Shown here: positions 1 to 64,000 of the stretch, piece by piece
How positions within the stretch are numbered: position 1 is the first letter of the stretch
How the letters are laid out: every line of letters begins with the position of its first letter
Assembly: GCF_016405965.1 (NCBI RefSeq)
Contig: NZ_JAEFCD010000007.1
Location: 96,624-160,623 of the forward strand
Reading direction: 5' to 3'
DNA from: Alteromonas sp. IB21
Lineage (GTDB): Bacteria > Pseudomonadota > Gammaproteobacteria > Enterobacterales > Alteromonadaceae
DNA length: 64,000 bases
Notes under the pieces: model-generated
What the model was told of the DNA's origin: nothing
The model's database searches: none
The model's input: the letters and a program-made list of their open reading frames with translations, nothing else
Made by a program: the position numbers and the translations under genes

Positions 1-300
1 AAGCACCTCGTAACCTAATAACGGTCCAGCGACGTTGCCTACTTTTTCCATAAACCCAGGCCAATTGGTGCCGAACTGGAACGACATAGTCACACCGCTT
101 ACCACACCAAGTGCAAAGCTAAGTGCAAAAACACGTACCCAAAAACGGTACATGCGCATCCATACAGGATGCCCTGAAGTGTTTGAACGCAGTTTGAAAT
201 AAAATAAAAACCATCCCATTGCCATGGTGATAGTTGGAAACAAGATATGAAAGCTAATATTTAGCGCAAATTGTAAACGAGACAGAAAGAATGCATCCAC
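1..300 (-). CDS. cydA: Cytochrome bd ubiquinol oxidase subunit I, 5' part (partial)
   Basis: The first 100 codons of a cytochrome bd-type quinol oxidase subunit I are present; the rest lies beyond the window start. This integral membrane subunit oxidises quinol and carries the b-type hemes of a high-affinity terminal oxidase. The N-terminus DAFFLSRLQFALNISFHILF is typical of CydA/CioA, including the early histidine of the first membrane helix, and it continues with a second hydrophobic helix and the segment GVVSGVTMSFQFGTNWPGF. The start is a GTG at 298-300; an ATG one base out of phase gives no matching frame. A purine-rich ribosome site with a run of G lies just upstream. The gene follows the GbsR-type regulator by 11 bp on the same strand, so the two probably form one transcript. 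CydA and the cyanide-insensitive CioA cannot be separated from this fragment. Confidence 0.9.
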   Translation of the reverse strand, partial: MDAFFLSRLQFALNISFHILFPTITMAMGWFLFYFKLRSNTSGHPVWMRMYRFWVRVFALSFALGVVSGVTMSFQFGTNWPGFMEKVGNVAGPLLGYEVL

Positions 301-311
301 AGAAGGCCCCC

Positions 312-869
312 TTAGTTAACGCTGTTTTTTCCCGGAAGTAGCTTATCCTTAAGCTCAAGCATACGACCTACGCCAGAACCCAACTTCATTAAAGTGTTAA
401 GCTTTTCAGGTCCAAGATTTTGAAGTTCTTGTGACCATGCCGTAATTGATTCGAGTAAATCGTGAATTTCGTTCAGTTTGTGTTGAGCGTTTGCTTCTTT
501 TTCATTGGCAGGCGCGTCGAGCAAAAGGTCCCGCAGCAAGCTCATGGTGGGGTCTATTTCGCGCTTCCTACGCTCTTCAAAGACCCGATTAGCAAGTGTC
601 CAGATATCACCCGCTGGAATAAAGAACTCTTTTCTTTCGCCTGGTACTAAGTGTTGTTTTACTAAGCGCCAAGATTGGAGTTCTTTTAAACCCATACTGG
701 TATTGCCTCTGGAAATATTGAGGGCGTCAGCAATTTCCTGCGCTGAAATGGGCTCCTCATTCAACACGATCAACGCAAGAATTTGCCCCACGGTTCTGTT
801 GAACCCCCAGCGACTTCCCATTTCCCCAAAATGCATAACTGCAGAAGTAATTAGCGGCGTCATTTTCAT
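312..869 (-). CDS. GbsR/MarR-family transcriptional regulator
   Basis: A 185-residue protein with a winged-helix region around residues 25-85 (QEIADALNISRGNTSMGLKE is the likely recognition helix area) followed by a helical C-terminal part that probably dimerises. This arrangement matches the GbsR branch of MarR-like repressors. The gene lies 11 bp upstream of the cytochrome bd subunit I gene in the same direction, so it most likely controls that oxidase operon and itself. An inverted repeat with arms TTTCAG and CTGAAA sits just upstream of its start and is a candidate operator. The inducing signal cannot be read from the sequence. Family assignment is fairly sure; the regulatory target is inferred from position. 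Confidence 0.8.
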   Translation of the reverse strand: MKMTPLITSAVMHFGEMGSRWGFNRTVGQILALIVLNEEPISAQEIADALNISRGNTSMGLKELQSWRLVKQHLVPGERKEFFIPAGDIWTLANRVFEERRKREIDPTMSLLRDLLLDAPANEKEANAQHKLNEIHDLLESITAWSQELQNLGPEKLNTLMKLGSGVGRMLELKDKLLPGKNSVN

Positions 870-885
870 TTTAATATTCCAGAAG

Positions 886-903
886 TTTCAGAAATTACTG
901 AAA
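886..903. promoter_or_regulatory. Candidate operator (inverted repeat) for the GbsR-type regulator
   Basis: TTTCAG, six spacer bases, then CTGAAA form a perfect six-base dyad 17 bp upstream of the regulator start codon. It lies in the divergent intergenic region shared with the phytochrome gene. Spacing and placement suit a dimeric winged-helix repressor that regulates its own operon. No binding evidence is available. Confidence 0.4.
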
Positions 904-1092
904 GTTTATTGTTCTAAATCAAAAAACACAAGATTAATTTGGGTTTGTGAGTGATTTTTAATGGAATATTTAATGAAAATTAATTAGGAGGGGGGAGCGA
1001 TATAACATGACCTTTAGTGTGTAAATTGTTATCGTTGTACTGATTATTTATCCACTACGAAAGTTCGCTTTCCCAATTTCTCGGCCAAGGCA

Positions 1093-3819
1093 ATGGAACA
1101 CATTACAGATATAAAGACAGCGCAGCTTCAAAATTGTGAAGATGAAGCCATTCACTTAATCGAAAGTGTTCAAAGCTTTGGATACGTTATAGCGATAGAC
1201 CCCGAATCAAAAAAAATCCAAGTGGTCAGCGAAAATATCAATGACTTGTTTAAGGTTGAGATCACTCCCAATCACACTCTCATTACCGAACTCATTGATA
1301 TCCCTTCTCAGGAAGCGCCAACTTTCCAAACCATCTACGAAACCGTAAAAGGCGGAAATACTCGCCGCGCATATCAGTGGAAATTTGCCAAAAATGCCCT
1401 TTGGCTTGATAGTTGGGAAAAAGAAGGTAGTGGGGTAGTGTTTGACTCAAATGGCTTGCTTGTCATCGAATTAGAGCCAACACCTCAGCTAAGCTATGAA
1501 GCTGCTCAGCAATGGGTGCCTATGGACGTAGATTTACGTACTTTGTTACCTGACGTTGATGGCTGTAAGTCAATCAACGATGTTGCAGACGCTATTGCTC
1601 AGGTATTTAAAAAATATATTGGTTTCAGTTCCGTCATGGTTTATCAATTTGATAAAGATTATTGCGGAGAAGTCATCGGGGAAGCAACGGCCGCTTCTTC
1701 GCGGTCTTTCAAAGGGTTAAAGTTCCCTGCATCTGATATACCGAGCCAAGCACGTGAGTTGTATTTAAAAAATAGAGTACGCTGTGTGTTTGATGTAGAA
1801 GAGAAGCCGATTGGCTTACAACCTTCTGTAAAAGAGTCGGGCAGGCCTGAAGTTGATCTATCAATGTCGATGGTTCGCTCGGTTTCTCCCGTTCATATCA
1901 CCTATTTGAAAAATATGGGTATCCGCTCATCGTTTTCTGTTTCCCTAGTATTTGAAGGCAAGCTGTGGGGCCTTCTGGCTTGTCACAATAATGAGCCCAA
2001 GTATATTGATCAGAAAAAGCGGTTGGTATGTGAGTCACTAGGTCACCTATACGCCTGGCAACTGCACACTAAAGGATTGCACGAAAAGAAAGAGCAGTTT
2101 CAAATTCGCCAGCGCAAGCTCAACGGCATCATTCATCAGCTTACAAGCTATCACAATCCATTAGAAGCTATTACTCAAAAAGAAGCTGGGTTATTAGACG
2201 TAGCCAATGCATCAGGAATGGCTGTTATTACGCCGTTCGATAAATACCTAGTGGGCAGAACACCGCCTGAAAAAACGTTATCACGGCTACTCGACAAACT
2301 GGTTATTGCCAATTCGGAAGAATCTATAGCTATCAATAAGCTGGGAAATGAAGTCACTGATGAGTGTGACCTAAACGGAATTCGAGGCATGTATATATCA
2401 TGTGTGTCGGCTAAGTTAGGCTATTACACCGTATGGTTCAGAGAGCCTAAAGATAAAACCATACGCTGGGCAGGCGAAGAAGCCGCCAAAAAAGATATTG
2501 GTAAATCACTCACGCCTCGTAACTCGTTTGATATGTACTTACAAAGCGTTTCTGATGAGTCAGTAGAGTGGACAGAAGATGATCAGCTAATCATCGAAGG
2601 TTTTGACCACTTATTTATTCCCTACGCGCTAAGTCTGAAAGCATCTCTAGATAAACAAATTAGTAAGCTCGAAGAATTAGATAAGGCCAAAGATCAATTC
2701 TTGGCGAGTATCTCTCATGAGCTTCGCTCGCCACTCAATTCTATCGTTGGCTGGACCGATTTGGCGTTAATGGATGTGAAGAATGTTGATAGGATGACTG
2801 ATGCTTTGGGGGTTATAAAACGTGCTGCGTCAACTCAGGCGGCATTGATAAATGACATCCTAGACCTATCACGCATCATTTCAGGCACTATGAAACTCAG
2901 TATCCATTCGTTGAATATTGCCTCGTCGATTTCAGAAGTGGCAAAGTCTTTTGAGGCTGGGTTTGCAAGCAAGAATATTAAACTCTCCATAAATTGCGAA
3001 GACGAATACACCCAAATATTAGGTGATAATTTACGGATAAAGCAGGTTATTAATAACCTGTTAAGCAACGCCCTTAAGTTCACGTCAAAAGGCGGCACAG
3101 TGCATGTTCGCGGTAAGCGAGAGCATTCTAACTATTTATTTCGTGTCAAAGACAACGGTAAGGGAATGACACAGGAACAGATAGCCCGAGTATTTGAACG
3201 TTTTTACCAGGGTAAAAACGAGCACAATAAACACGGTCTTGGGTTAGGGCTGTCAATTGTGAAAAGTTTAGTGGAAATGCATGGTGGCGAAATATACGCT
3301 GAAAGTGATGGGCTAAATTCCGGTACTACATTTTTTGTTTCGTTGCCCATTGCGCCGCTTAGCTTGCACGATGATATTATCGAAACCAAAAACCCGGAAA
3401 TTAGTGATTTGACCGCGTCTCTGCGACTCGATGGCTTGCGTATATTGGTCGCGGAAGATGAACAAGATGCGAGAGACTTCATCAAGCTATTCTTAGAATC
3501 AAATGGCGCCCGTGTCAACGTAGCGAAAAATGGTTTGCTGGCCTGGAAAGCATTGAATGATATGCCAGAGGCATTCGACCTATTGCTGTCGGATATTGGC
3601 ATGCCGGAGATGGATGGGCTGGGGCTAGTCACTAAAATTCGTGCTAGTGAGGTTGCAGAAATAGCCAAACTCAATGCGGTCGCGTTAACGGCATATGCCT
3701 ATACGTCAGATAGGGTAAAAGCGCTTAAAGCAGGCTTCAATAACTATGTTTCTAAACCGGTAGATGGTGAAGAACTACTGACTATTTTGGAAATGTACTT
3801 GCCGGTAAATGTTCATTAG
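1093..3819 (+). CDS. Bacteriophytochrome hybrid histidine kinase with C-terminal receiver
   Basis: A 908-residue red/far-red photoreceptor kinase. In order it has an N-terminal PAS domain, GAF, PHY, HisKA (about 525-600), HATPase_c and a receiver domain (about 785-905). Cys15, in NCEDEAIHLIESVQSFG, matches the biliverdin-attachment cysteine of bacteriophytochromes. The GAF domain carries PASDIPSQAR and SPVHITYLKNMG, where plant and cyanobacterial phytochromes would have Cys after His, so the bound chromophore should be biliverdin. PRNSF is the PHY tongue motif. His542 in SHELRSP is the phospho-acceptor, NNLLSNALKFT and GLGLGLSIVK are the N and G2 boxes, and Asp834 in LLSDIGMPEMDG is the receiver aspartate. 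No transmembrane segment is seen, so it is cytoplasmic. No heme oxygenase gene lies next to it; biliverdin must come from elsewhere. Its output partner is unknown. Confidence 0.93.
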   Translation: MEHITDIKTAQLQNCEDEAIHLIESVQSFGYVIAIDPESKKIQVVSENINDLFKVEITPNHTLITELIDIPSQEAPTFQTIYETVKGGNTRRAYQWKFAKNALWLDSWEKEGSGVVFDSNGLLVIELEPTPQLSYEAAQQWVPMDVDLRTLLPDVDGCKSINDVADAIAQVFKKYIGFSSVMVYQFDKDYCGEVIGEATAASSRSFKGLKFPASDIPSQARELYLKNRVRCVFDVEEKPIGLQPSVKESGRPEVDLSMSMVRSVSPVHITYLKNMGIRSSFSVSLVFEGKLWGLLACHNNEPKYIDQKKRLVCESLGHLYAWQLHTKGLHEKKEQFQIRQRKLNGIIHQLTSYHNPLEAITQKEAGLLDVANASGMAVITPFDKYLVGRTPPEKTLSRLLDKLVIANSEESIAINKLGNEVTDECDLNGIRGMYISCVSAKLGYYTVWFREPKDKTIRWAGEEAAKKDIGKSLTPRNSFDMYLQSVSDESVEWTEDDQLIIEGFDHLFIPYALSLKASLDKQISKLEELDKAKDQFLASISHELRSPLNSIVGWTDLALMDVKNVDRMTDALGVIKRAASTQAALINDILDLSRIISGTMKLSIHSLNIASSISEVAKSFEAGFASKNIKLSINCEDEYTQILGDNLRIKQVINNLLSNALKFTSKGGTVHVRGKREHSNYLFRVKDNGKGMTQEQIARVFERFYQGKNEHNKHGLGLGLSIVKSLVEMHGGEIYAESDGLNSGTTFFVSLPIAPLSLHDDIIETKNPEISDLTASLRLDGLRILVAEDEQDARDFIKLFLESNGARVNVAKNGLLAWKALNDMPEAFDLLLSDIGMPEMDGLGLVTKIRASEVAEIAKLNAVALTAYAYTSDRVKALKAGFNNYVSKPVDGEELLTILEMYLPVNVH

Positions 3820-3893
3820 AACAGTGGCGTATACACGCCGATCAGGCTTCTGACTAGCGCAGTCTATCGAGCATGGAAACTGACACATAAACA

Positions 3894-4943
3894 CTACCAG
3901 CGACGAAGCAGGCGCTGGTAAGTCGTTTTATCGAGTAGCGACGCCCTGGGCGCAGAAGCATTATCGAGTACAAGTGATGCCTGCGCATCCTCCAACGAGT
4001 CGTGAGCTTTGCCATCAATATAAAACTTACTGTTTTTCGACGTAGGCTTTCCGTCGAGAGAGTAAGCAGTAGCCAAGCTATCAGATGAACGTGTTATATC
4101 ACTATGACCGATGAAATCAGCAGAACCATCGCCGTCAACATCTTTCGTTAACCAAGGCAATGAAAGCGGGGCGTTAAACGCTCCATCATTCTGCATTGTA
4201 GACACAGTATCATCAAACCGTTCAATCATGGTTTTTGCACCGTCGAGATCTTTTCTGACCGCTAGTTGAAAGCCAGTTTGTGCTAGCGGTTTGGCCGAGT
4301 AATGCAGCGTTTCTTCATTGTCATTAGCCAATAAAATATTGAGCTCACGTGCGAGCAGTTCTGTGGTCAACAAAAACGGCGCACGGTCATCAGCGAGCTG
4401 ACGAAAGGCATCAAACGTACTTGGGTTTCGCGACCATTTTATCTCTTTGAGTGTTCTGAACATGGGGGTGTTTGCAAAGCGATTTTCAATGGCAACGCGA
4501 TTATCTTTAAGGTGGGGAAATAGCTTTACGCTCTCTACGTCTGCGTCTTTACTTACCGCGTATAAGTAGGCGGGCAGATAAACGTCAGACAACAGCAGAT
4601 GGCTACTATCTTCGCCTAAGTTTACGTAAGCAAATTCACCATCTAACTTACCCGTTAGAACTGAACTGCCTAAGAAGGCATCCCGCATAACGCGCAGCTC
4701 TACGTCCAGTCCTGCTTTTTGAAACACGTTTTCCAGTAAGCGATTAATACGAGCAGGCTCACCGTCGTCACTTATGTAAGTCTCGAAGGATGACGCGCCA
4801 AGCGTGGTCGCCGCTGCGTGAAGCTGTAAAACACTGCAGCAGTAAAGTGCAAGACTAATGCCCAAGAATAGAGAGCGATGAGTTAAAATCGAAAGCGGGA
4901 AAGCGAGACATCTTGCCAAAAGTGGACTCCGTACTGCAACCAT
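3894..4943 (-). CDS. Periplasmic substrate-binding-like protein (SBP family 3 type)
   Basis: A 349-residue exported protein. The hydrophobic stretch around residues 22-44 ending in LQLHAAA looks like a late signal peptide, so the real start may be downstream of the one given. The mature part, with segments such as RINRLLENVFQKAGLDVELR and a later LLTTELLARELN region, resembles family 3 extracellular solute-binding domains, which act alone or as sensor lobes. No permease or ATPase gene lies beside it, so a transport role is not supported. Near the C-terminus DVDGDGSADFIG is an EF-hand-like calcium loop followed by a tail not expected in the family. It is convergent with the phytochrome gene. 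The ligand is unknown. Confidence 0.6.
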   Translation of the reverse strand: MVAVRSPLLARCLAFPLSILTHRSLFLGISLALYCCSVLQLHAAATTLGASSFETYISDDGEPARINRLLENVFQKAGLDVELRVMRDAFLGSSVLTGKLDGEFAYVNLGEDSSHLLLSDVYLPAYLYAVSKDADVESVKLFPHLKDNRVAIENRFANTPMFRTLKEIKWSRNPSTFDAFRQLADDRAPFLLTTELLARELNILLANDNEETLHYSAKPLAQTGFQLAVRKDLDGAKTMIERFDDTVSTMQNDGAFNAPLSLPWLTKDVDGDGSADFIGHSDITRSSDSLATAYSLDGKPTSKNSKFYIDGKAHDSLEDAQASLVLDNASAPRASLLDKTTYQRLLRRW

Positions 4944-5096
4944 GCGTTCTTTACACTCTAATCCACTTAGCCGTTTAATTCCAATAAACTCGCCATTTGC
5001 AGAATTAACAAAATGTAAGCGACATCAATGTATTGCATATTGTGCCGCTCACTTAGTATGTGAGTTTAGTAGTACGTTAAGTTAGCGTTTAACTAT

Positions 5097-5136
5097 TCAA
5101 AAACCGGGTAGCCCCAACCGAATGAGTATGGGGCTA
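5097..5136 (-). terminator. Probable rho-independent terminator of the M28 peptidase gene
   Basis: TAGCCCCA (5109-5116) and TGGGGCTA (5129-5136) form an 8-bp stem with a 12-base loop. On the minus strand the stem is followed after a few bases by a T run, just past the peptidase stop codon. Confidence 0.5.
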
Positions 5137-5148
5137 ACAATATCAGGT

Positions 5149-6555
5149 CTACTCGCCGAAACTACCAGCGGGACCTGGATAGACCACTACACTCTCTATG
5201 TCATCGTTGTTAACGCTGGCAACACCAAAGAAGTAGTTGTCTATAACCACATTCTCAAGCGTCGCTTCTGTTACGTTGCCCACGTATTTGCTGTATTCCC
5301 AATTTGGTGCATCAGTATGACGCCAGTATATTTTATACCCTTTTAACTGCGGGTTTTGTTCGGTATCTAACGCATCCCATTTAAGGGTAGTAGAAGGCTG
5401 CACAGCGCCAGCAATTTCCACATTTGCGGGTGGGTTTGGTGCCCATGCCATGGCCGCAAGCGATACTGCATTTAGCCCCGTGAGTTTGGCTGCATAATCG
5501 AAGTTCACGCCGTCAAGTGTGTCGCCGTAGGCAATACCGTCTTCAACGCGCAGATCCTGGTGCTGCCGGGTGTAGTTTTCGTTGGTTTCCATAATGCGAA
5601 TACCCGGATAACCCAAATCGTTAAACGGACGATGGTGGCCGCCACGACCAAATCGGTCTAAGCGATAAATCACCATGGTATCTAAGTTCTCAATATACTT
5701 ATCGGCAATTTTATCAATGTAGCGGGCAAGGTTACGGCTTGGCGAGTCAACTTCGCCACCCGTGAAGCGACGCATGCGCGCTTCTTTTTCTGTTTCAGTT
5801 ACGCGAGTGCCTTCAGCAAAAATACGGGCAGTGGTGTTGTTAATAACACCGTTAACGCCTTCGATATTGCCAATCATGTCGTTATTTAGCACGGCTTTAA
5901 TTCGCCAGCCGTCTTCTTTAGCTTGCTTCGCCATAATGCGCCCGCCAAATAAACCTTGTTCTTCGCCGGCTAGCGCAGCATAAACAATGCTGCCGTTAAA
6001 CTTATATTTTGATAAAACCCGTGCAGCTTCAAGGGTACCCGCAACACCAGAAGCATTGTCATTTGCTCCCGGTGAGTCAGACGTGAAGTCCATTACATCA
6101 GACACCCGCGAGTCGATATCGCCAGACATGATCACGTAGCGATCTGGATCGGTCGTACCGCGCTGAATAGCAATGACGCTTACCACTTCAACTGGGTCCG
6201 GAATACGCTTTTCACTGCTGATTACCTCTGACTGATAATACACCTCTAAACAGCCACCGCACGCGGCGGAAATTTTATCAAACTCAGATTTTATCCAGCG
6301 TCGCGCTGCACCAATGCCGCGGGTGTCAGATTCGGTTTCAGAAAGGGTGTGGCGAGTACCAAAGTTAACTAATTTGGTAATGTCTTGTTCAATGTTTTCG
6401 GCAGAGACGTTTTTGGCTATATCGTAAAGCCCTTGTTGCTGTTCGGTTTGGGCGTGAACTATGAAAGAAACAGCGCTACTTAACAATGCGGTAGATGCCA
6501 GAAGATTTGTGGCTTTAGTTCTTATCTTAGACTGTGGGGATTGGTTTTTTATCAT
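5149..6555 (-). CDS. Secreted M28-family zinc aminopeptidase with C-terminal Fn3-like domain
   Basis: A 468-residue exported peptidase. A signal peptide covers about residues 1-35 (SAVSFIVHAQ at the cleavage region). The catalytic domain has the M28 pattern: GDIDSR (146 and 148), GANDNASG with Asp166, AGEEQGLFGG with Glu198 and Glu199, NNDMIGN with Asp226, and a late His332 in TRQHQDL. Family members usually have His in the first of these motifs (H-x-D); here that position is Asp146. About residues 375-465 form a fibronectin type III-like domain (TLKWDALDTE, KGYKIYWRHT). It probably trims peptides outside the cytoplasm as part of protein scavenging. Function by family is firm; activity with the changed ligand is untested. 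Confidence 0.88.
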   Translation of the reverse strand: MIKNQSPQSKIRTKATNLLASTALLSSAVSFIVHAQTEQQQGLYDIAKNVSAENIEQDITKLVNFGTRHTLSETESDTRGIGAARRWIKSEFDKISAACGGCLEVYYQSEVISSEKRIPDPVEVVSVIAIQRGTTDPDRYVIMSGDIDSRVSDVMDFTSDSPGANDNASGVAGTLEAARVLSKYKFNGSIVYAALAGEEQGLFGGRIMAKQAKEDGWRIKAVLNNDMIGNIEGVNGVINNTTARIFAEGTRVTETEKEARMRRFTGGEVDSPSRNLARYIDKIADKYIENLDTMVIYRLDRFGRGGHHRPFNDLGYPGIRIMETNENYTRQHQDLRVEDGIAYGDTLDGVNFDYAAKLTGLNAVSLAAMAWAPNPPANVEIAGAVQPSTTLKWDALDTEQNPQLKGYKIYWRHTDAPNWEYSKYVGNVTEATLENVVIDNYFFGVASVNNDDIESVVVYPGPAGSFGE

Positions 6556-6704
6556 TATTCTCTCCAGTGTTTATCTTTTCACCATAACGAATACGTGACA
6601 AAGCTACAATTGGAGTAAACGCGTATAATGGTTGGTTATCGCAAGCAATAGATAATAAACGTTAAGTAAGCATAAATGGGGGATTAAGACGAGCGCTAAA
6701 AGAC

Positions 6705-6729
6705 AAAAAAAGCCGGCGTCTGCCGGCTT
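6705..6729 (-). terminator. Rho-independent terminator after fre
   Basis: A perfect 7-bp stem AGCCGGC (6711-6717) / GCCGGCT (6722-6728) with a GTCT loop. The minus strand ends in seven T residues. It lies 27 bp past the fre stop codon. Confidence 0.85.
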
Positions 6730-6755
6730 ATAGAATATCAGCATTGCATGAGTGT

Positions 6756-7451
6756 TTAGATAAACGCAAACGCGTCGCCAAACAGGTTCTCTACTTTCAA
6801 ACCGCGCTGAGTAAAGTCATCGCGCACGACCTTCGCCATTTCAAAACGGCCGGCAACGTATACCTGAACGTTCGAGAAGTCAGCGTGGTCAGCCATCACC
6901 GCGTGATGCACCCAACCGGTTCTGCCTTTCCATTCGTCGCAAGCAAACTCAACAACTGGCACAAACGTGAAGTGCTCGTTAGCTTCAGCTAGTGCAGTTA
7001 GCTTATCGGCTAAATACAAGTCCGATGCGTGCTTTCCACCCCAATAAAGGGTAACTGGCGTTTTGTCGCCGCTATTCAGCTGCTCTTGCAGAATTGAATA
7101 GGTATACGAGAAGCCTGTACCGCCAGCAATAAGCACCATAGGCAGGCCGTTGCTTTGCAAAAAGGCATTGCCATTACCCACATTTACTGTGACTTCGCCA
7201 TCAGCGCGCATACGCTCTAGCACTTCGCCCGCATAGCTATTGCCAAGCTCTGCACCAATATGCAGTTCTATGCGGTTGTTATCAAACGCGGCGTTAGCAA
7301 TAGAGAATGGGCGCATATCTTTTTCGCCCATTACCACCATAGCGTACTGACCTGCCTTAAATTCAACAGGGCTTTCTGGCGTTAATTCAACTTTTTGTAC
7401 CACTTCGGTTAAAGGCGTGATGCTTGCAACCTTACACTTAATTTCTGACAT
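6756..7451 (-). CDS. fre: NAD(P)H-flavin reductase
   Basis: A 231-residue cytoplasmic flavin reductase of the ferredoxin-NADP reductase superfamily. The N-terminal barrel carries RPFSIAN, the flavin-binding motif, and the nucleotide-binding half begins with VLIAGGTGFSYTYSI. The C-terminus ENLFGDAFAFI closely matches Fre/LuxG proteins. It reduces FMN or riboflavin with NAD(P)H. It lies directly downstream of ubiD on the same strand with about 100 bp between them, as in enteric bacteria. This suits a supply of reduced FMN for making the prenylated FMN cofactor of UbiD, although UbiX is not in this window. Length is normal for the family. Confidence 0.93.
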   Translation of the reverse strand: MSEIKCKVASITPLTEVVQKVELTPESPVEFKAGQYAMVVMGEKDMRPFSIANAAFDNNRIELHIGAELGNSYAGEVLERMRADGEVTVNVGNGNAFLQSNGLPMVLIAGGTGFSYTYSILQEQLNSGDKTPVTLYWGGKHASDLYLADKLTALAEANEHFTFVPVVEFACDEWKGRTGWVHHAVMADHADFSNVQVYVAGRFEMAKVVRDDFTQRGLKVENLFGDAFAFI

Positions 7452-7550
7452 GTATTCTCTTCTAACCTTCTTGCTTAGCGTGTCGCCTTTGCATGCGCTT
7501 TAGGAAAAGCGCACGCTTTAACACAAAATAAATAGCGCATAAAATAGTCG

Positions 7551-9035
7551 CTACATAATACCAAGACTGTCCCAAATATCATCAACCCGTTTTTTTACGT
7601 CTTCGTCCATCACGATCGGTACGCCCCATTCGCGGTCGGTCTCGCCAGGCATTTTGTTGGTGGCATCCATTCCCATTTTCGAGCCGAGCCCCGAAACAGG
7701 CGATGCAAAATCTAAATAATCGATTGGCGTATTTTCTATCATTACCGTATCGCGGGCGGGGTCCATACGGGTAGTAATGGCCCAAATAACATCGTTCCAG
7801 TCACGCGCGTTAACGTCGTCATCGCACACTATCACAAATTTGGTGTACATGAACTGACGCAAGAACGACCATACCCCCATCATCACCCGTTTCGCATGTC
7901 CAGGATACTGTTTCTTCATAGTAACCACCGCCATGCGATAGGAACAGCCTTCAGGTGGTAAGTAGAAATCCACTATTTCAGGGAACTGCTTTTGCAAAAT
8001 AGGCACAAACACTTCGTTTAGTGCCACCCCTAAAATAGCTGGCTCGTCTGGCGGACGACCGGTATAGGTTGAATGATAAATAGGGTCTTTACGGTGGGTA
8101 ATATGGGTAACGGTAAACACGGGGAAGTCATCCACTTCATTATAATACCCGGTGTGATCGCCGTAAGGGCCTTCCGGTGCGGTTTCGTCTTGCGCAATAT
8201 AGCCTTCAAGCACAATCTCTGCGCTGGCAGGTACCTGCAAATCGTTACTGATAGACTTAACCACTTCGGTTTTATCACCGCGAAGTAAGCCGGCAAAAGC
8301 ATATTCAGATAAGGTGTCGGGCACAGGGGTAACCGCACCTAATATGGTAGCAGGGTCGGCGCCAAGGGCGACAGATACAGGGTAGGGTTCGCCCGGGTGG
8401 GTTTGACACCACTCGCGAAAATCAAGGGCGCCACCGCGGTGTGATAACCAGCGCATTATGAGTTTGTTTTTACCGATAACTTGCTGACGGTAAATTCCCA
8501 AATTCTGACGTTTCTTGTGCGGTCCTTTGGTTACGCTCAATCCCCACGTGACCAAAGGTGCGGCATCACCGGGCCAACAGCGCTGCACAGGTATTTTTGA
8601 TAAATCTACATCATCACCCGTTAACACCACTTCCTGACACGGCGCTTTTTTTAGAACTTTGGCAGGCATGTTTAGCACTTGCTTAAATACCGGCAGTTTT
8701 TCCCAAAGATCTTTCAGACCTTTCGGCGGCTCTGGCTCTTTCAAGTAAGCCAAAAGCTTACCGACTTCACGAAGGGCTTCAACCGAGTCTTGCCCCATGC
8801 CCAAAGCGACACGCTCAGGTGTACCAAACAAGTTGGCCAGTACAGGCATGTCGTGATTTTTGGGGTTTTCAAATAGCAGGGCAGGGCCACCGGCACGCAA
8901 GGTACGGTCTGCGATTTCCGTCATTTCTAAGTCGGTATCTATAGGCTGGCTAATGCGAACTAGTTGGCCCTTGGCTTCTAATTGGCGAATGAAGTCACGT
9001 AAATCTTTGTATTTCATCAGTGCAGGTGTATCCAC
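7551..9035 (-). CDS. ubiD: 4-hydroxy-3-polyprenylbenzoate decarboxylase UbiD
   Basis: A 494-residue prenylated-FMN-dependent decarboxylase that acts early in ubiquinone synthesis. Long stretches such as [57 protein letters not shown] and [20 protein letters not shown] are nearly those of enteric UbiD. The E, R and E residues expected in the cofactor pocket sit within these conserved stretches. Length is full. The annotated start adds six residues before MKYKDLRDF; the internal ATG at residue 7 is an equally good start and matches relatives. It is followed by fre in the same direction. Confidence 0.96.
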
Positions 9036-9108
9036 GAATGTAATTTATGGCAAGAATATACTATTTAGCATTAAAGTCCGATCAGTAAGCGCTGCTAATC
9101 TGTGATTA

Positions 9109-9139
9109 AACCTTTTACAGACAAAATAACCTTTACAGA
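9109..9139. repeat. Short imperfect direct repeat in the ubiD/9267 divergent region
   Basis: AACCTTTTACAGA (9109-9121) and AACCTTTACAGA (9128-9139) recur with starts 19 bp apart, about two helical turns, between divergent genes. This could be a tandem activator site, but no matching regulator is known. Confidence 0.3.
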
Positions 9140-9266
9140 GGCACTCTTTCTGTGTGATATAAGAAAACGTTAAAACATTTAACAAACCTAGGTTCTGTCT
9201 GTCTAAACTGTACGAAACAAATACATTTTCTGATAAACAGGCCTACCTTTTGCCTAAGGTGGTTAC

Positions 9267-9518
9267 ATGAGCTCATTCGATCAGGACATGCTAGACGAAT
9301 TAAACTTACTGCTTAAGTTCCCTGCAGACAGTCTACTCCAGGGCCTTAAAATTCATCACGACGCTAGTCAAACAATGGTCAACGCAGCATCAAGGCTGTA
9401 TTCAAAAGGGTTGATCACCCAACCCGATGGCGGTTATCTCACCGATTTAGGTATCGATCTTGCCGATCACGCCCGTCATATCCAATCAGCGTTATGCCCT
9501 AGAAAAAGCAGCCATTAG
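9267..9518 (+). CDS. Small conserved protein, TIGR02647-like (putative DNA-binding)
   Basis: An 83-residue protein beginning MSSFDQDMLDELNLLLKFPA with a helical core and the segment ASRLYSKGLITQPDGGYLTD, which reads like a winged-helix turn. It resembles the small gammaproteobacterial family TIGR02647, whose members are annotated as possible DNA-binding proteins of unknown role. A ribosome site, AAGGTGG, sits eight bases before the ATG. It stands alone, divergent from ubiD and upstream of motX. No function can be assigned. Confidence 0.6.
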   Translation: MSSFDQDMLDELNLLLKFPADSLLQGLKIHHDASQTMVNAASRLYSKGLITQPDGGYLTDLGIDLADHARHIQSALCPRKSSH

Positions 9519-9625
9519 AGGTTTTAGATAAGGCAAAAGGTTCTTCTTGAAAAGCCTAACGCCCTATGAAAGTGTTTATTACTAAGTGACCTACACAGAA
9601 TTTTGTAAAGAAAGGCATGTCTTAG

Positions 9626-9652
9626 TTAAGATAATCCATTATAAGCCGATAG
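9626..9652 (+). promoter_or_regulatory. Sigma-28 (FliA-type) promoter of motX
   Basis: TTAAGATA, eleven bases, then GCCGATAG fits the flagellar sigma-28 consensus (TAAAGTTT, N11, GCCGATAA), including exact spacing and seven of eight bases in the -10 element. It lies 40 bp before the motX start codon. The site is flanked by AGTTAAG and CTTAACT, a short inverted repeat. Confidence 0.75.
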
Positions 9653-9691
9653 CTTAACTAAGGCACTGCATTCAACAAATACACTTTTGCT

Positions 9692-10336
9692 ATGAAACGT
9701 TTTTTATTGACCTCTTTATTCATTTGCACCTCAGCGACAGGTTTATCTGCTTATGCGCTTGAAGGTGAAACTATTGAAGAGCTGCGCGCTGTCCAGCTAT
9801 ACAGTCAAGACGCACTCATCGATATGATAAACGCCAATACGCATTTAGATAAAGTAGTGGAAGACAGGTGCCAGCTTGTGCAAGACATTGAAGCGCGCGC
9901 CGATGTTCTTAAGATCCCCGCTTATCAGTTCCTATGGGGCGATATGCTGGCATGGGGCGTGTGCGTTGACGCAGCGCCGTCGCGGGGCATAGGTTATATG
10001 GAAGATGCTGCCAACCAAGGTTTGCCCGCAGCCCTTGAACAGCTTGGGCGATATTATGCAAAAGGCACGTTAGTACAACAAGATAAGTCTCGCGCCGTGG
10101 TGTATTTACGCGAAGCAGCTGCACTTAAAAATCTAAAAGCGCAAATTCGATTGGTTGAGTTGTTTTTAGAAGGCTACGGTAGCCCTTACGATTACGAAGA
10201 TGCGTATCATTGGCTGTATAACTCGGTTACAAACGATAAAAAACAGCATCAACAAATTTCATCTTATTTAGTGCGCTTGGAAAAGCTAATGCACCCGAAA
10301 GCGGTTCGCCAAGCTAAACGCCCGATGGATAGTTAG
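9692..10336 (+). CDS. motX: Sodium-driven polar flagellar motor protein MotX
   Basis: A 214-residue exported protein with a signal peptide of about 22 residues (SATGLSAYA). The mature part contains CQLVQDIEARA, YQFLWGDMLAWGVCVD and two Sel1-type repeats (QGLPAALEQLGRYYAKG, KNLKAQIRLVELFLEG), the pattern of Vibrio MotX. Two cysteines around residues 60 and 90 could form the disulfide known for MotX. In Vibrio it sits in the periplasmic T ring with MotY and anchors the PomAB stator. The gene stands alone behind a sigma-28 promoter, as is usual for late motor genes outside the main flagellar cluster. No terminator is clear, though AAACTTTT and AAAAGTTT form an AT-rich dyad after the stop. Confidence 0.9.
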   Translation: MKRFLLTSLFICTSATGLSAYALEGETIEELRAVQLYSQDALIDMINANTHLDKVVEDRCQLVQDIEARADVLKIPAYQFLWGDMLAWGVCVDAAPSRGIGYMEDAANQGLPAALEQLGRYYAKGTLVQQDKSRAVVYLREAAALKNLKAQIRLVELFLEGYGSPYDYEDAYHWLYNSVTNDKKQHQQISSYLVRLEKLMHPKAVRQAKRPMDS

Positions 10337-10449
10337 ACCTGTCACTCACGCTAAACTTTTAGGTATTTAATTAAAAGTTTGTGCATAGCTTTTGTGAACC
10401 CACGGAAAATACTGAGCAACCACTAATCACGGTATGAAGGCTTTATGCA

Positions 10450-11019
10450 CTATCGTTTTCGCCACCCGGTAAGCATGGGGCGAATCAGCTGAACATTCCC
10501 TACATACTGTACTAACAACACTGCAGCAATATGCACCAAAACGCAGGCATAAAGCACATCGGCCATAATACTGTGTGCCCATTCCAGCGTACTGTTGCCG
10601 AACATGGCATCTATCTCTTCCATCATAAAACCAGTAATACCTAATCCCAGCATAAGAGCTATTACGGCAAATACCATAAGCCAGCCGAAAGGGTTGTGGC
10701 CATGGCTAGTTGGAATTTGCCTTTGTTTTAAGTGTTGAACATGGTCTAAAAAGGTTTGCTTATCTAACGATATGTTTGAAAAACTGGCGTATGAAGTGTT
10801 TTCGCTTTTGTACGTGCCGGATTTGTTTGAGTAAAACCCCCACACAACGCGCGAGATTATGAGTGCTAGTGCAATATAACCCGCTATTTCATGATAAAGC
10901 CGGCCCGGCTCTACAATAAAGTAGTTGGTAATAAAAGCAGCAACAATACCCCAGTGACAAACGCGCACAACCCAATCCCAAACATAAATATCTGAAGGCG
11001 TGTCTTTTGTTGTACTCAT
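10450..11019 (-). CDS. Cytochrome b561-family membrane protein
   Basis: A 189-residue protein with four predicted membrane helices. The heme-binding pattern of b561/Ni-Fe-hydrogenase b-type cytochromes is visible: His in VRVCHWG, His in LYHEIAGYIAL, and two histidines in the last helices (EWAHSIMADVLYACVLVHIA). It probably transfers electrons between quinol and a periplasmic or small heme partner. It lies downstream of a PepSY lipoprotein gene on the same strand, a pair often seen together, although a strong hairpin separates them. The partner and substrate are unknown. Confidence 0.85.
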   Translation of the reverse strand: MSTTKDTPSDIYVWDWVVRVCHWGIVAAFITNYFIVEPGRLYHEIAGYIALALIISRVVWGFYSNKSGTYKSENTSYASFSNISLDKQTFLDHVQHLKQRQIPTSHGHNPFGWLMVFAVIALMLGLGITGFMMEEIDAMFGNSTLEWAHSIMADVLYACVLVHIAAVLLVQYVGNVQLIRPMLTGWRKR

Positions 11020-11044
11020 AATATGGCTTACTCTGTTTAAAACA

Positions 11045-11075
11045 AAAAACGCTGCAGTATCCCTGCAGCGTTTTT
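11045..11075. terminator. Bidirectional rho-independent terminator between PepSY and b561 genes
   Basis: A perfect 13-bp stem AAAAACGCTGCAG / CTGCAGCGTTTTT with a TATCC loop and T runs in both directions. It ends the PepSY gene transcript at least in part before the cytochrome b561 gene. Confidence 0.85.
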
Positions 11076-11119
11076 ATCAAGCATTAAAGAAAACGATATG
11101 TTTGTCGTTTATTAAAAAC

Positions 11120-11401
11120 TTAGTGTTTTTCTTCTTTAACAATGCTGCCATCTACAGGGTTGAAGTAAATTTCTACTTTGTTTTCTTCTTTATCAAAGCC
11201 ATAGATTTCGTAGCAGTTGCCGTCTGTTACTTTAAACTCGTTAATTTTGTAGCCTTGCGCTAGCAGTTGCGCCTGAAACGCATCTTGGTTTTGCCATTCA
11301 GCTTCCGGTGCAGTAGTACATTGCGTAGTGCCGTGCTCAGCACTACACGCGCTTAATAACGCCGCCGCGCTAATCGCTGTTACCGTCATTAGTTTTTTCA
11401 T
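11120..11401 (-). CDS. PepSY-domain lipoprotein
   Basis: A 93-residue protein counted from the ATG at 11401, which gives the lipoprotein signal MKKLMTVTAISAAALLSAC; an upstream ATG adds four residues and is less likely. The lipobox LSAC predicts lipid attachment at the cysteine. The rest contains a PepSY-like fold (GYKINEFKVTDGNCYEIYGF, then KVEIYFNPVDGSIVKEE). Such small PepSY proteins occur beside b-type cytochromes and are thought to bind or modulate partners in the envelope. The downstream cytochrome b561 gene supports that link. Its role is not known. Confidence 0.8.
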   Translation of the reverse strand: MKKLMTVTAISAAALLSACSAEHGTTQCTTAPEAEWQNQDAFQAQLLAQGYKINEFKVTDGNCYEIYGFDKEENKVEIYFNPVDGSIVKEEKH

Positions 11402-11590
11402 TGCAGTCTCCATTTCGCTTTTTAGTTAAAAGTTATTTCTGTCCTACGTGGATTGAGTGTACTTAGTTTGCTCTATGATTCAAAGTGGCGTTTTTTGCTA
11501 TGTCATTTATCGCGGCTTAGATTTTCTTATTGTCGATAAATAAAGCCTTCACGATATAGTGATAAAAAGTAGAGCAGTAAAGAACTATCG

Positions 11591-11884
11591 TTAGCGCGAG
11601 AAGTGACTTTCCTTTTTATGAAGGGTAAGCGAGAGTTCGAACCCACAGACACTTGCATATTTGAGTAAAGTCTTCCAACTAGGGTTGCTATTCTCTTTTT
11701 CCAATCGGCTAATATTACTCTTGTGTGTTTGCATTTTTTGCGCAAGTTGCTCCTGAGTTAGCCCTGCCTCTTTCCTCATAGATATCAGCTGCTCGATAAG
11801 TATGAACTCGCTTTCGAGGCGATCATATTCTTTTTTTACTTCTGGATTTTTAAATGCTTCTTGCTTTAAGTTTTGTAAAGTCAT
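11591..11884 (-). CDS. XRE-family antitoxin of a type II toxin-antitoxin pair
   Basis: A 97-residue protein with a helix-turn-helix at about residues 33-85 (RKEAGLTQEQLAQKMQTHKS, then ISRLEKENSNPSWKTLLKYA). It is the second gene of the pair; its ATG overlaps the toxin TGA by four bases, which points to coupled translation. It should neutralise the toxin and repress the operon. The toxin-first order is that of HigBA-type modules. Confidence 0.85.
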   Translation of the reverse strand: MTLQNLKQEAFKNPEVKKEYDRLESEFILIEQLISMRKEAGLTQEQLAQKMQTHKSNISRLEKENSNPSWKTLLKYASVCGFELSLTLHKKESHFSR

Positions 11885-12204
11885 AGCGAGGTCACCTCTT
11901 TCATTCTCAGTTTAGCTATTCGCAGTATTTCTTTTGGTGTTTTTTGAGACTTTTTTACGAAAGCATATAAAACATGTACTTTTCGCCGGCTGTCATAACA
12001 AAATATCCCCCTGCCAATCCCTTCTTTTGCTTTCGCTCTCAATTCGAATAATCCGTGACTTAAAGGCTGAGTGTGCGGGGCACCTAAATTCGGTCCATGT
12101 TTTTCCATAAGCTCGAGTAATCTTATGAAGCGTGCCTGTATTCCTGGTGGCATAGTCAATACTTGCTCGTCTACGTCCTTATAAAATTCGACTTTCCATT
12201 CCAT
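11881..12204 (-). CDS. RelE/HigB-like (Gp49 family) toxin
   Basis: A 107-residue basic protein with the pattern of phage Gp49-like HigB toxins: GLFELRAKAKEGIGRGIFCY and VHVLYAFVKKSQKTPKEIL. Such toxins are ribosome-dependent mRNA interferases. It is the first gene of the pair and is followed with a four-base overlap by the XRE antitoxin. The family fit is good; activity is inferred. The module sits between the PepSY gene and the TonB receptor gene without visible transposon ends. Confidence 0.85.
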   Translation of the reverse strand: MEWKVEFYKDVDEQVLTMPPGIQARFIRLLELMEKHGPNLGAPHTQPLSHGLFELRAKAKEGIGRGIFCYDSRRKVHVLYAFVKKSQKTPKEILRIAKLRMKEVTSL

Positions 12205-12495
12205 TATAATTCTAATCGAGTTGTCATAAATGATAACTTTCGTTGCGCATTAATTCAACAAAATTTATATAACCCGTTACTGCGTAACAACTGAATTTTG
12301 GTATAGAGCGAGGCAAGAAGTAGCTGTCACAAAATTGCCTCCAACTTGTCATGTATGGTTCATCGAACCGTCTCAAACGGGCTCTACATTCATGTGCTTC
12401 TGTATTCACAAATAATAAGCAATGTCGCCAATCTGTCGGCGAAATGCTTATAAAAAACACAAAATACCCAATAAGCACAAGAAAGGAATGATTTG

Positions 12496-14859
12496 ATGCG
12501 TCCTCTGTACCCACGATCTGTTTACCCACGCACTTTGCTAGCGACAACCATTGCTTTAGCACTATCAAGCGCGGCAATGGCACAAGAAGTAGCGCCTGAT
12601 ACAGCAAACGAGAATGATTATATAGAAGAGATTACGGTAACCGCGCAAATGCGCGAGCAGTCTGTCATGGATGTGCCAGTGACCATGGATGTCATTGGTA
12701 GCGAGTTCTTAGAGCGCACCAATATCATGGAACTTGATGAGCTTTCTCGTATATTGCCAAACGTTCAAATTCAAGAGCAAGCGGTAAGCTTACCGTCGTT
12801 CAACATTCGCGGTGTAACCGACGATGTGTCATCAGTATCGGCGACGCCTCGCATCTCGGTATATCAAGATGGCTTTGATATCAGCAAGAAAACCGTAGCC
12901 AGTGTCGCGCTTTACGATATTGCTCGCGTTGAAGTGTTAAAAGGCCCTCAGCCGACGCTTTTCGGTGTGGCGGCTGCAAACGGTGCGGTAAGCATTCACT
13001 CAAACCTACCGACCTTCGAACAAGAAGGCAAAGTGCAGGTTGGCTATAACTCAGAGCAAGGCCAAGAACTTGAGTTTATGTATAACCAGCCTATTAACGA
13101 CAACCACAGTTTTCGTATAGCTGGGCTTTACCGTGAAATGGACGGCATTGTAGAAAACAATGCCTGTAGCGCAGATTCTTACTACGGTAATGCAAACATG
13201 TATAACCACCTAGGCGAAGAGGTACCGTGCAATAGTGAAGATCTTCAAGGTGTATCGGTGCAAGCACTTCGCGCAACCTGGCGAGCGAATTACGATCAGC
13301 TTGAGGTAATTGCGCGAGCAGCAATGGAATATAATGACCAGCCGGGTATTGCGTTTAAATCTGGGTCTATCGCGCCTAACGGCGGAGACACCAGCCCATT
13401 TACCGCAGCAGAGTTTAGTTTAGGTGGTGAGCTTGGCATTGAGCGTACCCTTCAAGCCTATGACTTAACCGTTAACTACGACTTCAACCAAATGCTAAGT
13501 TTGCACGCCGACGCTTACTATAAAGATGTAGAGGTAAGCGAAGGGTTTGACGCTGACGGTTCTGCTTTGCGTATTCAAGATGCTTACTTTGATAACGACG
13601 CCACGCTTCAAGGCGCGTCTATGCGTTTAGTGTATGACTCGGGTGATAAACTAGCTGCATTCGTTGGCGCGTCCATCACCCAAGACGATTCGATTTTGCC
13701 ATACTATGTAATGGTAGACCCGTTTGTACGCGGTACGTTTGATGCCGTAAAAGCACAGCTTGAGGCCACTTCAAACATTCCACTTAATCAAAATATCGCG
13801 ACCGACGCGTCGCTAGAAGACATTGAAGCACTGCGCGCTATGCTGGTATCACAGCTATTTAACGCCGATGGCTCTCCTATTTCCAACCCTGCGCTACCGC
13901 CTATCTTCATACAAGGGCCGTTCATATTTGAAGCCGAGCTAGACATTGCCTCTTATGTCGCCGAAGTATCTTACTTTGTTACCGACGATATCAATGTAAT
14001 CGCCGGTGTACGCTACATTGATGAAACCCGCTATACCCGTAATACCTTTACTACCGCAGACGGCGCTTTTACCTTCGATGCCGAGCGCGACTTTGACGAT
14101 ACCCTGCCGCGCTTCGCTGTAAGCTATGACCTTAATAATAACTTGAACTTGTATGTAAACTACGCCCGAGGCCGCCGTTCGCCGGTTGTGGATGCTAACG
14201 CAGGTGGTGTGAACGTCACCAATGCAGAGATCGTAGATAGCTACGACTTAGGTGTTAAATATCAAAGCGCCAACTTCTTGTTCTCGGGAGCTATCTTTAC
14301 CTATGAGTACAGTGACTATCAGCAAAGCTTTACCGACCCTGAAACCCTTCAATCAATTACCGTGACGGTAGGCGATTCGACCATGTCGGGCATAGAAGGT
14401 ATGGCGACGTACAACTACAGCGAAACACTAACACTAACTGCAAGCTTAGGTTTCTTAGATGCAGAATTTGCCAACGACACCGCTGATGGTTCGCCATTTG
14501 AATACGGCGGTAACAAGTTCCGTTTAGCACCTGAGGTAAGCGGTGCAATTAACATCAATAAGGTGTTCAACATGAATAACTTCGACGTTGATGTTAACTG
14601 GCTCACCAGTTTCCAGTCTGAAGTGTTCTTTGAAAGCAGCAATTACCCTGGTCTTTCTCAAGATACCTACTCACTCACTGATGTGTCGGTAAAACTGCTT
14701 CAAGACAACAGCAAGTTTGCCTACGAGTTTTACGTGAACAATCTGTTTGATAAAGAATTTCTCATTGATGCGGGTAACACAGGTGGTGGTTTAGGTATTC
14801 CGACCTTTGTTCGCGGCATGCCACGCATTGCCGGTGTGCGTCTTTATTACGAGTTCTAA
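12496..14859 (+). CDS. TonB-dependent outer membrane receptor
   Basis: A 787-residue outer membrane transporter counted from the ATG at 12496, which has GAAAGGA nine bases upstream; a TTG one codon earlier is less likely. A signal peptide ends near SSAAMAQE. The TonB-box-like segment EEITVTAQ is followed by a plug domain (MDVPVTMDVIGSEF, PSFNIRGVTDD, ARVEVLKGPQPTLFGVAAAN) and a 22-strand type barrel that ends in VRLYYEF with the terminal Phe. The substrate is unknown. It is convergent with a PhoD-type phosphatase gene, so a link to organophosphate use is possible but unproven. No exbB, exbD or tonB lies nearby. Confidence 0.92.
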   Translation: MRPLYPRSVYPRTLLATTIALALSSAAMAQEVAPDTANENDYIEEITVTAQMREQSVMDVPVTMDVIGSEFLERTNIMELDELSRILPNVQIQEQAVSLPSFNIRGVTDDVSSVSATPRISVYQDGFDISKKTVASVALYDIARVEVLKGPQPTLFGVAAANGAVSIHSNLPTFEQEGKVQVGYNSEQGQELEFMYNQPINDNHSFRIAGLYREMDGIVENNACSADSYYGNANMYNHLGEEVPCNSEDLQGVSVQALRATWRANYDQLEVIARAAMEYNDQPGIAFKSGSIAPNGGDTSPFTAAEFSLGGELGIERTLQAYDLTVNYDFNQMLSLHADAYYKDVEVSEGFDADGSALRIQDAYFDNDATLQGASMRLVYDSGDKLAAFVGASITQDDSILPYYVMVDPFVRGTFDAVKAQLEATSNIPLNQNIATDASLEDIEALRAMLVSQLFNADGSPISNPALPPIFIQGPFIFEAELDIASYVAEVSYFVTDDINVIAGVRYIDETRYTRNTFTTADGAFTFDAERDFDDTLPRFAVSYDLNNNLNLYVNYARGRRSPVVDANAGGVNVTNAEIVDSYDLGVKYQSANFLFSGAIFTYEYSDYQQSFTDPETLQSITVTVGDSTMSGIEGMATYNYSETLTLTASLGFLDAEFANDTADGSPFEYGGNKFRLAPEVSGAININKVFNMNNFDVDVNWLTSFQSEVFFESSNYPGLSQDTYSLTDVSVKLLQDNSKFAYEFYVNNLFDKEFLIDAGNTGGGLGIPTFVRGMPRIAGVRLYYEF

Positions 14860-14935
14860 GAGTCGATGGGAATAGGGCCTCTTCCCACCAACTACCACCG
14901 CACTTAGCTCCCTGCGTTGGCCACCTTTAAAGAGA

Positions 14936-14965
14936 AACGTGTATAGACTCTAGCCTATACACGTT
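14936..14965. terminator. Strong hairpin between convergent TonB receptor and PhoD genes
   Basis: AACGTGTATAG (14936-14946) and CTATACACGTT (14955-14965) make a perfect 11-bp stem with an 8-base loop. The minus strand continues into a T-rich segment, so it probably ends the phosphatase transcript and may work both ways. Confidence 0.55.
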
Positions 14966-14982
14966 AACCATGGCCGAAAGAG

Positions 14983-16677
14983 TTACGAGTTAAGCTCAAA
15001 ACTATGCGTGTTAACCACTTTCCCAGTCTTCGTCAAAATAGCATCAACGTAGTGCCACGTGGCTTTTGCACTATTTTCGCTAATGGTTAGTGTCATAAAA
15101 CCGCGCTGATGAAGATTACAGTATTGCAAGTCTTCAATAAGAAGCGGAAGGTCGTCGGCTAGGGTTTCTGCTGCGTTATCATCCATGCCTAGATAATGCT
15201 CCATGCCTGGCGATGTTACACCCGGGGTAGCAAGCTCAACACCCACTTCCGTACCGTCTTTAAGCGTTAATTTATTATGCCACGCGTTATGAGTGTCACC
15301 TGCAAGGGCAATAACTGGCTTGCCGATAGATTTAAGCTGCATAAGCACGTGCTCCCGTTCAACGGGGTAGCCATCCCACGCGTCTAAATTATATGGCATT
15401 ACCGTATTAATAAGGGCAAGCTCTTGTTCACTTAGCGTATCGCCTTGCATTTGCTTACGCTTAATATTCGCCAGCTTGTGTACGTGTGCAGGAATATCTT
15501 TACGTTCAACGCCGTTAAAAATAGACACAGGGAATAGCATGCGGCCAATTAATAGCTGTTGCCCCAGCACTTGCCATTTAGCCTGGCTTTGCTTCATAGA
15601 GGTATGTAGCCAATTGCGCTGGGTTTCACCTAAAAGACCGCGATTAGGATTACTGATATCTTTCATGAAGCCTGCTTGGTCAAAAGCTTTAGTTTCAGCG
15701 TCGCGATAGTTGCCGTATTCAAGCTGCTTATCCCGGGCTAAAACGCGAGTATCAAGCATATATAAATCAAGCAGATTGCCGAAGGTAAACTGGCGGTAGA
15801 TTTCTAAACGTTCAGTGCCAAATGGCGGGCGAATAGGCAGCCACTCATAATAGGCTTGCACTGCCGCAGCGCGACGTTCATAAAAATCACCTTCGTCTGC
15901 TTGGTGATTTTCCGCACCGTCTTTGTAAGTGTCGTTAGTAATTTCGTGATCGTCCCAAACCACAATAAAAGGCTTGTTTTGATGCAGCGCAAGCAACCCT
16001 TCGTCGGTGCGATACAACGCGTAGCGGTTTCGGTAGTCGGTTAGCGTATAAAGCTCGGTATCGTTATCTGGCGCATAGGTTCTGCCAATCTCTTTGGCGT
16101 GTTCGGTGGCATAGCCTTTTCCATCGTACTCATATATGTAGTCGCCCAAATGCAGCACATAATCCATGTTGTCATCTTTGGCGGCTTCCATATAGGGCGT
16201 GAAAAAGCCGGCAGGGTAGTTAGAGCAAGAAAATACGCCGAATGTGACCATAGAAACGTCTGCTTTCGGCAATGTACGAGTTTCGCCAACAGGGCTCACA
16301 TTATTCGCACTTTTGAAGCGATAAAAGTATTTGCTAGCAGGCTGAAGACCTTTTACATCTACTTTTACGGTAAAGTCATGTGTCGCTTTAGCCTCAACGA
16401 TTCCGCTACTTACCACGTCGGTAAATGCTGCATCGCTTGCCATTTCCCACAAAATATCGGCTTTAACTAAAGCCGAGCTTGATGTAGGAACCGCGCGAGT
16501 CCAAATGATCACTGCATCTTTTAACGGGTCGCCACTGGCCACGCCGTGGGTAAAATCCGCTTTAGTTTGAGGCTGGCTGTTTGCTGACGTGCTAACTGTA
16601 CAGCCCGCTAGCCCAGTAGATACTGCCACGCTCGCGCCCGCGAATGACGACAGCCTAATAAACGTTCTTCTATCCAT
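14983..16677 (-). CDS. PhoD-like alkaline phosphatase/phosphodiesterase, Tat-exported
   Basis: A 564-residue protein counted from the ATG at 16677, which puts the Tat signal DRRTFIRLSSFAGASVAV at the N-terminus; the upstream start adds 19 residues that spoil it. The signal ends in LAGC, so it may also be a lipoprotein. The PhoD pattern is clear: N-terminal Fn3-like part, then GVFSCSNYPAGF, YVLHLGDYIYEYDG, FIVVWDDHEITND and VIALAGDTHNAWHN, which supply the Ca/Fe-binding Asp, Asn and His residues. PhoD enzymes hydrolyse phosphate mono- and diesters outside the cytoplasm. No Pho box was recognised upstream. Confidence 0.93.
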   Translation of the reverse strand: MDRRTFIRLSSFAGASVAVSTGLAGCTVSTSANSQPQTKADFTHGVASGDPLKDAVIIWTRAVPTSSSALVKADILWEMASDAAFTDVVSSGIVEAKATHDFTVKVDVKGLQPASKYFYRFKSANNVSPVGETRTLPKADVSMVTFGVFSCSNYPAGFFTPYMEAAKDDNMDYVLHLGDYIYEYDGKGYATEHAKEIGRTYAPDNDTELYTLTDYRNRYALYRTDEGLLALHQNKPFIVVWDDHEITNDTYKDGAENHQADEGDFYERRAAAVQAYYEWLPIRPPFGTERLEIYRQFTFGNLLDLYMLDTRVLARDKQLEYGNYRDAETKAFDQAGFMKDISNPNRGLLGETQRNWLHTSMKQSQAKWQVLGQQLLIGRMLFPVSIFNGVERKDIPAHVHKLANIKRKQMQGDTLSEQELALINTVMPYNLDAWDGYPVEREHVLMQLKSIGKPVIALAGDTHNAWHNKLTLKDGTEVGVELATPGVTSPGMEHYLGMDDNAAETLADDLPLLIEDLQYCNLHQRGFMTLTISENSAKATWHYVDAILTKTGKVVNTHSFELNS

Positions 16678-17094
16678 ATGCCTGCTCTTTATAAGGTTGG
16701 TAGGGTAAATAGTGATGTATTTTTTGTTGAACATTCATGCAACAAAAATGAAAACCCATTTTTATACTGATCGTTTGTGACATCGAGATGTCAGGCACAG
16801 ATTCCTTAATTACTCCCAATGTTTTACCGTAAATACTGTTATACTGTGCAGCAAATAACCACATGAACCAAATTTGGTAAGTGTGTCTAACAATCTATGA
16901 ATCAAAATTTCTTGTACGTATTTTTTAAGGCGTACCACAATAAGAAAGTATTGAACAAATAAAGTAAGTGTTAGGAGCAAGTTAGTTGAGATGTCAGACG
17001 ACGAGTTGTTTGAATATTAACTAGCAGAGCAAAGCCCGTCAGCGGCAGGTTAAGGCTTACTGAGTAAACAAAATAAAAGGTAATTTATAAATAC
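16678..17094. other. Intergenic region between phoD-like gene and rnr
   Basis: A 417-bp gap between divergently transcribed genes. It must hold the promoters of both. No RNA gene, strong hairpin or conserved small reading frame was recognised. It is AT-rich. Confidence 0.5.
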
Positions 17095-19512
17095 ATGAGT
17101 GACGATCCGCATTATCAGCGCGAGAAAGAGAAGTACGACAATCCGGTGGCCAGCCGGGAATATTTAATGAGTTTATTAAAAGAACACGACAATCCGTTGT
17201 CGTTTCTTGATATCTGTAACTTGGTGAACGCGTTCGACGAAGAAGCGCGAATAGGTATACAGCGCCGCCTACGTGCTATGGAGCGCGAGGGGCAAGTACA
17301 GTTCACCAAGCAGAAGAAATACATACTTCAAAACCGTGATGAAATAATTAAAGGCCGTATTATCGGCCACAGAGATGGTTTTGGCTTTCTGCGTCCGGAA
17401 GATAAAAGTGGTGACTTATTCATAAGTGCTGGGCAAATGAATTTGTTCCTTCACGATGATGTTGTAGAGGCGCGAGTGAGCGGTACCGACCGTCGCGGTA
17501 GAAAAGAAGCCTTTATTACACAAGTCTTAGAACCTCGTAGCGAACCCATTGTTGGCCGTTACTTTGTAGAGCAAGGTTTTGGCATGGTTGTGCCAGATGA
17601 CAGCCGCCTTCAGCACGAAATTGTCATTCCGCCCGAAAGTACACAGGGTGCCCGCATGGGGCAGGTGGTGGTGGTAGAACTTACCCAGCGCCCTCGTCGC
17701 AAAATGAACCCCGTCGGAAAAATTGTTGAAGTACTTGGTGAGCACATGGCACCAGGTATGGAAATCGAAATGGCCCTTCGCACTTTTGATATTCCGCATC
17801 AGTGGCCAAACGGCGTAACCAAGCAGGTGGAAAAACTCACCGATCAAGTGCCAGATGAAGCCAAAGAAGGGCGTATCGATTTACGCCAGCTTCCTCTTGT
17901 TACTATTGATGGTGAAGACGCCCGCGATTTTGATGACGCAGTATATTGCGAGCCACTTGATGACGGTGGCTGGCAGCTTTGGGTGGCCATTGCTGATGTG
18001 AGTTACTATGTACGCAATGGCACCGCCCTTGATGATGAAGCGCAACAGCGCGGAAACTCAGTTTATTTCCCCGACCAAGTTATTCCTATGTTGCCAGAGG
18101 TCTTGTCGAACGGGCTGTGCTCATTAAACCCAGAAGTTGACCGGCTTTGTATGGTGTGTGAAATGACCATCAGCGCCCAGGGTAATCTGGAAGAGTTTCA
18201 GTTCTATGAAGCAGTGATGAACTCTCATGCCCGTCTTACCTATAATAAGGTATGGGGTATTCTTCAAGGTGATAAAGAGCTGCATCAGCGCTATGAACCC
18301 CATGTGCCTCACCTTCGTAACCTGCACGATTTATACCGCGCACTCAAAAAAGCCCGCGCTAAACGTGGTGCCATTGAATTTGAAACCCAAGAAGTGAAAT
18401 TCGTGTTCAATGCACAGCGCAAAATTGAAAATATCGTGCCCTTGGTGCGTAACGACGCACACAAGCTGATTGAAGAATGCATGATCATGGCCAACGTGAG
18501 TGCGGCCTTAACGCTAGAAAAGCACGAAGCGCCCGCGCTTTATCGTGTTCACGATAAGCCCGATGCTGACAGGCTAACGGCATTCACTAGCTATTTGAGT
18601 GAAATAGGCATTCCTCATCGCATTGTTGAAGATGCAGAGCCAGCAGCGTTTACCGATGTTGTGCTAAAAACGCGCGGTCGGGTAGACGAAGAGCTTATAC
18701 AAACCATGCTGCTGCGCTCTATGAAACAAGCGGTTTACGACGGTGAAAACGTCGGGCACTTTGGTTTGGCCCTCGACGCTTATGCTCACTTTACCTCACC
18801 TATTCGTCGCTACCCTGATTTAGTGGTGCATCGCGCGTTAAAAGGCATTATCGCTAAGCAGAAAGGTAAAAAGGCGGTAAGCGGTGCTAAAAACTACACG
18901 GTAGAAGAAATTGAACAGCTCGGCGAGCAGTGTTCTATGACCGAACGCCGTGCCGATGATGCAACCCGCGATGTGGCAGACTGGCTCAAGTGTGAGTTTA
19001 TGCTCGATCACGTAGGCGATACCTTTGAAGGTGTGGTGAGCTCGGTGACAAACTTCGGCTTATTCGTTCGCTTAACGGAATATCATATCGACGGGTTAGT
19101 GCACATTACGTCACTCGATGACGACTACTATCATTACGACGAAGTAAAACAGGCCTTAGTAGGCGAGTCGGGCCATGGCCAGTTCAGGTTAGGTGACACC
19201 GTAGAAGTCACGGTAGCTGCGGTTAATCTTGATGAAAGAAAGATTGATTTATTGCTCGATAAGTCTATGCTGCGCTCCGCAAAAGGCAAGAAGGTCAAAG
19301 TGAAATCAGCGAAAAAAGCTGCTGATAAACCTACTCGCTTTGATAATAAGTCTCGCTCTGACAAAGGCTCGCGCTCTGACAAGAAAGGCAGCAAGGGTAA
19401 AGGCGGGTCAAACCCGTCTAGTCGTAGCGGTGGAAAGTCGTCAAGTTGCGGTGGCGCAAAAGGCGGTAGCAGCGGCAAAACATTGTCATTGAATAATAGA
19501 GGTAAGCGTTAA
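17095..19512 (+). CDS. rnr: Ribonuclease R
   Basis: An 805-residue processive 3'-to-5' exoribonuclease. Domains in order are a winged helix (about 20-85), two cold-shock domains (about 88-220), the RNB catalytic domain (about 260-590), S1 (about 645-725) and a Lys/Ser/Gly-rich tail. The catalytic aspartates are Asp272, Asp275, Asp278, Asp280 and Asp281 in DGEDARDFDDAVY, the same numbering as in the E. coli enzyme. It degrades structured RNA and takes part in rRNA and tmRNA quality control. The stop codon directly abuts the rlmB start, so the two are co-translated. The tail (about 730-805) is unusually rich in Ser and Gly repeats. Confidence 0.97.
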   Translation: MSDDPHYQREKEKYDNPVASREYLMSLLKEHDNPLSFLDICNLVNAFDEEARIGIQRRLRAMEREGQVQFTKQKKYILQNRDEIIKGRIIGHRDGFGFLRPEDKSGDLFISAGQMNLFLHDDVVEARVSGTDRRGRKEAFITQVLEPRSEPIVGRYFVEQGFGMVVPDDSRLQHEIVIPPESTQGARMGQVVVVELTQRPRRKMNPVGKIVEVLGEHMAPGMEIEMALRTFDIPHQWPNGVTKQVEKLTDQVPDEAKEGRIDLRQLPLVTIDGEDARDFDDAVYCEPLDDGGWQLWVAIADVSYYVRNGTALDDEAQQRGNSVYFPDQVIPMLPEVLSNGLCSLNPEVDRLCMVCEMTISAQGNLEEFQFYEAVMNSHARLTYNKVWGILQGDKELHQRYEPHVPHLRNLHDLYRALKKARAKRGAIEFETQEVKFVFNAQRKIENIVPLVRNDAHKLIEECMIMANVSAALTLEKHEAPALYRVHDKPDADRLTAFTSYLSEIGIPHRIVEDAEPAAFTDVVLKTRGRVDEELIQTMLLRSMKQAVYDGENVGHFGLALDAYAHFTSPIRRYPDLVVHRALKGIIAKQKGKKAVSGAKNYTVEEIEQLGEQCSMTERRADDATRDVADWLKCEFMLDHVGDTFEGVVSSVTNFGLFVRLTEYHIDGLVHITSLDDDYYHYDEVKQALVGESGHGQFRLGDTVEVTVAAVNLDERKIDLLLDKSMLRSAKGKKVKVKSAKKAADKPTRFDNKSRSDKGSRSDKKGSKGKGGSNPSSRSGGKSSSCGGAKGGSSGKTLSLNNRGKR

Positions 19513-20253
19513 ATGGCGCAGCAAGAATGGTTATACGGGTTACATGCTATGCAGTCGGTACTTGAAAAAGAGCCAGAGCGTGTAATGGAAGTGTGGGTGC
19601 TAAAAGGGCGTAACGATGAGCGCTTAACCAACATTGTTAACCAAGCACGACGTTTTGGCATTTCGGTTCAATTTAGTCAACGCAAAGCGCTAGACGATAA
19701 AGTGAATGGCGAACAGCACCAAGGTGTCGTGGCAAAGGCGAAGCCTGCCCGTGTACTAGATGAAGCCGACTTAGATAAGATTCTGGCAAACGAGGCGCAG
19801 CCGCTTATTCTCGTATTAGATGGTATCACTGACCCACATAACCTAGGCGCTTGTTTGCGTACCGCGGATGGCGCAGGTGTACACGCGGTTGTGGTACCCA
19901 AAGATAATTCAGCAAGCCTGAACGGTACGGTGAGAAAAGTGGCCTGTGGTGCAGCGGAAGTCGTGCCCCTCATTCAAATCACAAACTTGGCTAGAACGTT
20001 AAAGCATCTTCAAGATAAGGGCCTGTGGATTATAGGCACAGCAGGTGAGACCGACAAAACCCTTTATGATGTCGATCTGAAAGGCCCCACCGCACTGGTA
20101 ATGGGCGCCGAAGGCAAAGGTATGCGTCGACTTACAAAAGAAACCTGTGATGAACTGGTTAAGTTACCCATGGCTGGTAGCGTAACGAGTTTGAACGTGT
20201 CGGTGGCTACTGGTATTTGTTTATACGAGATAGTCAGGCAGCGCAGTTTGTAG
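19513..20253 (+). CDS. rlmB: 23S rRNA (guanosine-2'-O-)-methyltransferase RlmB
   Basis: A 246-residue SPOUT methyltransferase that modifies G2251 (E. coli numbering) of 23S rRNA. The N-terminal L30e-like substrate-binding domain ([20 protein letters not shown]) is followed by the SPOUT domain with [32 protein letters not shown] and the trefoil-knot end [20 protein letters not shown]. It directly follows rnr, the usual gammaproteobacterial order, and a strong terminator comes after it. Confidence 0.97.
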
Positions 20254-20313
20254 GGCTACATGAATGCGGTTGTGCCGATAGTAAAGCGCAAGAGCATTTA
20301 AAAAAATATTTGG

Positions 20314-20349
20314 AAGGCGCGCAGAACGAGTTTTTGCGCGCCTTTTTTG
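20314..20349 (+). terminator. Rho-independent terminator of rnr-rlmB
   Basis: AAGGCGCGCA (20314-20323) pairs with TGCGCGCCTT (20335-20344), followed by a T run. It lies about 60 bp after the rlmB stop. Confidence 0.9.
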
Positions 20350-20826
20350 TTTCTGCTTTTTTCAATAAAAAAATCACTCACCTAACGCGAAAGGTATAGT
20401 TTTTAGGCTTGCTGAGTAGTTTTTAATATTTTGTTACATTTCAAATTGTAAAATAAATGTTAATTATAGAATTTCATTCCTAATATAGATTTGCTCGCAA
20501 CGTATGACTTACGTGGCTTTGAAAAGAGATGCGTGTTTTTACTCCATGTTCAAAGGTATGAAAAATACTCACCAAGGTTGAGGTAACATACTCAACTCTT
20601 TGATTAGCCGCTTAATATGAGCTCTGTGAATAAGCTTATCTAATCGCTTATTTGCATACCTGACAAACGGGTAGGTCGTTGCAACGCAGTTGCGTCGGTT
20701 GTCATGGATGAGCTTTTCGTATGAGGTAATGGTTATACCTGTATGTCATTTAATAACAAATAGCTTCAAAAGCACCGGACAAAAAAGTGCTGAAGTTAAT
20801 AAGACAGATAAAACAGGAAATAAATT
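20350..20826. other. Long AT-rich leader region upstream of the subtilase gene
   Basis: No gene is seen in this stretch. It contains a short hairpin GCAAC/GTTGC around 20681-20693 inside a longer dyad TGACAA/TTGTCA (20661-20704), and an AGGAAA ribosome site ten bases before the TTG start of the protease. The length suggests a long regulated 5' region. Confidence 0.4.
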
Positions 20827-22497
20827 TTGAACTCAAAGTTTAATAAGAAACACACATGTCTAACCGCAGCTGCACTAGCTGTATCACTTGGCTTAATGGG
20901 TAATTCTGCAATGGCTGCCGGCGAAGGCTTGGTAAAAGTCAAAGAGAAACCACAAACCGTAAAACAAGCACTAGGTAAACGCTTGACTGTCGACCGTTTA
21001 GTAACGGCGGAGCAACAGCGCTATATCGTCAAATTTAAAGATGAGATGACCAGTGAAACGGTTGAGGTAAATGCATTAACTGGTAAAGGGCAAAGCACAA
21101 TTGCTAAGTCAAAAGGTAAAAAACCTTTCGATATCGCGTCTGCTAAATCTGAAGTAATTAAAGCTGGCGGTGCAATTAAAAAAGAGCTCAAAAAGCACAA
21201 AATGGTTGCGGCCACTATGAGCAAGTCTGCACTAAACAAGCTTCGCAACAATCCTAACGTAGAAAGTATTGAGGTTGACGTACGTCGTAAGCCAATGGCG
21301 CAAACAACTCCTTACGGCTACACCATGGTACAGGCCAACCAGTTTGGACAGTCAGACACTACTGCTCGTAAAGTATGTATCATCGACACAGGTTATAACC
21401 TGGGCCATCCGGATTTACCGGGCACAAACGATGGTGTAACAGGTCAGGCAAACAACAGTGCAGTAGGTAACTGGTATAACGACGGCAACGGGCACGGTAC
21501 TCACGTAGCGGGAACGATTGCGGCATACGATAACAATGAAGGTGTGGTTGGTGTATACCCGGGTGTTAACATGCACATCGTTAAAATCTTTAACGATAAC
21601 GGCCAGTGGACCTATGCGTCAGATCTTATCGATGCCATCACTCAGTGTCAGGAAGCAGGCTCAAATGTGGTTAACATGAGCTTAGGTGGCGGCAGTTCTT
21701 CTACTACTGAGCGCAACGCTATGCAAAGCTTCACCGATGCAGGCATGCTGTTAGTCGCGGCGGCAGGTAACGACGGAAACAGTGCAAAGTCTTATCCAGC
21801 GTCATACGATTCGGTTATGTCGGTAGCGGCGGTAGACTCAAATGAAAATCGCGCAAGTTACAGTCAATACAACGATCAAGTAGAAATCGCGGCGCCGGGC
21901 AGTGCGGTGCAATCGACCTACCCAACCAATACGTACGCAGCACTTAGCGGTACTTCAATGGCTACACCGCATGTTGCTGGCGGTGCAGCGTTGGTGTGGA
22001 GCTATTTCCCGCAGTGTACAAACAATGAAATTAGAAGTGCACTTAATGCTACCGCAGAAGATAAAGGTAGCGCAGGTCGCGACAATTTTTATGGTTACGG
22101 TTTAATGCAGCTTGCTGACGCTTATAGCTATCTTAATACTAACGGTTGTGCCGGAGGTGGTACTGGCGGGGGTGGCGGTGCCGAGCCAGGCGTAGAGCCA
22201 GTGTCAGGCCAGCTAACTAACCTGTCTGGAACACGCAGAAACTGGGATCGTTACACATGGACTATTCCAGAAGGCGTCACGCGAATGACAATTCAAACCG
22301 CTGGTGGTTCTGGCGATGCAGACCTTTACGTGAAATTTGGCTCTCAACCAGAGACCAATAGTTTCGATTGCCGCCCTTATCAAAGCGGTAACAACGAAGT
22401 ATGCACCTTTGATGCGCCAGCATCCGGAACATGGCATATCGGTATCCGTGCCTATTCTTCTTACAGTGGTGTAACCCTTTCGTACTCTTACGAGTAA
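20827..22497 (+). CDS. Secreted subtilisin-like serine protease with PPC domain
   Basis: A 556-residue S8 peptidase. The start is TTG: it alone gives a complete signal peptide (NSKFNKKH then a hydrophobic core ending GNSAMA) and has AGGAAA upstream. An I9-type inhibitor propeptide spans about 55-155 (QRYIVKFKDE, KSALNKLRNNPNVESIEVD). The catalytic triad is Asp187 (IIDTGYN), His223 (GHGTHVAGT) and Ser377 (GTSMATPHVAGG). A Gly-rich linker near residue 445 leads to a PPC domain (about 465-555) with GSGDADLYVKFG. This matches the extracellular alkaline proteases of Alteromonas and Pseudoalteromonas, secreted by type II secretion. A terminator follows. Confidence 0.95.
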   Translation: MNSKFNKKHTCLTAAALAVSLGLMGNSAMAAGEGLVKVKEKPQTVKQALGKRLTVDRLVTAEQQRYIVKFKDEMTSETVEVNALTGKGQSTIAKSKGKKPFDIASAKSEVIKAGGAIKKELKKHKMVAATMSKSALNKLRNNPNVESIEVDVRRKPMAQTTPYGYTMVQANQFGQSDTTARKVCIIDTGYNLGHPDLPGTNDGVTGQANNSAVGNWYNDGNGHGTHVAGTIAAYDNNEGVVGVYPGVNMHIVKIFNDNGQWTYASDLIDAITQCQEAGSNVVNMSLGGGSSSTTERNAMQSFTDAGMLLVAAAGNDGNSAKSYPASYDSVMSVAAVDSNENRASYSQYNDQVEIAAPGSAVQSTYPTNTYAALSGTSMATPHVAGGAALVWSYFPQCTNNEIRSALNATAEDKGSAGRDNFYGYGLMQLADAYSYLNTNGCAGGGTGGGGGAEPGVEPVSGQLTNLSGTRRNWDRYTWTIPEGVTRMTIQTAGGSGDADLYVKFGSQPETNSFDCRPYQSGNNEVCTFDAPASGTWHIGIRAYSSYSGVTLSYSYE

Positions 22498-22526
22498 CGG
22501 CTTCGGTCTCCCTAAAAACAACGTTC

Positions 22527-22550
22527 AAGCCTGCTTTTGCAGGCTTTTTT
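22527..22550 (+). terminator. Rho-independent terminator of the subtilase gene
   Basis: AAGCCTGC (22527-22534), TTTT loop, GCAGGCTT (22539-22546) and a T tail, 30 bp after the stop codon. Confidence 0.9.
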
Positions 22551-22776
22551 CGTTCATCTAAACGGTCATTTGCCTTCTGTTTTTTTACCTAACACGTTCA
22601 AGGTTTAATAAAGAAATGTCAGCTTTGCAAAGATAGCGTAAAGCCAAGAACTAATCTCATCTAACACAGCCATATCGCTGTATTGTGCGTGCCCATCAAA
22701 GCACTACAACTGTGCCGATTCCCTCGAACACTGGCATTTATCCAACAAAAGAAAAATTTTAAAGGACATTCAATTT

Positions 22777-24171
22777 ATGCAATTGACCTCTCAATCTTTG
22801 CTTACTGGAACTTGGTTCCGCGCATTGGCAACAGGATTCGTTGCCCTTGTGGGGCTAACTGCGTGTGGTGGCTCAGACAGCACTAGCTCAGATTACTCTT
22901 ATGCTTACCTTCAGTTTTACAATGCGTCGCCCAACGGTGCGAATGTGGAAATGCGCGAAGTAGATGGTGACAGCTTTGGTTCAGCGCAGTTTGGTGACAC
23001 AACCTCAATGTTCTCTATGGAGGATGGTGAGTTAGAGCTCGAGTTCATACGCACAGATGCTAACGATCAGGAAGTGTATATTGATACTGTAACCGTAGAT
23101 CTTAAAGACGGCTACAAAACTATCGTGGTGATGAGCGGAGACTTTAGCTCTCCAGTATTTACTACTTATTCATATTCTCGCGAAACAATGGAAGACCATT
23201 TTCGCCTGTTCGGTCTATCAGTAGCAGTAGATGGTGCATCTTATGACTTTTACATGAGTGAGTCTGGTGACCCATTTGAAGCTGCTAACTTTCTTGGTAC
23301 GGTAACAACCTCAGATATGCTTGAGTTTGAATACTGGGATAAAGATGACGACAGTGACTATTTTGATGAAGGTGAATACACGATTTATCTTACCGAGCCT
23401 GGCAGTGATGAAGTCGTGTTCGAGTCGCAAACCCTTGATTTCGTCTATGAGACTGAATATGTCATGACCCTTCGTGATGTAAGCGGTGCAATCCAGGACG
23501 GTCTTGTTGTTGACACCATATTAAATTCTTCAACAGTGACGGCGCTCACCGATGTGGAAGCCGATTCTCAGTATCGTATCTACAACTCAACCAACCTTGA
23601 TACCCCGCTTCAAGTCACCTTTGGCGGCAATACCGACGAAGAAGACGTAAGCTTCACATTAGCAGCAGGTGAATTATCAGAGTTCAGTGCAATTCGCTAC
23701 GGCGATTACCGCGTAACGGTCACCGACCCCTCTGGTGTCGTATCTGGGCTAAGCAACAAACTTATCACGCTCAATCAAGGTGAAAGTAAGGCGATTTTAA
23801 TTTACGACACCAACGAAACACTTGGGGCTGCAACATTCGCAGAAAGTGGCTTGCCTCAGGCATACGATAAAACCGTAAACTTTATCAACCTTGTGAGTGA
23901 CTTTGACGATGTTGATTTTTATCTAGTACGCAACGATGAAACCATCGACACTGCAGAATACGATGTACAAAATCTAGAATTTGCAGAGAGCACCAGCGAA
24001 GTTCTGCCCTCTGATTATTATGAAGTTATTGCGGTCTACGAAGATGGCAATGAAGAGCAAGTGCTGCTTGATAGAACGGCCCTGTTTGGTTTTACCGAAG
24101 AAGAAAATTACATCATGACGGTCGAACCTGCAGATACCCCTACTGGCTATGAAATAAACATTCTTTATTAA
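22777..24171 (+). CDS. Acidic lipoprotein, DUF4397-like
   Basis: A 464-residue protein with a lipoprotein signal whose lipobox is LTAC (about residue 30), followed by a Gly/Ser/Asp-rich spacer. The body is strongly acidic and reads as repeated beta domains: LQFYNASPNGANVEMREVDG, YRIYNSTNLDTPLQVTFGG and VNFINLVSDFDDVDFYLVRN each start a similar unit, as in DUF4397 proteins. This gives three or four tandem units. The role is unknown; a surface or periplasmic binding protein is plausible. It is monocistronic, with a terminator just after it. Confidence 0.65.
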   Translation: MQLTSQSLLTGTWFRALATGFVALVGLTACGGSDSTSSDYSYAYLQFYNASPNGANVEMREVDGDSFGSAQFGDTTSMFSMEDGELELEFIRTDANDQEVYIDTVTVDLKDGYKTIVVMSGDFSSPVFTTYSYSRETMEDHFRLFGLSVAVDGASYDFYMSESGDPFEAANFLGTVTTSDMLEFEYWDKDDDSDYFDEGEYTIYLTEPGSDEVVFESQTLDFVYETEYVMTLRDVSGAIQDGLVVDTILNSSTVTALTDVEADSQYRIYNSTNLDTPLQVTFGGNTDEEDVSFTLAAGELSEFSAIRYGDYRVTVTDPSGVVSGLSNKLITLNQGESKAILIYDTNETLGAATFAESGLPQAYDKTVNFINLVSDFDDVDFYLVRNDETIDTAEYDVQNLEFAESTSEVLPSDYYEVIAVYEDGNEEQVLLDRTALFGFTEEENYIMTVEPADTPTGYEINILY

Positions 24172-24244
24172 TGAGTTAGTGCCAATATTAGACTAATTGA
24201 TAAGGTTTGAAACTTTAAATTATTGAAATCTCTTTTACGTTTAA

Positions 24245-24275
24245 AAGGTCGACACTTCAAAGCGTCGGCCTTTTT
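24245..24275 (+). terminator. Rho-independent terminator before the hybrid kinase gene
   Basis: AAGGTCGAC (24245-24253) pairs with GTCGGCCTT (with one wobble), followed by TTTTT. It ends only 26 bp before the next start codon. Confidence 0.75.
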
Positions 24276-24301
24276 CGTTGCTGTCTTTGGCTGGGAAGCA
24301 A

Positions 24302-26410
24302 ATGAGTATCATCAAAGAGTTACAAACAATCTCAAACGACCACACTATGTCCCTGGACGAAAAGCTCGATAACTTGTTGTCCATAGGAACCAAGATTCTT
24401 GAGCTTGAAACAGGGATTGTAAGCAATATTAGAGGCGACCGGTACAGCGTCATGTGTGCAGTAACGCCGGATAACAGTATACCGGTGAACAGCGAATTTG
24501 CGCTGCTAGATACCTACTGTGCTGACGTTGTAAATGCACAGTCTCACATCGCATATCACGACATTAATTGTGAGCCGGGTGCATCGCACCCTTGCTTTGC
24601 CAAATATACGCTTAAAAGCTATATAGCAGCGCCAGTTACCGTATCAGGGGAGTTCTTTGGTACTGTAAACTTTTCTTCGCTAGCGCCTAGACCCAAGCCT
24701 TTTACGACCATTGAAGTGGACTACTTGTTGTTGCTTGCATCTTGGATAGGTAATGAGCTTGAGCGTCAACAGGTAATGGAAAATATCAACGCGCAAAAAG
24801 CGATATTGGCTGAGCGCAATTCATTGCTTAATCAAGTGACGAATCTAGCTGGTGTGGGCACATGGGAGCTTAACCTTGAGACACAGGCGCTAAGTTGGTC
24901 AGGCGCCCTGAAGCGTATGTTGCATATGCATGGAGAAAAAATTCTCAAACCCGAAGATGTGGCTAACTTGATAACGGACGAAAATCAACGGAAAGAATAC
25001 GTAGCGCGCTTTGCACATATGATAAAAACAGGCCAAGACTTTGCGTACGAATTAGAGGTACGTACTGATGCCGGTGAGCCTCGCTGGCTGGAAAGCAGAG
25101 CACACCCCATTATGGAAAATGGACGCTGTACAAAAGTGATAGGGGCGACGATAGATATCACTCAGATTCATCTTGATAAGGCCGTGTTACAACAAAAGTC
25201 GGACTTAGCAGAAAATGCTTTAAAAACACGCAGTGAGTTTCTGGACAAAATTAGTCACGAGATACGAACGCCCATTCACGGTGTGCTAGGGATGCTAGAA
25301 GCGCTGATGGGAACGTCCCTCAGTAACAAACAGCTTGAGCTTGCTTCGATTGCATCAAAGAGTGCAGATTCACTGCTTAAGATTGTTAACGACATACTCG
25401 ACTTTTCTAAAATTGACTCAGGCGACATTCCTTTTGAAGAAGCGCCTACGGATTTAGCGTTAACGATTGATGAGCAAATTCCCATGTTCTCGCGTCTCGC
25501 TAAGCAAAAGGGGCTAGAATTAATCGCAAATACAGAGGACCTCAAAGGAAAGATATTTATTGCTGATAAGTTACGGTTGGGGCAGATTCTTCTCAACCTC
25601 CTTAACAATGCGATTAAATTCACTAAAGAAGGTAAAGTTACTGTCGACACCAGCTGCATCCGTTATGGTAAGGGAAGGTTCCGCGTAAAAATCGTGGTAA
25701 CAGATACCGGAATTGGTATAAGCGAACAGCAGCAAAAAGTAATATTCTCCCCTTTTATGCAAGCAGAGAACTCGGCGCAAAGCCGTTATGGCGGAACAGG
25801 TTTAGGCTTATCTCTGGTGAGTAAAATCGCAGACCATTACCAAGGTAACGTTGAAGTGAGTAGCCATATAGGAGTAGGTGCCCGGTTTACTGTGACCTTG
25901 ATGCTAGATGACGCTACTACAGGGGCTAAAATCGAAAAGGCGTACGCTAGCAAAAACCTCTATATTCCCACGCGACAAGAACTTAGTGGGTTAAAAGCAC
26001 TCATAGTAGAAGACAATGAAATCAACCAATTGGTGATAAAGGAGCAGCTCAAAGAAGTTGGGCTGCCTAGTGATCTAGACGTTAATGGAAAAGAGGGCGT
26101 TGAAAAAGTAAAACGCGCATTTGCTGAAAAATCACCTTATGCAATTATTTTTATGGACTGCCACATGCCGGTAATGGATGGTTTAGAGGCGACGCGACAA
26201 ATACGGGAATTGGGAGAACACGCGCAACACATTCCCATTATTGCGTTGACGGCTAACGTATTAACAGGAGATAAGGAAAAGTGCTTGAAATCCGGTATGA
26301 ATGACTTCATATCTAAGCCTGTTGGTGTAAGTCGTTTAAAAGAATGTGTGTTCAGACATCTGAGTAGTCAAATGCAAAGCAACGTATCCGCGCTAAAAGA
26401 TCCTGCTTGA
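24302..26410 (+). CDS. Cytoplasmic hybrid histidine kinase (GAF-PAS-HisKA-HATPase-REC)
   Basis: A 702-residue sensor kinase counted from the ATG at 24302, which has GGGAAG upstream; a TTG eight codons earlier overlaps the terminator and is unlikely. In order it has a GAF domain (about 15-165; a cluster of Cys and His around CEPGASHPC is of interest), a PAS/PAC domain (about 185-290), HisKA with His319 in SHEIRTP, HATPase_c (LLNLLNNAIKFT, DTGIGI, GGTGLGLSLV) and a receiver with Asp619 in IIFMDCHMPVMDG. It has no membrane segments. The signal and the downstream phosphotransfer partner are unknown. A terminator follows, and it lies just upstream of the spc operon. Confidence 0.9.
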   Translation: MSIIKELQTISNDHTMSLDEKLDNLLSIGTKILELETGIVSNIRGDRYSVMCAVTPDNSIPVNSEFALLDTYCADVVNAQSHIAYHDINCEPGASHPCFAKYTLKSYIAAPVTVSGEFFGTVNFSSLAPRPKPFTTIEVDYLLLLASWIGNELERQQVMENINAQKAILAERNSLLNQVTNLAGVGTWELNLETQALSWSGALKRMLHMHGEKILKPEDVANLITDENQRKEYVARFAHMIKTGQDFAYELEVRTDAGEPRWLESRAHPIMENGRCTKVIGATIDITQIHLDKAVLQQKSDLAENALKTRSEFLDKISHEIRTPIHGVLGMLEALMGTSLSNKQLELASIASKSADSLLKIVNDILDFSKIDSGDIPFEEAPTDLALTIDEQIPMFSRLAKQKGLELIANTEDLKGKIFIADKLRLGQILLNLLNNAIKFTKEGKVTVDTSCIRYGKGRFRVKIVVTDTGIGISEQQQKVIFSPFMQAENSAQSRYGGTGLGLSLVSKIADHYQGNVEVSSHIGVGARFTVTLMLDDATTGAKIEKAYASKNLYIPTRQELSGLKALIVEDNEINQLVIKEQLKEVGLPSDLDVNGKEGVEKVKRAFAEKSPYAIIFMDCHMPVMDGLEATRQIRELGEHAQHIPIIALTANVLTGDKEKCLKSGMNDFISKPVGVSRLKECVFRHLSSQMQSNVSALKDPA

Positions 26411-26430
26411 TAACCTATGACGTGGTTATC

Positions 26431-26458
26431 AGCCTCGGCTTTTAGTCGGGGCTTTTTT
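26431..26458 (+). terminator. Rho-independent terminator of the hybrid kinase gene
   Basis: AGCCTCGGCT (26431-26440) and AGTCGGGGCT (with wobble pairs) form a stem followed by six T. It separates the kinase gene from the ribosomal operon. Confidence 0.8.
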
Positions 26459-26631
26459 ATTGTTCGCATAGTCTAAAAATAATTCAATTTACCGCTATCA
26501 CTTCAAAAATTTTTCTGTTATTATTTCGCGCCCTTTTTATGGGGGTATGTACATAAAAGCAACGATATCCAGTTGTTTTTTAGCAGCACTAACGACTCGG
26601 GAGAGTCTTAATTTAAGAGCGGAGCACTAAC

Positions 26632-27000
26632 ATGATCCAAATGCAAACTAACCTGGACGTTGCAGACAACAGCGGCGCTCGCAGGGTTCAGTGTATTAAG
26701 GTTCTTGGTGGCTCGCATCGCCGTTATGCAGGTATCGGTGACATCATCAAAGTTACTGTTAAGGAAGCAATTCCTCGCGGTAAAGTTAAAAAAGGTGACG
26801 TACTGAACGCAGTGGTGGTGCGTACTAGAAAAGGCGTTCGTCGTGCAGATGGTTCTACCATCCGTTTTGACGGTAACGCGGCTGTTATGCTTAATGCAAA
26901 CAAGCAACCAATTGGTACGCGTATCTTTGGCCCGGTTACCCGTGAGTTGAGAAGTGAAAACTTCATGAAAATCATCTCATTGGCCCCAGAGGTACTATAA
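26632..27000 (+). CDS. rplN: Large ribosomal subunit protein uL14
   Basis: A 122-residue protein nearly identical in style to E. coli L14: [20 protein letters not shown] and [14 protein letters not shown] are the family signatures. It is the first gene of the spc operon here. Upstream come a kinase gene and its terminator rather than rpsQ, so a promoter must lie in the 220 bp before it. Confidence 0.98.
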
Positions 27001-27012
27001 GGAGTCACGATA

Positions 27013-27327
27013 ATGGCTAATAAAATTCGTCGTGATGATGAAGTAGTCGTATTAGCGGGTAAAGACAAAGGCAAACAAGGCAAAGTCCTTAAAGTGCTTA
27101 TTGCTGATAACCGTGTAATTGTAGAAGGTGTAAATCTTGTCAAGAAGCACACTAAGCCAAACCCACAATTGGGCGTAGCTGGTGGCATCGTTGAGAAAGA
27201 AGCTTCTATTCACGTTTCTAATGTTGCGATTGTTAACCCGGCAACGGGCAAAGCAGATCGCGTTGGTTTCCGTTTCGAAGACGAAAAGAAAGTACGTTTC
27301 TTTAAGTCTAACGGCGAACTTGTTTAA
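27013..27327 (+). CDS. rplX: Large ribosomal subunit protein uL24
   Basis: A 104-residue protein with the KOW motif ([17 protein letters not shown]) and the continuation [16 protein letters not shown]. It binds 23S rRNA at the 5' end and starts large-subunit assembly. It follows rplN by 12 bp with a GGAG ribosome site. Confidence 0.98.
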
Positions 27328-27344
27328 TTATATTGGAGAGTACG

Positions 27345-27884
27345 ATGGCGAAACTGCATGATTTCTATAAAGAAACAGTAGTAGCTGAACTTGCTAAGCA
27401 GTTCGGATACAAAAGCGTCATGCAAGTCCCTCGGATTGAAAAAATCACTCTAAACATGGGTTTAGGTGAAGCAGTTGCTGACAAAAAGGTACTTGAGAAT
27501 GCTCAAGCTGACATGACGGCTATCGCCGGTCAGAAGCCTGTAGTCACAGTTGCAAGAAAATCAGTAGCGGGCTTTAAAATCCGTGAAGGTTATCCGATTG
27601 GCTGTAAAGTAACCCTACGCGGCGAGCGTATGTGGGAATTCCTTGAGCGTTTGATTTCAATCGCTATTCCACGTGTTCGCGATTTCCGTGGTTTGAATCC
27701 TAAATCATTCGACGGACGTGGTAACTACAGCATGGGCGTGCGTGAGCAAATCATTTTCCCTGAAATCGATTTCGATAAAGTGGATAAGGTTCGCGGTATG
27801 GATATCACTATCACTACCAGTGCGAATACAAATGAAGAAGCACGTGCTCTGCTGGACGCGTTTAACTTCCCATTCAAAAAGTAG
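27345..27884 (+). CDS. rplE: Large ribosomal subunit protein uL5
   Basis: A 179-residue protein counted from the ATG at 27345 ([16 protein letters not shown]), which has GGAGAG just upstream; the longer frame adds four residues. It carries the L5 pattern [14 protein letters not shown] and [18 protein letters not shown]5 binds 5S rRNA. In E. coli, S8 represses the spc operon by binding near this start; the site was not resolved here. Confidence 0.98.
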
Positions 27885-27896
27885 GGGTGTAGGGTT

Positions 27897-28202
27897 ATGG
27901 CAAAAGAATCAATGAAGGCACGCGAAGCTAAGCGTACTAAGCTAGTCGCTAAGTATGCTGAGAAGCGCGCCGCACTTAAAGCGATTATCAGCGATGTTAA
28001 CGTTTCTGAAGAAGAGCGTTGGGATGCTGTTCTGAAGCTACAACAACTGCCACGTGACTCTAGTGCGTCACGTCAACGCAACCGTTGCCGTGTAACTGGT
28101 CGTCCACATGGTTACCTACGCAAATTCGGTCTTAGCCGTATCAAGCTTCGTGAAGCAGCGATGCGCGGTGAAGTCCCTGGCCTTAAGAAAGCCAGCTGGT
28201 AA
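27897..28202 (+). CDS. rpsN: Small ribosomal subunit protein uS14, zinc-free type
   Basis: A 101-residue S14 of the long, zinc-free form: [20 protein letters not shown] has a single Cys instead of the paired CxxC motifs of zinc-binding S14. It follows rplE by 12 bp. Confidence 0.98.
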
Positions 28203-28215
28203 GGAGTAGCTGATA

Positions 28216-28608
28216 ATGAGTATGCAAGATCCTATCGCGGATATGTTTACCCGCATCCGTAACGGCCAGATGGCACAGAAAGTTTCTGTGACTATGCCTT
28301 CTTCAAAACTTCGCGTTGCAATTTGTGAAGTATTGAAAGCAGAAGGTTATATCACTGACTTCGCTGCTTCTGGTGACGTTAAGCCTGTTTTAGAAGTTAC
28401 GCTTAAGTACTTCGAAGGCAAGCAAGTAATTGACACAATTGAACGTGTAAGCCGTCCTGGTCTGCGCATCTATAAGAAAAAAGATGAGCTTCCAAAGGTT
28501 ATGGGTGGTTTAGGCGTAGCTATCGTGTCGACTTCTAAAGGTGTGATGACTGACCGTGCAGCGCGTAACGCTGGCATGGGCGGTGAGATCATCGGTTATG
28601 TAGCATAA
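28216..28608 (+). CDS. rpsH: Small ribosomal subunit protein uS8
   Basis: A 130-residue protein beginning [20 protein letters not shown] and ending with [20 protein letters not shown], typical of S8. S8 nucleates the central 16S rRNA domain and is the known autogenous repressor of the spc operon in enteric bacteria. Confidence 0.98.
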
Positions 28609-28621
28609 CGGAGGAGTTGAA

Positions 28622-29155
28622 ATGTCACGTATAGCAAAAGCCCCAGTAGACGTTGTATCAGGTGTAGAAGTTTCTATCTCTGGTCAAGAAGTTACTGTTA
28701 AAGGTAGTAAAGGCACTTTGACCCGCGTTTTCAACGACGCTGTAGAAGTTGCACAGGAAGAGAACCAACTTAAAGCACTTCCACGTGAAGGTTTTGCTGA
28801 TAGCTGGGCTCAAGCAGGTACTGCTCGCTCAATCCTAAATGCAATGGTTCAAGGTGTTTCACAAGGTTTTGAGAAAAAACTTACCCTATTAGGTGTTGGT
28901 TACCGTGCAGCAGCACAGGGTAACACGCTAAACCTAACGTTAGGTTTCTCTCATCCTGTAGCATACCAAATGCCTGAAGGCATTACGGTTGAAACTCCTA
29001 GCCAAACTGAAATCGTCGTTAAAGGCGCCGATAAGCAGGTGGTTGGTCAGGTTGCGGCGAACATTCGCGGATACCGTCCACCAGAGCCTTACAAAGGTAA
29101 AGGTGTTCGTTACGCTGACGAAAACGTACGTCGTAAAGAAGCTAAGAAAAAGTAG
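28622..29155 (+). CDS. rplF: Large ribosomal subunit protein uL6
   Basis: A 177-residue protein with the two alpha/beta L6 repeats. The signature [20 protein letters not shown] closes the second domain. It binds near the sarcin-ricin loop. The gene follows rpsH by 13 bp with a GGAGG ribosome site. Confidence 0.98.
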
Positions 29156-29167
29156 GTGGGTGATACG

Positions 29168-29521
29168 ATGGATAAGAAAACAGCTCGCATTCGTCGCGCT
29201 ACTCGCGCACGTGCAAAAATTCGTGAACTGGCCGCGCATCGCTTGGTAGTTAACCGTACACCTCGCCACATTTACGCTCAGTTAATCGCTCCTTGCGGTT
29301 CTGAAGTGTTGGCTGCAGCTTCAACTGTTGAGAAAGATCTTGCAAAAGGTCTTAAGTCTACAGGTAACGCTGAAGCAGCGACGGTAGTCGGTAAAGCAAT
29401 CGCAGAGCGCGCGCTTGAGAAAGGCATTAAAGCAGTGGCTTTCGATCGAAGTGGTTTCCAATACCACGGCCGCGTTAAAGCATTAGCTGATGCAGCTCGC
29501 GAAGCTGGTCTTCAGTTCTAG
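29168..29521 (+). CDS. rplR: Large ribosomal subunit protein uL18
   Basis: A 117-residue 5S rRNA-binding protein counted from the ATG at 29168 ([20 protein letters not shown]); a GTG four codons earlier directly follows the rplF stop and is less likely. It ends in [20 protein letters not shown], the L18 signature. Confidence 0.97.
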
Positions 29522-29530
29522 GAGTTTATA

Positions 29531-30031
29531 ATGGCTAAACAAGATGTTCAAAATGGTGAATTTCTAGAGAAATTGATCGCTGTAAACCGCGTATCTAAAG
29601 TGGTTAAAGGTGGTCGAATCTTTAGTTTCACTGCATTGACAGTAGTGGGTGACGGTAACGGTCGCGTTGGTTTTGGTTACGGTAAGGCACGTGAAGTACC
29701 TGCTGCTATCCAAAAAGCAATGGAAAAGGCACGTCGCAACATGGTTGACGTAGACCTTAACGGTCACACGTTACAGCACCCGATTAAAGGTCGTCACTCT
29801 GGCTCTAAAGTTTACATGCAGCCAGCATCTGAAGGTACCGGTATTATTGCCGGTGGTGCGATGCGTGCAGTACTTGAAGTAGCTGGTGTACAAAACGTAC
29901 TTTCAAAATGTTACGGCTCTACAAACCCAATCAACGTAGTACGTGCAACAATCAACGCGCTGACAGAAATGAACAGCCCGGCGAAAGTTGCTGCGAAGCG
30001 TGGATTGTCTGTAGAAGAAATTTTGGGGTAA
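29531..30031 (+). CDS. rpsE: Small ribosomal subunit protein uS5
   Basis: A 166-residue protein with the double-stranded-RNA-binding-like S5 domain ([37 protein letters not shown]) and the C-terminal ribosomal fold. It contributes to decoding fidelity. It follows rplR by nine bp. Confidence 0.98.
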
Positions 30032-30037
30032 TCAGAC

Positions 30038-30217
30038 ATGGCAACGATTAAAGTAAAGCAAACGAAAAGTGCAATTGGCCGCTTGCCAAAGCACAAAGCT
30101 ACGCTTAAAGGTTTAGGCCTTCGTAAAATCAACCATGTTCGTGAACTGGAAGATACCCCAGCCGTTCGTGGCATGATCAACCGTGTACATTACATGGTTG
30201 AGATAGTGGAGGAGTAA
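30038..30217 (+). CDS. rpmD: Large ribosomal subunit protein uL30
   Basis: A 59-residue protein read directly from the sequence: [20 protein letters not shown] at the N-terminus, [20 protein letters not shown] in the middle and the end [10 protein letters not shown]. It lies between rpsE and rplO, the standard position, with three to six bp on each side. Confidence 0.97.
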
Positions 30218-30220
30218 GAC

Positions 30221-30655
30221 ATGCGTTTAAATACAATTTCTCCAGCCGAAGGTTCAAAGCCTACTGGTAAGCGTTCTGGTCGTGGTATCGGCTCAGGTCT
30301 TGGTAAAACGAGTGGCCACGGTCACAAAGGTCAAAAAAGCCGTTCAGGTGGCCGCGTTAAGCCAGGATTCGAAGGTGGTCAGATGCCATTACAGCGTCGC
30401 CTTCCTAAGTTCGGTTTCACTTCACGCAAGAGCTTTGTTACTGATCAAGTAACGCTTGCGGAAATCGCGAAGGTTGATGGTGATACTGCGTCTCTTGAGA
30501 CTTTAAAAGCAGCTGGACTTATTAAGAAAGAAATCCAGTTCGTTAAAGTTGTAAAGAGCGGTGAAGTTTCACGCGCTGTTACAGTAAGCGGGTTAAAGGT
30601 TACTAAAGGCGCTAAAGAAGCGATTGAAGCTGCTGGCGGTAAAGTAGAGGAATAA
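30221..30655 (+). CDS. rplO: Large ribosomal subunit protein uL15
   Basis: A 144-residue protein with the Gly-rich basic N-terminal extension ([20 protein letters not shown]) and the globular C-terminal domain ([20 protein letters not shown]). It begins three bp after rpmD and is followed by secY. Confidence 0.98.
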
Positions 30656-30660
30656 GCTAG

Positions 30661-31980
30661 ATGGCTAAACCAGGATTGGATTCAGGCGCTAAAAGCGGCT
30701 TGAGTGAGCTTAAGGCAAGATTGTTGTTCGTACTTGGTGCGATTGTTGTATTCAGACTAGGTTCATACGTTCCTATCCCTGGCATCGATCCAGCGGTACT
30801 TGCTGACTTGTTCGAGCAACAAAAAGGCACCATTGTAGAAATGTTCAACATGTTCTCCGGTGGTGCGCTTGAGCGTGCATCCGTTCTGGCTTTGGGCATT
30901 ATGCCATACATTACTGCATCCATTATTATGCAGTTGCTCTCGGTGGTTCACCCGCCGATGGTGGAGCTTAAAAAAGAAGGCGAAGCAGGCCGTCGTAAAA
31001 TTAGTCAGTACACGCGTTATTTAACGCTTGTATTGGCTATCTTCCAATCTATTGGAATTTCGACTGGTTTGCCCAACCTGATTAATGGATTGGTGATAAA
31101 CCCTGGCTTCGGATTCTACTTTACGGCAGTAGTGAGCCTGGTCACAGGAACTATGTTCCTTATGTGGTTAGGTGAGCAAATTACCGAACGAGGTATTGGT
31201 AACGGTATCTCTATATTGATTTTTGCTGGTATTGTTGCCGGTCTGCCAACAGCGATTGGTCAGACAGCGGAACAAGCAAGGCAGGGCGACATTAATTTGT
31301 TGTTCCTACTGTTGATTGGCGTAATTGTCATTGCTCTTACATACCTAGTTGTATTTGTAGAGCGCGGACAGCGCAGAATTGTGGTAAACTACGCAAAACG
31401 TCAGCAAGGCCGTCAGGTTTTTGCTGCGCAAAGCACCCATTTACCGCTAAAAGTCAACATTGCTGGTGTAATTCCACCAATCTTTGCTTCTAGCATTATT
31501 CTGTTCCCGGGTACTATCGCAGGATGGTTCGGACAGAATGAATCAACAGCGTGGTTGCAAGATGTAGCGCTTATGCTATCTCCTGGTCAACCGCTGTACG
31601 TGATGTTGTACGCAGCTGCGATTATCTTCTTCTGCTTCTTCTACACGGCGTTGGTATTCAACCCGCGTGATACAGCAGACAACTTGAAGAAATCTGGCGC
31701 GTTCATCCCAGGCATCCGCCCGGGTGAGCAAACGTCACGATACATTGACAAGGTAATGACTCGCCTTACACTGGCTGGCGCACTGTACATAACCTTTATT
31801 TGTTTAGTGCCTGAATTCATGCTAATTGCTTGGAATGTGCCGTTCTACTTCGGTGGTACGTCGCTTCTCATTATCGTAGTAGTTATCATGGACTTTATGG
31901 CACAAGTTCAGACGCATTTGATGTCTAGTCAATATGAGTCTGTGCTGAAGAAAGCTAACCTTAAAGGCTACGGCCGATAA
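30661..31980 (+). CDS. secY: Protein translocase subunit SecY
   Basis: A 439-residue inner membrane protein with ten membrane helices that forms the channel of the Sec translocon with SecE and SecG. Signatures include [15 protein letters not shown] near the first helix, [20 protein letters not shown] in helix 2, [17 protein letters not shown], and the cytosolic loop with [20 protein letters not shown]. It is the last large gene of the spc operon, followed by rpmJ after 38 bp. Confidence 0.98.
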
Positions 31981-32018
31981 GTTAGCCCCTTAATATTGAT
32001 AGAAAGGGGAAAGATGTA

Positions 32019-32135
32019 ATGAAAGTTCGTGCATCAGTAAAAAAGATTTGCCGTAACTGTAAAGTTATCAAGCGCAACGGTGTTGTGCGCGTAATTTGCA
32101 GTTCTGACCCAAAGCATAAGCAGCGTCAGGGCTAA
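32019..32135 (+). CDS. rpmJ: Large ribosomal subunit protein bL36, zinc-binding type
   Basis: A 38-residue protein read directly from the sequence. It starts [20 protein letters not shown] and ends KHKQRQG. Cys11, Cys14, Cys27 and His33 form the zinc ribbon, so this is the zinc-requiring form. It has AAAGGGGAAAG upstream and closes the spc operon as in E. coli. Confidence 0.97.
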
Positions 32136-32169
32136 TCAAAGCGGTACAGAATATTTGCAAGACTAAGAA

Positions 32170-32210
32170 AGCAGAACCTGAATTGTACTTATCAGGTTCT
32201 GCTAGTTTTG
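32170..32210 (+). terminator. Strong hairpin after rpmJ (spc operon end)
   Basis: AGCAGAACCTGA (32170-32181) and TCAGGTTCTGCT (32192-32203) form a perfect 12-bp stem with a 10-base loop, followed by a moderately T-rich stretch. It may end or attenuate spc transcription before the alpha operon. Confidence 0.65.
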
Positions 32211-32239
32211 TTTAAAGTATTTTGAACCTTAATTTGCAA

Positions 32240-32318
32240 TTTAGTCGACGGATAAGTATCCTATCGGGCTTTTTAGGTCGTCGACAAATAAACAAGAGGA
32301 GTGCTGTTAATGGCCCGT
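32240..32318 (+). promoter_or_regulatory. Alpha-operon ribosome-binding-site leader (S4 repressor pseudoknot)
   Basis: The leader of rpsM contains GTCGACG (32244-32250) and CGTCGAC (32279-32285) as the outer stem. Between them AAGTATCCT and CGGGCTTTTTAG match the core of the E. coli alpha leader (GAGTATCCT, CGGGCTTTTCAG), and AGAGGAGTGCTGTTAATGGC covers the ribosome site and start. In E. coli this RNA folds as a nested pseudoknot bound by S4, which represses translation of rpsM and the genes after it. The same control is inferred here. Confidence 0.8.
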
Positions 32319-32666
32319 ATCGCTGGCATTAACATTCCTGAGCACAAGCATGCTGTAATCGCTATCCAAGCGATCTATGGCGTTGGTCCCACACGTGCGA
32401 AAAGCATTTGTGCGGGTGCTGGTGTTGCAGAAAATACAAAAATCAAAGAGCTAGACGAAGCTACTATTGATAAGCTTCGTGACGAAGTGGCTAAATTCAC
32501 CGTTGAAGGTGATTTACGCCGTGAAGTCTCTATGAGCATCAAACGTTTGATGGACCTGGGTTGCTTCCGTGGTATTCGCCACCGTCGTAGCTTGCCTCTA
32601 CGTGGTCAGCGCACTAAAACTAATGCGCGTACCCGTAAAGGTCCTCGTAAGCCAATTAAGAAGTAA
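32310..32666 (+). CDS. rpsM: Small ribosomal subunit protein uS13
   Basis: A 118-residue protein counted from the ATG at 32310 ([20 protein letters not shown]), which sits in the S4-type leader and has GAGGAG upstream; the longer frame adds three residues. It contains the helix-two-turn-helix ([12 protein letters not shown]) and the tail [18 protein letters not shown]. It is the first gene of the alpha operon. Confidence 0.98.
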
Positions 32667-32680
32667 ACGGGGAGTAAGTT

Positions 32681-33073
32681 ATGGCTAAAGCACCAGCTCG
32701 TAGCACGCGTAAGCGCGCTAAACGTCAGGTTGCAGACGGTATGGCTCATATCCATGCGTCTTTCAACAACACAATTGTGACTATTACAGACCGTTCAGGC
32801 AATGCACTAGCATGGGCGACATCTGGTGGTTCAGGTTTCCGTGGTTCACGTAAATCTACCCCATTTGCTGCACAGGTAGCTGCTGAGCGTGCAGGTGTTG
32901 CTGCACAAGAATACGGTCTTAAGAACCTTGAAGTATTCGTTAAAGGTCCAGGTCCAGGCCGTGAGTCTGCGATCCGTGCTCTTAACGCTACAGGTTATAA
33001 GATCACAAACATTACCGATGTGACCCCTATTCCTCACAACGGTTGTCGTCCACCGAAAAAACGTCGCGTTTAA
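32681..33073 (+). CDS. rpsK: Small ribosomal subunit protein uS11
   Basis: A 130-residue protein with the S11 signature [20 protein letters not shown] and the end THIP-like region [18 protein letters not shown]. It lies 14 bp after rpsM with a GGGGAG ribosome site. Confidence 0.98.
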
Positions 33074-33097
33074 TCGACGGACAGTTGGAGAAAGATC

Positions 33098-33718
33098 ATG
33101 GCAAGATATTTGGGTCCAAAACTCAAACTTAGCCGTCGCGAAGGAACTGACCTGTTCCTAAAAAGCGGCGTTCGCGCAATCGATTCTAAATGTAAGATCG
33201 ATACAGCGCCTGGTCAGCACGGTGCCCGTCGTGGCCGTCTGTCTGACTACGGTGTTCAGCTGCGTGAAAAACAAAAAGTTCGTCGTATGTACGGCGTTCT
33301 GGAAAAGCAATTCCGCAACTACTATAAAGAAGCTGCACGTCTAAAAGGCAACACAGGTGAAAACTTGTTACAGCTTTTAGAACAGCGTCTTGATAACGTA
33401 GTTTACCGTATGGGTTTCGCTAGCACACGCGCTGAAGCACGTCAGCTAGTTAGCCACAAGGCGATCATGGTAAATGGTCAAGTTGTGAACATCCCATCGT
33501 TTAACGTTTCTGCCGAAGACGTGGTTTCTGTTCGTGAAAAAGCTAAGAAGCAAGCGCGTATCGTAGCTGCTTTGGAACTGGCTGACCAACGTGAGAAGCC
33601 AACCTGGATTGAAGTAGACAGCAGCAAAATGGAAGGCACTTTCAAGCGCATTCCTGAAAGAACTGATTTGTCTGCGGAAATTAACGAACAGTTGATCGTC
33701 GAACTTTACTCTAAGTAA
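33098..33718 (+). CDS. rpsD: Small ribosomal subunit protein uS4
   Basis: A 206-residue protein beginning [20 protein letters not shown] with the S4 RNA-binding domain around residues 95-155 ([20 protein letters not shown]). S4 nucleates 16S rRNA folding and is the expected translational repressor of this operon through the leader before rpsM. The N-terminal zinc cysteines of some S4 proteins are absent; only Cys32 is present, as in E. coli. Confidence 0.98.
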
Positions 33719-33740
33719 AGCTAACTAAAGAGGAAGCATT

Positions 33741-34727
33741 GTGGGTTCTGTGACTGAATTCCTAAAACCGAGATTAGTTGAGATCGAAAACGTTTCTCCT
33801 ACTCGTGCCAAAGTAACTTTGGAACCACTAGAGCGTGGCTTTGGCCACACTCTAGGTAACGCCCTACGTCGTATCTTACTGTCATCTATGCCAGGATGTG
33901 CAGTTACCGAAGTAGAAATTGATGGCGTTCTTCACGAGTACAGCACCAAAGAAGGTGTACAGGAAGACGTTATCGAAATCTTGCTAAATCTAAAAGGTTT
34001 AGCGGTTCGCCTTGAAGGTAAGACTGAGGCAACCCTAACTCTAGTGAAATCTGGCGCTGGCCCTGTTGTTGCTGGTGATATTCAGCATGATGGCGACGTA
34101 GAAATTACAAACCCTGAGCACTTAATTTGTACTTTAACTGGCGAAACTGAAATCAGTATGCGCATTAAAGTAGAAATGGGCCGTGGTTATGTACCCGCTT
34201 CTACCCGTCGCTCCTCTGAAGAAGATGATCGTCCAATTGGTCGTTTGTTAGTTGACGCTTCATACAGCCCAGTTGAACGTATTGCTTACACTGTTGAGTC
34301 TGCTCGTGTTGAACAACGCACAGACTTAGACAAGCTAATCATCGACATGGAAACGAACGGTACTTTGGATCCTGAAGAAGCGATCCGCCGTTCTGCAACC
34401 ATCCTAGCTGAACAGCTTGATGCATTCGTAGACCTACGTGATGTATCTGAGCCAGTAGCGAAGGAAGAGAAGCCAGAATTCGATCCGATTCTGCTTCGTC
34501 CAGTTGATGACCTAGAGTTAACAGTACGTTCTGCAAACTGTTTGAAAGCAGAAGCTATCCAGTACATTGGTGACCTGGTACAGCGCACTGAGGTTGAGCT
34601 ACTTAAAACGCCTAACCTTGGTAAGAAATCGCTAACTGAAATCAAAGATGTTCTAGCATCTCGTGGTCTTTCTCTAGGTATGCGCCTAGAAAACTGGCCG
34701 CCAGAGAGCATCGCTGAAAAAGATTAA
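33741..34727 (+). CDS. rpoA: DNA-directed RNA polymerase subunit alpha
   Basis: A 328-residue subunit. The start is GTG with GAGGAAG upstream. The N-terminal dimerisation domain ([20 protein letters not shown]) is joined by a flexible linker near 235-245 to the C-terminal domain ([20 protein letters not shown], then [20 protein letters not shown]), which binds UP elements and activators. It lies between rpsD and rplQ as in most gammaproteobacteria. Confidence 0.98.
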
Positions 34728-34768
34728 TCAGGTTTTTATCAAACTGATTTGTAGAGAAGGATAAAACT

Positions 34769-35170
34769 ATGCGCCATCGTAAGAGTGGTCGTCAGTTGAA
34801 TCGCAACAGCAGCCATCGTCAAGCTATGTTCAAAAACATGGCCGGTTCTTTGGTCAAGCACGAAGTGATCAAAACTACGTTACCAAAAGCGAAAGAATTA
34901 CGTCGCGTAATCGAGCCTCTAATCACTATGGCTAAAGAGGACAGCGTTGCAAACCGCCGTCTAGCTTTTGCCCGCACTGGTGACAAAGAGGTTGTAGGTA
35001 AACTATTCAACGAGCTTGGTCCTCGTTACGAAGCTCGCCCAGGCGGTTACACACGCATTCTTAAATGCGGTTTCCGTGCTGGCGACAATGCCCCAATGGC
35101 ATATGTTGAGCTAGTTGACCGTCCAGTTGTAGAAGCTGAAGAAGAAGCAGTAGAAGCAACTGAAGAGTAA
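34769..35170 (+). CDS. rplQ: Large ribosomal subunit protein bL17
   Basis: A 133-residue protein beginning [20 protein letters not shown], the L17 signature, and ending in an acidic tail of Glu and Ala. It is the last gene of the alpha operon and is followed by a strong terminator. Confidence 0.98.
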
Positions 35171-35185
35171 TTAATACTCGATTAG

Positions 35186-35223
35186 AAAAAGGGGCCTGAG
35201 TGAAAACTCGGGCCCTTTTTTTT
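35186..35223 (+). terminator. Rho-independent terminator of the alpha operon
   Basis: A long stem, AAAAAGGGGCCTGAG against CTCGGGCCCTTTTT with one bulge, followed by more T residues. It starts 16 bp after the rplQ stop. Confidence 0.9.
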
Positions 35224-35234
35224 ACCCAAAGAAT

Positions 35235-35266
35235 AATGGGGTCAGAGTTGTGACTCTGACCCCATT
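35235..35266. repeat. REP-like palindrome (TGGGGTCAGAGT family)
   Basis: AATGGGGTCAGAGT, a TGTG loop, and ACTCTGACCCCATT make a perfect 14-bp stem. GGGGTCAGAGT hairpins are recurrent in marine and other gammaproteobacterial genomes and are linked to REP-associated tyrosine transposases. No transposase gene is present here, so this would be a non-autonomous copy, and it lies between the ribosomal operon and a toxin-antitoxin pair. Confidence 0.65.
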
Positions 35267-35285
35267 GTGTTTATGAGTAAATAAC

Positions 35286-35315
35286 TTGACTTTGTTGTAC
35301 GCTTTGACGTACGTT
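35286..35315 (+). promoter_or_regulatory. Candidate promoter/operator of the YefM-YoeB operon
   Basis: TTGACT (35286-35291) is a plausible -35 box, with a weak TACGTT -10. The dyad GTACG (35297-35301) / CGTAC (35308-35312) overlaps it and is a likely site for autoregulation by the antitoxin; enteric yefM operators are also built on short TGTAC-type dyads. Confidence 0.4.
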
Positions 35316-35339
35316 AAAGGTTGTTTGGGAGGAGATGTT

Positions 35340-35582
35340 ATGAGTACATTATCAGCAACCGAGGCAAGGGCTAACTTGTATCGAGTAATAGATGAAACGG
35401 CTGAATCTCACGAACCCGTTCTAATTACTAGTAAGCGAAATAACGCAGTATTACTTTCTGAAAGTGATTGGAACGCAATTCAAGAAACCTTGTACTTATT
35501 ATCAGTGCCAGGAATGCGTGAGTCTATTAAGGCAGGAATGGAAGAAGAGATAGGCGATTGTGCAGAGGAGTTGGATTGGTGA
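35340..35582 (+). CDS. yefM: YefM-family antitoxin (Phd/YefM)
   Basis: An 80-residue protein counted from the ATG at 35340, with GGGAGGAGA upstream; a longer frame adds 18 residues and overlaps the promoter. MSTLSATEARANLYRVIDET and SKRNNAVLLSESDWNAIQET are classic YefM segments. The N-terminal half dimerises and binds the operator, and the C-terminal half should wrap the toxin. It overlaps the toxin gene by four bases. Confidence 0.92.
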   Translation: MSTLSATEARANLYRVIDETAESHEPVLITSKRNNAVLLSESDWNAIQETLYLLSVPGMRESIKAGMEEEIGDCAEELDW

Positions 35583-35842
35583 CATGGAAGGTCGTTTACA
35601 CGAAGCAAGCGCAGAAAGATGCGCAAAAATTAGCAAGTAGTAATTTAAAAAGAAAAGTAAAAACACTTCTACAAATAATCTCTACTAACCCTTATCAAAT
35701 ACCTCCCCCCTACGAAAAGCTTGTTGGTGACTTAGAAGGTGCGTATTCGAGACGTATCAATATCCAACATAGGTTAGTTTATCAAGTCCTTGAGGATATT
35801 CAGACAGTAAAAGTTTTGCGTATGTGGACGCATTACGAATAA
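35579..35842 (+). CDS. yoeB: YoeB/Txe-family mRNA-interferase toxin
   Basis: An 87-residue toxin. The start chosen is GTG at 35579, overlapping the antitoxin stop as GTGA; the longer frame lacks support. It carries the YoeB pattern EKLVGDLEGAYSRRINIQHR, then LVYQV and the C-terminal RMWTHYE, which provide the expected Glu, Arg and His of the active site. YoeB cuts mRNA on the ribosome when freed from YefM. Compared with the E. coli toxin it ends in HYE rather than HYH. Confidence 0.9.
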   Translation: MTWKVVYTKQAQKDAQKLASSNLKRKVKTLLQIISTNPYQIPPPYEKLVGDLEGAYSRRINIQHRLVYQVLEDIQTVKVLRMWTHYE

Positions 35843-35994
35843 TTGCGCCATACGCTCATATCAACTAACCGTAAGGGGAAGTTAAATGTACGTGCTTGAG
35901 ACAGTCAGTCGTGCAGCCTTTCGAACCTCGGTCTGAAAAACAGGTCTCAAAAACCTTTGACTCAATAGAAGTTCATTTTTTGCTAATGGTCGGG

Positions 35995-36011
35995 TTGGCT
36001 CATTGTTTGCT
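35995..36011 (+). promoter_or_regulatory. Sigma-54-type promoter of the flagellin gene
   Basis: TTGGCTCATTGTTTGCT fits the -24/-12 consensus: GG and GC dinucleotides with exactly ten bases between them and a TTTGCT -12 element. It is 76 bp upstream of the flagellin start. Sigma-54 drives some polar flagellin genes in Vibrio and relatives. The -24 half matches well except for the AC after GGC. Confidence 0.6.
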
Positions 36012-36087
36012 GCTTGTTTGAAGTAATCACGTATTACGCTTATTTGAACTTTATATGTAACTGAGTTTTTTCATAGCAAGGAAGTTT

Positions 36088-37443
36088 ATGTTAACCGTTT
36101 CATCTTTCACGCAGTCGCTTTCATCAACCCCTTTGTTCAGTAAATCTTTATCTACTGCTTACGAACGGTTAAGTTCCGGGCTAAGGATAAATAAAGCTGC
36201 AGATGACAGTGCGGGGTTACAGATATCAAATAGACTTGCATCAGAAAAAAATGCCCATACTCAGCTCAACCGAAACCTGAACGACGGAATAAGTTATGCG
36301 CAAGTTGCGGAAGGAGGGCTGCAAGAGTCTGCCGCCGTAATGCAGAGAATGCGGCAACTCGCGGTTCAATCTCAAAATGGCATACATTCTGAAAGCGATC
36401 GAAAAGCGTTAGATAAGGAATTCCAAGCTTTAAAATTGGAGTTGAATGCAATTGCGTACGGTACTGAAATTTTTAATAGGTTACCTCTTGTAGGAGATGC
36501 AGATTTACTTGACGATAGTGTTCCTCTATTGAGCGATTTCTTAACACAAGGAGTGTCGAGAAACGTTGTTAGTGGTTTGCGTTCGATAGCTTATATTCCA
36601 GCTGGGTCAAGCAATGTCCAGGTAAATATTAATGACAACGGGGCTAACGATGATATTCAAGTATTTACAACTAGTGGTAAGCACCTTGCTGGTACCCCAA
36701 TCACTAATAGTACGTGGACCAGCCACCCTAATAATATCTCTTCAGTTGGCGATTTAGAATCTCGTTTTTTCCTCACATCAAATGGTTATAGAGCTGATGC
36801 TAGCTATGATGACAGTGATTTGCTCACTAGCGGGAGTGCAGTTATAGACGGTAATTCCATTACATTCAGTGGTGATCAAAATGGAGCTACTCCCTCAAAC
36901 TTGAACGAAACACTGACCATTTCAAGTAACTCAGAACCATTAATAATTTCTGTTATCGGAAATGGTGCATTTGACGTTACCGCTACATGGAGTTCACTAG
37001 GCGGAAGGGACAGTAGGGCTTTTAGTTTAGGTCAGGTAAATATAACCGCTACAAACAAATTAGGCGATGGGACTCAATTTATAGAGTTAGCAAAAACCCC
37101 AGCGACATTAGGTGATTTAGGCTTGAGTTCTGCCTCAGTAAGTAGTGAACAAAGCGCCGGTGAAGCCCTAAGCGAGATAGATAAAGCTCTCGAAACAGTG
37201 AGTGAAAGCAGAGCATTCTATGGTGCTAAAATAAATCAGATGTCGTCTGCTCAAAATGTTAATGCTATTGGCGAAGAAAACATAAACGCAGCTTATTCAA
37301 GAATTACAGATGCTGATTTTGCTAGCGAGACTGCAAGACTTACTCAAAGTCAAATAATAGAACAGGCCAGCGTATCGGTTTTAATGCAAGCCAGATCAAG
37401 TGATGAGCAGGTATTAGGTCTGCTAAATCAAACTTTCAGCTAA
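36088..37443 (+). CDS. Orphan flagellin-like protein
   Basis: A 451-residue flagellin. The N-terminal D0/D1 part (about 1-140) has RLSSGLRINKAADDSAGLQI and the C-terminal part (about 345-451) has ITDADFASETARLTQSQIIE and the terminal helix LMQARSSDEQVLGLLNQTFS. The central part (about 150-340) is beta-rich and Asn/Ser/Asp-rich, exposed on the filament surface and unlike the usual polar flagellins. It has no flagellar neighbours: a toxin gene lies before and a giant protease gene, convergent, after. A sigma-54-like promoter suggests it is expressed with the flagellar regulon. It could be a minor filament protein or a specialised adhesive flagellin. Confidence 0.88.
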   Translation: MLTVSSFTQSLSSTPLFSKSLSTAYERLSSGLRINKAADDSAGLQISNRLASEKNAHTQLNRNLNDGISYAQVAEGGLQESAAVMQRMRQLAVQSQNGIHSESDRKALDKEFQALKLELNAIAYGTEIFNRLPLVGDADLLDDSVPLLSDFLTQGVSRNVVSGLRSIAYIPAGSSNVQVNINDNGANDDIQVFTTSGKHLAGTPITNSTWTSHPNNISSVGDLESRFFLTSNGYRADASYDDSDLLTSGSAVIDGNSITFSGDQNGATPSNLNETLTISSNSEPLIISVIGNGAFDVTATWSSLGGRDSRAFSLGQVNITATNKLGDGTQFIELAKTPATLGDLGLSSASVSSEQSAGEALSEIDKALETVSESRAFYGAKINQMSSAQNVNAIGEENINAAYSRITDADFASETARLTQSQIIEQASVSVLMQARSSDEQVLGLLNQTFS

Positions 37444-37485
37444 ATAAATAGTTTGTGGTCTTTGACCTTCACCCCTGAAAGCGCA

Positions 37486-37505
37486 AACCCCTCAAAAGAG
37501 GGGTT
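37486..37505. terminator. Hairpin between convergent flagellin and protease genes
   Basis: AACCCCTC, AAAA loop, GAGGGGTT: a perfect 8-bp stem 43 bp past the flagellin stop and before the 37534 stop. The T tail is short in both directions, so its strength is uncertain. Confidence 0.5.
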
Positions 37506-37533
37506 GAAAATCGTTATGAAAAACTAAGTAAAC

Positions 37534-40500
37534 TTAACGGCTAAGTTTTTTCCTGCGAGTGATTGAAGCAATGAGTATTAGAATTAACCAAGCGCCGGTA
37601 CTGCCGCCTCCACTCTCACCGTTACTTCTAGGCGTATCGTCATCTCCACCATTCGTAGGAGCATCATTAGCTTGGATATAAACAGTTGCAGATGCAATCT
37701 CGCCAATTTGAGTATTGTCGTCTATAGCACTAATAGAAAGGGTGAAACTCTCCTGACTCTCCTCTAGTGAGTCATTAACTACAGCTACCGACACGGTTTT
37801 TACCGATTCTCCCTCGGAAAATATAAGAGTAACAGGGGTAAACGAGACGTCGCTTGAAGACGCAGAGCCGTACTCAAGCGTAACTTCAGCTTTAAGTTCG
37901 CCAATAAGCCCTTCAGTGCGCAATACTGTAACTTCAATAGTACCAGCGTCTTCTTCCACTGAATAAGACTGTTGCTCAAAACTGAGTTTGCCAGTTGGTA
38001 AAACTTCTTCGTCATTGTCTAGGATTGTTACTGCTATAGTATCCGGCGATGAAACAACGGCTTCCATTTCACTACTTAATGTTAGATAAAACGTTTCAGA
38101 CGATTCTTGTTCTGTGTCATCCTCAATAGAGACCTGAACTCGCTTGGTTTCTTCACCCGGCTGAAAACTTATCTCTTGAGCTTCGAATGAAAAGTCATTC
38201 TCTGTCGCTGTTCCAAAAGAAGGTGACACCGTTACGGTTCTTGTACCCTCTAAACCACCTGCTCTAACGAGTGTCACCTCAACACTGCCATTTGATTCGT
38301 CAACTTCCATCTCAGACTGTGAGAAACTAATGGTCCCAGTAGGCTCACTATCATTATCTTCAATGTAAACTGAAACAAAGTCGTTTTGACTTAAAAGCGC
38401 ACTTGGTATGCCGTCAAGCTCAAGCTCTAAGTTCTCTAAACTCTCGAATATATCGTCGTCAATAATGGTTAAATCAATTGAGAAAGAGGTAAGGCCGGCC
38501 GGAAAAACAAAGCTAGAGCTAGGCAACTGGGCATCAACATCAAGTGTTGCCGTTCCAAAGCCTCTGTGAATTATTGAAAACGGTACATCCTCATTATAAG
38601 GGGCACTTCTAACCAATATTAACGTTACGGCTCCAACATCTTCAGTAACATTAAACAAACTGTTTTGAAAACCAATTCTAGCATCTGATGACTCATCATC
38701 TTTTATTTCCAATGTCAACGAAGCATATTCTGGGTCGACAATAGTGTTTTCAGCATTCTCTAGTCGCAGACTTATGAATTTTGAACCCGTTTCTAATGAG
38801 TCATTGTTTACCGAAACCGTTACATTTAAAAACGCATCAGTTGCGTCGAAAGATAACAGAGACTCCTTAAGCTCGTAGGTTCCTTCAGAATTCTCCGATA
38901 ATGGCACAGAGGTGACTTCAACAGAAAATGGTCCTGTTAAGCCTGTGGGACGATTTACAACAATGTCCATAGAACCATCACGCTCATTCGCTGATTGGTA
39001 GAGCGTTTCCCACTTCACTGATGGAGTTCCGCTATTACCATCCTCGTCTTGGAAATCTCCACCGTCTAATTCATCGAGTAATTTAATCGTAATTTCAGAA
39101 GTTCCTAGTATTTCGGTATTCATAGGCTCTGACAGTTTTATTGTAAAAGATTCTTCACCTTCTAATTTATAGTCATCGTAAACTGTCACTGTTAAACGTG
39201 CAAAGCTACTTCCTGGGGGAAATACGAGTAAGTCGGTATCTACCTCGAAATCATCGCCTCTTGTCGCGCCCTCCTCAGTCACACTTACACTTACTGTGCT
39301 TTCTACTGAACTATCTCCTAATCTCTCAACAATGGCAGTGTAATGACTTTCGTAATTATCTCTATCTTCATAAATGGAAATGTTACCTGTGCTATCAATG
39401 TCAAATGACACAGCAGACGATACTCTATCGTCTATCGTTGGGTTCGTATTGACAGACAGTTCATCTCTGTTAGAAATACCGTCTCCATCGTAGTCACTTG
39501 AATCATCTTCAGCGGAGCACGAGCTATTAGTATAGAAACCAAATAGCGGAATATTCTTTAAATAATCTACTTGCCAACAATAAAGCTCTACGTCGAATCT
39601 TGGGTACAACGAGAAGTACTCTAGTCGATAAAATTTGAAAAAAGGCGTTAAATCATTGCTAACCACCTCACCCAGATACAGCGAACTTAGCGTCTTCTTA
39701 TGGTTTTCTATATCCTTTAATGTCTCACTGTCTACCCCTAATAGCGAAAGGCTTTTGAGTTCCCCCATGTTATTGATAATAGACCAGTCGGACCCGTAGC
39801 CATTTGAACCAGCTCTGAAGGCAACTACATTCTCAAGATTGTTAAGCATTGAAACATTACCAGTTTCAATGCTTTCAATGTTCAATACCTCAAGGCTAGA
39901 TAAATTTTCTATGGGAGAAACGTCATCAATAGGATTAAACGAAACGTTCAATTCTTTAAGATTACTTAGTAATGAAACCGGCTGGATATTGGTAAGGTTA
40001 TTTTGGCCAACATAGAGAGATGTTAACTCACTCAATGACCCTAAGCCTACTAGGCTGTTAAGTTCATTATCTGTTACGTCTAAGTGCTTTAATTTCGGAA
40101 AGTTATGTATTCCTTCTAGAGACTCTATGTTCGAAGAACGCAAATCTAGAGACTCCAATAATGGCCAGTTAGCATTATTAGGTATTAACGTTAAAGAGCC
40201 TGAACGAATATCAAGCGAGAGTAGTTTGGCGTTATTAGCGATGCTATCCAAGCTCTGCAAATCGGCACTAATATAAAGGTCTTCCAGCTGTATCAGAGCG
40301 CTTAAATCCGGCAATGTAGTTAACGTTTCGCTGCTTAACCACAATCTTTGTAAGTTAACTAAAGATGCTAAAGCTTGTGCTTGCGTATTATCAAAATTGC
40401 TTCCTCTAATGTATAAACGTTGCAGTGAGCCAAGGCGTTCTAAAAACGAAAAGTCACTTGCGTTACTTCCGAAAAGAGAAAGAGACGCTAAATTAGGCAA

Positions 40501-42069
40501 CTGCTGCAAGCGCGATAGATCTTCCGTAACTACCTTGCTGAGGTAGAGAGTCTCAAGTGAGTCGAAGTTTTCTAATCCTTCTAAAGAAGATACTTCATCA
40601 AAGCAGCTGAGAAATCTAATCTCATTTGCGAAACGAGTTCGTTCGTTCACTCTATATGATATACATTGTTTCAACGTGGGGTCTGTTATGTTTGCTAGCG
40701 CGTCTTCGATTGAAATTATGCTTGATTTAGTTTCTGAATAGTTAGCCACAACGTGTCTTACAGCGTTAACAGCATGAACAGCATCTGCGCCAAAATTTTC
40801 ATCCTCTCTCGGTAATCCGCAGGGCAATTCTCCACACAAGTTAGACGGATTTGAGAAGAAGGGGACTTCGTATGCATCACGCGTTTCATAGGCCATTATA
40901 GTCGCAAAGCCTATGTTATTTGGGATGGGTATCCTGTAACCAACGCCAGAAGGAAAATCTCCACCTTCTTCGCCTTGTGGTCTAGAATGGCCTAACCCCA
41001 AGTTATGGCCTAGCTCATGTGCAAATGTACTACCGCTGTAATTGATATCTGTTTGGCTATACATAGAGCCATAGCTACTTCTCTTTATGTGTGCCGGCTT
41101 CCAAGCTATCCCAGCGGAGGAATCACCTTCATTTTGAGGGGTTAAAAGTGCAACGGCATCAGCACCTAACTCTATGCGTAAGCGAGCGATATCTTCGAAC
41201 GGGGCTACGCCTGCTGTAATATCATCAAGTCCATCACCGCCATCGGTATAAGGATATTCAACAATTTGGATGCCTTTAATTTGCACTTTAGCCAGAATTC
41301 CCGAGGCTTCAAATGCTTCGTTTGTATAGGCTACAAAATGGTCAATCTTGGCATTTACATCGTCTACTACTTCTTCACAGTTTTGTGAATAAACAATTAA
41401 CATATCAATGGTAACAATATCGCTTCCGTTTTCAGATGCGTGGTATTTAGACGCTTGCTTTGCGTCAAGCGGTTTTAAAGTTTCATCTAAAGGAGCGCTT
41501 TCACCGTCTTTAGGCTGTGTTGCTATGTTTTCGTTTAACTCGTTATAGAATAGTTGTTGTTTGTTTGAAACGTCATCGATATACGGAATTGACTCTATAA
41601 AATCGTGGTCAAAAGAAATGCCAGTGCGCTGGTTTAACTCTTTTTGTTTATAAAAAAGTAGCGCGTCTTCTACGCCTGAAGCCGAATATGCGCCTTTATC
41701 TGTAATCAGCTCCATATACACTCCCTTTTCGCCTACCGTTATCATAGAGCTGACGGGTATTCCGTCTATAAATGAACGAATAGTGATATGCTTAGAGCCA
41801 AGATTGCCCGAGCTAGTTTTGATCACCTTGCCCTTCACTATTGTGTCTGGAAGTTTAATCAATACACTCTCATCAGGAGTCAAAGCTGTAAGAGTAGCCC
41901 TGTCAATTTTGGTTTCACTATAAAGACTTGATATTTCATCTGGGATGCTTTGGGAGCGAAGAGCGTCTGGGCTAGGTAATGCTTGCTCTGTAAAGTCGAA
42001 GGTATGCGTTTTCGCTTCGGCAAAAAGGCTAGCGCTTAATAGCGCTGCTACAACGGCGGTTTTTTTCAT
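37534..42069 (-). CDS. Giant secreted metalloprotease with LRR, Calx-beta and GlyGly-CTERM
   Basis: A 1511-residue exported protein. A signal peptide covers residues 1-19. A propeptide-like region is followed by a reprolysin-like zinc protease domain (about 215-450) with HELGHNLGLGH (His351, Glu352, His355, His361) and the downstream TIMAYE methionine turn. About ten leucine-rich repeats follow (490-850), then a short DYDGDGISNRDE calcium loop (near 860), five Calx-beta domains (about 880-1480), and a C-terminal GGGSTGAWLILILIASITRR, a GlyGly-CTERM signal for rhombosortase processing and surface release. Its neighbour at 48331 is a paralogue that shares the protease, LRR and Calx-beta parts but not this tail. 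It likely degrades proteins outside the cell. No secretion genes lie near. Confidence 0.9.
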   Translation of the reverse strand: MKKTAVVAALLSASLFAEAKTHTFDFTEQALPSPDALRSQSIPDEISSLYSETKIDRATLTALTPDESVLIKLPDTIVKGKVIKTSSGNLGSKHITIRSFIDGIPVSSMITVGEKGVYMELITDKGAYSASGVEDALLFYKQKELNQRTGISFDHDFIESIPYIDDVSNKQQLFYNELNENIATQPKDGESAPLDETLKPLDAKQASKYHASENGSDIVTIDMLIVYSQNCEEVVDDVNAKIDHFVAYTNEAFEASGILAKVQIKGIQIVEYPYTDGGDGLDDITAGVAPFEDIARLRIELGADAVALLTPQNEGDSSAGIAWKPAHIKRSSYGSMYSQTDINYSGSTFAHELGHNLGLGHSRPQGEEGGDFPSGVGYRIPIPNNIGFATIMAYETRDAYEVPFFSNPSNLCGELPCGLPREDENFGADAVHAVNAVRHVVANYSETKSSIISIEDALANITDPTLKQCISYRVNERTRFANEIRFLSCFDEVSSLEGLENFDSLETLYLSKVVTEDLSRLQQLPNLASLSLFGSNASDFSFLERLGSLQRLYIRGSNFDNTQAQALASLVNLQRLWLSSETLTTLPDLSALIQLEDLYISADLQSLDSIANNAKLLSLDIRSGSLTLIPNNANWPLLESLDLRSSNIESLEGIHNFPKLKHLDVTDNELNSLVGLGSLSELTSLYVGQNNLTNIQPVSLLSNLKELNVSFNPIDDVSPIENLSSLEVLNIESIETGNVSMLNNLENVVAFRAGSNGYGSDWSIINNMGELKSLSLLGVDSETLKDIENHKKTLSSLYLGEVVSNDLTPFFKFYRLEYFSLYPRFDVELYCWQVDYLKNIPLFGFYTNSSCSAEDDSSDYDGDGISNRDELSVNTNPTIDDRVSSAVSFDIDSTGNISIYEDRDNYESHYTAIVERLGDSSVESTVSVSVTEEGATRGDDFEVDTDLLVFPPGSSFARLTVTVYDDYKLEGEESFTIKLSEPMNTEILGTSEITIKLLDELDGGDFQDEDGNSGTPSVKWETLYQSANERDGSMDIVVNRPTGLTGPFSVEVTSVPLSENSEGTYELKESLLSFDATDAFLNVTVSVNNDSLETGSKFISLRLENAENTIVDPEYASLTLEIKDDESSDARIGFQNSLFNVTEDVGAVTLILVRSAPYNEDVPFSIIHRGFGTATLDVDAQLPSSSFVFPAGLTSFSIDLTIIDDDIFESLENLELELDGIPSALLSQNDFVSVYIEDNDSEPTGTISFSQSEMEVDESNGSVEVTLVRAGGLEGTRTVTVSPSFGTATENDFSFEAQEISFQPGEETKRVQVSIEDDTEQESSETFYLTLSSEMEAVVSSPDTIAVTILDNDEEVLPTGKLSFEQQSYSVEEDAGTIEVTVLRTEGLIGELKAEVTLEYGSASSSDVSFTPVTLIFSEGESVKTVSVAVVNDSLEESQESFTLSISAIDDNTQIGEIASATVYIQANDAPTNGGDDDTPRSNGESGGGSTGAWLILILIASITRRKKLSR

Positions 42070-42523
42070 ACTAGTAATCCCTTACTTGGACAGGTTTAAT
42101 TTTTCCTTACAAATAAAGATATTACAAAGCCGCTGTTTGTCTATCGAAAAGTTTGTATTTTTTTCGATATGAAAGTATTGAGTTTAAAACTTATCCGCGT
42201 CGTCAGTATGGTACTCGACAACAAGCCGAAACTGAATCAGACTGTTTCAAAAGGCTTTGCTTCTTGTGATGGTGAAAGACGAAAAGTAAGTATCAGGATG
42301 ATGTGTTTGGCAATGTTAAATACGACAACCGCGTCTGTTAAATTCTTTGAAAAAAAGTTTGGCATCGTTATTTTTAAACATGTATCAACTCATACTCATC
42401 GCTCTAAAATTATACTCAATCGTCTAGGTCGGTATCTGATTTAACGTTTTCTTATTTAATGAAATCGTGTTTAATGAAACGAAAGCAAGTAAAACAGTAC
42501 TTACCATTTACAAGGAAGCAAAT
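42070..42523. other. Intergenic region upstream of two divergent genes
   Basis: A 454-bp AT-rich gap between the protease and a membrane protein gene. A 91-codon frame on the plus strand has no ribosome site and no recognisable family, and was not accepted. A ribosome site AAGGAAG precedes the ATG at 42524. No terminator or RNA was recognised. Confidence 0.5.
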
Positions 42524-43417
42524 ATGAGTGAAATCAAACCAAGCGTAACAACTCTAGAATCTGAGGCAGAAGTTCAACAAACACAAGTTTTTAACTCTGC
42601 ACCAACCGGATTTAAAATTCTGAACAAGTTCATTAGCCTGACTTTATTGTGTTATCTGGCAAGCCATTTCTTACCATTTTTTGTCGTTTCACTTTTCGGC
42701 GAAACGTCAAGTTCAAGCGCGGCCGATATGATGTCAGGTGGGCAAATGGTATTTATGCTGTTTTATATAACCTTAGGGGTCTTGTCTGCGACTACAGGTG
42801 TTTTTCCTCTGGCTTCAAAAATAGTTGTTTGCCTAATTCTTATTGTTGATGGAAAGGGGTTGTATGATGTTGTTAGTGAAGCATCAGAAGCAAGTGATAT
42901 GATGCGAATGATGGGCATCGACTTAACAAGCTCTGAAGGCTTACAGCAGGCTTTACAGTTTTTGGGAATAGGTGCGTATCTCTATGTTGCTAGTTTGATA
43001 ATGATGGTTATTGCGCTATGTAGAAGTTTGGAAAAACGCAATCGCCCAGCATTTTCAGATGAAGAACTGCAAGATTCTGAAAAGCTGAAGGAAAAAGCGA
43101 AAGCTTGGTCTAAGCAAACTGGTAATCAATTCGAAGCATATATTGAACTAATGAATATCCAATTCGCTCAAATTAAAGCTGCATTAAATGAACATGACGC
43201 AAACTCCGCAGTTAGTGGCTTTTCAAGCGGCATTGAGCAAGTGAAAAAAGCGGCTGAAAAGAAGGATGCCAGTTCGGGAGCTGATGGAGTATATGGCGCT
43301 TTGAAAAATGGCGTAAGCTATGTTTTCGGGTACACGAAAACCGTGTGGAATACTAATAATACTGGTAAGGCCTTGGTAGTGATATCTGCTGTGATTATTT
43401 TTAATGTAGTTTTTTAG
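42524..43417 (+). CDS. Uncharacterised multi-spanning membrane protein
   Basis: A 297-residue protein counted from the ATG at 42524 (AAGGAAG seven bases upstream); the longer frame adds 19 residues. It has about four to five hydrophobic segments: 30-52, 70-105, 140-165, and a C-terminal one ending VVISAVIIFNVVF. The middle (about 180-260) is soluble, charged and helical (EKLKEKAKAWSKQTGNQFEA), perhaps cytoplasmic. I do not recognise the family. It is monocistronic with its own terminator and lies between two giant secreted protein genes. Confidence 0.6.
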   Translation: MSEIKPSVTTLESEAEVQQTQVFNSAPTGFKILNKFISLTLLCYLASHFLPFFVVSLFGETSSSSAADMMSGGQMVFMLFYITLGVLSATTGVFPLASKIVVCLILIVDGKGLYDVVSEASEASDMMRMMGIDLTSSEGLQQALQFLGIGAYLYVASLIMMVIALCRSLEKRNRPAFSDEELQDSEKLKEKAKAWSKQTGNQFEAYIELMNIQFAQIKAALNEHDANSAVSGFSSGIEQVKKAAEKKDASSGADGVYGALKNGVSYVFGYTKTVWNTNNTGKALVVISAVIIFNVVF

Positions 43418-43451
43418 ATAAACAAAAATTTGTAAAGCACCCTTTACGTTT

Positions 43452-43480
43452 AAGCCACTAAGTGTGGCTTTTTGTTTTTT
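43452..43480 (+). terminator. Rho-independent terminator after the membrane protein gene
   Basis: AAGCCAC (43452-43458) and GTGGCTT (43464-43470) with a five-base loop, followed by TTTGTTTTTT. It lies 34 bp past the stop codon. Confidence 0.85.
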
Positions 43481-43733
43481 ACAAGTAATCGTCGGTAATA
43501 GACGGCTGCAGAAACCTAACAAATTCGTCTCCAAATTTATCGGCGCGAATCATTCGTTAGTTTTTAATCGTTGTGAAACAAACTAAGGGCCTATAGCTGC
43601 CAATTACTAAAACTTCAGCTGTAATTCAATATAACTTTGCCATTTAAACGTAATACAAAGGTTTGTATACTGAACGTCTAAAGTATATATGACAGGACGT
43701 GGGCATAGAACCCGCACATCAAGGATATTACAA

Positions 43734-45143
43734 ATGAAACCAGTAGTATTAGCTGGCGGCTCAGGTAGCCGCTTGTGGCCAAAATCTCGAGCAGCACTTC
43801 CAAAGCAGTTTCTGTCTCTCACATCAGATAGCACAATGCTGCAAGACACAATTACCCGTTTAAAAGGTACGCCAGCTCAGAATCCAATTTTCATTTGTAA
43901 CGACGCCCATCGCTTTCTAGTGGCGGAACAGCTTCGCCAAAAAGATATCCATCATGGCGGTATTCTTCTAGAACCAGTTGGCCGGAATACAGCACCAGCA
44001 ATAGCGCTAGCAGCACTTCATGCAACAATTCACGGCGATGATCCAGTGCTACTGGTACTAGCTGCCGACCACCTTATTCAAAACAACCAAGCTTTCCATA
44101 CTGCTATCGAAAAAGCAGAAAAGCTGGCAGAACAGGGCAAACTAGTAACGTTCGGTATTGTGCCAGACCAGCCGCATACGGGGTATGGTTATATCAAAGC
44201 TGGAGAGCAAGTGGGCGATGGTTTTGAAGTGGCGCAATTTGTAGAAAAACCAGCATTAGAAACCGCAAAAGAATACGTAGAGTCTGGAAGCTACTTCTGG
44301 AATAGCGGCATGTTTATGTTTAAAGCCAGTCGCTATTTAGAAGAACTCGCTAAATACAACCCGGAAATGCTGGATGTATGTAAACGGGCCATCGACAGCG
44401 AAACGCCAGACTTAGATTTTATCCGCGTAGACCACGATATATTCGCAACCTGCCCAGACGATTCTATCGATTACACTGTAATGGAAAAAACCGACAGTGC
44501 AGCCATGGTTCCATTAGACGCAGGTTGGAGCGATGTTGGTAGTTGGTCGTCGTTATGGGAAACGGCTGAGAAAGACGAAAACGGCAACGCCACTGTAGGT
44601 GATACTATTTTAGAAAACACCAAGAACAGTTACGTGAATGCTGAGCAACGTTTGGTCTCTGTAATTGGTTTAGAAGATGTAATAGTTGTAGAAACCAAAG
44701 ATGCCGTTATGGTGGCTCATAAGGACGATGCACAAAGCATTAAATCCGTAGTGAATAAACTTAAAGCAGAGCATCGCCCAGAATTTGAATTCCACCGTGA
44801 AGTATTCCGCCCATGGGGAAGCTATGACTCAATCGACAGTGGTGCTCGCTTTCAAGTTAAGCGCATTACAGTCAAACCCGGTGAAAAGCTTTCAGTGCAA
44901 ATGCACCACCACCGAGCCGAACACTGGATTGTGGTATCGGGCAGTGCCAATGTCACCATTGACGATAAAACCACATTAGTTACTGAGAATCAGTCAGTCT
45001 ATATTCCAATAGGTGCGGTTCATGCGCTAGAAAACCCGGGTAAAATACCGCTAGAACTTATTGAGGTTCAATCTGGTGCTTATTTAGGCGAGGATGATAT
45101 TGTGAGATTCTCAGACAGATATGGTCGAGTTGAGAAAAAGTAA
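43734..45143 (+). CDS. manC: Mannose-1-phosphate guanylyltransferase / mannose-6-phosphate isomerase
   Basis: A 469-residue bifunctional enzyme counted from the ATG at 43734 (AAGGA upstream); the longer frame adds 15 residues. The N-terminal nucleotidyltransferase has [20 protein letters not shown] and [13 protein letters not shown]; the C-terminal cupin isomerase has [20 protein letters not shown]. It makes GDP-mannose for surface polysaccharides from mannose phosphates. It lies about 9 kb before the export locus, separated by giant protein genes on the other strand, and has no manB or gmd beside it. Confidence 0.95.
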
Positions 45144-45201
45144 CAATTGCAGATAGAAAAATGCCAGTCATAAACCTGACTAGCTTTTTAGTTGTTACAG
45201 A

Positions 45202-45234
45202 AAAGCATGAGTGGAGTTTCACCACTCATGCTTT
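45202..45234. terminator. Strong hairpin between convergent manC and 45251 genes
   Basis: AAAGCATGAGTGG (45202-45214), AGTTTCA loop, CCACTCATGCTTT (45222-45234): a perfect 13-bp stem between two stop codons, with T-rich flank on the minus strand. Confidence 0.75.
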
Positions 45235-45250
45235 AAAAAAATGACTGCTA

Positions 45251-48040
45251 TTAATCTACCGATGTGACTTTATCTGCTATCCAGCTTGATTCGGCACTGA
45301 TGGCTTCTTTAATTAGCGTTTCGCTTCTATCAATTTCAAACCCTTCCAGCAGTTCAGTAGCGCTGCCGCTCGTCGCGTCATTAGCGGTTAAACCCAATAC
45401 CGTGTTAAGCGGTGCCGCCAACGGAATGTCGGTGGTTTTACTGCCAAAGAAGAGGCGCGTGTAGCTGCCATCTGACGACTGTTTAACTACCCAAGTTCCC
45501 GAAGCAGGACGTCGAATAGCGATATCGGCTTTGCCGTCACCATCGTAATCAGCCACAACAGGAATATCATCACTGAGTGAACCGAAGAAGGTGCGCTCAA
45601 TAACGCCATCAGTAGAGCGTTTCACGAACCAGAATCCGCTATCAGGGCGGCGAATAGCAATATCGGCTTTGCCGTCACCGTCATAGTCGGCGGGTACTGG
45701 AATATCGGTAGATTGAGAGCCAAAGAAGATGCGGTCTATCTCACCAGTACTTGAATACTTAATAATAAACTGCCCAGCATCTTGTCTGCGTACCGCAATA
45801 TCCGCTTTACCATCACCATCGTAATCGGCCACGGCAGGAATATCAGACGTACTAGTACCAAAGGTTTCACGCATAATGTCACCGGTGGAGCTGTACTTAA
45901 TAAACCACTGTCCGCTAGAAGGGCGGCGAATGGCAATATCATCAACACCATCACCGTCGTAATCGGCAATAACCGGAATGTCTTCATCTTGAGAGCCGAA
46001 GAAAATACGGTTAATACTGTCGTCAGACGACGTACGGGAAATAAACTGTTTTACAGAAGGACGCCGAATAGCAAGGTCGGTTGTGCCATCCCCATCGAAG
46101 TCACCGGCAAGAGGAATGTCACTGCCTAGTGAACCAAAGAACGCACGCATAATGGTACCATCAGACGAGCGAGCTACAAGAAACTGGCCAATCTCAGGGC
46201 GGCGAATAACAATATCTGAAATGCCATCGCCGTCGTAATCAAACGCAGTACGCGCTTCTTTATCAACTGGCACTGGTGAAGTGTCTTCACCATCAGGAAT
46301 GCCATCGTTATCGGAGTCACTGTCGTTAGGGTAACTACCAAGGGTGAACTCCTCAAAGTTGGTAAGGCCATCGCCATCTAGGTCTTCATCACGGTCGGCG
46401 CTATTTAAGTGATTCAGCGAGAACGACTCTTCATAGTAATCCGGCATGCCGTCGTTATCATCATCGGTATCAGGACCATCTTCAATACCGTCGCCGTCAG
46501 CATCACCGCCAAATCCGCTATTAGCGTAAATATCTTCGAATTGACTTAAATCTTTTAATTTAATGTAGTTTATTCTGGGGCGAATAAAAAAAGGAAACTT
46601 GCCTGGGTCAGATTTTAGTTCAGCAATACTGTACTCAAGCACGACTGTGTTACCTGCGTTATCTGACGAAAGCACCTCCCACATTCGGTCTCGAGACGTG
46701 TAATATCCATTGTCAGACCGGTAAGAGAGTGTAACTTGCCTAGTATCAACAGACCATGTCCAATCAGACGGAGGTAAATATAAGGAATCGCCTTCCTCAC
46801 TCTCTATGCAAGTAACGCCACGCTGCAAAGAGTTATCGCTGTTGAATATGTAGCCGAATATATTGAAGCAAACTAAATCAGGGTCGTTAGCGCTAATGAC
46901 GTCACGTCCATTTATCACACTGTTTTGCATGAATGGGAATTGTGTTGAAATGCCGCGAATGAACCTTTCATCAGATACATTCTCTTTAGCAATGATACTA
47001 GCGACGGGGGGATGGTTTATTCTTTCTACCACCACACCATTGTTATCTACAATTTCTCTTATCTCTATAAACCCTAGGTAGGTACCGCGTTCTTGCGCTG
47101 TAATATTAATTTTAGCTCTGTAGAAAGAATCACCATTTTCACTGGCGCCAATAATACCCCATGTATAATAAAGCTCACCTTCTTCTCTTATAACGTTGTA
47201 AGTGGTGTTTGTCGCTTTAGAAGTGCCACTGGTTACTGTATTTTCACTGTCCATTGAAAAGTCGAGTAAATCGTATAGCCAAGTCACTTCATCTTCAGTA
47301 CCAAAATTTGTTGATATACTGCTAATAAAAGGAACAGCCCAGTTACCTTGCATCAACTCTTGGGTATTGAACGCATCAAATTTTGCAGCTTCTACAATGT
47401 TTTTGGACGATGTCTGATCAGTAACCGTGCTTTTTTCTATTTCAGTAGGCCCTTGCCATCCACCTTCTAAGTTGGTGTAGATACCTTCTGGAATTAAAAG
47501 TATTTCCTGATATGTAACATTGCTTTCGAACAGCTCATCACCTTCCGAAGTAATTTCAATTTGTTCAAAAACATAATTGACTTCGAAAAAGGGTCCCGAC
47601 AGCAAACCTTGTTCACTGGCTTTTTGAAGTTGAGATGCAACCAAGCTTCCCCAGTTACTTTCAAACTCTTGACTGTAAATATCAAATTGCTGAAACGAGG
47701 AGGAGTCGAGATTGTTGGCATTAGGGGTGGCTGTAAGTTTATCGCCAGAAATAGTCAAACTTATTATATCTGATCGAGCTGGACCTGAACTTGCGCCGTA
47801 GAACTGCTGGTTTTGAACAAGTGTCCACTGTTGGTTTTCGTTCTTGACAAAAATCCACCTTACTTCAGGCAGGGCCCCTTCTATTGGCTGTATCCCCACA
47901 TAAACAGTGTCATTTTCATCAAAAAGTGAATTAAGATCTTCTGAATATGCAAGTGAGGATGTGCATGTAGTTAAAAATAAGATGGTAGTGAGTCTTGCAA
48001 CAAATTGAGCTAAACAAGACATCAAACTTTTCCCTTTCAT
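45251..48040 (-). CDS. Secreted protein with TSP3-like loops and six FG-GAP repeats
   Basis: A 929-residue exported protein. A signal peptide ends near SSLAYSE, and a Cys in LTTC could alternatively make it a lipoprotein. The N-terminal 480 residues are not recognised; they are beta-rich with repeated Trp/Tyr motifs. Next come TSP3-like calcium loops (DADGDGIEDGPDTDDDNDGM, about 510-592), then six FG-GAP/VCBS units of about 46 residues (598-877) with the unit core DYDGDGKADIAIRRP. These six units match the six at the end of the 48331 product one by one. The last 50 residues are also similar. The repeats probably bind calcium and form a propeller-like adhesive or substrate-binding part. Confidence 0.8.
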   Translation of the reverse strand: MKGKSLMSCLAQFVARLTTILFLTTCTSSLAYSEDLNSLFDENDTVYVGIQPIEGALPEVRWIFVKNENQQWTLVQNQQFYGASSGPARSDIISLTISGDKLTATPNANNLDSSSFQQFDIYSQEFESNWGSLVASQLQKASEQGLLSGPFFEVNYVFEQIEITSEGDELFESNVTYQEILLIPEGIYTNLEGGWQGPTEIEKSTVTDQTSSKNIVEAAKFDAFNTQELMQGNWAVPFISSISTNFGTEDEVTWLYDLLDFSMDSENTVTSGTSKATNTTYNVIREEGELYYTWGIIGASENGDSFYRAKINITAQERGTYLGFIEIREIVDNNGVVVERINHPPVASIIAKENVSDERFIRGISTQFPFMQNSVINGRDVISANDPDLVCFNIFGYIFNSDNSLQRGVTCIESEEGDSLYLPPSDWTWSVDTRQVTLSYRSDNGYYTSRDRMWEVLSSDNAGNTVVLEYSIAELKSDPGKFPFFIRPRINYIKLKDLSQFEDIYANSGFGGDADGDGIEDGPDTDDDNDGMPDYYEESFSLNHLNSADRDEDLDGDGLTNFEEFTLGSYPNDSDSDNDGIPDGEDTSPVPVDKEARTAFDYDGDGISDIVIRRPEIGQFLVARSSDGTIMRAFFGSLGSDIPLAGDFDGDGTTDLAIRRPSVKQFISRTSSDDSINRIFFGSQDEDIPVIADYDGDGVDDIAIRRPSSGQWFIKYSSTGDIMRETFGTSTSDIPAVADYDGDGKADIAVRRQDAGQFIIKYSSTGEIDRIFFGSQSTDIPVPADYDGDGKADIAIRRPDSGFWFVKRSTDGVIERTFFGSLSDDIPVVADYDGDGKADIAIRRPASGTWVVKQSSDGSYTRLFFGSKTTDIPLAAPLNTVLGLTANDATSGSATELLEGFEIDRSETLIKEAISAESSWIADKVTSVD
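45408..46246 (-). repeat. FG-GAP repeat block, six units, in the 45251 gene
   Basis: Six tandem in-frame units of about 138 bp, each encoding a DYDGDG-type calcium loop and IRRP. Unit order and specific residues (for example KQFISRT in unit 2, and RETFG in unit 3) match the block at 48490-49332. Confidence 0.85.
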
Positions 48041-48330
48041 AGTATTACCTTAAATAATAGAAATTGAGCTGCTGTATTTTTCTACTAGAGGTCAGCGACT
48101 ATTTAATGAATAAATCTCGCTGAAGTTATTGTGAAGAAGGGAGGAAAGCAAAACTACGCTGTAAGTGAACTTCTTTATTCGAGTACTGCTGCATCCCTGC
48201 GCACACAAGCATCAAGAGTAGAGGGAGAACAAAAAATAGTCAATGCTGTTGATGCATCTTTAATTATGTTGAGCCATTACTTTCTCAATGCTTGATTGAA
48301 AAAGTAATGGCATCGGACTTATAAATTTAT
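48041..48330. other. Intergenic region between the two FG-GAP genes
   Basis: A 290-bp region with the promoter of the 45251 gene (AAGGT ribosome site ten bases before its start). No terminator was clear after the 48331 gene. Confidence 0.4.
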
Positions 48331-51300
48331 CTAGTCGATGGTTGGAACATCGACTGATTTCCAGCTTTGATGAGGAGTAAGCTGTTCTTTAAATAACTTC
48401 ATACTGTCGTCTTTCAGCAATTTATCAAAGCTATCTGCCTCTACTTCTTTGTAATTAAGTGAAGATTGCTCCGTCATTTGCAGCAGCGATGACAAAGGCG
48501 CGGCAAGAGGGATATCGCTAGATTCACTTCCAAAATAAAGGCGCGTGTAACTACCATCTGAACTTTGTTTCACAATCCAGCTTCCAGTAGACGGGCGGCG
48601 AATCGCAATATCCGTAATACCATCGCCGTCATAATCAGCAATTACTGGAATGTCATCTGATTGAGAGCCAAAGAAGACTCGCTGAATAACGCTGTCTGAT
48701 GAACGTTTAATAAACCAAAAACCGCTATCAGGTCGACGAATGGCAATGTCAGCTTTTCCGTCGCCGTCATAGTCCCCCACAACAGGGATGTCTGTTGCCA
48801 ATGAGCCAAACCCTATTCTGTCTATCGCGTTGCTAGATGAGAATTTAATGATAAATTGACCTGCGCTTTTACGGCGTACGGCAATATCTGCTTTTCCGTC
48901 TCCGTCGTAGTCCGCCACCACTGGCGTATCTGATACATCCAACCCAAAGGTTTCACGAATAATAGCACCTGTACTGCTGTGTTTAATAAACCACTGACCG
49001 GTTGAGGGGCGGCGAATAGCAATATCATCAATACCGTCACCGTCGTAATCTGCAATAACTGGAATATCTTCATCGCGAGAGCCGAAGAAAATTCGGTTTA
49101 TTTTATCGTCAGAAGTAGTGCGTGAAATGAACTGTTTAACAGCGGTGCGACGAATAGCGATATCGGTTACTCCATCTCCGTCGAAATCCCCAGCTAAGGG
49201 AATGTCGTTTGCCATAGAACCGAAATAAGCGCGCATAATCGTGTTGTCCGAAGAACGTGCCACAATAAACTGACCTATTCCTGGTCTGCGTATAACAATA
49301 TCCGACTTGCCGTCACCGTCGTAGTCGTATGGAGTTAATTTAGGCTTGTCGTTATCGACAATATCAATAACAGAATACGAGGGATTACCCACTGCGCTGT
49401 AATCATCGCTATCTATGCTAATTTCGAACGTTTCGATAAGTTCATCAATGGCATCGTCAACAATTTTAATTTCAACTACTTTACGGGCTTCGTTAGGGGC
49501 AAAACGAATAGGCCTATCAAAGCTCACATAATCTTTTTCGCTTGTTGTCGTGTCACGAAACCAAAGCTTTACCTCACGAGCACCTGTTAGGTCGCCAGTT
49601 CTCACTAACGCGAATTCAAGAACGCTCCCTTCAACCGTAACCAGATTTAGTTCCTCTGTTGTAACTATGCCTGTTTCAAATGCACTTTCATCGTCAATAA
49701 TTGATACTCGATGAGAATTAATACTTCCTAAGAACTGGTTGTTAACATCTAAGCGCACTATAAAGCTCTCTGTACCTTCAATAAGATCATCACGCAAAAT
49801 GCTAACACTTATTGTTTTTCTGTCCTCACCAGGTGCAAATAAAACACTCTCTGAGTAATCGCTGAAATCTTCATTATTGGCGCTATCACTTTCCATTCTA
49901 TAGTTCACAGTAAGCGTGCCAGAAAGGTCACCCTCGCGAACGATATCAACGTAATGAATATTCGAGCCATTGTAAGATACACTTCGAGGCTCATAAGCTG
50001 TGCTGTTTCGGCTCGCAAACGATACTTTACCCGTTTCCTCTCCGGGCGCATCGTTATCATATAAATTGATGCTAGTGCTCCATTTGTCGCCAATCAAATC
50101 ACGTGAGAGCCCTTCTATACTAATTTGCGCATATTCAAAATATGCCTCGTCAAAACTGTCATCAATAACTCTCACATTAATAACTTTCTGCTTTTCATGA
50201 GGTAAAAACGTTACAGACGAAGATGAGAGAACAATATCCTCACCAAAGGTTAGATCCCCAGAGATCTTATTGATTGAAAATTGTCTTGTTTCAGTGTCAT
50301 TACCCTCTCGTTTAAGTACTAACTCAAACGAACCGTCACCTTCATTAACGTCGTGCCAATACTGTTCGAATTCAATTCGTCGCCCTTCGGATTCATCATC
50401 GGCTATCTCGAGGGTTAGTGAGCCAAATGCATCATCAATGACTACGCCTTCAGGGTTCAAAAGGCGTAATGCTAAATATTTTGAGCCACTGTAAGTGGCA
50501 TCGTCTCTAAAGCTAGCTGTTACGGTTTGGAAGTTATCGTTACTATCGAAACTTATGACTTTTTTATCCAGCGTTATGCTGTTTTCACTTTCTGCAGTTA
50601 ATGGAACCGCCTCAACTTCCACGCTGAATGCTTGATTTAAGCCAGCAGGGCGATTTAGCATTAACGTTATTTGTTCTGCCGATTCATCTACAGAGGTGTA
50701 AGATGATTCCCAGCCTATTACTGCATTCTCGCCAGGCTCTATGATGTCGCTTCCGTCAATATTGTCTTTTATTTCAATCGTAAGCGTAGTGTTGGTTCCT
50801 AACTGCGCACCGCTTGCATTAGAAAGTTCTACGTAAAATGATTCTGTGCCTTCTTTTAAATCGTCTGCTTTTACATAAAAATTAAAAGATACGGCGTTAT
50901 CGCCAGGATAAAAGCTCTCATATGCAGAATAAAATGAATAGTCGTAAAAATCAGCCGTGTCGTAAAAATCGGTCAATGTTACCGACGACGAAGACAAAGA
51001 ATTGCCTTTTCTTCTTAGAACTCCAGTATACATAACGCCAGTTGCTTGCTCATAGTATGATAGTGACGATTCTAAAAATTCAATGGTAGCCGGTTGGTTA
51101 TCATTTTCTGTAGGGTTACTTTGCCTATTAAGCTCATCAATGTTGCTAATGCCATCGCCATCATAATCATTACTATCATCAGAGGTATCGCACCCTTCAG
51201 AGCCATAACCTTCTCTGACATAGCTATTATATCTGGGCAAAGTTTCTAAGTAATCTTGCTGCCAGCAATAAAAATCTGGCCCTCTGGAAGCAGCGTATAT

Positions 51301-53664
51301 GGTCAAGTTCTGTAGTCGATAAAACTCAAAGAGTTCACTTAGGTCTGAAGCATTTACTTCGTCTAAGCTTAAATTCTGTATAGAGCCTGATAAGTTTGAA
51401 ATGGCGCTTAAATCTGAAGCGTCAATTTCAGTTAAATTCAGTTCGCGTAAAAAAGAAAGAGAACTGACAAAAGACCAGTCTTGCTCTATGCCGTAGCTAC
51501 CCGCAGTAAGTTCTGTCAAATAGGAGAGTTCGCTCAGTACTTCTATGTTTTCAACCGGGTTATTAGCAATGTTAATTCGCGTTAAATTTGGGAAGTCTCT
51601 AACAGCGCTAATATCTGTAATATCATTTCCACTAACGTTTAGTTCTGTTAACCCTTTCAAAGCGCTAAGCTCGTCAATAGAAGTTAACCCCATCGACTGA
51701 AGCGAAAGCTGCTTGAGGGTTTCTAAGCCATTTACTTGAGAAAGCGACTCAAGCATTACATTTGACAAATATAAAGACTCAAGTAAAGGCCAAGAAAAAG
51801 CGGTAGGAAATGTCGCACTGGCTGAGTCAATCTCTAAATGCTTCAAGTTTCTGTTTTGGGTGATGCCATTTAAGGATTCTATCGGCGCCCTTATGGTTAG
51901 CTCTTCTAATAGCGCAATAGAGGAAAAGTCTGGCAGATTAGTAAGGGCGTTGCTTGAAATTGATAGTGTGGTCAAACTAGACAAGTTAGATAGCAATATT
52001 GCACTTTCGTTATCCAATGCATCTGAACGAAGCGATAGCGTTTTAAGGCTTTGTAAACTTTCTAGAGGGCCAAGGTTAGATGTTAGAATTTCATTCAGCG
52101 TAAGGCTGTTCAGATTTCTCAATGCAGAAAGGGCTGAAATATCATTAACATGCGCTTGACTAAGGTGTACGCTTTGTAGCCCAGTAAATTGCTCTAAACC
52201 TGTTAAGCTATTTAATTCATTATAGCAGTAAATACGTTTAACCTGATGCGCAAACACAACCGAACTGTCTGTCGCATCAGCGAGACAATTAGCAAGGTTG
52301 GGATCTGAAACAGCGTTCAGTGCGTTTTCGATAGCAATACTTTGACCATCGGTTTTGCCGTAATTTGCAACGATGTGCCTTACCGCGTTTACTGCATAAG
52401 TTGCATCTGCGCCATAATTTTCGTCATGTTTAGAAACGCCACATGGAAATTCTCCACACAACTTTGTTGGGTTAGAAAATAGCGGGGCTCTATTGTAAGC
52501 ACCTTGAGTGCCGTACGCCATTATAGTGTTGAACCCAGCGTTATTAGTTACAGGTATACGAAAGCCTACACCGTAATCGAAGTCAGCCCCTTTATCGCCC
52601 TGCTGGCGAGAGTGGCCCAACCCTAAATTATGCCCTAGTTCGTGAACGAAAGTAGAGGCCCCAGCGTCAACATCAGTTTGGCTATACATCCTGTCAGCTG
52701 AAGACGAGTTTAAATGCCCCAGCAAATAAGCTATACCAGATGAATAATCATTTTCTGACTGGGGTATTAACAGCGCTACTGCGTCGGCGCCGTTTTCATT
52801 TTTGAGCTGTTCAACGTTCTCAAATGGCGGCGTTCCTGAGCTAATTGCATTTAGCGCTACACTACCAATATTGTACGGATAATCTACCTCTAGCTTTCCT
52901 TTAAAACGCACTTGAACGTAAATGTCGGAATCTTCGAATACTTGGTTAGCATACGCGATAAGGTGATCTATGCGGGTGTCTATATCATTTATCACATCAC
53001 GTACGTTACTCGAGTATACAAAAAATATTTCAATAACCGCGATATCGTTGTTCTCGGATACAGACGTGTTAGCGTTAACTTCAGCTCGCTGTTTATCTAT
53101 GTTACCTACAAACTGCTTTGCATTGACACCTAAAGGAGCGACAGTACGTTCTGAAAGGCTAAGCACAGGCTCAGGTGCTATTGCATCATTGAACGACTTC
53201 ACCCGCATGCTATTAAGCACGTCGGGTTTATGCATTAGCACGCTATCTTTATCGCCCATAGCGGTGTAGTAGCCTTGTTCAGTGCTAATATCCATAAATA
53301 CATCGGTGTCTCCAATCGTAATTAAGGAAGAGACCGGTATGCCGTTGATTGTCGAACGTACGGTAATATGTTTAGCGCCATTAATACCCGTAGTTATTTT
53401 TGAAACCCGAGCGTTTGTTACATTTGAGGGAAAATTAAAAGAAACAGTTTCGCCAACAGAAACTGAGGCGAGTGCCTCGCTATTAATCTGGGCAATTGAA
53501 AAATGCGACTTGTCGTTTTGCTGCATCAACACACTATTCGCGCTTTTTACATCTGCGCGTTGAACATTATTTGATACCTCAACGAACACGGGGGTTTTGG
53601 CATAAATAAACGTAGGAATGGCGAACAAACAAAGCAGTGACAGAGCCGAGGATTTAATGCTCAT
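48331..53664 (-). CDS. Giant secreted metalloprotease with LRR, Calx-beta and FG-GAP repeats
   Basis: A 1777-residue protein counted from the ATG at 53664, with AAGGA seven bases upstream; the longer frame adds eight residues. A signal peptide ends near FIYAKTP. A propeptide region is followed by a reprolysin-like zinc protease with HELGHNLGLGH (His341, Glu342, His345, His351) and TIMAYG, a set of leucine-rich repeats (about 490-820), a YDGDGISNIDE calcium loop (near 833), five Calx-beta domains (about 850-1435) and six FG-GAP units (about 1445-1725). It is a paralogue of the 37534 gene with the GlyGly-CTERM tail replaced by the FG-GAP block. It probably acts on proteins or glycoproteins outside the cell. 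Confidence 0.9.
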   Translation of the reverse strand: MSIKSSALSLLCLFAIPTFIYAKTPVFVEVSNNVQRADVKSANSVLMQQNDKSHFSIAQINSEALASVSVGETVSFNFPSNVTNARVSKITTGINGAKHITVRSTINGIPVSSLITIGDTDVFMDISTEQGYYTAMGDKDSVLMHKPDVLNSMRVKSFNDAIAPEPVLSLSERTVAPLGVNAKQFVGNIDKQRAEVNANTSVSENNDIAVIEIFFVYSSNVRDVINDIDTRIDHLIAYANQVFEDSDIYVQVRFKGKLEVDYPYNIGSVALNAISSGTPPFENVEQLKNENGADAVALLIPQSENDYSSGIAYLLGHLNSSSADRMYSQTDVDAGASTFVHELGHNLGLGHSRQQGDKGADFDYGVGFRIPVTNNAGFNTIMAYGTQGAYNRAPLFSNPTKLCGEFPCGVSKHDENYGADATYAVNAVRHIVANYGKTDGQSIAIENALNAVSDPNLANCLADATDSSVVFAHQVKRIYCYNELNSLTGLEQFTGLQSVHLSQAHVNDISALSALRNLNSLTLNEILTSNLGPLESLQSLKTLSLRSDALDNESAILLSNLSSLTTLSISSNALTNLPDFSSIALLEELTIRAPIESLNGITQNRNLKHLEIDSASATFPTAFSWPLLESLYLSNVMLESLSQVNGLETLKQLSLQSMGLTSIDELSALKGLTELNVSGNDITDISAVRDFPNLTRINIANNPVENIEVLSELSYLTELTAGSYGIEQDWSFVSSLSFLRELNLTEIDASDLSAISNLSGSIQNLSLDEVNASDLSELFEFYRLQNLTIYAASRGPDFYCWQQDYLETLPRYNSYVREGYGSEGCDTSDDSNDYDGDGISNIDELNRQSNPTENDNQPATIEFLESSLSYYEQATGVMYTGVLRRKGNSLSSSSVTLTDFYDTADFYDYSFYSAYESFYPGDNAVSFNFYVKADDLKEGTESFYVELSNASGAQLGTNTTLTIEIKDNIDGSDIIEPGENAVIGWESSYTSVDESAEQITLMLNRPAGLNQAFSVEVEAVPLTAESENSITLDKKVISFDSNDNFQTVTASFRDDATYSGSKYLALRLLNPEGVVIDDAFGSLTLEIADDESEGRRIEFEQYWHDVNEGDGSFELVLKREGNDTETRQFSINKISGDLTFGEDIVLSSSSVTFLPHEKQKVINVRVIDDSFDEAYFEYAQISIEGLSRDLIGDKWSTSINLYDNDAPGEETGKVSFASRNSTAYEPRSVSYNGSNIHYVDIVREGDLSGTLTVNYRMESDSANNEDFSDYSESVLFAPGEDRKTISVSILRDDLIEGTESFIVRLDVNNQFLGSINSHRVSIIDDESAFETGIVTTEELNLVTVEGSVLEFALVRTGDLTGAREVKLWFRDTTTSEKDYVSFDRPIRFAPNEARKVVEIKIVDDAIDELIETFEISIDSDDYSAVGNPSYSVIDIVDNDKPKLTPYDYDGDGKSDIVIRRPGIGQFIVARSSDNTIMRAYFGSMANDIPLAGDFDGDGVTDIAIRRTAVKQFISRTTSDDKINRIFFGSRDEDIPVIADYDGDGIDDIAIRRPSTGQWFIKHSSTGAIIRETFGLDVSDTPVVADYDGDGKADIAVRRKSAGQFIIKFSSSNAIDRIGFGSLATDIPVVGDYDGDGKADIAIRRPDSGFWFIKRSSDSVIQRVFFGSQSDDIPVIADYDGDGITDIAIRRPSTGSWIVKQSSDGSYTRLYFGSESSDIPLAAPLSSLLQMTEQSSLNYKEVEADSFDKLLKDDSMKLFKEQLTPHQSWKSVDVPTID
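48490..49332 (-). repeat. FG-GAP repeat block, six units, in the 48331 gene
   Basis: Six tandem in-frame units of about 138 bp that encode DYDGDG calcium loops. They correspond unit by unit to the block at 45408-46246, so the array was copied as a block between the two genes. Confidence 0.85.
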
Positions 53665-53975
53665 GAGGTAGTCCTTTACAAAAAACACACATATTCGCTT
53701 AGGGTAGCAGTGAAACCTAGGCCTTTGAAAGGCTATAAGCGAATATGGGTGGGTATGGGATTTAATACTAAGGTATAATTTAAGCTCTCTAGATGTATAA
53801 CAAAAACTATGTTGAACGGCACTCCGCTTTTCAAAGCATAAAAATTATGCGTTCAATTTCAAATTGCAGCGAAGCACTGTAATTAGCATAGTAAAGCAGG
53901 TACACTTTTGGTTTAATATAGCGCTAAAATTTAGCACACGGAATGGTTCAAATAACAACATGGTAGCCTTGTAAT

Positions 53976-54758
53976 ATGCGGTATTCAGCGAGCGGTAGCC
54001 GTTTTTGGCATCTTGTTGCCGTCAAAATAAGAATGAACCTAAAGTCAGAAGCAGCACAAAGCCAGCTCAACTACCTGTGGTGGGTTTTAGAACCTGCGTT
54101 GTTCATTGCCATGTACTATGTAATTTTCGGTATATTTTTAAATTCACGTACCGATGACTTCGTAGCATTTCTTATTGTAGGCAAAATTCCATTTCTTTGG
54201 TTCTCTCGAACTGTTAACAATGCCAGTAATGCACTTGTTGCCGGTGGCGGTTTAATGAATCAAATCAACATTCCTAAAATTTTCTTTCCAGCCGTGGTTA
54301 TTGGGCAAGACCTGGTGAAAACCGTCTTTGTTTTCTTATTGATGTTAGCGATTCTGGCTGGCATGGGGTACGAACCCACCTTAAATTGGTTTGCAATTAT
54401 TCCTATCGCGTTAATGCAGTTGCTATTTGTAAGCAGTTTGGCTGTGCTGTTTTCGGCCCTAGTGCCTTTTCTTCCCGATATGAAGTTCATTGTAGGCACC
54501 TTTGTCACGTTAATGATGTTTGCATCGGGAATATTTTACGACCCCATGCAGTTTTTAAAGCCTGAACATAAAGAGTTGTTTTTTCTTAACCCGTTAGCAA
54601 GCGCTATTTCAATGTACAGAAAGGTGTTAATGGAAAATACGCTTCCAGACTGGGCATATTTGGGAGCTATGGCCGGCGCGTGTTTAGTTGCCCTTTTCGC
54701 CGCAATATCACTGCTGCGTTTGTTCGACTCTCGCTACCCTAGATTGGTGTTGCAATAA
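53976..54758 (+). CDS. wzm: Polysaccharide ABC exporter, permease (Wzm/KpsM type)
   Basis: A 260-residue inner membrane protein with six predicted helices. The N-terminus RMNLKSEAAQSQLNYLWWVL and the following LEPALFIAMYYVIFGIFL are typical of ABC-2 permeases for capsule or O-antigen export. The C-terminal MYRKVLMENTLPDW region is also conserved. It forms the pore for an undecaprenyl- or lipid-linked glycan with the ATPase whose ATG overlaps its stop by one base. It starts the surface polysaccharide operon. Confidence 0.93.
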   Translation: MRYSASGSRFWHLVAVKIRMNLKSEAAQSQLNYLWWVLEPALFIAMYYVIFGIFLNSRTDDFVAFLIVGKIPFLWFSRTVNNASNALVAGGGLMNQINIPKIFFPAVVIGQDLVKTVFVFLLMLAILAGMGYEPTLNWFAIIPIALMQLLFVSSLAVLFSALVPFLPDMKFIVGTFVTLMMFASGIFYDPMQFLKPEHKELFFLNPLASAISMYRKVLMENTLPDWAYLGAMAGACLVALFAAISLLRLFDSRYPRLVLQ

Positions 54759-55483
54759 TGAGCCAGCCGTCTGTTAGTTTAAGCTTAAAAGATGTGTGCC
54801 TAACGTTTAGAACCCGTAAAGGTTTTTTTCGTTACCATCAACATTACGCACTAAAAAACGTGAGTTTTCAGGTTTTTAAAGGCGAAACACTAGGTGTTAT
54901 AGGTAGAAACGGTTGCGGCAAGTCAACATTATTAAAAGTGTTGGCAGGTATTTTGAAAGCCGATAGTGGCGAGCTTGTCTCTAATGTGAATTACATTAGC
55001 TTGCAGTCGCTAGCAACAGGTTTCGATAGGCAGCTTTCCGGGCGTGACAATGCCATTCTTTCAGCCATGCTTTTAGGCCACAGTAAAGAAGCGGCACTTA
55101 ATGCATTACCCAGTATTTTAGAATTTTCCGAATTAGGTGATGCATTTGAACAGCCGGTTAAAAGTTACAGCTCTGGTATGCGTTCTCGCCTAGGGTTTTC
55201 AGTAGCAATGCTTATGGAAGCCGATGTATTACTGGTTGACGAGACATTAGGCGTTGGCGACACACGGTTTAAGCGAAAAGCCGAAAAAGCCATTTTAAGC
55301 CGAATAAACTCCGATCAAACTGTGGTGTTTGTTTCACACTCTGCGGGGCAGGTGAAACGGCTTTGCAGTCGCGTAGTTTGGCTTGAGCATGGCGAAGTAA
55401 AAAAAGTGGGGCCAGCAGATATACTCGTTGATGAATACGAAGAGTTTATACAGCAAGAGCGAACTCGGCGTAATAGGAAATAA
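54758..55483 (+). CDS. wzt: Polysaccharide ABC exporter, ATPase (Wzt/KpsT type)
   Basis: A 241-residue ATPase. Walker A is GRNGCGKST (49-57), the signature is YSSGMRSRLGFS, Walker B is ADVLLVDE and the switch His lies in VVFVSHSAGQ. It lacks the C-terminal carbohydrate-binding domain of O-antigen Wzt proteins and so is closer to KpsT, which exports without reading a chain-end tag. The overlap TAATG with the permease suggests coupled translation. The next gene begins eight bp after it. Confidence 0.93.
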   Translation: MSQPSVSLSLKDVCLTFRTRKGFFRYHQHYALKNVSFQVFKGETLGVIGRNGCGKSTLLKVLAGILKADSGELVSNVNYISLQSLATGFDRQLSGRDNAILSAMLLGHSKEAALNALPSILEFSELGDAFEQPVKSYSSGMRSRLGFSVAMLMEADVLLVDETLGVGDTRFKRKAEKAILSRINSDQTVVFVSHSAGQVKRLCSRVVWLEHGEVKKVGPADILVDEYEEFIQQERTRRNRK

Positions 55484-55491
55484 CAGAATTT

Positions 55492-56853
55492 ATGATTATT
55501 TATCCAAGTGAAAGTTTTGCTAAAGGGCAAGAGCTTTCGAAGAAGAAGCTTAATACGTATTTTGAATTAACAGAAAGCAAAGTTCCCAGTGTTAAAGACA
55601 GTTTGTTTTCTGAAGAAGGCGTAACGGCTTATATTGATGATGAGAACAACGCTGAAAAATATGAATATGTAATCTTACCGTTAGTTGATTATGTGTGTTT
55701 TGAAGTTTTTAATGGCGAAAGTAACAGCATAGAAGTTAAAAAACTCATAACTCAGTGGCGGGAGTACGTGCAGGCAGCACGCTCGCACAATTCCTTATAT
55801 GCTGACGTTTGTAGCTGGAAAAACGTTAGTTTTGAATTAAACGATGAACAACAAAAAACAAAAAATAAAATAGAAGCCTTGGTGCTTACCGACGAACTTT
55901 GTGAACTTGATGATATAGTGCGGGTGCTGTGTGGGCTTAGCGTTAATAAAGCACCAAAAACGTTATCTCCTTTCGAGTTGGCTAATACTATAGCCTCAAA
56001 TTATATCGATATTGCTAAGAACCGCTCAGCACAGCAAAAATTAGCACACGTTGAAGTTGAAGCTTCGATGCTTCAGGAAAAAAATGACAAGTTGAGTAGC
56101 GATTTAAGTGCATCGCAGTCGGTAATTGCGAAGAAAAACGAACAGCTGCAAGAAGCGCAACAACATAATGATTCGTTAAAAGAAAATACGTTAAAACTTA
56201 CAACAAGTTTTGAGGCTAGGCTTGAAAAAGCAGGCCAACAAGCCGCGCAGCTGAATGAAGAGATTAATGCGTTAAACCAAAACAATTTAAAGAAAGTGGC
56301 AGAGCTTGAGGCGCTAACTAGCGAAAAAGCGCACTTAAGTGAACGTTTAGAGGAAGAGAAAAACAAAAACAGCAAGTTAGCTGAAGCCTTAGAGAACGCG
56401 GAACAGCAAACCTCCAACTTAAAGCTGGAAATTGAGCTTTGCCAGCTGCAAATTGCTCAGCTTCAAGAAGAGCTTGAAGCTGTATTTAATGACAAAGTAA
56501 AAGGCGAAAAAGCGTTTGAAGAAAAATTAAAGGATACTGAGCATCAGCTTAAGCTAGCATTAGAGAAACAGTATGCTATTCAGCAAGAAAGTGTGACAGC
56601 AGTAACAAACAATACTGATGAACTGCATAACGCATTAGCAGAAAACGAACTTATGCAGTTACAAATTTTGCAGCTGCAAGAAGAGCTTGAGTTTTACTTT
56701 GAGAAAGCGTCTTCAACGCAAACCACAGTTGAGCCAATAGTTTTACAAGAAGAAATATTGACTGATGACGTTGCAAAAGCGGCAACACAAAAACATAATA
56801 CGCTAAGCTTAATTGGAAGGCTGATGAATGCATCAGGGAGAGGTGACAACTAA
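55492..56853 (+). CDS. Long coiled-coil protein of the polysaccharide locus, unknown function
   Basis: A 453-residue protein. Residues 1-180 form a globular domain I do not recognise (YEYVILPLVDYVCFEVFNGE, LVLTDELCELDDIVRVLCG). Residues about 190-410 are a long coiled coil rich in Glu, Gln, Lys and Leu heptads (LQEKNDKLSSDL onward). The tail ends in LIGRLMNASGRGDN. There is no signal peptide or membrane helix, so it is cytoplasmic or peripheral. It starts eight bp after the exporter ATPase and its stop overlaps the next coiled-coil gene by one base. Its place suggests a scaffold or ruler for the glycan-assembly and export complex; this is inference. Confidence 0.6.
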   Translation: MIIYPSESFAKGQELSKKKLNTYFELTESKVPSVKDSLFSEEGVTAYIDDENNAEKYEYVILPLVDYVCFEVFNGESNSIEVKKLITQWREYVQAARSHNSLYADVCSWKNVSFELNDEQQKTKNKIEALVLTDELCELDDIVRVLCGLSVNKAPKTLSPFELANTIASNYIDIAKNRSAQQKLAHVEVEASMLQEKNDKLSSDLSASQSVIAKKNEQLQEAQQHNDSLKENTLKLTTSFEARLEKAGQQAAQLNEEINALNQNNLKKVAELEALTSEKAHLSERLEEEKNKNSKLAEALENAEQQTSNLKLEIELCQLQIAQLQEELEAVFNDKVKGEKAFEEKLKDTEHQLKLALEKQYAIQQESVTAVTNNTDELHNALAENELMQLQILQLQEELEFYFEKASSTQTTVEPIVLQEEILTDDVAKAATQKHNTLSLIGRLMNASGRGDN

Positions 56854-57926
56854 TGCAAATTTTTAAAATGCTGTTAAACAGCTTGCCATATCAATTTGAA
56901 AATTTTGTATTAATAGGTGACTTTCCTAAATCAACTATAAATGCAGTTAAAAGCGTAAATGCTAAAAATAAAGTGCTGTGCAGTTTAAGCGAAAATAGTT
57001 CTGTAACGGATATACAACAGCAGCCTTTTCCCGTTCTAGATAATGTCGAAACTCAATCAACGTTCAATGAAGCGAATTTAAAAGGTTTTAGCAGCGTAAA
57101 GCAGCCCGCTAGCATCAAACAGTTGTTGCCAGGCATATTATTCGAGTCAGCACAGCTTGAATCCCAGCCGATGACGTCGTTTTTGTCTAATTTATCTGTT
57201 GCTGACAACACAGCTAATATGGCTGTGCTGAATCTTAATGGTGCAGAATTACAGTATTTGGTGGAAGACGACAGTCTGCTGAATACATTTAATTGTATCT
57301 TGGTGTCTTGCAGCAGCAATAATATATTTGATGGTGCAGAGGATAGTTACAAAGGCTTGCTATCGCATTTGAAAGAAAACAATATCGCCTACTCTATATT
57401 CCCAGCGGAAGTGCACCCTTTTAGTTTCTTGCTTATTCACCGCCCGCCTGCATGGAATAGTGACAGTAACGAGCTAAAACAGGCTATTGCAGATAAGCAG
57501 CAAGCTGAAGAAAGCCTTACTCAGCATAAAGAACTACTAGTTAATAGTAAGCAGCAAAACAGCGAGAAGCAAAAAGAAATAGCAGAAATGTTTCAAAAAC
57601 TACAAGCAAATGAACAGCAATTAAGCGAGCTGAAGGCGCAACAACAGAAGCTAAATGAAGAAAAAGCTTGGCTAGAAAATGAATGGAACAATGCCAAATC
57701 AAAGGTAGAAGAACAAAGCCAAGCATCGAAAATAACGAATAAGCTGAACCTGAAGCTTCAGGTAGACCTTGACGATCTTCGAAAAAAATATTCAGAAAAA
57801 GAGCAAAACGAGCGAGAACTTAGCGAGTTAATTGACGAGTTATATGTAAAGCTTAAACAGGCATCAGAGTTCTATTACGAGCTAGAAAAAAAATACCCAG
57901 AGTTGACGGACGAGCAGCGTGACTAA
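56853..57926 (+). CDS. Coiled-coil protein with degenerate FkbM-methyltransferase-like N-terminus
   Basis: A 357-residue protein. Residues 1-195 resemble an FkbM-type SAM methyltransferase fold: MAVLNLNGAELQYLVEDDSL parallels the FkbM segment that normally reads lkiDvEGaE, but the acidic residues that contact SAM are replaced here (Asn and Asn before Gly). It also has the following LLSHLKENNIAYSIF strand. Residues about 205-345 are a coiled coil. This layout, a methyltransferase-like domain plus coiled coil beside an ABC exporter, recalls WbdD of O9a O antigen. The start overlaps the previous gene (TAATG) and the end overlaps the sulfotransferase gene by eight bases. Confidence 0.55.
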   Translation: MQIFKMLLNSLPYQFENFVLIGDFPKSTINAVKSVNAKNKVLCSLSENSSVTDIQQQPFPVLDNVETQSTFNEANLKGFSSVKQPASIKQLLPGILFESAQLESQPMTSFLSNLSVADNTANMAVLNLNGAELQYLVEDDSLLNTFNCILVSCSSNNIFDGAEDSYKGLLSHLKENNIAYSIFPAEVHPFSFLLIHRPPAWNSDSNELKQAIADKQQAEESLTQHKELLVNSKQQNSEKQKEIAEMFQKLQANEQQLSELKAQQQKLNEEKAWLENEWNNAKSKVEEQSQASKITNKLNLKLQVDLDDLRKKYSEKEQNERELSELIDELYVKLKQASEFYYELEKKYPELTDEQRD

Positions 57927-58866
57927 ACAAGTAAAAAACTTAAAGCACCTCCAGTCAGAGATTGATAGTGCACTCTCGCTAATCAAAAATAAAGGTAGCG
58001 TTCTGAATGGCGACGGTATTTCGAAGAAGGGATTAATTACAGGTACTGAAAGCTTATTGGAGCGTTGCAGAAGTATTGTAATAGCCAAACAAAAAGCTAA
58101 ACCTAGTATGCGTACTATTCATCATTTCGCATGTTCTGGGGGAACATTGATATCAAAATGCATTAGCAGTATGCCAAATGTGTTTTTATTGAGCGAGATG
58201 CATCCATACACTCAAATGTTTCCACCCAGCGGTAAACCTCTTTATTTACCGACAGATATTGTTTCACAAATAAAGTATGCAAAACTCCCTCTTAACAAAG
58301 AACTCTCTTTAAAGTTATTTACTAATAATATTGTCACTGTAAGTAAGCACTTGAGAAAAATCGGTGGTACTTTGATTATAAGGGAACATACTCACTCTGA
58401 ATATTGCTTGAGCGATATGGTTCACAAAACTAAAACGCTAATTAGTTGCTTATCAAGTGAGTTTAATATTGAGTCAATAGTAACGATTAGAGATCCGATA
58501 GATTCTTATTCTTCGTTGGTTAAAAATAACTGGGTCACATTTAATCCACAAAGCTTCGATGAGTATTGTAAACGTTATTTATGCTTTTTGGAGGACTATG
58601 CCGATTGCTCGGTTTTTAAATATGAAGACTTTGTCGAAGAGCCAATTGAGCAAATTAAAAATATATGTAAATCTTTAAAAGTTGAGTTTTGTGAAGATTT
58701 TCTAGATATTTTTCCTTTGATAAAGCTCTCAGGAGATAGTGGACGAACTAGTGACTCAATATCTTTTCGAAAAAACAACGTCCCTTCATACATAAAAAAT
58801 GAAGCTTTGAAGTCTTCTCACTATCACCTATTTTGTGATCGTTTTAATTATCGAAATATATTGTGA
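57919..58866 (+). CDS. Sulfotransferase-like protein of the polysaccharide locus
   Basis: A 315-residue protein. After a helical N-terminus (1-70) comes HHFACSGGTLISKCISSMPN, which matches the 5'-phosphosulfate-binding loop of PAPS sulfotransferases, and later VTIRDPIDSYSSLVKNNW, which matches the 3'-phosphate-binding RDP-S motif. DYADCSVFKYEDFVEEP is also a usual segment. It probably sulfates a sugar of the exported polysaccharide from PAPS. It overlaps the genes on both sides. The base composition is visibly more AT-rich than the ribosomal region, as is typical of exchanged surface-glycan genes. Confidence 0.75.
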   Translation: MTKQVKNLKHLQSEIDSALSLIKNKGSVLNGDGISKKGLITGTESLLERCRSIVIAKQKAKPSMRTIHHFACSGGTLISKCISSMPNVFLLSEMHPYTQMFPPSGKPLYLPTDIVSQIKYAKLPLNKELSLKLFTNNIVTVSKHLRKIGGTLIIREHTHSEYCLSDMVHKTKTLISCLSSEFNIESIVTIRDPIDSYSSLVKNNWVTFNPQSFDEYCKRYLCFLEDYADCSVFKYEDFVEEPIEQIKNICKSLKVEFCEDFLDIFPLIKLSGDSGRTSDSISFRKNNVPSYIKNEALKSSHYHLFCDRFNYRNIL

Positions 58867-60740
58867 AGGATCTAATAGTGACTGCAGGAATAAATAGTAA
58901 TAGTATCACAGGAAAGATAGTCAGCGACGTGATGCGATGTGATGAGTTCTATATTTTAAGAAATAGGGATAAAATCAAGAGTATAGAAAAAAAATGGTTG
59001 AAAGATCTTTACAATATCCAACTAGATATAGATGTTAATGTAGAGTCAGATGTACTATTTTTTAGAAGTTTGGTGAGAAGTGATTACCATAAACTTTTTC
59101 ACGCAATAATATCTAGTTGTAACGATATCAGTTACTCAATAGTTGAAGACTACGAAAAGACACCTTCATTAAATATAGAGTCTGTTAATTTTCTGAGCAA
59201 GCATAAAGGTTTGCTCGCTTTATTTGATATTTATGAAATAGAGTTGAGAATTGCTCTTTTTATTCGTTTTATATACTACTTTTTCATCGCGAATGAGCTT
59301 TACAAGAGGAAATTCAATACCATCGTTCTCTTCTCTGATATGCAGCCGGTTGAATGCCTAGCATCACATATTGGAAATCTAGTTGGCAAGGAAACAGTAA
59401 CGTTACAACACGGTCTTTATATTGAGTATGAAGGAATCGAAACCGTTAATGTTGTCAATTACGAAGTACAACCATCAAAAACTTTCTTAGCTTGGGGGAA
59501 AAATACAAAAAATTTAATAGAGAAATACCATAGTGACACTAGAGTTGTGATTTGTGGAAAGCCAGACATAAATTACCTCAAAGCCTCTGAGGAGACTAAT
59601 AGAAAGATATTAGTTGTGCTCGACCAAGAAGTTTTTAGAGAGAATAATATAGCTCTTTTACATATCCTTCTTGCATTTTGTAACCGAAATGGATATTCAT
59701 TTGAAGTTAGGTTTCACCCTCACAATAATAAGGCTTCCTATAGAAAACTTTTTTCCATAACAGAGCAGAGTGTTCAATACGAACATTATGATTTTTGTGT
59801 AGGTATTTCTTCCTCACTGATCTACGAGTTGAAATCACAAGGTTTAAAAGTATTCCAATTTTCTTGTAGTACTCCTGCAGTAGATTTTCCAAAAGAGTTT
59901 TCTTTTTCTTCTGATATAGAGTTGACCAAGAAAATTCAGAGTAATTTAAATGCTAACTTCTCGCCGATTTCCTATGTCGGGGAAGAAAGCACTAATAAAT
60001 ATAGAGAGTTTTTTTTCAATCTGAAGGAAAAAAGTAAAGAGTCAACCCCATTTTTCAGTATTATTATACCAACTTATAATAGTGTGGGGGTCCTGTACAA
60101 AGCTCTAAATTCAATAGTTCGGCAAACGTGCGGAGACTATGAAGTAATAATATCTGATGGAGCTTCAGATGATTATACTTTCGAGTATGTTTCGAAAGCA
60201 TTCGCTGACTATTCAAATATTAAAGTTTATTCAAGCCCTGACTCGGGTATTTACGACGGAATGAATAAGGCCTTTTCTAAAGTCAAGGGGCAATGGCTCA
60301 TATTTCTTGGGTCAGATGACGAACTTTTTGATGAAAAAGTGCTTGAGACAGTAAAGAACCGTATAATGGAAGAGAATAACCCACAATGTAAATTATTTTA
60401 TGGAAACGTAGTTGTATCTGGAGATGTTAAGTGGGCAAAAAATGGCCATCTTTATGATGGAGAGTTTTCGGTTGAAAAGATAAAGCAGAAAAACATTTGT
60501 CACCAAGCTATCTTTTACAATGTTTCTACAAAACGTGGGCTTATGCCATATAACACTAAGTACAAACTGTGCTCTGACTGGGATATGAATCTGAAGTTTT
60601 TTTCAAAGTACGAGACTACCTACTTAGATACTATTGTGGCAATCTTCAACGCGGGTGGCGCATCAACTGAGGGCGGAGACCCTGAATTCGGTAAAGATTT
60701 TAAGAGTAATATTAGTAAATATTTTAGAGGTCAGGATTAG
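58863..60740 (+). CDS. Two-domain glycosyltransferase (capsule-synthase-like plus GT2)
   Basis: A 625-residue protein. Residues about 130-370 resemble the capsule polysaccharide / CDP-glycerol glycerophosphotransferase fold: TVTLQHGLYIEYEG, FEVRFHPHNNK and ISSSLIYELKSQGLKVFQFS are its QHG, HP and SS-E motifs. Residues about 395-610 are a GT2 glycosyltransferase with FFSIIIPTYNSVGVLYKALN, VIISDGASDD and the DxD-like FLGSDDELF. The annotated GTG start overlaps the previous stop (GTGA) but has no ribosome site; an in-frame GTG at 58878 has AAGGAT six bases upstream and may be used. It likely adds two linkages of the polysaccharide. Confidence 0.75.
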   Translation: MKDLIVTAGINSNSITGKIVSDVMRCDEFYILRNRDKIKSIEKKWLKDLYNIQLDIDVNVESDVLFFRSLVRSDYHKLFHAIISSCNDISYSIVEDYEKTPSLNIESVNFLSKHKGLLALFDIYEIELRIALFIRFIYYFFIANELYKRKFNTIVLFSDMQPVECLASHIGNLVGKETVTLQHGLYIEYEGIETVNVVNYEVQPSKTFLAWGKNTKNLIEKYHSDTRVVICGKPDINYLKASEETNRKILVVLDQEVFRENNIALLHILLAFCNRNGYSFEVRFHPHNNKASYRKLFSITEQSVQYEHYDFCVGISSSLIYELKSQGLKVFQFSCSTPAVDFPKEFSFSSDIELTKKIQSNLNANFSPISYVGEESTNKYREFFFNLKEKSKESTPFFSIIIPTYNSVGVLYKALNSIVRQTCGDYEVIISDGASDDYTFEYVSKAFADYSNIKVYSSPDSGIYDGMNKAFSKVKGQWLIFLGSDDELFDEKVLETVKNRIMEENNPQCKLFYGNVVVSGDVKWAKNGHLYDGEFSVEKIKQKNICHQAIFYNVSTKRGLMPYNTKYKLCSDWDMNLKFFSKYETTYLDTIVAIFNAGGASTEGGDPEFGKDFKSNISKYFRGQD

Positions 60741-60742
60741 TA

Positions 60743-61819
60743 ATGACAGCAAGAGCAATCGCTTTTTATTTACCTCAATTTCATCCTATTAAAGAAAATG
60801 ATGTTGCACACGGTAAAGGGTTTACAGAATGGACAAATGTAACTAAATCGATTCCCCTTTTTCCTGGACACGTTCAGCCGAAACTACCAGCTGATTTGGG
60901 TTTTTATGACTTAAGGTTATCAGAGGTAAGAGAGCAACAAGCGAACCTAGCTAAAACTTATGGTATCGAAGGTTTTTGTTATTGGCATTATTGGTTGGGA
61001 AACGGAAGACGTCTATTAGAACGGCCTTTCAACGAAGTTTTAGAGTCAGGTAAGCCAGATTTCCCTTTTTGTCTTGGGTGGGCTAATCATGATTGGTCAG
61101 GAAAAGGTTGGATGGGCGGTGCTCAAGGTGAAGATATTATTCAAAAATATCCTGGTAAAAGGGATGCAGAAGAACACTTCCTCTTCTTACTAAAAGCGTT
61201 TAAAGACAAGCGATACATAAGAAGAAATGATAAACCTGTTTTCGTCATATATAGACCTGCAGAAATTCCTGATTGTAAATCTTATCTACAATTTTGGAGA
61301 ACGCTTGCAGAGCAAAATGGATTGCCAGGGTTATACATAATAGGCGATGCTGTGCCTGGCGAGCCTGAAGAGTTAGGTTTAGATGGTTCCCTTTATTCTG
61401 GGCAGCGTCATTTACCAAGTAATATTTGGGAACCTTCTTCAAATTGGGAAAGACTTCATTCCAAATCGTTAAAGAAGGTAGAGTACTCCAAGGTGTTGCG
61501 ACATCTCGTTCCGAAAGGAAAAATAAAGGATAATTTGTATCCGGTGATAATACCAAATTGGGATACCTCTCCCAGACTTGGCGATGAAGCAATGATTTTT
61601 TATAACAATAATCCAGCTTTTTTCAAAATACATGTTTCTCAGGTTCTAGATTTGATTGAAAGCCGAAAAGTAAATGAAAATCTTGTATTCATACGTGCTT
61701 GGAATGAGTGGGCTGAGGGAAATTATTTGGAGCCTGACTTAGAGTATGGATTGGGTTACCTTGAGGTTTTAAAAAATTGCCTCGATGAGTTCAAAAGTCG
61801 AAGGAATCATCATGAGTAA
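60743..61819 (+). CDS. WbsX-family glycosyltransferase (GH99-like fold)
   Basis: A 358-residue protein with the family pattern IAFYLPQFHPIKENDVAHGK followed by GFTEWTNVTKSIPLFPGHVQ, YGIEGFCYWHYWLGNGRRLL, PFCLGWANHDWSGKGWMG and RAWNEWAEGNYLEPDLEYG. WbsX proteins occur in O-antigen and capsule clusters and are called glycosyltransferases; the fold is that of GH99 hydrolases. It begins two bp after the previous stop and overlaps the next start by eight bp. Confidence 0.85.
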   Translation: MTARAIAFYLPQFHPIKENDVAHGKGFTEWTNVTKSIPLFPGHVQPKLPADLGFYDLRLSEVREQQANLAKTYGIEGFCYWHYWLGNGRRLLERPFNEVLESGKPDFPFCLGWANHDWSGKGWMGGAQGEDIIQKYPGKRDAEEHFLFLLKAFKDKRYIRRNDKPVFVIYRPAEIPDCKSYLQFWRTLAEQNGLPGLYIIGDAVPGEPEELGLDGSLYSGQRHLPSNIWEPSSNWERLHSKSLKKVEYSKVLRHLVPKGKIKDNLYPVIIPNWDTSPRLGDEAMIFYNNNPAFFKIHVSQVLDLIESRKVNENLVFIRAWNEWAEGNYLEPDLEYGLGYLEVLKNCLDEFKSRRNHHE

Positions 61820-63422
61820 AAATGGAATAAAAGTTCTAGACTGCACCATGCGGGATGGTGGTTATTACAATAATTGGGATTTCCCTAAAGCAGTCGTTGA
61901 AAGTTATGTAAGTGCAATGTCGTCGGCCGGTATTGACATCATTGAAATAGGATTAAGATCTTTGAAGAACACTTCTTTCAAAGGTGCTTACGCCTATTGT
62001 ACAGATGACTTTCTATCGACTTTAGCTGTACCTGAACCCATTAAATTAGGTGTAATGATAAATGGGGCAGAAATCGTAGGTTTAGATGAACAGGAGTCCG
62101 TCCTGAAGAAGCTTTTTCCAAACCATGCAGATGACTCTCCTGTTGATCTTGTCCGTATAGCCTGTCATGTGCACGAATTTAATGAAGCTTTACCTGCATG
62201 CGCTTGGTTGAAAGAGCGCGGATTTTTAGTTGGTTTCAATCTAATGCAAGTTGCAGAGAGAGAAAAGGAAGAGGTTGAAGCACTTGCATTGTCAGCATCG
62301 CGCTATGATATTGACGCACTGTATTTTGCAGATAGTATGGGGAGTATGACTCCCCAGAAAACAGCTGAGATTATAAGTTGGTTCAGAACTTATTGGAAAG
62401 GAGAAATGGGAGTTCATACCCATGACAATATGGGATTAGCACTTTCAAATACGCTTACTGCTATCGAAAACGGTATTACTTGGATTGATTCTACAGTAAC
62501 CGGAATGGGCAGGGGACCTGGTAATGCGCGAACGGAAGAGGTCGCTATCGAAATATCAGATCTTCGCAAGGCTACAGTGAATTTAGTTCCCCTGATGGAA
62601 TTGATAAGAACATACTTCCAGCCGCTCAAAAATGAGTGTGGCTGGGGGACGAATCCTTATTATTATCTATCGGGTAAATATGGTATTCATCCAACGTACA
62701 TTCAGGAAATGTTAAGTGACAAACGGTTTAGTGAAGAAGATATACTTGCCGCTATAGAGCACTTGAGGGTTAAAGGTGGTAAGAAGTTTAGTGTTAATTC
62801 ATTAAATGCCACCAGAGATTTCTATCATTCCGAAGCTAAAGGCTATTGGTTTCCTGAAACTATTATAAATGGCAGACCAGTGTTGATTATTGGGGCAGGT
62901 TCAAGTGTCGAAGCTCATCGTAATGCTCTTGAATTGTTTATTCAAAAAAATAAGCCAGTGGTTATTGCATTGAATACTCAATCAACTATTTCTGAATCCA
63001 TGATTGATCTAAGAGTCGCAAGCCACCCTGTTCGTTTGTTAGCCGATTGCGATATTCATTCTAAACTACCTCAACCGCTAGTCACTCCTTTATCGCAATT
63101 ACCTAGCGATATTGTTGATTCCATCGGAGATAAGGACGTTTTCGATTTTGGTATAAAAATACAAGCAAATTCATTTGAACTAGGAAGGACTTCTGCTGTC
63201 GTTCCTAACTCTCTGGTGATAAGTTATGCGTTAGCGCTCGCTGCAAGTGGTAAGGCTACAAGAATATACTTGGCAGGTTTTGATGGGTTTGGTGCTGGTG
63301 ACAACAGAACTCACGAAATGCAAAGAGTTTTCAGTCTATTTAATTCTTCTGTAAGTATAGATGTTACATCTATTACAAATACAGAATACGATATACCAAG
63401 TGAATCTGTTTATGGGTTGTAA
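61812..63422 (+). CDS. DRE-TIM aldolase fused to an MptE-like domain
   Basis: A 536-residue protein counted from the ATG at 61812, with AAGGAA upstream; the longer frame adds nine residues. Residues 1-290 form a DRE-TIM metallolyase barrel: VLDCTMRDGGYYNNWDF (Arg14, Asp15) and GVHTHDNMG (His202, His204) match the catalytic Arg/Asp and metal histidines of 4-hydroxy-2-oxovalerate aldolase/HMG-lyase relatives. Residues about 350-530 start PVLIIGAGSSVEAHRNALEL and resemble the MptE-like/DUF115 Rossmann domain found in sugar-linked proteins. Position before a KdsB-like gene suggests it makes a keto-acid sugar from pyruvate, but the substrate is unknown. Confidence 0.75.
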   Translation: MSKNGIKVLDCTMRDGGYYNNWDFPKAVVESYVSAMSSAGIDIIEIGLRSLKNTSFKGAYAYCTDDFLSTLAVPEPIKLGVMINGAEIVGLDEQESVLKKLFPNHADDSPVDLVRIACHVHEFNEALPACAWLKERGFLVGFNLMQVAEREKEEVEALALSASRYDIDALYFADSMGSMTPQKTAEIISWFRTYWKGEMGVHTHDNMGLALSNTLTAIENGITWIDSTVTGMGRGPGNARTEEVAIEISDLRKATVNLVPLMELIRTYFQPLKNECGWGTNPYYYLSGKYGIHPTYIQEMLSDKRFSEEDILAAIEHLRVKGGKKFSVNSLNATRDFYHSEAKGYWFPETIINGRPVLIIGAGSSVEAHRNALELFIQKNKPVVIALNTQSTISESMIDLRVASHPVRLLADCDIHSKLPQPLVTPLSQLPSDIVDSIGDKDVFDFGIKIQANSFELGRTSAVVPNSLVISYALALAASGKATRIYLAGFDGFGAGDNRTHEMQRVFSLFNSSVSIDVTSITNTEYDIPSESVYGL

Positions 63423-63425
63423 GCT

Positions 63426-64000
63426 ATGTCAATAAGGACGGTAGTAGTAATTCCAGCTAGGTTTGAATCTTCTAGATACCCAGGAAAACCTTTAGTAGAA
63501 CTAAATGGTAAACCAATGATCATATGGGTTGCAGAGTTGTCTGCAAATGCTGTTGGTCCAGATAATGTCTATATTGCAACAGATGATGAAAGAATTTCCA
63601 GTGTGGTTAATAAAAATGGTTTCAAAGCCGTAATGACCGGTCCTGCATTAACTGGTACAGACCGGTTAGCGGAAGCGGCTAGCAAGATTGAAGCAGACTT
63701 ATTTATTAACGTTCAAGGGGATGAACCATTAGTTGACCCTTCAGATATTCTTAAGGTACGAGATGTCAAATTGTCTCATCCTGAATGTGTAATAAATGCT
63801 TTTAGCTATCTCTCTAGAATTGAAGATCCAAAAAACATAAACATACCAAAAGTAATTACGACAGAAAGCAATCAACTAGTTTACATGTCTCGTTCAGCAT
63901 TACCCAGCTATAAGTCGGAAGAATGTGCCCCTGAACGTTACAAAAAACAAGTGTGTATTTATGCCTTTTCTAAGGAAGAATTATTCGCATTTAGAGGCTT
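63426..64000 (+). CDS. kdsB: CMP-Kdo synthetase-like nucleotidyltransferase, 5' part (partial)
   Basis: The first 191 codons of a KdsB-type cytidylyltransferase; the gene runs off the window end. MSIRTVVVIPARFESSRYPG and KPLVELNGKPMI are the nucleotide-binding N-terminus, GTDRLAEAA and LFINVQGDEPLVDPSDI the sugar- and metal-binding segments. It activates Kdo or a related ulosonic acid with CTP. It starts three bp after the aldolase-fusion gene, so the two probably work in one pathway. As a second copy in a capsule locus it may prefer a non-Kdo sugar; this cannot be told from the fragment. Confidence 0.85.
   Translation, partial: MSIRTVVVIPARFESSRYPGKPLVELNGKPMIIWVAELSANAVGPDNVYIATDDERISSVVNKNGFKAVMTGPALTGTDRLAEAASKIEADLFINVQGDEPLVDPSDILKVRDVKLSHPECVINAFSYLSRIEDPKNINIPKVITTESNQLVYMSRSALPSYKSEECAPERYKKQVCIYAFSKEELFAFRG

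Follow-up and report, generated by a model that had tools for sequence, protein, structure and literature searches.

A putative coiled-coil scaffold with a proposed exchangeable enzyme-docking tail, encoded beside a polysaccharide exporter in Alteromonas and on plasmids of Alphaproteobacteria

Two adjacent genes that follow a polysaccharide exporter in Alteromonas sp. IB21 probably encode a cytoplasmic scaffold in which the C-terminal tail of the second protein would be a swappable docking site for an enzyme that modifies the polysaccharide. The two proteins, termed A and B here, were examined in a window of 64,000 nucleotides (the whole stretch of DNA that was analyzed) and, together with the gene that follows them, termed ST, appear from sequence comparisons to constitute a conserved three-gene set in Gamma- and Alphaproteobacteria. 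The original prediction had offered a chain-length ruler or an assembly scaffold as the role of A and B; the latter option is now favored by the ST cassette and by the apparent covariation of tail and enzyme. Three features escaped that earlier reading: a motif present twice in A, a conserved tail on B, and the ST gene that follows. In the mechanism proposed here, A and B would form a single coiled-coil scaffold in the cytoplasm for a modified surface polysaccharide, and the approximately 60 C-terminal residues of B would contact and recruit the enzyme encoded next. In the window this enzyme would be a sulfotransferase acting ahead of export on the chain, either during its growth or once it is complete; other tails would go with adaptor-bearing enzymes, and some species appear to have fused an extra domain to B. 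The tail may bind a helix at the N-terminus of ST or, elsewhere, a helical adaptor joined to a sulfotransferase-like or methyltransferase domain. A more far-reaching version, in which the tail is a code such that each type fits one partner and bacteria swap tail and enzyme to change sugar chemistry, is put forward tentatively and falls somewhat short of an even chance.

Both open reading frames were confirmed, A at 55492-56853 and B at 56853-57926, in a forward-strand cluster with the order Wzm, Wzt, A, B, ST, GT2 glycosyltransferase, WbsX glycosyltransferase, and HMGL-like protein. The exporter comprises a Wzm-type ABC-2 permease (53976-54758, +; Pfam ABC2_membrane, 1.8e-8) and a Wzt-type ATPase of 241 aa that lacks a carbohydrate-binding domain (54758-55483, +; ABC_tran, 1.5e-20). 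Downstream of ST are a glycosyltransferase with a C-terminal GT2 domain (58863-60740, +; Glycos_transf_2, 6.2e-23), a WbsX-type glycosyltransferase (60743-61819, +; Glyco_tran_WbsX, 1.4e-124), and an HMGL-like aldolase-type protein (61785-63422, +; HMGL-like, 3.8e-28), and about 2 kb of the contig remain beyond the end of the window. The stop codon of A and the start codon of B have one base in common (TAATG), and the 3' end of B overlaps ST by 8 bases, a pattern as in coupled genes.

At the start of this island, a flagellin gene (36088-37443) lies after rplQ (34769-35170), and locus L022 is arranged alike; the island behind rplQ may belong to the replacement islands known from Alteromonas. 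Three large related proteins are encoded between flagellin and Wzm (37534-42069, 45251-48040, and 48331-53688), the last of which contains repeated DYDGDGK units. Relatives of these proteins occur near the cassette in L021, L023, L024, L133, L134, L143, and L149, and both of those scanned against Pfam (in L023 and L133) contain FG-GAP repeats.

The prediction that two coiled-coil proteins follow the exporter was borne out by a custom heptad score, a crude measure for which seven globular proteins of the window served as controls: 153 residues of A and 31 of B reached the coil threshold, against 0 in each of the seven controls. The count observed in the coil part of A was reached by none of 200 shuffles, while 4 of 200 reached that of B, and the coil of B is therefore the weaker of the two on this score. 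Protein A (55492-56853, +) consists of a head (residues ~1-180) and a coiled coil (~178-410) that carries two copies of the motif LQIxQLQEELExxF, which occurs in up to seven copies in homologs. Copy 1 (residues 311-340; 56422-56511, +) matched the motif HMM at 2.1e-9 when window rows were excluded and 1.7e-13 when they were included, and copy 2 (residues 383-411; 56638-56724, +) at 3.7e-10 and 7.1e-14, respectively. Since the head of the window protein barely matches those of 24 other A proteins (profile comparison, 15.9%, E = 0.0016, 38 columns), it is placed in the family by motif and gene position. The motif was considered as a universal mark of A proteins and was rejected as such: it was undetected in A of L022, L073, and L075, and in plasmid A proteins it reached E = 0.1 at best or had no match. 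In a class-wide sample it was present in 3 of 368 other genomes, two of them with the second tail type described below.

The predicted structure of the A head is poor (pLDDT 63) and had no PDB match at E<=0.001; the best Foldseek match was a cyclodipeptide synthase (E = 0.076), with sulfotransferases at E = 0.48 and 1.0. Indications of a sulfotransferase identity of the A head are mixed. The A head of L070 exceeds the PF00685 cut-off (27.5 versus 22 bits), yet the A-head profile compared with ST gave 2.3-2.6% and the window model finds no fold at the threshold given. Among eight other homologous A proteins scanned with Pfam, seven had no match and L077 had a coil match only. Tandem units resembling WYLxxYPDVAxxGxxPLxHYxxxGxxEGR were observed in A-type proteins of L025, L022, L029, L158, L163, and L164; they are terminal in most, and in L158 they come after the LQLHQVQEELEHYF motif.

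Protein B (56853-57926, +) is interpreted from profile, motif, and fold comparisons as a dead FkbM-type head (residues 1-201; 56853-57455, +) followed by a short coil and a conserved tail. Pfam gave no match to window B and no enzyme domain in window A or B, and the window head alone compared with the FkbM profile at 0.1%. The window head belongs to its own family, however, at 98.8% when the family profile was built without it, and that family profile matched 17 true FkbM domains at 97% (E = 6e-11, 164 columns), so that the suspected derivation from FkbM holds at the family level although the single head does not reveal it. An AlphaFold model of the B head has a class-I SAM methyltransferase fold, as anticipated. 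The proposed change of SAM-contact acids was also recovered: the D, E, and G of the KIDxEG signature are present in 17 of 17 FkbM controls, while the E is found in 0 of 22 B proteins, and the acid of the first motif, kept in 15 of the 17 controls, is lost in all 22. In window B the acid after the second strand is lost as well. The changed KIDxEG motif is presumably part of the active site, and the second-strand acid presumably holds the ribose of SAM. On these comparisons and on the modeled fold, the B head is judged to be a degenerate FkbM-type methyltransferase without the catalytic signature, and it probably serves binding or dimerization.

The ST gene (57919-58866, +) encodes a sulfotransferase-like protein of 315 aa with two PAPS-type motifs, HHFACSGGTLISK and RDPIDSYSS. 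Its match to Sulfotransfer_3 (1.6e-4; 22.5 bits) lies below the cut-off of 27 bits, and its match to PF00685 is also below cut-off; the homolog from L021 exceeds the Sulfotransfer_3 cut-off at 27.2 bits. In 25 of 25 homologs the H, H, A, C, G, G, L, and C of motif 1 and the R, P, D, and S of motif 2 are identical, and these are presumably the 5'-phosphosulfate loop and 3'-phosphate (PAPS) motifs. Activity as a sulfotransferase is inferred from these motifs. Sequence comparison with solved structures gave no credible match to ST, and no match to ST was found in phage records.

Loci were gathered through A and B, plus the window, and their neighbors were then checked. Of the 26 B proteins that end in the window type of tail, termed tail I, 25 (in 25 genomes) have ST at a distance of -41 to +8 bases, the exception being L081. 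Tail I of the window (residues 293-353; 57729-57911, +) is the proposed ST dock, matched by a tail HMM built without the window at 2.3e-28 and covarying with the next gene. The same association was seen from the side of ST, which is present in 19 of 329 Alteromonadaceae genomes and adjoins B in 18 of the 19. In the remaining genome (G031, L188), neither A nor B was found within 20 kb and the ST open reading frame is shorter (269 aa); as called (L188:9887-10696), it does not include the start region of the others, and there are stop codons in the matched frame. Matches to the B tail were found in 31 of 395 genomes, from which ten of one genus (frames of 116-118 aa) and G130 (L081) were set aside; these are the tail-I-like matches without ST, those of the ten genomes being at E of about 1e-4 with one of them (L167) inspected. 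Named relatives with the B tail are Alteromonas (A. salexigens, A. portus, and A. antoniana) and one Alteromonadaceae MAG, and in a class-wide sample tail I was recovered in the genome of the window only (1 of 369).

In 8 of the 25 genomes A and B are separated by a further gene, A of L076 is not visible because the contig ends at B, and in L074 a single 619-aa open reading frame after Wzm-Wzt has the A motif and the B tail with no head detected. In several loci a gene between A and B encodes a conserved protein of 380-430 aa with a start like IDPGLxExGGHHAA (L026:10867-12021, L030:9691-10872, L028:7520-8752, L162:7016-8254, and L160:8416-9648); Pfam gave only DUF5010 for the L028 protein, at 0.023 and below cut-off.

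Beyond the Gammaproteobacteria, ST was found on 8 of 72,556 plasmid records, from Salipiger, Leisingera, Sulfitobacter, Thalassovita, Gemmobacter, and Ensifer. The preceding gene is B-like in all eight (head HMM, 3e-24 to 1.5e-39), and an A-like gene precedes B on five (1.5e-6 to 2.9e-13) and is missing on three. In the seven annotated records (L191 has no annotation), all seven B proteins and all five A proteins are labeled 'hypothetical protein'. The tails of these B proteins are recognizable across classes: against a profile built from 24 tails of gammaproteobacterial proteins, the last 170 residues of the eight matched at 94.4% (E = 9e-8), and hand-cut tails of seven of the eight (L196, a near copy of L190, was left out) matched at 95.6% (E of about 1e-8). 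As controls, mid-coil pieces of seven plasmid B proteins and coil pieces of A proteins gave 0.2 and 0.5%.

A second tail type, tail II (...AEAQIELIKDxLLRE...), was recognized in six proteins: L157, L158, and L162, from which its model was built, L032 and L197, which were found with that model, and L163, which was assigned by eye. The reading of both types as a single element was rejected, with a profile comparison of 0.2%. None of the six tail-II proteins has ST beside it (0 of 6 at E<=1e-20), and the L158 protein has the A motif and no detected B head. The gene after tail II encodes a protein with a helical N-terminal part, the adaptor, in which TPR families are matched below their cut-offs (L197, L032, and inside L163). 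An adaptor HMM built from L158, L162, and L197 matched 5 of 913 open reading frames, namely those three, L032 (1.5e-18), and L163 (1.2e-22), all tied to tail II. Four of the five directly follow a tail-II protein, and in L163 head, coil, and adaptor are in one 881-aa chain whose end may be a methyltransferase (Methyltransf_24 at 0.013, under the cut-off); L157 has tail II without an adaptor-type enzyme next door. Among the open reading frames searched, the pairing of adaptor and tail II spans three families and two classes. What the adaptor carries varies. L032 has an FkbM methyltransferase with intact motifs like those of L118 (65.3 bits versus a cut-off of 22.7). The enzymes of L158, L162, and L197 are putatively sulfotransferase-like: a motif was recognized by eye in L162, which L158 resembles (neither has a Pfam match), and L197 is assigned by matches to Sulfotransfer_3 (0.0018, below cut-off) and to the ST model (8.8e-5). 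The B proteins of L029, L160, and L164 end in another common domain, which in L160 matches Methyltransf_24 below cut-off (0.0044) and in L029 and L164 is unmatched.

An apparent natural exchange of tail and third gene is preserved in two Leisingera plasmids, of Leisingera sp. NJS204 and Leisingera caerulea S216, that carry the same operon. The S216 stretch from 0.7 to 12.7 kb matches NJS204 at 78-82% before (78% through A and B) and 85% after one long gap, which extends from 91 bases before the end of the S216 B gene to just past its third gene; in NJS204 the alignment picks up again inside ST, 39 bases from its end. Inside the gap, NJS204 encodes ST and the matching tail, a tail that is recognized as tail I only within the plasmid profile and not alone, and S216 encodes tail II (7.7e-10) and an adaptor protein. 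Beyond 12.7 kb the plasmids diverge again. Comparable cases exist among more distant loci. The B heads of L026 and L030 compare with that of L032 at 31-36% and the A proteins at 37-39%, as against 33% and 39% between L026 and L030, while over the last 60 residues the L026/L030 pair scores 92 and either scores 35-41 against L032 (best of 200 shuffles, 50). Similarly, the heads of L022 and L025 resemble that of L029 about as much as one another, and the tails do not. Judged by these alignments, tail and enzyme are swapped as a unit between clusters.

Such co-exchange of neighboring genes could also result from recombination without any contact between the products. In this alternative the operon is simply co-inherited and one recombination tract spans the tail and the next gene, in keeping with the exchange of surface-structure islands as blocks by homologous recombination (PMC4033161). 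We regard this as distinctly unlikely: a tail that goes with ST is recognizable between classes where other coil pieces do not align, the adaptor occurs only with tail II among the open reading frames searched across three families and two classes, and the Leisingera break falls inside B. A further possibility is that the B head has kept activity with a changed chemistry, or senses SAM or a sugar by binding it, with ST being incidental. It draws on several B proteins (L068, L078, and L079) in which both a first loop rich in glycine and the second-strand acid are retained, and on the L072 protein, which exceeds the FkbM cut-off (23.5 versus 22.7 bits). Loss of the signature glutamate and the first-motif acid in all 22 B proteins compared, and of the second-strand acid in the window, makes it improbable.

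The remaining alternative is a ruler and terminator of the WbdD kind, in which the coils set the distance between enzyme and polymerase, so that capping at a defined length would precede ABC export. Among ABC-dependent O antigens, terminator-ruler systems are characterized by coiled-coil proteins (PMC11231755). The length of complete B proteins varies between 357 and 1037 aa, and two Leisingera B coils (L190 and L196; proteins of 451 and 486 aa) differ in a repetitive stretch by 35 residues, or five heptads. The exporter, which the original prediction had tied to these proteins, gives a divided answer: a Wzt/KpsT-type ATPase lies within ~20 kb on the same contig in 14 of 25 cassette genomes, which agrees with such a tie and with a ruler, while among the 11 genomes without a linked exporter at the threshold used (E<=1e-30), six have a match on another contig and five have none. 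Moreover, no catalytic domain was found on window A or B, and the window ATPase, as predicted, has no tag-reading (carbohydrate-binding) domain among the 22 families listed for it, which include ABC_tran and P-loop-type matches; its best NCBIfam relatives are TagH and galactan Wzt, all below cut-offs. Such a domain is described for the terminated examples of PMC11231755. A ruler is thus considered unlikely, and the ST partner and exchangeable tail point to enzyme docking and not to the exporter.

With respect to clusters without a linked exporter, all 15 Alteromonas genomes tested, whether or not they have the cassette, encode an ABC2 permease elsewhere, within 2 kb of a Poly_export gene of 606-633 aa, which would allow export in trans. 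An exporter-free role in flagellin glycosylation (clusters G024, G027, G035, G003, and G008), an idea prompted by the proximity of a flagellin gene to the cluster both in the window and in L022, was dropped as the main reading given this permease. It should be noted that genes for ABC_membrane, HlyD, and outer-membrane efflux proteins were observed at the far cluster end in L136 (14848-19094; by Pfam) and L152 (3187-7391; by similar size and order), both without linked Wzm/Wzt.

To the best of our knowledge, little is known of the recruitment of modifying enzymes to a growing surface polysaccharide outside some O antigens of E. coli and Klebsiella. A transferable tail-enzyme pair, if true, would explain how a cluster can alter its decoration and otherwise remain the same, and could offer a handle to direct an enzyme to a glycan assembly line. 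Literature searches returned no paper joining FkbM methyltransferase, coiled-coil, and polysaccharide, and nothing beyond PMC13171606 for sulfotransferase and coiled-coil with capsule or exopolysaccharide.

The nearest known system is WbdD of E. coli O9a and K. pneumoniae O3, which likewise combines a methyltransferase-fold head with a coil, ABC export, and an enzyme-recruiting C-terminal region (PMC11231755). The system described here differs in having a dead head of FkbM type without any kinase in evidence, a modifying enzyme that is encoded separately and resembles a sulfotransferase, an additional coil protein, and an ATPase that lacks the tag-reading domain. Of the features of WbdD-type terminator/rulers, a long coiled coil in an ABC-exported glycan cluster is found here, whereas an intact terminating enzyme on the coil protein and a chain-end-reading ATPase domain are not; with these two defining features absent, the system resembles WbdD in its working principle. 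ORF6 of K. pneumoniae O7 joins a methyltransferase, a kinase, and a coiled coil, with C-terminal glycosyltransferases in some orthologs (PMC11231755), and so shares the plan of head, coil, and variable C-terminal cargo; its methyltransferase-kinase is bifunctional, as opposed to the dead B head, and cargo here is usually a separate protein. At the level of families, the B head is homologous to FkbM (PF05050) by family profile with the signature lost in 22 of 22, and ST shows both PAPS-type motifs of the PF13469 and PF00685 sulfotransferases with the window protein under both cut-offs. What would be new among these systems is that a coiled-coil scaffold for assembling a polysaccharide has its cargo on a separate protein that can be exchanged.
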